Shown piece after piece: positions 1 to 21,031 of a stretch of 21,031 bases of DNA (within the stretch, counting starts at the first letter, position 1; every line of letters starts with the position of its first letter). The translations under genes were made by a program, and so were the position numbers. Below the pieces are notes generated by a model that had not been told where the DNA came from, made no database searches, and was given only the letters and a program-made list of their open reading frames with translations. Where the stretch lies: the NCBI GenBank assembly GCA_002297865.1, contig DBKX01000249.1, positions 3,684 to 24,714 of the forward strand, written 5' to 3'. Origin of the DNA: Lachnoclostridium sp. UBA739. GTDB taxonomy: Bacteria > Bacillota_A > Clostridia > Lachnospirales > Lachnospiraceae.

Positions 1-3000
1 GCAGAAAATAAAGAAGAGTTTTGGGATAATATACAGAATAAAATATCATCCATCCGAGAATACCCAAAAAGCCGTAGGGATAAAACGGATTCTTACCTCG
101 ATGGTGAAAAACTGGATGAGGATAATGCGTATCAGATACAGGGATATTTAAATGATATTAGCAGTTTCAATCCAGAATTTTTTGGATTTTCAGAGGCTGA
201 AGGAAGGAAGATTAGTCCATTACATAGGATGTTTCTGGAATGTGCCTGGTATGCCCTTATTGATGCAGGATATGATGAAGATAAAGAACGGGGAAAAGAT
301 ACGATTGTATATGCTGCCAATGCCCAATTAGGTCAGAAACGGTATATGGATCTGATGGAATCTATAGATGGTTCAGGTTTTATCGGAAATGCCAACAGTA
401 TTATGCCGTCACGTCTATCTTTCCGTTTTGATATGACAGGAAAAAGTTCGGTAGTAGATAGTGCGTGTTCATCTAGTCTTCTTGCGGTGAATTATGCATG
501 TGATGATATTCGGGAAGGAAAAACAGATACTGCTGTAGTATGTGGTACTACAATTAACATATTACCAATCGATAAAGAACGTGTTGAGATGCTAGAATCA
601 CCGAGCAGTTCAATACGTCCTTTTGGTGACCATGCAGATGGAACTGTGTGGGGGGAAGGCGTGTGTGCCGTTGTCTTGAAAAATTACAGTAAAGCAGTAG
701 CAGACAACGATCGTGTATATGCAGTAATTAAGGCGAATGGGGCCAATAATGACGGAGCGTCTAATGGTATTACAGCCCCTAATATGTTAAGACAGAAAGA
801 ATTATTTGAACAGGTTTGGGATAAGTTTCACATTGATGTGAATCAGATGAAATATATTGAGGCACATGGAACGGGAACGGAGCTAGGAGATCCAATTGAA
901 GTGAAGAGTCTGGCAAAGGCATTAGCAGCAAGAACCAGTAAAAAGCAGTATTGTGCATTGGGAACCTGTAAGGGGAATATTGGACATATTATTGCCGCTT
1001 CTGGGCTTGCAGGATTGATTAAATGCGCAATGTCCCTTGATAAGGGAGAGATTCCGCCACTCTATCAATTTGAAGCACCGAACCGTCATATCGACTTCAC
1101 ATCCACACCGTTGTATGTATGTGATGAAAAGATTCCGATTTCAGAGGAAGACAACGATTTCCTAATCGGAATAGATAGTTTTGGTATTAGTGGGACGAAT
1201 GTACATATGGTGCTTGGAAAGCCTGAAAACAAGCGTATTCTATCAGAAGAAGAACAATTGTATCGGACAGAAAAACTGAGACAGTATGAACAGAATAGAC
1301 GTAATTTATGGATTGTAGAGGATTTTCAAGCATTAGACGCATGGAATAAGGTGTATCAGTGGGTCGGCGGTAAAGGTAAAAAGTACTACAAAGTCAAAGT
1401 TGCTCCTGAACAGTGGTTTGTTAAGGAACATTGCGTGTTAGGCAAAAAGCTTTATCCAGCATCGAAAGCATTGGAAACCATTTACACGGTAGCTGCAAAT
1501 TATTTAGGGAGTGAACAGGTTGCTATCACGGAATTTCAGGTGATATGTCCATTTGCAGTAGAAAAGGAAACGTATCTTTTAATAGAAGAACAGATAACAG
1601 AAGAAAACAAACTAGAAGTGAAGCTATTCTATGATCACAATCCAGACTCGAAAAATGAGTTTGACCGTGACTGGGTAGAGTTTTCACATGCAAAATGTAT
1701 GCTAGGGCAAAAAGTATTAAAGGACGAGAATCAGTCGATTCTGGAGGCTTTTTCAGGAAAAAGATTTCATGCCAATGATTTTACAAAAGGTAAGATTGTA
1801 TATGGAGATCGTTGGGATTGCGTTACAGGAAAGAAAGAAACTCCGAATGGCAGAAAACTGCTTATTGCATTAGATAAGATTTATCATAGAGATTTAGTGG
1901 GACACAAGCTCCATCCAGCATTAATGGATATGGCTCTAAATGGAATGTCCTTAGAATCAGAGGAAGATTATTTACCATTTTACTTAGAAAAGCTGGAAAT
2001 CACTCGTCCAATACCATCCACTTTTATTAGTACTATTACGAAGAAAGCAGATAAAACGAACGACCAGCTAATTTTCTATGATATTACGTTACATGATGAA
2101 AAGGGTACGTTTGCAGTGATTGAAGATTATGCAGTCAAAAAAGTAAATGGTATCAGAATGTATCGTAATCCAGCAAGCTGCAGATTTGAGTGGAAAAAGT
2201 GTACATGGCAGACTGCGACTAAACAGATGGATTTGGATAATAGTCTATGGCTAAGTCAAACAGATGCGAAATCCTGTTTCGGAGAAGAACTAGAGGGAGC
2301 CATAAGCCAGAACATGATTAAGTTACAATCAATTCAGGAAGAAAAGTCTCAGATTGAGAATCGAATCCGTGAGAAATCAGTGGAAAGCTTGATTCTGGAA
2401 CTTTCCCCACAGAGTGGACTGTCGGACCAGAAAATCTGTATGGAAACATTAGCATTTTTACAGATTGCCATGCAGCAGGATTCCATCAACCAGGTGATTG
2501 TTATTGGGAAAACAGAACCTTTTGAAGAGGATAAAGAACCAGTGCTTACTCCGGTTATGGCGGCAGTTCAAACGTTAGTGAGAAGTGCCAATAATGAAAA
2601 GGGATCGAAAAACAGCAGATTTGTCTGCATAGAGCAAGGTGTTTCGAATTTACTTCTTTTAGACGTACTTCGTAACGGGACGGAAAAAGAAGTTATGGTA
2701 AGAAAGAATGGAGAAATTTTATTACCTGAACTGATTGCCAGTAGCCTCAAAGTACAGGAGGAAATGAATAAGGAACAAGGTGTTTATGTCCTGACAGGTG
2801 GTACAGGTGGTCTTGGTTTGGAACTTGCGAAAAAGCTGATAGAAGAACAACAGACGGTTGTATTAGTGAGTCGACATGCAAAAGAAGATAAGAGACTTAT
2901 AAGTAATTGGAAAGAAGGTCAGAAAGCGCCAGTGTATTATCAGGCAGATGTATCTTCCGAGGGCGATATGCTTAATTTTGAAAGATTCTTACAAGATACA

Positions 3001-4884
3001 TATGGTGAGGATGGTAATATTAAGGCCGTGTATCATCTGGCAGGAATTGCTGACCATAGTTATCTTGCAGATTATCAGTTTGATGAAGCAAGTAAGGTAT
3101 TGAGTCCGAAAATAAATGGAACGAGAAACCTTCTTACTCTTGCGCAAGCGGTACATGCACAGAAGATCGTATTATTTTCTTCTGTATCTGCATTGATTGG
3201 AACACCAGGGCAAAGTGCTTATTCCGCAGCAAGTGCATATCTAGATCAGATAGCGCGTACGCAAAGCAGTGAACAATTAAAAATCATTTCCGTTCAGCTC
3301 CCAGCAGTAGAAGGAGCGGGAATGGCATTTGATAATAAGGCTGATTATGAAACAGCATTTAAGACAATGGAACTAGAAGAGTTTAAGAGAAATCTTTCTT
3401 TTCTCAATTCTTTAGAGGCAGGAGTATACTGTTTTGGACAGCTGAATTATGAGTTCGAAGCAAATTTACTTCTGGCTTGGAATCTGTCAGAGAAAATAAG
3501 GCAGGACATTATAAGAAGAAGCAGAACAAATACCATAACAGAACAACAGAGTCAGCTACTATTAGAAGGACGTGAAGATGGAGCCTATACGGTAACGGAG
3601 AAAGAACTGGCAAAACTTTGGGCGTTTGTTTTAGGCTCAGAACAAGTAGATATTGATAAAGACTTCTTTGATGAAGGCGGTAATTCTATTATGGCGATTT
3701 CCATTGCAAATGCCATAAAAGAAAGTTTTCATAAGCAAGTGGATATCTCTGTGTTATTTCAGAATATGACCGTTCGTGAACTTGCAAAATATCTGGATCA
3801 ACATGCAGAAAATGAAGAAAATAAAATGACAGCAGGGGAAAAGCAGGAGAGCTATGCCCTTTCAGGCGAACAGAAGAGATTGTATGCACTGCAGAATCTG
3901 AAACCAGACAGCATTTTATATAATCTTCCTATTGTATTTGAACTAAGGGGAACGATTATTCCAGATAAAATTGAAGAGGCATTTCGTAAGGTAATAGAGG
4001 TTCAGGATTCATTAAGAACCCAGTATTACGTAGAGCAGGGAGAAGTAAGACAAAGGATTATAGAACAGCCAGAATTTCATATGGAACTAGTAGACATTAG
4101 AGAAGATGCAACGATAGAAGAGGTAAAAGAAAAGATAGCATTCTACAATCAGCCATTTGATCTAGCTAGTGGAATTTTATTAAGAGTAATTTTATTCCGT
4201 AAAAATGAGACGACGGCGTATCTTATGATGAATACACACCATATTGCGGCTGATGGATATTCCATGGCACTGCTTATGAAGAATTTTAAGGAAGCATATC
4301 TGACAGGAGCCTGTGAGCCAATCGAACTACATTATACGGACTTTGCAACCTGGGAACAGGATCGGGAAAACCATGTGTATGAAGAAACAATGAATTATTG
4401 GGTGAATCAGTTCTCAGATAATCTTCCAGTACTGGAACTTCCTTATGATTTCCCATATCCTTCTGTGCGAAGTGAAAAAGGAGCGGTATACCAGTTTAAG
4501 ATTAATGAAACATTATCACAACAGATAGAGCAGGTTGCAAAACAGCACAAAGTGACGGTAAGTCTGTTATGTATTACCTCATTTTCTATTTTACTATCTA
4601 AGCTTTCTTACCAAAGCGACATCATCATTGGAATGCCATATGCAGGAAGAGAGCAGAGGCAGCTGCAGTCTGTTATTGGAATGTTTGTTCATACACTGCC
4701 TATTCGGTTCCAGCTGGGGCAGGAGATTAGTTATCTTGACTTCGTTAGAAATGCTAATGACCGATATTTGGAGGATATGAAATATGCCAATGTCAGTATG
4801 TCAGATATTTTAAGTCAACTGAACATATCCAGAAGTTTAAGTCATAATCCTCTGTATGATGTGATGTTTGCATTTCAGAATTGA
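1..4884 (+). CDS. Hybrid PKS/NRPS megasynthase, KS-DH-KR-ACP-C (5' end outside window, ends at an in-frame TGA)
   Basis: One chain-extension module followed by a condensation domain. The frame is open from base 1, so the start lies upstream; residues are counted from base 1. KS about 1-405: Cys156 (DSACSSSL), His289 (EAHGTGTELGDP) and His329 (GNIGH) are all present, so it should be active. No acyltransferase follows, the trans-AT layout. DH about 460-720: His477 in the HxxxGxxxxP motif and Asp643 (HPALMD), both intact. KR about 730-1150: NADPH loop TGGTGGLG near 933, Ser1061 and Tyr1074 at the expected spacing of 13; there is no A-type Trp and no clear LDD, so stereochemistry is uncertain. 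ACP about 1190-1265: GGNS, Ser1229. C domain from about 1284: HHIAADG with His1413, His1414 and Asp1418. Translation stops at 1627, just after the NPLYDVMF motif, about 100 residues before a C domain normally ends. The missing part follows in the same frame. Expected product: an alpha,beta-unsaturated acyl chain passed to the next amino acid. Confidence 0.93.
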   Translation, partial: AENKEEFWDNIQNKISSIREYPKSRRDKTDSYLDGEKLDEDNAYQIQGYLNDISSFNPEFFGFSEAEGRKISPLHRMFLECAWYALIDAGYDEDKERGKDTIVYAANAQLGQKRYMDLMESIDGSGFIGNANSIMPSRLSFRFDMTGKSSVVDSACSSSLLAVNYACDDIREGKTDTAVVCGTTINILPIDKERVEMLESPSSSIRPFGDHADGTVWGEGVCAVVLKNYSKAVADNDRVYAVIKANGANNDGASNGITAPNMLRQKELFEQVWDKFHIDVNQMKYIEAHGTGTELGDPIEVKSLAKALAARTSKKQYCALGTCKGNIGHIIAASGLAGLIKCAMSLDKGEIPPLYQFEAPNRHIDFTSTPLYVCDEKIPISEEDNDFLIGIDSFGISGTNVHMVLGKPENKRILSEEEQLYRTEKLRQYEQNRRNLWIVEDFQALDAWNKVYQWVGGKGKKYYKVKVAPEQWFVKEHCVLGKKLYPASKALETIYTVAANYLGSEQVAITEFQVICPFAVEKETYLLIEEQITEENKLEVKLFYDHNPDSKNEFDRDWVEFSHAKCMLGQKVLKDENQSILEAFSGKRFHANDFTKGKIVYGDRWDCVTGKKETPNGRKLLIALDKIYHRDLVGHKLHPALMDMALNGMSLESEEDYLPFYLEKLEITRPIPSTFISTITKKADKTNDQLIFYDITLHDEKGTFAVIEDYAVKKVNGIRMYRNPASCRFEWKKCTWQTATKQMDLDNSLWLSQTDAKSCFGEELEGAISQNMIKLQSIQEEKSQIENRIREKSVESLILELSPQSGLSDQKICMETLAFLQIAMQQDSINQVIVIGKTEPFEEDKEPVLTPVMAAVQTLVRSANNEKGSKNSRFVCIEQGVSNLLLLDVLRNGTEKEVMVRKNGEILLPELIASSLKVQEEMNKEQGVYVLTGGTGGLGLELAKKLIEEQQTVVLVSRHAKEDKRLISNWKEGQKAPVYYQADVSSEGDMLNFERFLQDTYGEDGNIKAVYHLAGIADHSYLADYQFDEASKVLSPKINGTRNLLTLAQAVHAQKIVLFSSVSALIGTPGQSAYSAASAYLDQIARTQSSEQLKIISVQLPAVEGAGMAFDNKADYETAFKTMELEEFKRNLSFLNSLEAGVYCFGQLNYEFEANLLLAWNLSEKIRQDIIRRSRTNTITEQQSQLLLEGREDGAYTVTEKELAKLWAFVLGSEQVDIDKDFFDEGGNSIMAISIANAIKESFHKQVDISVLFQNMTVRELAKYLDQHAENEENKMTAGEKQESYALSGEQKRLYALQNLKPDSILYNLPIVFELRGTIIPDKIEEAFRKVIEVQDSLRTQYYVEQGEVRQRIIEQPEFHMELVDIREDATIEEVKEKIAFYNQPFDLASGILLRVILFRKNETTAYLMMNTHHIAADGYSMALLMKNFKEAYLTGACEPIELHYTDFATWEQDRENHVYEETMNYWVNQFSDNLPVLELPYDFPYPSVRSEKGAVYQFKINETLSQQIEQVAKQHKVTVSLLCITSFSILLSKLSYQSDIIIGMPYAGREQRQLQSVIGMFVHTLPIRFQLGQEISYLDFVRNANDRYLEDMKYANVSMSDILSQLNISRSLSHNPLYDVMFAFQN
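4882..4884 (+). other. In-frame TGA splitting one megasynthase gene inside its C domain
   Basis: The codons before and after this TGA are in the same frame, and both sides belong to one condensation domain. Upstream are the HHxxxDG motif, the IGMF motif and NPLYDVMFAFQN. Downstream is the usual closing segment with KFDLTLEI, which also closes the C domain in the protein at 9684-15767 (SKYDLTLEI). Sixty bases separate the stop from the next plausible start, a GTG at 4945. Read through, bases 1-9651 would give one protein of 3216 residues in the window. A single base change from a sense codon, or a sequencing error, explains it most simply. No frameshift is involved. Confidence 0.9.
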
Positions 4885-4944
4885 GAAAGTGATATTGGAA
4901 TTACGGATGTATCAACGCCAGAACTAAGTTTTGAATTAGGCGAT

Positions 4945-7900
4945 GTGATGTGCAACAGTGTTGCCATCCAAAAGGGAATATCTAAATTCGATTTAACCTT
5001 GGAGATAGTTAGGAAAAATGGCGGTTATGAATGTAGTTTTGAATATAATACGGATGTATTTAAGAAGCAGCATGTCAATGATTTTGCAGCTAGTTATGTG
5101 AGCATATTAGAACAAATTACAGAAAATGTAGAAAAGCCAATTGCGGATATTAGTGTAATTGGACAGAAGGATAAAGAACTGATTCTGAATCAGTTTAATG
5201 AGACCGATTGTGAATATAGTGATAAGGAAACCATAATCAGTCTGTTTGAAAAACAAGTGAAATTGAGACCAAAACAGGTTGCTGTTATCACAGATACAGG
5301 TTATCTGACCTATCTGGAACTTAATAAGAAAGCCAATGCAGTTGCTTACAAATTAAGAGAAATTGGAGTCGGACCAGATGACTTTGTTGCGATTATTTGT
5401 CAACGAAGTATTGATATGGAAGTTGGTATATTTGGAATATTAAAGAGTGGTGCAGCCTATGTTCCAATTGCCCAGGACTGTCCTGAAGAAAGACTTCGCT
5501 ACATGCTTTCCGATAGTCAAGCGAAGGCAGTTTTAGTATATAAGGAGATGGATTTCGACTTTGGAACCATTCCATGTTTCAAGATTACAGAGATATCCCA
5601 GAATGGGGTAGATGAAAATCCAGAACAGGTAAACAAGCCGGATGACCTTGCTTATATGATTTATACTTCTGGTACAACTGGAAAACCAAAAGGAGTTATG
5701 TGCCATAATCGAGGGCTTATGAATCGTATTGAATGGATGCATGGCAGATATCCGATTAATAGTGAAGATACGATTTTGCAGAAAACAACCTATACATTCG
5801 ATGTATCTGTTTGGGAAATTATCTGGTGGGCAATTGTTGGAGCAAAAGTTTACATGTTAGTACCAGGCGGAGAAAAAGATCCAGCAAAAATTTGTGAAGC
5901 GATTGAAACTGGACAAGTAACTACCATGCACTTTGTACCATCCATGTTAAAGGCATTCCTGTCGTATCTTGATGCCAATATGGAGGCAATCGATAAAATC
6001 ACGTCATTACGATATGTATTTGCAAGTGGTGAGGCATTGAAGCCAGAAGATGTTAATGAATTTTACAAACAGGTTATACATCGTGGTGTGGAAGCGAAAC
6101 TGGTGAATTTTTATGGGCCAACCGAGGCGGCAATTGATGTAACTTATTACGATTGTCTAGAGCACCAGCCGGTCATTCCAATTGGAAAACCAATAGCAAA
6201 TACCAAGATTTATATTATGAACGGCAATTGCTTATGTCCAATTGGCGTACCAGGGGAACTCTGCATCACTGGTGTTGGTGTTGCAAGAGGATATTGCGGA
6301 ATGGAACAGCTGACAAAAGAAAAATTCGTGAACAATTTGTTTGGCGAAGGAACGTTATATCATACTGGAGATTTGGCAAGATGGATGCCAGATGGAAATA
6401 TTGAATATATGGGCAGAATTGATCAGCAGGTTAAAATACACGGATTTCGAATTGAGTTAGGCGAGATTGAAAAAGTAATCAGGAAGTATCCTTCTGTAAC
6501 AGATGCAGTTGTAATTGCAAAAGATAGTGGAGCGAAAGGAAAATACCTATGTGCTTACGTGATTGGAAATCAGACGATAGATAAGAAAGTACTTCAGGAG
6601 AAAATGAAAGAAGAGCTTCCAGCTTACATGATTCCTTCTGCAATTTTACAGATTGACGAGATACCAGTAACAGCCAACGGAAAGCTCAATCAGAAAGCAT
6701 TACCAGAGGTAACAATAGAAATAGAAACTCATTCAGGTACAGCGAAGACGGAAGAAGAAAAAGTACTTCTTAAGATGGTACATCAAGTACTGGGTCATAA
6801 GAATGTCGGAATCGAAAATGATTTCTTTGAAGTAGGTGGAGATTCCATTAAAGGTATTCAGCTTCAGTCGTATCTGAAACGGGCTAAGTACGAATTGGCA
6901 ATACAGGATATCTATGAATGTTCTAATCTAAGGGAACTGGCACTTCGGTTAAAGAAGACAAAAGGATGCGTTAGTCAGAAAGAAGTAGTAGGAAGTGCAC
7001 CTTTGTTAGAGATTCAGAGAGATTTCTTTGAATATGGACTTAAGAATCCGAACTATTACAATCAGGAAATTGTCTGCACCTGTAAAGAGCGTATACAGGC
7101 TGCAGAGCTTGAGCGTGCATTAAAGCGTCTTGTCGCACATCACGATGCATTGCGTATGATATTTACTGATAAGGAACAGATAAATCGTTCCACTAAAGAG
7201 GAGAATTTATATGGATTTGCTGAGTACCATGTGGTAGACGAGAATCCAGCAGAATGTATTGGAGCGGAACATAAAAAGCTGAATATCTTTGACGGACCAG
7301 TATTTCGTTGTGTCCTTCTTCATCTAAAGGAAGAGGATATCGTTTGTATGATAGCTCATCACCTGATCTGCGATGGTGTGACGTGGAATATTCTAGTGGA
7401 AGATTTGCAAGGATTGTATCTAGAGGAGATGGGAAGGAAACAATATGAACTTCCGCTTAAGACGAATTCTTATCAGGACTGGACAAGAGCGAAAGAAGAG
7501 GAAGCGAAATCGTTAAGAATACAGGAGCAGGCGGCTTACTGGAGAACCGTTTGTAAAGATAACGTTCCAAAACAAAATGAATATACAGTTGGAGAGAGGA
7601 TACTAGTTACCTTTAATCTAAATGAGGATGTAGTGGAACAGGTACAGAAAAATCTGTTTAAGATTAGGTTGTTAACTTGGAATGATGTGCTTCTATTTGC
7701 ATACGCAAGAGCTGCAAAAAGAAATGCTTTCTCATATCCTGAGTGCGTAATGCTAGAATCCCATGGACGTAAAGACAACGAGCTGGATGTTAGCCGTACA
7801 GCAGGATGGTTTACTGTTGTTTATCCGTTCTGTATTCCATATTCTGATAGTCAGTCAGTGGTTAATAATCTGGTTCAGATAAAAGAGGAATTTCACAGAG

Positions 7901-9651
7901 TGCCAGATGAGGGAATCGGGTTTGATATGATTCGTCGAGAGGATAAAACTTTAATACCATCTAATGTAATTATCAATTACATTGGCAATCTTGGACTTGT
8001 AGAAAAAGATAGTCTGTTTAAGATTAGCGATATGATTTATGGGCCATTAATCAACAGTGAGAATAGAGCACTCTATGACATGGAACTGAATGTATTTCAC
8101 ATAGAAAATGCAATGAAGATAAGTCTTGCACATACGTTGGAGTTTACATCCAAACAGATGGAAGTTTTCATGGAAGATTTCAAGGAGAGTATTGAGATTG
8201 CAGCAAAAGAATTAGCAAGTGCAAAAAAAATGAGCACACCACTAGATTATGGATATAATCATTTGACGCTTTCTGAATTAGAGAATATCAAGGCAAAGAA
8301 TAGTAGTGAGATAAGAAAAATTTATGCATTATCACCGATGCAGAAAAACATACTTACAACAGTTTCATTAGGAAAAAATTCAGAATATTATTACGAGAGA
8401 TTTTCATTTAGGATTGCGGAGAAACTAGACCTAGAGAAAATGAGAGAAAGTTTTGAACTACTGGTAAGAGCACACGATGTTTTCAAAACTTCCTTCCACT
8501 ACAAAGGCTTGCAAGAACCAGTGCAAATTGTGTTGGAACAGAGTGAAGTAGATTTCCACATCATAGAAGGCAATCAAACGGTAACACTTGAAGAAATTTT
8601 GGAACAGGATAAGTCAGAAGGCTTTGATTTAGAAGCAGGCAAACTGATTCGAATGACCATTGTTAAGCAAGAGGATGGTAATTACATCATATTCAGTTTT
8701 CATCATATTATTTTAGACGGATGGTGTTTAAGTCTGGTCTTAAATGAATTTTTTGAGAATTACTTTATGCTCCTTGGCGGGATTCATCCGAAAGCACTTC
8801 CAGAGGCTAGTTATTCAGAGTACATAAGGACAAGTTATAAGATTGGAAATAGTGAAGCACTACAGTTCTGGAAAGAAAAACTTAAAGGTATCCAAAGTGG
8901 TCTTGACTTGCCAGTGAAAAAGAAAAATACTGCATCTGAGTATATTCAGGGCAATTATGAAATATCTGTGGATGAAGCTACTGTTGCCAGACTTAGAACT
9001 ATTGCAAATGACTGGCATGTGACAGAAAGTATGGTATTGCAATGTGCATGGGGTATCCTTTTAAGTCAGTTATCTGGAATGGATGATGTGGTATTCGGTT
9101 ATGTCGTATCGGGAAGAGATCCTCGAATTGAAGGAATAAATCAGATGCTCGGGTTATTTATTAATACATTGCCAATGAGTGTAAGGATAGATCCTGATAG
9201 GTCAGTAAGGCAGTTGGTGGAGTATATAAAGGATTATCAGAATGAGGCACAGCAGCACTGCTTCTTATCCATTAGTGATATTGTACAGAAAACTGGCTTA
9301 AATACAGATATTATTGACTATGCAGTTGTCTTTGAGAATTATCCAGTTGTGGGTGAACTTGATTTTTCCAAAAGGGAACAGTCCTATAAAGGATTTACCA
9401 TATCGGATAGCAGGTATTTTGAACAGTCAACATTAGGTTTAAGTTTGAAAGTCATCCCAGGAGATTCATGGATATTGGTATTTAGATTTAATATGGAATT
9501 GTATCTGAAAGATTCCATTGTTTTAATGGGAGAAAAACTAAATCAGATTCTTGTTCAGATCTCTGAGATCCCAGAAGTGACACTAGGTGAATTTATAGAT
9601 ACAGAATCAGACCGAATGGACGATTTTAATGATGATTTAGAGTTGGAATAG
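4945..9651 (+). CDS. NRPS, [C end]-A(Ser)-PCP-E-C, continuation of the frame before the TGA
   Basis: Adds one residue, probably D-serine. The GTG at 4945 (residue 1, directly followed by ATG) is only the first possible restart after the TGA; its Shine-Dalgarno is weak (AGG at 4938-4940), and the homologous frame extends back to 4885. Residues 1-85 complete the split C domain. A about 95-590: YTSGTTGKPKG, FYGPTEAA, YHTGDLARW, final Lys in TANGK. Pocket residues by alignment to GrsA read D-V-W-H-F-S-F-I-D-K, very close to known serine codes. PCP about 602-672 with GGDSI, Ser634, the variant usual before epimerases. E about 681-1100: His805, His806 and Asp810 in AHHLICDG, plus RTAGWFTVVYP and INYIG. 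C about 1124-1556: HHIILDG with His1253, His1254 and Asp1258, expected to take a D-residue donor. It ends with an acidic tail (DDFNDDLELE) that may dock onto the next protein, 32 bases downstream. Probably one protein with the preceding frame if the TGA is an error. Confidence 0.88.
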   Translation: MMCNSVAIQKGISKFDLTLEIVRKNGGYECSFEYNTDVFKKQHVNDFAASYVSILEQITENVEKPIADISVIGQKDKELILNQFNETDCEYSDKETIISLFEKQVKLRPKQVAVITDTGYLTYLELNKKANAVAYKLREIGVGPDDFVAIICQRSIDMEVGIFGILKSGAAYVPIAQDCPEERLRYMLSDSQAKAVLVYKEMDFDFGTIPCFKITEISQNGVDENPEQVNKPDDLAYMIYTSGTTGKPKGVMCHNRGLMNRIEWMHGRYPINSEDTILQKTTYTFDVSVWEIIWWAIVGAKVYMLVPGGEKDPAKICEAIETGQVTTMHFVPSMLKAFLSYLDANMEAIDKITSLRYVFASGEALKPEDVNEFYKQVIHRGVEAKLVNFYGPTEAAIDVTYYDCLEHQPVIPIGKPIANTKIYIMNGNCLCPIGVPGELCITGVGVARGYCGMEQLTKEKFVNNLFGEGTLYHTGDLARWMPDGNIEYMGRIDQQVKIHGFRIELGEIEKVIRKYPSVTDAVVIAKDSGAKGKYLCAYVIGNQTIDKKVLQEKMKEELPAYMIPSAILQIDEIPVTANGKLNQKALPEVTIEIETHSGTAKTEEEKVLLKMVHQVLGHKNVGIENDFFEVGGDSIKGIQLQSYLKRAKYELAIQDIYECSNLRELALRLKKTKGCVSQKEVVGSAPLLEIQRDFFEYGLKNPNYYNQEIVCTCKERIQAAELERALKRLVAHHDALRMIFTDKEQINRSTKEENLYGFAEYHVVDENPAECIGAEHKKLNIFDGPVFRCVLLHLKEEDIVCMIAHHLICDGVTWNILVEDLQGLYLEEMGRKQYELPLKTNSYQDWTRAKEEEAKSLRIQEQAAYWRTVCKDNVPKQNEYTVGERILVTFNLNEDVVEQVQKNLFKIRLLTWNDVLLFAYARAAKRNAFSYPECVMLESHGRKDNELDVSRTAGWFTVVYPFCIPYSDSQSVVNNLVQIKEEFHRVPDEGIGFDMIRREDKTLIPSNVIINYIGNLGLVEKDSLFKISDMIYGPLINSENRALYDMELNVFHIENAMKISLAHTLEFTSKQMEVFMEDFKESIEIAAKELASAKKMSTPLDYGYNHLTLSELENIKAKNSSEIRKIYALSPMQKNILTTVSLGKNSEYYYERFSFRIAEKLDLEKMRESFELLVRAHDVFKTSFHYKGLQEPVQIVLEQSEVDFHIIEGNQTVTLEEILEQDKSEGFDLEAGKLIRMTIVKQEDGNYIIFSFHHIILDGWCLSLVLNEFFENYFMLLGGIHPKALPEASYSEYIRTSYKIGNSEALQFWKEKLKGIQSGLDLPVKKKNTASEYIQGNYEISVDEATVARLRTIANDWHVTESMVLQCAWGILLSQLSGMDDVVFGYVVSGRDPRIEGINQMLGLFINTLPMSVRIDPDRSVRQLVEYIKDYQNEAQQHCFLSISDIVQKTGLNTDIIDYAVVFENYPVVGELDFSKREQSYKGFTISDSRYFEQSTLGLSLKVIPGDSWILVFRFNMELYLKDSIVLMGEKLNQILVQISEIPEVTLGEFIDTESDRMDDFNDDLELE

Positions 9652-9667
9652 CTCAGGATTCTTAGAA

Positions 9668-9672
9668 AAGGA
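9668..9672 (+). promoter_or_regulatory. Probable ribosome binding site for the gene at 9684
   Basis: AAGGA lies 11 bases before the ATG at 9684. Spacing is somewhat long. The ATG at 9673 is closer to it but in another frame that closes at once, so 9684 is the better start. Confidence 0.5.
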
Positions 9673-9683
9673 ATGAAAATAGA

Positions 9684-12600
9684 ATGTATACATTAAAAAA
9701 ATTGCTAAAGGATAGTTTTTTACAGAATAAAGAGAAGATTGCAATTAGTACGCAGGCCTATCAGATTACCTATCAGACATTAGAGTTCAGAGCAGATGCC
9801 ATAGGTCATAAGATCGAGCGGGCTGGTATAAAAGAACAAAGCTGTGTAGCGTGTATCTCCCATCAGGTGGAACACTATATTTACGTACTAATGGCATGCG
9901 TTAAATACAATCTTGTATTTATGCCAGTCAGTGCCAAATTTCCACACGACAGGTGCTTGGAAATGCTTAAGGAATCAGAGGCCAGTGTTATTGTGTGCGA
10001 CAGTAACCTAAATGATGAGGTAGACGGTTTCATTAGAGAACTAAAAACTCCTGTGAAGAGGTTGGAGATCGAACAGGCAGTGATTCCAGCAGATACACCA
10101 TCAGCATGGAAAGAGGCAGCTGATACTGCTCGCTCATATATTTACTTCACATCGGGAAGTCAAGGAAAGCCTAAGGGCATTGTGGGACAGGTAAAGGGAA
10201 TTGCACAGTTTATTACTTGGGAAGCAGAAACATTTGCAACAGACATTAGCGTACGTGTAGCACAAGTCACACCGCCTTGTCATGACCCGTTTTTGAGAGA
10301 TGTTTTATTGCCTCTTCACACTGGTGGGACAATCTGTATTCCTGAGAATGATAGGATGTTACTTGACTCACAGGAACTTGCCAAGTGGATGGAGAAAGAG
10401 AAGGTTACGTTATTACATTGTACGCCGAGTATGTTTCAGATCCTGTCTGCTGTTCCAGTAACAAAAAACAGTTTTCCAGATCTGCAAGTGATACTGCTTG
10501 CAGGAGAACTGTTAAAGCCAAATTGTATTAAAAACTGGTTTTCACTATTCCATGACAGAATGAAGTTTGTAAATCTGTATGGACCTACAGAAACAACACT
10601 GGCTAAACTTTTTCATATCATCAAAGAAAGTGATTTGGAAAGAAATGTGATTCCAGTTGGGAACACTATTCCTGGTGCAAGAGCGCTGGTTGTTTCAGAA
10701 GGCGGAAGAATATGCCGGACAGGACAAATGGGGGAAGTATGGATAAGAACACCATACCGTACATTAGGATACATTGCGAAAGAGATAAATGCAGATAAGT
10801 TTATACAAAATCCATTTAACAGTAAACCAGGTGATATCGTTTATAAAACTGGAGACCTTGGAAAATGGCTGGAAAATGATGAAATCGAATTATTAGGCCG
10901 TATTGACAGACAAGTAAAATTAAGAGGACACAGAATTGAATTAAGTGAAGTGGAAGCAGCACTTCAGGAATACGAAGGTGTGGAACAGGCAGCTGTAATT
11001 TATCTGGAAGAGCGCGAGACATTGTATGGATTTGTGCAAAGTACAAATGAAGGCGAAGATATAGAGGAAACGGAAATCTTATCATTTATCCGATCCAAGC
11101 TTCCAGATTATATGACTCCAGAGGTGATTAAGGTCCTTACAAGTTTACCGATTAATATGAATGCTAAACTTGATTATGGGAAGTTAAAAGAACTTGCAAA
11201 TAAGGACAAGCGAGAAATAATTGAGCCGGTAACACCTTTGGAAAAGCAGTTGAGTGAGATTTGTAAGAATATTTTTTCATGTTCAGAAGTCAGTATGGAA
11301 GATACCCTGTTTCGCATTGGTGCCAATTCGGTTAATATTCTACGGCTTGTAAATGAAGTAAATAGCCAGACCAACAGCCAGTTCACGTTATTTGATATTT
11401 TTGAAAACCGAAACAGAACGATACGTGAGTTAGCTGACGTTATTGAGAAAAATCGAGAAGCAGGTCATTCAAAGGTTACAATAACAAAAGCAGAACCAAA
11501 AGAATATTATAAAGCGGTACCAGAACAGCGGAGAATTTTTGTTCTGCAAAATATGGACAAGGAAAGCACAAACTATAATATAACTCGTGCCATTCAAGTA
11601 AAAGGAAGTATTACGAACCAGGAAATAGTGGAACAGGCAGAAACATTCTTACAGCGGTATGAATTGTTTCAAATTACCTTTCAGCAATTAGACAACGAAA
11701 TCGTACAAAGAGTAGGTAATTTTAGAATCAAGGCTGAAAGAATTTATTGCAAGGAAAAGGAAGTCACAGCATGTATCCATCGTTTTCGAAGACCTTTTGA
11801 CTTAGAGCAGGAACCTGGTATTCGGCTCGGATTAATCGAAACAGATAAGGATAACCGAATTCTGGTAGTTGATGTACATCATATCATTCTGGATGGACAT
11901 TCCATAAACAGATTGATACAGAAATTCTGTCTTTTCCTATCTGGAGTGGAAGGACAGAAAGAAAAAGTTACCTATTTGGATTATGCGGTATGGGTCAATG
12001 AGAATGAAGGGAAAAAGGCAAGAAATGAATCTTTAGCCTACTGGAAAGAAAAGTTTCGTGTGGTGCCGGAGCCGGTTATGCCTTACTGCATAAAAAAACG
12101 TCCATCTGTGTTCACTTATCGAGGAATGAAAGAGAGCATGCGGATATCATCTAAGATAAAAGAAGGGATTGTAAGACTGGCAAAAGAAAACAATACAACG
12201 GAGTTTGCTATACTGACTACCGCATTTGTCCTTTTACTAGAAAAATATACATTACAGAATGACATTACAATTGGGACCGTTACCAATGGAAGAGTCTGCG
12301 ATGAGATTAAGGATACCCTTGGGATGTTTGTAAAAACACTGCCTTTAAGAATTCAAATTGACCAAGAAAATACATTAGATCAGGTCATTACGCATGTAAA
12401 TGAAGTCTTGGGTGAGGCATATGAACATCAGGCAATATCATTCGAAGAACTCCTAGAAGAATTAGGTGTGGAACGAGATATGAGTCGTAATCCACTGTTT
12501 GATTACATGATTGTCATGCAGGAAGACAGAGAGGAAGAAACGGTCATAAACGGAACAGAATGGGCTTTGTATCCATACGATGATTTAAGCTCCAAATATG

Positions 12601-15600
12601 ATTTGACTTTAGAGATTCGAAGTACTGAGGAAGAATATCTGTGTGTTTTTGAATATTGTACGGATATTTTTGATGCAGGAACAATTGAGCTTTTGAAGCA
12701 GCATTTTGTCAATCTATTAGGAGAGATGATAGAAGGGGAAAGGAAACCAGTAAATCGAATTCGAATGGTATCCGATGAAGAGCAACAAAAAATTCTTTCC
12801 TATTCTCAGATGATGCATTTAGACAATAAGCCTGCAAATGCGGTGGAACAGTTTAGAAAAGAGGCTCAAACTTGTCAAGAACAGGTAGCTGTCATAGAAG
12901 ATGATAGGAAACTAACCTATCAGGAATTGGAACAAAAGTCTGACAGACTGGCTGGATATTTACTAGCTCATCACATAGAGGAAGGGGAACGGGTTGGAAT
13001 TTACGGTTCCCATTCCATTGAAATGATTGTAGGAATTCTTGCAGTCCTAAAATGTAAGGCGGCCTATGTACCGATAGATTCACAGCTTCCAGAAGAAAGA
13101 ATCCAGTACATATTAGAGGATAGTAAGGCTAGATTTCTATTGTCAGATGGAACAGGCAGTTATACATGGGAAGAAGGAACTGTACTGGACATATCTCAGA
13201 CCATGACCCTGGATATTGAGACAGTGCCTATGGATACACAGGACATAAGCCAGAAGATCGCCTATATCATATATACATCAGGAAGTACAGGAAAGCCAAA
13301 AGGGGTTCAGATGACCCATCAAAACCTGATGACGTACATCAAAGCATTTAGGGAATATGTGATAGACAAGCAACCGTTTGTGATGACACAAATGGCATCT
13401 ATCTCATTTGACGTTTCAATAGAAGAAATATTCGGAACCCTTCTTAATGGTGGGACTCTTATTCTCATAAAAAGAGAGCAGATGCTTGATTTAAAAGTAT
13501 TCCAGCAAATAGTAGAAGAACATCAAGTGGATTATGTCAGTGCATCACCAGCATTTGCAAGTGTACTCAACAAATGTGAGAATTCTTTGCCAATACGGAC
13601 CATGATTGTTGGAGGAGAAAATGTATTACCTCATTATGTGGATCATTTATCCGATTCCATGCACATCATCAATTCATATGGTCCAACGGAAACCTGTGTT
13701 GGTGCAACCTACTGTGTATTTGATAAAAATGTTCATAGTACAGATTTTCCAATTGGAAAGCCATTGCCAGGATACAATGTTTATATATTGAATGGGTACG
13801 ATGCGGTATGCGGATTTCAGACAATTGGTGAGATTTGTATCTCAGGAAAATGTGTATCAGAAGGCTATGTGGATTCAGCATTAAACGAAGGGCATTTTTG
13901 TATAGACAAATTAACTGGAGAGCGAATGTACCGAAGTGGAGACCTTGGGTACATGAATCTGGATGGACAGATAGAATTTGTAGCCAGAAAGGATAATCAG
14001 GTAAAAGTAAGAGGATATCGAATTGAGTGTGATGAAATTATACAAAATGCCATCGCATCAGGTCTGGTAGAAGATATGGTGGTAGAGGTATATGAAAATG
14101 AAGCAGGCGTAAAGCAATTATGTGCAGCATATACCAGTCCTGCCGATGTAGAAGAAAAATTGAGAGAGGTGTTGAGTAAAAAGCTACCAGCCTATATGGT
14201 TCCAGACATCATGATTCGCCTCGATACCATACCGATTACCCAAAATGGAAAAACCGATAGTAACAAAATAAAAGAACTGATACAAAAAAAGGCACCAAAG
14301 AAGCTTATAAAATATCCAGTAACGAAGCAGGAAAAGGAACTTGCAGCTATCTGGTCAAAGATTTTAAAGAAAGAGGATATTTCCATACAGGAAAATTTCT
14401 GGTCAGCTGGTGGCAATTCCATATTAGCATTGAGTATGATATCAGAAGCATTAAATGCAGGATTTCAGTTCACCATTAAGGATTTATTTGCTAACCTTAC
14501 ACTAGAGGAACTGGCAAGAAAGCAGCAAACAGAACATATACCGTCGGTTGGTCAGGTTGAGGAAGATAAGCCGCTAGAGGAAACGATTTCCGTAGCAGAA
14601 CAAGTGAAGCTCTTCCGAGAAAAGTTTCCTAGAACTACAGTGGAAAGCAGAGAGGTAAGACCATCATTTGTGCAAATGTTTTACCTTGGATTGAATCCAC
14701 AGTACATAAGTGATGTTGTTACAATAAAAGGAGATTACACTGGGGATCAGATAAGGAGTGCAGTAGAAATACTGATTAAAAATCAAGAACAGCTGCGATG
14801 TGGATATGAAATAAATAGCGCAGAAGATATTCGGTTAAAGGTATATCAGTACAAAGAGAATAGAATTTTTATTCCGTATCTGGATATCAGTTCTTATACA
14901 AAAGAGGAACAGAATCACCATATCAAAGCAGTAAAACAAACCCTGAAGGTTTCAAGAATGGACGTAGATTTACCGTATTGTTTGTTTGTTGTGAAGATGG
15001 AACAAGATGTATTTCATATCTATATTGATATTCAGCATGCATTTTATGATATGTTCTCTAATTTCGTAGTGAAGGAAGAGATTGTGAAAACGCTAAGTGG
15101 AAACAGTGCGTTTGGCGATGCCGAAAAATCAGAAGTAAAAATGGATAAGAATGACAGTAAGAATAAGGAAAACAATGTCCGAGAGCATTTTCAACTGGAT
15201 AGATTTTTTAAGGCATCCAATACACTTCGCAAGTTAACAAAGATTTATCCTAAGGAGTATACGAGGCTAACGAAAGAATACAGTATAGAAGCAGGCATCA
15301 GTGAAAAGGAAATCATGTACAAAAGTTACGAGCTGGCACTAGATTATCTGTTTGATTTGTTTGAAACGGAAGAGCTTCCTACATGGTTCATTTTCCATGG
15401 AAGGAAGGAACAGGATTATCAGAAGATAGGAGCCTATCTTGATATGATCCCACTTTTGGTTGATAGAAAACAAAAAGAAGTTGCTCTGAAGCTATTAGAA
15501 CAGAATCTAGAATATGTAAAACAGGAGCAGATCAACATAGCAGATACATTATTAGCAGAAGAAACAACAGAAAAACAAGATGTCAGTCAGTTAAGAAAAA

Positions 15601-15767
15601 TGATGAAAGAACAGTTTATTGTAATGAATTATCAAGGAGAACAAGAAGCATCAGAACAAGAGCAACAGCGGATGCAGTCTTTAGACGTTCCCATTTATAT
15701 GGCAGTAATGAGATATAAGAAGGATAAGATATACATAACATACGTAATGCCAGTAAACCCAGAGTAG
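9684..15767 (+). CDS. Two-module NRPS, A-PCP-C-A-PCP-C*, with divergent terminal condensation-like domain
   Basis: Starts directly with an A domain; its C partner is the last domain of the preceding protein. A1 about 3-510: FTSGSQGKPKG, LYGPTETT, YKTGDLGKW and NAKLD with the catalytic Lys. Its substrate loop reads HDPFLRD instead of the usual FDxSxxE, and the pocket D-P-R-H-L-A-L-L-A-K matches no code I know. PCP1: GANS, Ser549. C about 610-1045: HHIILDG with His732, His733 and Asp737, and MSRNPLFDYM. A2 about 1053-1535: YTSGSTGKPKG, SYGPTETC, YRSGDLGYM, TQNGK; pocket D-V-E-S-I-G-S-V-G-K, where Glu suggests a basic residue such as Lys or Orn (low confidence). PCP2: GGNS, Ser1579. Residues about 1643-2027 are a C/E-family domain with QHAFYDM where HHxxxDG is expected: the second His (1785) and the Asp (1789) remain, while the first His and the Gly are lost. 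There is no thioesterase or reductase, so the chain must be passed on, presumably to the protein at 17064. Confidence 0.93.
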   Translation: MYTLKKLLKDSFLQNKEKIAISTQAYQITYQTLEFRADAIGHKIERAGIKEQSCVACISHQVEHYIYVLMACVKYNLVFMPVSAKFPHDRCLEMLKESEASVIVCDSNLNDEVDGFIRELKTPVKRLEIEQAVIPADTPSAWKEAADTARSYIYFTSGSQGKPKGIVGQVKGIAQFITWEAETFATDISVRVAQVTPPCHDPFLRDVLLPLHTGGTICIPENDRMLLDSQELAKWMEKEKVTLLHCTPSMFQILSAVPVTKNSFPDLQVILLAGELLKPNCIKNWFSLFHDRMKFVNLYGPTETTLAKLFHIIKESDLERNVIPVGNTIPGARALVVSEGGRICRTGQMGEVWIRTPYRTLGYIAKEINADKFIQNPFNSKPGDIVYKTGDLGKWLENDEIELLGRIDRQVKLRGHRIELSEVEAALQEYEGVEQAAVIYLEERETLYGFVQSTNEGEDIEETEILSFIRSKLPDYMTPEVIKVLTSLPINMNAKLDYGKLKELANKDKREIIEPVTPLEKQLSEICKNIFSCSEVSMEDTLFRIGANSVNILRLVNEVNSQTNSQFTLFDIFENRNRTIRELADVIEKNREAGHSKVTITKAEPKEYYKAVPEQRRIFVLQNMDKESTNYNITRAIQVKGSITNQEIVEQAETFLQRYELFQITFQQLDNEIVQRVGNFRIKAERIYCKEKEVTACIHRFRRPFDLEQEPGIRLGLIETDKDNRILVVDVHHIILDGHSINRLIQKFCLFLSGVEGQKEKVTYLDYAVWVNENEGKKARNESLAYWKEKFRVVPEPVMPYCIKKRPSVFTYRGMKESMRISSKIKEGIVRLAKENNTTEFAILTTAFVLLLEKYTLQNDITIGTVTNGRVCDEIKDTLGMFVKTLPLRIQIDQENTLDQVITHVNEVLGEAYEHQAISFEELLEELGVERDMSRNPLFDYMIVMQEDREEETVINGTEWALYPYDDLSSKYDLTLEIRSTEEEYLCVFEYCTDIFDAGTIELLKQHFVNLLGEMIEGERKPVNRIRMVSDEEQQKILSYSQMMHLDNKPANAVEQFRKEAQTCQEQVAVIEDDRKLTYQELEQKSDRLAGYLLAHHIEEGERVGIYGSHSIEMIVGILAVLKCKAAYVPIDSQLPEERIQYILEDSKARFLLSDGTGSYTWEEGTVLDISQTMTLDIETVPMDTQDISQKIAYIIYTSGSTGKPKGVQMTHQNLMTYIKAFREYVIDKQPFVMTQMASISFDVSIEEIFGTLLNGGTLILIKREQMLDLKVFQQIVEEHQVDYVSASPAFASVLNKCENSLPIRTMIVGGENVLPHYVDHLSDSMHIINSYGPTETCVGATYCVFDKNVHSTDFPIGKPLPGYNVYILNGYDAVCGFQTIGEICISGKCVSEGYVDSALNEGHFCIDKLTGERMYRSGDLGYMNLDGQIEFVARKDNQVKVRGYRIECDEIIQNAIASGLVEDMVVEVYENEAGVKQLCAAYTSPADVEEKLREVLSKKLPAYMVPDIMIRLDTIPITQNGKTDSNKIKELIQKKAPKKLIKYPVTKQEKELAAIWSKILKKEDISIQENFWSAGGNSILALSMISEALNAGFQFTIKDLFANLTLEELARKQQTEHIPSVGQVEEDKPLEETISVAEQVKLFREKFPRTTVESREVRPSFVQMFYLGLNPQYISDVVTIKGDYTGDQIRSAVEILIKNQEQLRCGYEINSAEDIRLKVYQYKENRIFIPYLDISSYTKEEQNHHIKAVKQTLKVSRMDVDLPYCLFVVKMEQDVFHIYIDIQHAFYDMFSNFVVKEEIVKTLSGNSAFGDAEKSEVKMDKNDSKNKENNVREHFQLDRFFKASNTLRKLTKIYPKEYTRLTKEYSIEAGISEKEIMYKSYELALDYLFDLFETEELPTWFIFHGRKEQDYQKIGAYLDMIPLLVDRKQKEVALKLLEQNLEYVKQEQINIADTLLAEETTEKQDVSQLRKMMKEQFIVMNYQGEQEASEQEQQRMQSLDVPIYMAVMRYKKDKIYITYVMPVNPE

Positions 15768-15790
15768 TCTGATGATTAGAATAACAGAGC

Positions 15791-15809
15791 GTCACAAGTA
15801 GTTTGTGGC
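15791..15809 (+). other. Small hairpin just upstream of the transporter's ribosome binding site
   Basis: GTCACAA and TTTGTGGC-type arms can pair over seven base pairs (one G-U) around a five-base loop, ending five bases before the AGGAGG. No T-run follows, so it is not an intrinsic terminator. It could affect mRNA stability or access to the site, or mean nothing; short hairpins occur by chance. Confidence 0.3.
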
Positions 15810-15814
15810 AGAAT

Positions 15815-15820
15815 AGGAGG
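15815..15820 (+). promoter_or_regulatory. Shine-Dalgarno AGGAGG deciding the transporter start
   Basis: A perfect AGGAGG stands three bases before the ATG at 15824. It would lie inside the coding region if the upstream in-frame TTG at 15803 were used, so the ATG is preferred. This is the strongest ribosome binding site in the window. Confidence 0.8.
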
Positions 15821-15823
15821 AGT

Positions 15824-17044
15824 ATGAATAGGTTTGGATTTAAAAAAGTTCCGAAAGTAGTATGGGGAATATTCCTTGTTACTTTAGTTGTAAACTGTGG
15901 AAACTATATGGCACAGTTTATGTCAATTTTCTTTACTAACAAGTTGGGGATTAAACCTAACTATTCGGGAATCTATGTGTCGTTGGCAGGAATGGCATTT
16001 CTTCCAGGCTCATTAGCAGGGGGAAAGTTAAGTGATGTATGGGGAAAGAAAAAGGTATTTCTTACCTTTCAAGGATTGGAAATTATTGTAACAATTCTTA
16101 ATATGTTTATTTTTTCGAAAACGGTGACCCCAATTTTATTCATACTCAATGCCTTATTTGTTGCAGCGACAATACCAGTTTATAATTCCACTATTTTTGA
16201 AGTTTCTGATAATGATAATAAAAAGGATTGTCTGTCACTGTTCTTTGTGGGGACGAATATGGGAAATATGGTATCTAGCATTGTAGGTGCAGCATTTTTC
16301 TCGAAACATTACCAGCTATTGTTTGGTGTTGAGGTAATTATGAAGATATTATCTCTTATCATTTTTGGTTTTTTAGTAAATTACGATGCCCCTCAGAAAC
16401 CGCAACAGATAGAAAAAAAAGAGGAAGCACAAAAGGAAAAGTCAGAAAGTTTATGGAGTGTTTTATTCAAATACCCAACACTGCTTTTATTCAGCTTATC
16501 CTGTTGCTTGTTTTCTATTATTCTTTCTCAGAACACTTATGCACTTCCAATTCATCTGGATGCAGTGTTCGGGGATTTGGGAACAAGATATTATGGTATC
16601 GTATTAGGGATTAATGCATTTGTAATTGTAATTGGGACAAGTGTAATTAATAATCTTACGAGAAAGTATTATAAACTGAATCTGCTCTTAATCGCTACCG
16701 CACTGGTCGGATGTGGCTTTGGACTGATTTATTTTGGGCAGTTCTTTGGAATTTATGTGATAACTACCTTGCTGTGGTCATGTTCCGACATCCTAAACAC
16801 ACCAAATTCAAGTGCTTATATTTCGGAGTTTGCGCCACCAGATATGCTAGGAAGATTCGCAGCATGGATAAAAATTGTAACAGGAGCAGGATATGCGATT
16901 GGACCGATAGCAATTGGATTTATCATTGAACATAAGGGAAGCCGAATTGTATTTCCGATTCTATTTGCTATTGCTGTTATCAATTTTATCCTGTTATTGT
17001 TCATCAAGAATATGGAGAAGGCGGAAAACGGAAAAAACCGATGA
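15824..17044 (+). CDS. Major facilitator superfamily transporter, probable product exporter
   Basis: A 406-residue integral membrane protein, the usual size for a 12-helix MFS carrier. Hydrophobic segments run along the whole chain, beginning near residues 12-33. The family signature (motif A) is seen at about 66-77 as GGKLSDVWGKKK between the second and third helices. A charged central loop (QQIEKKEEAQKEKSES, around 195-212) separates the two six-helix halves. No signal peptide or extra domain is seen. The ATG at 15824 is chosen because of the AGGAGG in front of it. The gene lies 56 bases after the NRPS and 19 bases before the next PKS/NRPS gene, so it is co-transcribed with them. Export of the finished compound, giving self-protection, is the likely role, by analogy with other biosynthetic clusters; the transported substrate cannot be read from the sequence. 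It ends at an ordinary TGA. Confidence 0.9.
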   Translation: MNRFGFKKVPKVVWGIFLVTLVVNCGNYMAQFMSIFFTNKLGIKPNYSGIYVSLAGMAFLPGSLAGGKLSDVWGKKKVFLTFQGLEIIVTILNMFIFSKTVTPILFILNALFVAATIPVYNSTIFEVSDNDNKKDCLSLFFVGTNMGNMVSSIVGAAFFSKHYQLLFGVEVIMKILSLIIFGFLVNYDAPQKPQQIEKKEEAQKEKSESLWSVLFKYPTLLLFSLSCCLFSIILSQNTYALPIHLDAVFGDLGTRYYGIVLGINAFVIVIGTSVINNLTRKYYKLNLLLIATALVGCGFGLIYFGQFFGIYVITTLLWSCSDILNTPNSSAYISEFAPPDMLGRFAAWIKIVTGAGYAIGPIAIGFIIEHKGSRIVFPILFAIAVINFILLLFIKNMEKAENGKNR

Positions 17045-17048
17045 GAAT

Positions 17049-17053
17049 GGGGA
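17049..17053 (+). promoter_or_regulatory. Weak ribosome binding site for the PKS/NRPS at 17064
   Basis: GGGGA lies 10 bases before the ATG at 17064. An in-frame TGA at 17055-17057 rules out any longer start, so this ATG must be used. Translation may be coupled to the transporter gene, which ends 19 bases upstream. Confidence 0.5.
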
Positions 17054-17063
17054 TTGAATTCAT

Positions 17064-20000
17064 ATGGATGATTTGAAAAAATTTATATTAAGTGAAGTAC
17101 AAAAAAAGAAAATGGATGTCCAGACGGGAATGGAGCTGTTAGGAAAACTTTCAGCAAAAGAAACAAAAAATAGTGAGATTGCTATAACAGGAATGGCAGT
17201 CAGGTTTCCAGAAGCATATACACCTGAAGAATTCTATAGCAATCTGTTAAATAAAATTGATTCCGTACGTGATTATCCAAAAGCAAGAAGAAAATTAACA
17301 GATCCATGGCTTCCAGATGAAGTTTGTGATACAGAGGAACCTTACCAAAGGCAAGCCTATATCGATCATATCAGTGAATTTGATGAGCATTTTTTTAAGT
17401 TGTCTATTGCAGAAGCAAAAGTAATGGAACCACTGCAGAGAACTTTTATGATGTGTGCATATGAAGCACTGGAAGATGCGAACTGTACAAACACAAAGCT
17501 TCAAGACTTAAAAGTTGGAATTTATGTAGGAAATGCAGAGTTAGGACAGCCAAGATATAAGGATTTGAGTGAAAAGCTAGATGGAACAGGATTTGTAGGT
17601 GGGGCAAACAGCATGATGCCTGCAAGAATTGCCTATTATTTAGGCTTAAATGGTCCTGGGGTTTTAGTGGATTCTGCTTGTGCATCTGGATTGTTAGGAG
17701 CTACCATGGCCTGTGAGGCTCTTCGAACTGGAAAAATCGACTATGCAATTGTCTGTGGAGCGGCAATGAATCTAATTCCAGTTGTAACGGAGAAAATAAC
17801 CATTATGGAGTCACCTGACACGATAGTATCTCCATTTGATGAGAATGCCAATGGAACTGTGTGGGGAGAAGGAATCGGTGTTGTTATCCTAAAAAGAGCA
17901 GAACAGGCATATCAGGAAAAAGACCATGTGTATGCTGTGATTTGTGGTGATGGTACTAATAATAACGGAAATTCAGCCTCTATTACGGCTGTCGATGTCA
18001 AGGCACAGAAAACTCTGATAAGCAGTGTATGGAAGAAATTCCATATTAACCCTGAACATATCAAATATGTGGAGGCACAAGGAACAGGTACTTTAGTTGG
18101 TGATTCGATTGAAGTAAAAAGTCTCACGCAGGCATTTGCAGAATATACGGACAAAAAGCAGATCTGTGGATTGGGTACAAGTAAATGTAACATTGGTCAT
18201 ACAATTGGTGCATCAGGTATTGCAGCTCTCATCAAGGCAGCGCTGTCACTGGAAGCAGGAAAAGTTCCGCCAATGCAGAGATTTCACAATCCAAACCATT
18301 ATATCAATTTCGTGAACAGTCCAATTTATATTACAGATGAGCCAATTGAATTGGACGAAAATAATCCAGAACAGATGATTGCCATAAATAACTTCGGCTT
18401 TAATGGAACGAATGTACATATTGTATTAAAAAGAGCAAAGCAACAGAAAGAAGAAGTAGTAGAAAAGGAAGAGGCCTATCCATTATTTCTGTCAGCCAAA
18501 ACAGAAGAAACACTAATGAAAATGTTGATTCAGTATCAGCAGTATCTTCGTGAGACAGAATCTACACTTGAAAATATCTGTTATACTGCATGGTGTGGGC
18601 GTGAACATTTTGAAAAGCGTCTGGCTGTAATCGCAAAAAGCAAGAAAGAAATGGTTGTTAAACTGAATGCATTAAAAGAATGTATAAAGGATGAAACGGG
18701 TAAAACAGAATTCCCAGAGGGCTGTTTTTATCTAAATAAGGTTTCTGATTCTGATAGATTAAATGTAGAAGAGGCATTGTTGTATGTTCAGGGAAAGACA
18801 GTAGAACCACAAGTATTCAGCAAGAAGAATCTTTCTAAGGTACAGCTCCCAGTCTATCCTTTTGAGTTGAAAGACAGGTGGATTGATAAACCATTGCTGG
18901 AAACAATTAATCCAGTTACAGGGCGTTTGATGCTGGCAACAGAAGAACAGGACATTTATCAGATTAAACTGGATAAAAGAAGCTGGAGACTTGATACAAA
19001 TGCTGTTCCAGGACAGACTGTAATTTCACCAGATGTATATATGGAGATTTTTTATCAGTATGCCTTACTGTATGAAAGAGGAAGTCGTGTTTGTATCAGG
19101 AAGATTGAGATTCCTGAAAATGGAAATCTTGCAGAGGTGGAAGAAATCTGTGCCGTTGTGAAAAAGGAAGAAAAACAGATCACCATCACTTTGCAGGTTG
19201 AGAAAAAAGAAAAGGATATGTTGTTAGCCACAGCGAACATACAGTTTGTTGAAACTGAGAACAGGAAAAGCCTAAAACTAGCTGTAAAAGCTGAATTGGA
19301 AGAAAAGACTGTAGCAAGGGAAATAGGTAGAAGAGACTGTATCCGTAAGATCAATATGGATGAAAAGCAAGCTGTTTTTCATGTAGAATTACCATTTCCA
19401 TATAGAAAAGATGAAAAGAAACATGCATTACATCCCGCACTATTAGAACGTGCCATGACCATTCATTATGTAGAAACGACTGGAAAACAAGGTATCGTAA
19501 AGTCGTGTAAAGAAGCAGTGATAAACCGCCCGTTACCATTAAGTTTTGATGCCATAATTCATTTAGCAGAAGAGGATGCAGTTTATAATCTGGAGTTAAG
19601 TGATGGAGAAGGAGTAATTGCCAAGTTTTACGGAGTGTGTGTGAAAGAAGCAGGCTTAAGCCATTCGGAAGAAGAGACAGAAGACTATATGTCTGTTGAG
19701 CAGCTTAAGGGTTACAGTGAAAATGGATATACGAGTACACAATTACTGCTTGCTAAGATCTGGTGTGAGCAGCTTGGGATGAAAGCGGTAGATTTGGACC
19801 AAAAATTCTTTGAAATAGGCGGTAATTCCGTAATTGCCATTGCAGTTATGAATCAGCTTTCTAAGGCGGGAATACAAGGAGTAACCATTCGTACTATTTT
19901 CAACTATCAGACCATACGGGAATTATCAGAATATCTAGATAAGTTTGAAGGAGAAGAAATGGGACTGGTTCGTGTAGAGAGTCAGGAATCCTATCCGCTA

Positions 20001-21031
20001 TCTTCTGAACAAAAGGGTATTTTGTCGTATTGCATGTTAAATCCAGAATCTAGAGCATACAATCTGACAGCAGTGTTTGCGATGACAGGAAATATACAGA
20101 TTACGCATATCAAAGAAGCATTTGAGACGATTTATCAACATAACGAATCGTTTCGAACACAATATATCATAGATGAAGCTGGGATGAAACAGATTATACA
20201 GGAAAAGCCTTATGATGGATGGGTTGTGGAACAGTGTGGCCATCAGTTAACAGAAGATGAACTTGGACAGATTATCTACGAATTCAATGAGCCATATTCA
20301 TTAGAAGATGGAGAGTTGCTTCGTACAAAATATGTAATGGAGGATGAAGAACATGGATATCTTCTAGTGGGATCTCATCATATTGCAGCAGATGGAGTTT
20401 CTATGGGAGTACTGTTTGAAGATTTTATTACGTTATATTCAGGCGGAATTGTTCCAGATAGAAGCCGTAGATATGTAGATTATGCTATTTTCTCATCCAA
20501 GACAGACACAAATGAATATCAAAAGAAAAAGGCTTACTGGATAGAAAAATTCAGCGATGGAATTCCAAATCTTACACTGCCATATGATTATGACAACGTG
20601 GAGGAAAGAACAGATAAAGGAGCTGTATTTACGTATGAGATAGGAATTGAACAGGTGAATAGTCTGAAGGAACGGGCAAGAGAATTAAGCGTAACAGCAA
20701 GTTCCTATCTGTTATCCGCATACAGCATGATGTTAATAAAATATACGGGACAGAAAGATATTGTCATAGGAATGCCATTTACAGGAAGACAATACAAAGA
20801 GTTAGAAGATGTAATTGGTATGTTTGTCAATACACTTCCAGTCAGGATAAAAGCGGATAAAGAAATGAAGATTACCGACTTCATCCGTAACATGAGTCAG
20901 GAAAGTGCTGCTTACATGGAACATTCGGGATATCATTTTGAAGAACTGGCAAAGGACTTAGGAGAAGAAGGAACATCACAAAATCCTTTATATCAGGTTA
21001 TGTTTACATTCCAGAATACTCGTTCCAAAGT
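17064..21031 (+). CDS. Hybrid PKS/NRPS with non-elongating KS: KS0-docking remnant-DH0-ACP-C (3' end outside window)
   Basis: The frame is open from the ATG to the window edge (1322 codons), with no stop. Residues 1-37 are a charged helical leader, probably for docking. KS about 38-460: Cys206 (DSACASGL) and His379 (NIGH) are kept, but the His of HGTGT is Gln339 (EAQGTGTLVGDS, codon CAA). Such KS0 domains in trans-AT systems move chains without extending them. About 473-605 is the linker that normally flanks an AT (LSAKTEETL, GREHFEKRLAV, LPVYPFELKDRW) with no AT between. DH-like about 615-860: Asn646 replaces the catalytic His, and the HPALLD Asp is Glu795, so dehydration is not expected. 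No KR is present. ACP about 885-955: GGNS, Ser922. C from about 962: HHIAADG with His1105, His1106 and Asp1110; the window ends just after its NPLYQVMF motif. Layout resembles the first module at 1-4884 minus KR. Likely role: receive the peptide chain and hand it unchanged to the next condensation. Confidence 0.9.
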   Translation, partial: MDDLKKFILSEVQKKKMDVQTGMELLGKLSAKETKNSEIAITGMAVRFPEAYTPEEFYSNLLNKIDSVRDYPKARRKLTDPWLPDEVCDTEEPYQRQAYIDHISEFDEHFFKLSIAEAKVMEPLQRTFMMCAYEALEDANCTNTKLQDLKVGIYVGNAELGQPRYKDLSEKLDGTGFVGGANSMMPARIAYYLGLNGPGVLVDSACASGLLGATMACEALRTGKIDYAIVCGAAMNLIPVVTEKITIMESPDTIVSPFDENANGTVWGEGIGVVILKRAEQAYQEKDHVYAVICGDGTNNNGNSASITAVDVKAQKTLISSVWKKFHINPEHIKYVEAQGTGTLVGDSIEVKSLTQAFAEYTDKKQICGLGTSKCNIGHTIGASGIAALIKAALSLEAGKVPPMQRFHNPNHYINFVNSPIYITDEPIELDENNPEQMIAINNFGFNGTNVHIVLKRAKQQKEEVVEKEEAYPLFLSAKTEETLMKMLIQYQQYLRETESTLENICYTAWCGREHFEKRLAVIAKSKKEMVVKLNALKECIKDETGKTEFPEGCFYLNKVSDSDRLNVEEALLYVQGKTVEPQVFSKKNLSKVQLPVYPFELKDRWIDKPLLETINPVTGRLMLATEEQDIYQIKLDKRSWRLDTNAVPGQTVISPDVYMEIFYQYALLYERGSRVCIRKIEIPENGNLAEVEEICAVVKKEEKQITITLQVEKKEKDMLLATANIQFVETENRKSLKLAVKAELEEKTVAREIGRRDCIRKINMDEKQAVFHVELPFPYRKDEKKHALHPALLERAMTIHYVETTGKQGIVKSCKEAVINRPLPLSFDAIIHLAEEDAVYNLELSDGEGVIAKFYGVCVKEAGLSHSEEETEDYMSVEQLKGYSENGYTSTQLLLAKIWCEQLGMKAVDLDQKFFEIGGNSVIAIAVMNQLSKAGIQGVTIRTIFNYQTIRELSEYLDKFEGEEMGLVRVESQESYPLSSEQKGILSYCMLNPESRAYNLTAVFAMTGNIQITHIKEAFETIYQHNESFRTQYIIDEAGMKQIIQEKPYDGWVVEQCGHQLTEDELGQIIYEFNEPYSLEDGELLRTKYVMEDEEHGYLLVGSHHIAADGVSMGVLFEDFITLYSGGIVPDRSRRYVDYAIFSSKTDTNEYQKKKAYWIEKFSDGIPNLTLPYDYDNVEERTDKGAVFTYEIGIEQVNSLKERARELSVTASSYLLSAYSMMLIKYTGQKDIVIGMPFTGRQYKELEDVIGMFVNTLPVRIKADKEMKITDFIRNMSQESAAYMEHSGYHFEELAKDLGEEGTSQNPLYQVMFTFQNTRSK

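What the first reader, a model, noticed from the sequence alone, without database searches (positions are those of the whole stretch)
4882..4884. In-frame TGA cuts a megasynthase gene in the last quarter of a C domain
Both flanks are in one frame and together make one condensation domain, with the closing KFDLTLEI segment after the stop. Either this is a nonsense mutation or read error that would end the pathway, or the domain works as two polypeptides with restart at GTG 4945, or the stop is read through. Both sides look intact and free of decay, which argues for a recent change or an error.
Basis: partly seen in the sequence, partly recalled or inferred. Interest (0 to 1): 0.7.

Follow-up and report, generated by a model that had tools for sequence, protein, structure and literature searches.

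The report
Nonsense codon in a PKS-NRPS gene
A single stop codon interrupts a very large gene for making a small molecule; the nearest counterpart found in another bacterium is one unbroken gene, so this is most likely an ordinary disabling mutation (or a read error) rather than a new way of building the enzyme.

Summary
TGA 4882-4884 is the only in-frame stop between base 1 and the TAG at 9649-9651. The two sides make one condensation (C) domain: Pfam 1-358 of 456 upstream, closing segment downstream. The nearest counterpart, in Eubacterium sp. 14-2, has the same gene order and is one open frame of 3301 codons, aligning at 42% and 49% identity to the two pieces, with one sense codon opposite the TGA and no gap. 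The column is variable in C domains (18 residues in 353 matches; no Cys, no Trp, no chain ending there). Restart sites GTG 4945 and ATG 4948 have only background Shine-Dalgarno pairing, unlike the next three genes. No recoding structure was found, and the other coding codons hold no TGA. Neither piece appears among the listed database hits, although a 99.5% identical neighbouring transporter does. Best reading: a recent private nonsense substitution that ends the synthetase inside its first C domain and inactivates the assembly line. A consensus error is the main rival. Productive split or read-through is unlikely but not excluded. Ordinary; low interest.

The parts
1..4881 (+). Upstream piece of the interrupted megasynthase gene: KS - DH - KR - ACP - first 78% of a C domain (5' end cut by the window)
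3841..4881 (+). N-terminal 347 residues of the C domain, with HHIAADG motif
4882..4884 (+). In-frame TGA, directly after FQN, at the start of the variable stretch before KFDLTLEI
4885..9648 (+). Downstream piece: end of the C domain - A - T - C-family domain (epimerase-like, inferred from its motif) - C; open to TAG 9649-9651
4945..4950 (+). Candidate restart codons GTG 4945 and ATG 4948; background-level Shine-Dalgarno pairing
9684..15767 (+). Next NRPS gene, A-T-C-A-T with a C-terminal Condensation-family stretch; counterpart of the 2088-aa gene of Eubacterium sp. 14-2
15824..17044 (+). MFS transporter (406 aa from ATG 15824, which has a strong ribosome site); sister copy P0243 differs at 2 of 406 residues
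17064..21029 (+). Next hybrid gene, KS - ... - ACP - C, cut by the window's end

Best explanation
The TGA is a recent, strain-private nonsense substitution in a gene that is otherwise a single unbroken hybrid PKS-NRPS gene of roughly 3,250 codons. Translation ends after the FQN strand of the first C domain. The upstream product lacks the C-terminal part of that domain and the downstream A-T-C-C part is not made efficiently, so the assembly line stops at the PKS-to-NRPS hand-over and the pathway is inactive in this strain. Shown: the stop, the single-gene state in the counterpart, motifs present on both sides, and no sign of programmed restart or recoding in the tests made. Inferred: that the stop is in the living strain, that it is recent and private, and that it abolishes product.
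For: The Eubacterium sp. 14-2 counterpart is one 3301-codon frame (stop to stop) with no stop at the junction, and has the same neighbours in the same order: 2088-aa NRPS, MFS, 2457-aa hybrid. Its C domain is whole, Pfam 2-454 of 456. In 353 C-domain matches the TGA column holds 18 different residues and no chain ends there (283 distinct contexts). Motifs present on both sides. Deviations at columns conserved to 95% are 2 of 102 in the two pieces together versus 2 of 108 in the counterpart, and at 90% 9 of 161 versus 7 of 167. No protein near-identical to either piece is among the 120 hits listed (candidates 895-2847 aa) or the 120 listed (873-2779 aa), where it would have ranked first, although the adjacent transporter has a database copy identical at 404 of 406 residues; an intact product would be longer than both ranges.
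Against: No sister DNA at this place could be read, so 'recent' and 'private' rest on indirect evidence. The 2 database contigs with the transporter may not reach this gene. The counterpart is only 42-49% identical, so a split could in principle have arisen on the window's own branch.
Confidence: 0.62

Rival explanations
1. Consensus or read error: the genome has a sense codon and the gene is intact; one wrong base in the assembly, or a minority variant picked by a metagenome assembler, made the TGA.
For: Only stop in a long frame with otherwise intact sequence; counterpart intact; split pieces not among the listed database hits. The window's transporter also differs from its sister at two residues that most relatives conserve: residue 15 (sister's residue in 6 of the 7 relatives that cover it) and residue 93 (8 of 8).
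Against: No frameshift or other premature stop seen in the five coding frames of 21 kb, so the sequence is not generally poor; no excess of odd residues at conserved columns in the interrupted gene.
Confidence: 0.25
2. Productive split: two polypeptides, the second restarted at GTG 4945 or ATG 4948, which reassemble into a working C domain; the stop lies in a variable stretch, so both pieces keep their conserved strands.
For: The cut falls between FQN and KFDLTLEI, and 60 and 63 bases lie between the TGA and the two restart codons. Both pieces are open with motifs present.
Against: Anti-Shine-Dalgarno pairing at GTG 4945 and ATG 4948 is -1.8 and -2.8 kcal/mol, matched or beaten by 207 and 164 of 372 internal start codons, while the starts at 9684, 15824 and 17064 are matched or beaten by 25, 0 and 10. 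Counterpart unsplit. No chain ends at the column in 353 matches (this test cannot see chains that begin just after the column). No near-identical separate downstream piece among the 120 listed hits.
Confidence: 0.07
3. Read-through or recoding of the TGA (near-cognate Trp, selenocysteine, or a reassigned code), giving one full-length protein.
For: Frame and conservation continue across the stop with no gap.
Against: No TGA in any of the 6,977 coding codons counted in the window, with 61 TGG codons, so no reassignment. No unusual structure around or after the TGA (three stretches, z 0.57, 0.22 and 1.03, none better than shuffles), and no Rfam match at gathering threshold. No Cys or Trp at the column in 353 matches.
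Confidence: 0.06

Closest known systems
Hybrid PKS-NRPS cluster of Eubacterium sp. 14-2 (NZ_KE159568.1, genes seen at about 387-426 kb; product not known to me)
   Same: Same gene order, same Pfam domain order in the counterpart of the interrupted gene, 41-53% identity by best alignment over the five window pieces
   Different: Counterpart gene is one open frame; no TGA
NRPS condensation domains, e.g. tyrocidine synthetase 3 (2jgp) and linear gramicidin synthase LgrA (6mfy)
   Same: The upstream piece aligns to both, and upstream and downstream pieces align in order to one LgrA chain; HHxxxDG present
   Different: In LgrA the domain lies on one chain; here a TGA separates the last fifth
Nonsense-type bacterial pseudogenes (e.g. 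10.1% of the 227 pseudogenes of Anabaena sp. 90, PMC3542288, three passages seen)
   Same: One premature stop in an otherwise recognisable gene
   Different: Here no second lesion found in the gene; authenticity of the base not verified

Membership tests
Nonsense-interrupted gene (young pseudogene) | Intact orthologous gene in a relative, uninterrupted at this place | tested here: met
   Eubacterium sp. 14-2 frame of 3301 codons, gapless across the junction
Nonsense-interrupted gene (young pseudogene) | Stop present in the genome, not a consensus error | not testable with these tools
   No reads; no genome held for the window
Nonsense-interrupted gene (young pseudogene) | Stop absent from close sister strains | tested here: inconclusive
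   Only indirect: separate pieces not among listed database hits while a 99.5% identical transporter is
Naturally split megasynthase with restart | Own ribosome binding site at the second start | tested here: not met
   Background pairing at GTG 4945 and ATG 4948
Naturally split megasynthase with restart | Split conserved in relatives | tested here: not met
   Counterpart unsplit; 0 of 353 C-domain matches end at the column. Closer relatives could not be read
Selenoprotein / recoded UGA | Cys (or Sec) in homologues at the column | tested here: not met
   0 Cys in 353
Selenoprotein / recoded UGA | Recoding stem-loop just after the UGA | tested here: not met
   Folding no better than shuffles; no Rfam match
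Selenoprotein / recoded UGA | selA/selB/selC in the genome | not testable with these tools
   No genome held for the window
Alternative code with TGA as sense | Many in-frame TGA codons | tested here: not met
   0 TGA in the 6,977 coding codons counted
Trans-AT hybrid PKS-NRPS | KS modules without built-in AT, with a discrete AT in the cluster | tested here: inconclusive
   No AT domain in the window's Pfam tables; discrete AT seen only in the Eubacterium sp. 14-2 cluster

The most novel reading that the evidence does not exclude
The stop is a fixed, working split in this lineage: the C domain at the PKS-to-NRPS hand-over is built from two chains divided in a variable loop, the second chain being made by weak coupled restart at GTG 4945 or ATG 4948, so that a variable share of the assembly line is completed.
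Probability: 0.05. Interest if true: 0.6.

Novelty: new member of a known kind. Interest (0 to 1): 0.13.

Why it matters
If real, it tells cluster miners that this strain probably does not make the product, that a strain with the unbroken gene should be sought, and that gene callers will report two proteins where one is expected. It opens no new mechanism unless the split proves conserved in sister strains.

Tried and rejected
Genome of the window: none held. A first scan of the genome collection with the upstream piece found no relative among 11 pattern matches; plasmid records gave no near match to the window DNA; a scan of viral contigs with the transporter alignment found none. The genome scan with the transporter alignment gave one locus, in Eubacterium sp. 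14-2. The transporter search at E 1e-50 over 397 genomes of that genome's family gave 2 with a match, itself included, and over 392 of its order 2, itself included, the other at 30%. The downstream-piece search at E 1e-150 over 29 genomes of its genus gave 2, itself included, the other at 31%. At E 1e-60 the upstream piece matches G279 (43% transporter) only by KS modules at 33-36%, and G416 not at all.

Structure: a model of the intact C domain of the gene at 9684 (alignment of 5 window sequences) came out at mean pLDDT 62.6 with residues 331-396, which include the stretch after the FQN position, below 50. It says little about the effect of the cut and was not searched against structures. Promoter-like sites near the stop are at chance level, 3 found against 3.1 expected, and no terminator-like site was found.

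General decay of the window was tested because the transporter and one KS show odd residues. There is no excess in the interrupted gene. The gene at 9684 has 14 of 122 deviations at 95% against 9 of 118 in its counterpart, and 21 of 167 against 19 of 154 at 90%. Only columns with at least 40 aligned rows were counted: none of the transporter's and only 17 of the upstream piece's (95% level), so the test weighs the NRPS domains far more than the PKS part.

Full report
What is there. The window (36-39% GC) holds large hybrid polyketide-peptide synthetase genes on one strand. The first frame is cut by the window's start, encodes KS-DH-KR-ACP-C and ends with TGA at 4882-4884 (codon 1628 counted from base 1). 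The same frame then stays open for 1588 codons to the TAG at 9649-9651, giving the end of the C domain, A, T, and two more Condensation-family domains, the first epimerase-like by its motif (my reading). Next come a second NRPS gene (9684-15767), an MFS transporter (15824-17044 from its well-placed ATG) and a further KS-ACP-C gene cut by the window's end.

Is it one gene? The nearest counterpart came through the transporter. A scan of the genome collection with the transporter alignment found one locus, in Eubacterium sp. 14-2 (Clostridia). That genome has the same gene order: a 3301-codon frame, a 2088-aa NRPS gene, an MFS gene of 415 aa and a 2457-aa hybrid gene. The upstream piece aligns over residues 1-1627 to 110-1712 (663 of 1590 aligned residues identical) and the downstream piece over 3-1586 to 1716-3301 (767 of 1571), with a single sense codon opposite the TGA. 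Its C domain is complete. A metagenome protein of unnamed source, P0059 (KS-containing, 2486 aa), also runs unbroken through the same place with similar following residues, at 38% identity over the upstream part of the domain. So the ancestral state best supported is one gene of about 3,250 codons; the exact start is uncertain, since the frame overlaps the preceding gene.

Does anything mark the TGA as programmed? The column was read in the hits plus the counterpart and two window paralogues (243 proteins in all). Of 530 BLAST matches of the upstream C part, 353 in 220 proteins run from query residue 60 or earlier to 340 or later and were kept; the column is placed by counting on from the match end without gaps, so single assignments can be off. 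It holds 18 different residues, never Cys or Trp, and no chain ends there; 319 chains run on for at least 120 residues and 34 end within 120. Many matches are near-duplicates: 283 distinct contexts. The shortest remainder, 4 residues, is the window's own last gene, cut by the window's end, and the next is 47. Such a tolerant column argues against a recoded, conserved residue. The window's five coding stretches hold no TGA in 6,977 codons and 61 TGG codons, so the code is the standard bacterial one. RNA folding around the stop is no better than in shuffles and Rfam has no match at gathering threshold.

Does a restart look likely? Pairing to the ribosomal anti-Shine-Dalgarno was computed at seven start codons and at 372 internal ATG/GTG/TTG codons. 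GTG 4945 (-1.8 kcal/mol) and ATG 4948 (-2.8) are matched or beaten by 207 and 164 of the 372. The starts at 9684 (-6.2), 15824 (-9.7) and 17064 (-7.0) are matched or beaten by 25, 0 and 10. The cut does lie in a variable stretch, so a two-chain domain is not impossible, and coupled restart may need no strong site; that keeps the novel case alive at low probability.

Real or error? Two results bear on this, neither decisive. First, the protein database holds a transporter identical to the window's at 404 of 406 residues (P0243, 7 member sequences, 2 contigs, longest 58,204 bases), so a close sister is represented. Yet no protein near-identical to either separate piece is among the 120 of 125 hits listed (candidates 895-2847 aa; top hit 33%, highest identity listed 36%) or the 120 of 7985 listed (873-2779 aa; highest identity listed 51%, over 41% of the piece); such a protein would have ranked first. 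An unbroken product would be too long for both ranges. This fits sisters with an unbroken gene, but those contigs may not reach this far. Second, the interrupted gene shows no other damage: the motifs looked for are present, and deviations at conserved columns are similar to the counterpart's (2 of 102 against 2 of 108 at 95%; 9 of 161 against 7 of 167 at 90%). The two odd residues of the transporter lean a little towards error; the absence of any frameshift in the coding frames speaks for generally good sequence. I favour a real mutation over an error by about five to two; this weighing is judgement.

Literature. Searches for 'split condensation domain' (0 papers), NRPS with premature stop codon and condensation domain (6 papers), NRPS with stop codon and readthrough (7 papers) and nonsense mutations in clusters (13 papers) were seen as listings with abstract starts only; none of the listed titles or abstract starts describes a programmed stop in a C domain. 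Premature stops as a class of bacterial pseudogene are described in PMC3542288 (three passages seen). PMC7930024, the one paper listed (one passage seen), reports uncharacterised trans-AT PKS lines in gut anaerobes, including a Lachnospiraceae bacterium. 'Eubacterium sp. 14-2' with 'polyketide' gave 0 papers.

Verdict. Observation confirmed; an ordinary nonsense interruption, or failing that a consensus error.

Noticed in passing
window 18078-18080: The KS of the last gene has Gln where the Eubacterium sp. 14-2 counterpart has the first catalytic His (EAQGTGT against EAHGTGT; role of the residue recalled); either a non-elongating KS or a second private change.
   Followed up: partly
window 15824-17044: The transporter belongs to a narrow group: 9 database relatives at 43-100% listed identity, then a drop to 25% or less. 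It differs from its sister P0243 at residues 15 and 93; the latter is Ala in all 8 relatives that cover it.
   Followed up: partly
L018:4620-8595: The Eubacterium sp. 14-2 cluster carries a discrete acyltransferase, a thioesterase, and an ornithine-cyclodeaminase-family plus PLP-enzyme pair, which recalls (from memory) 2,3-diaminopropionate supply genes.
   Followed up: no
window 9684-15767: This gene deviates at 14 of 122 columns conserved to 95%, 10 of them in its first A and T domains; its counterpart deviates at 9 of 118, 7 of them there. That first module may be specialised.
   Followed up: no
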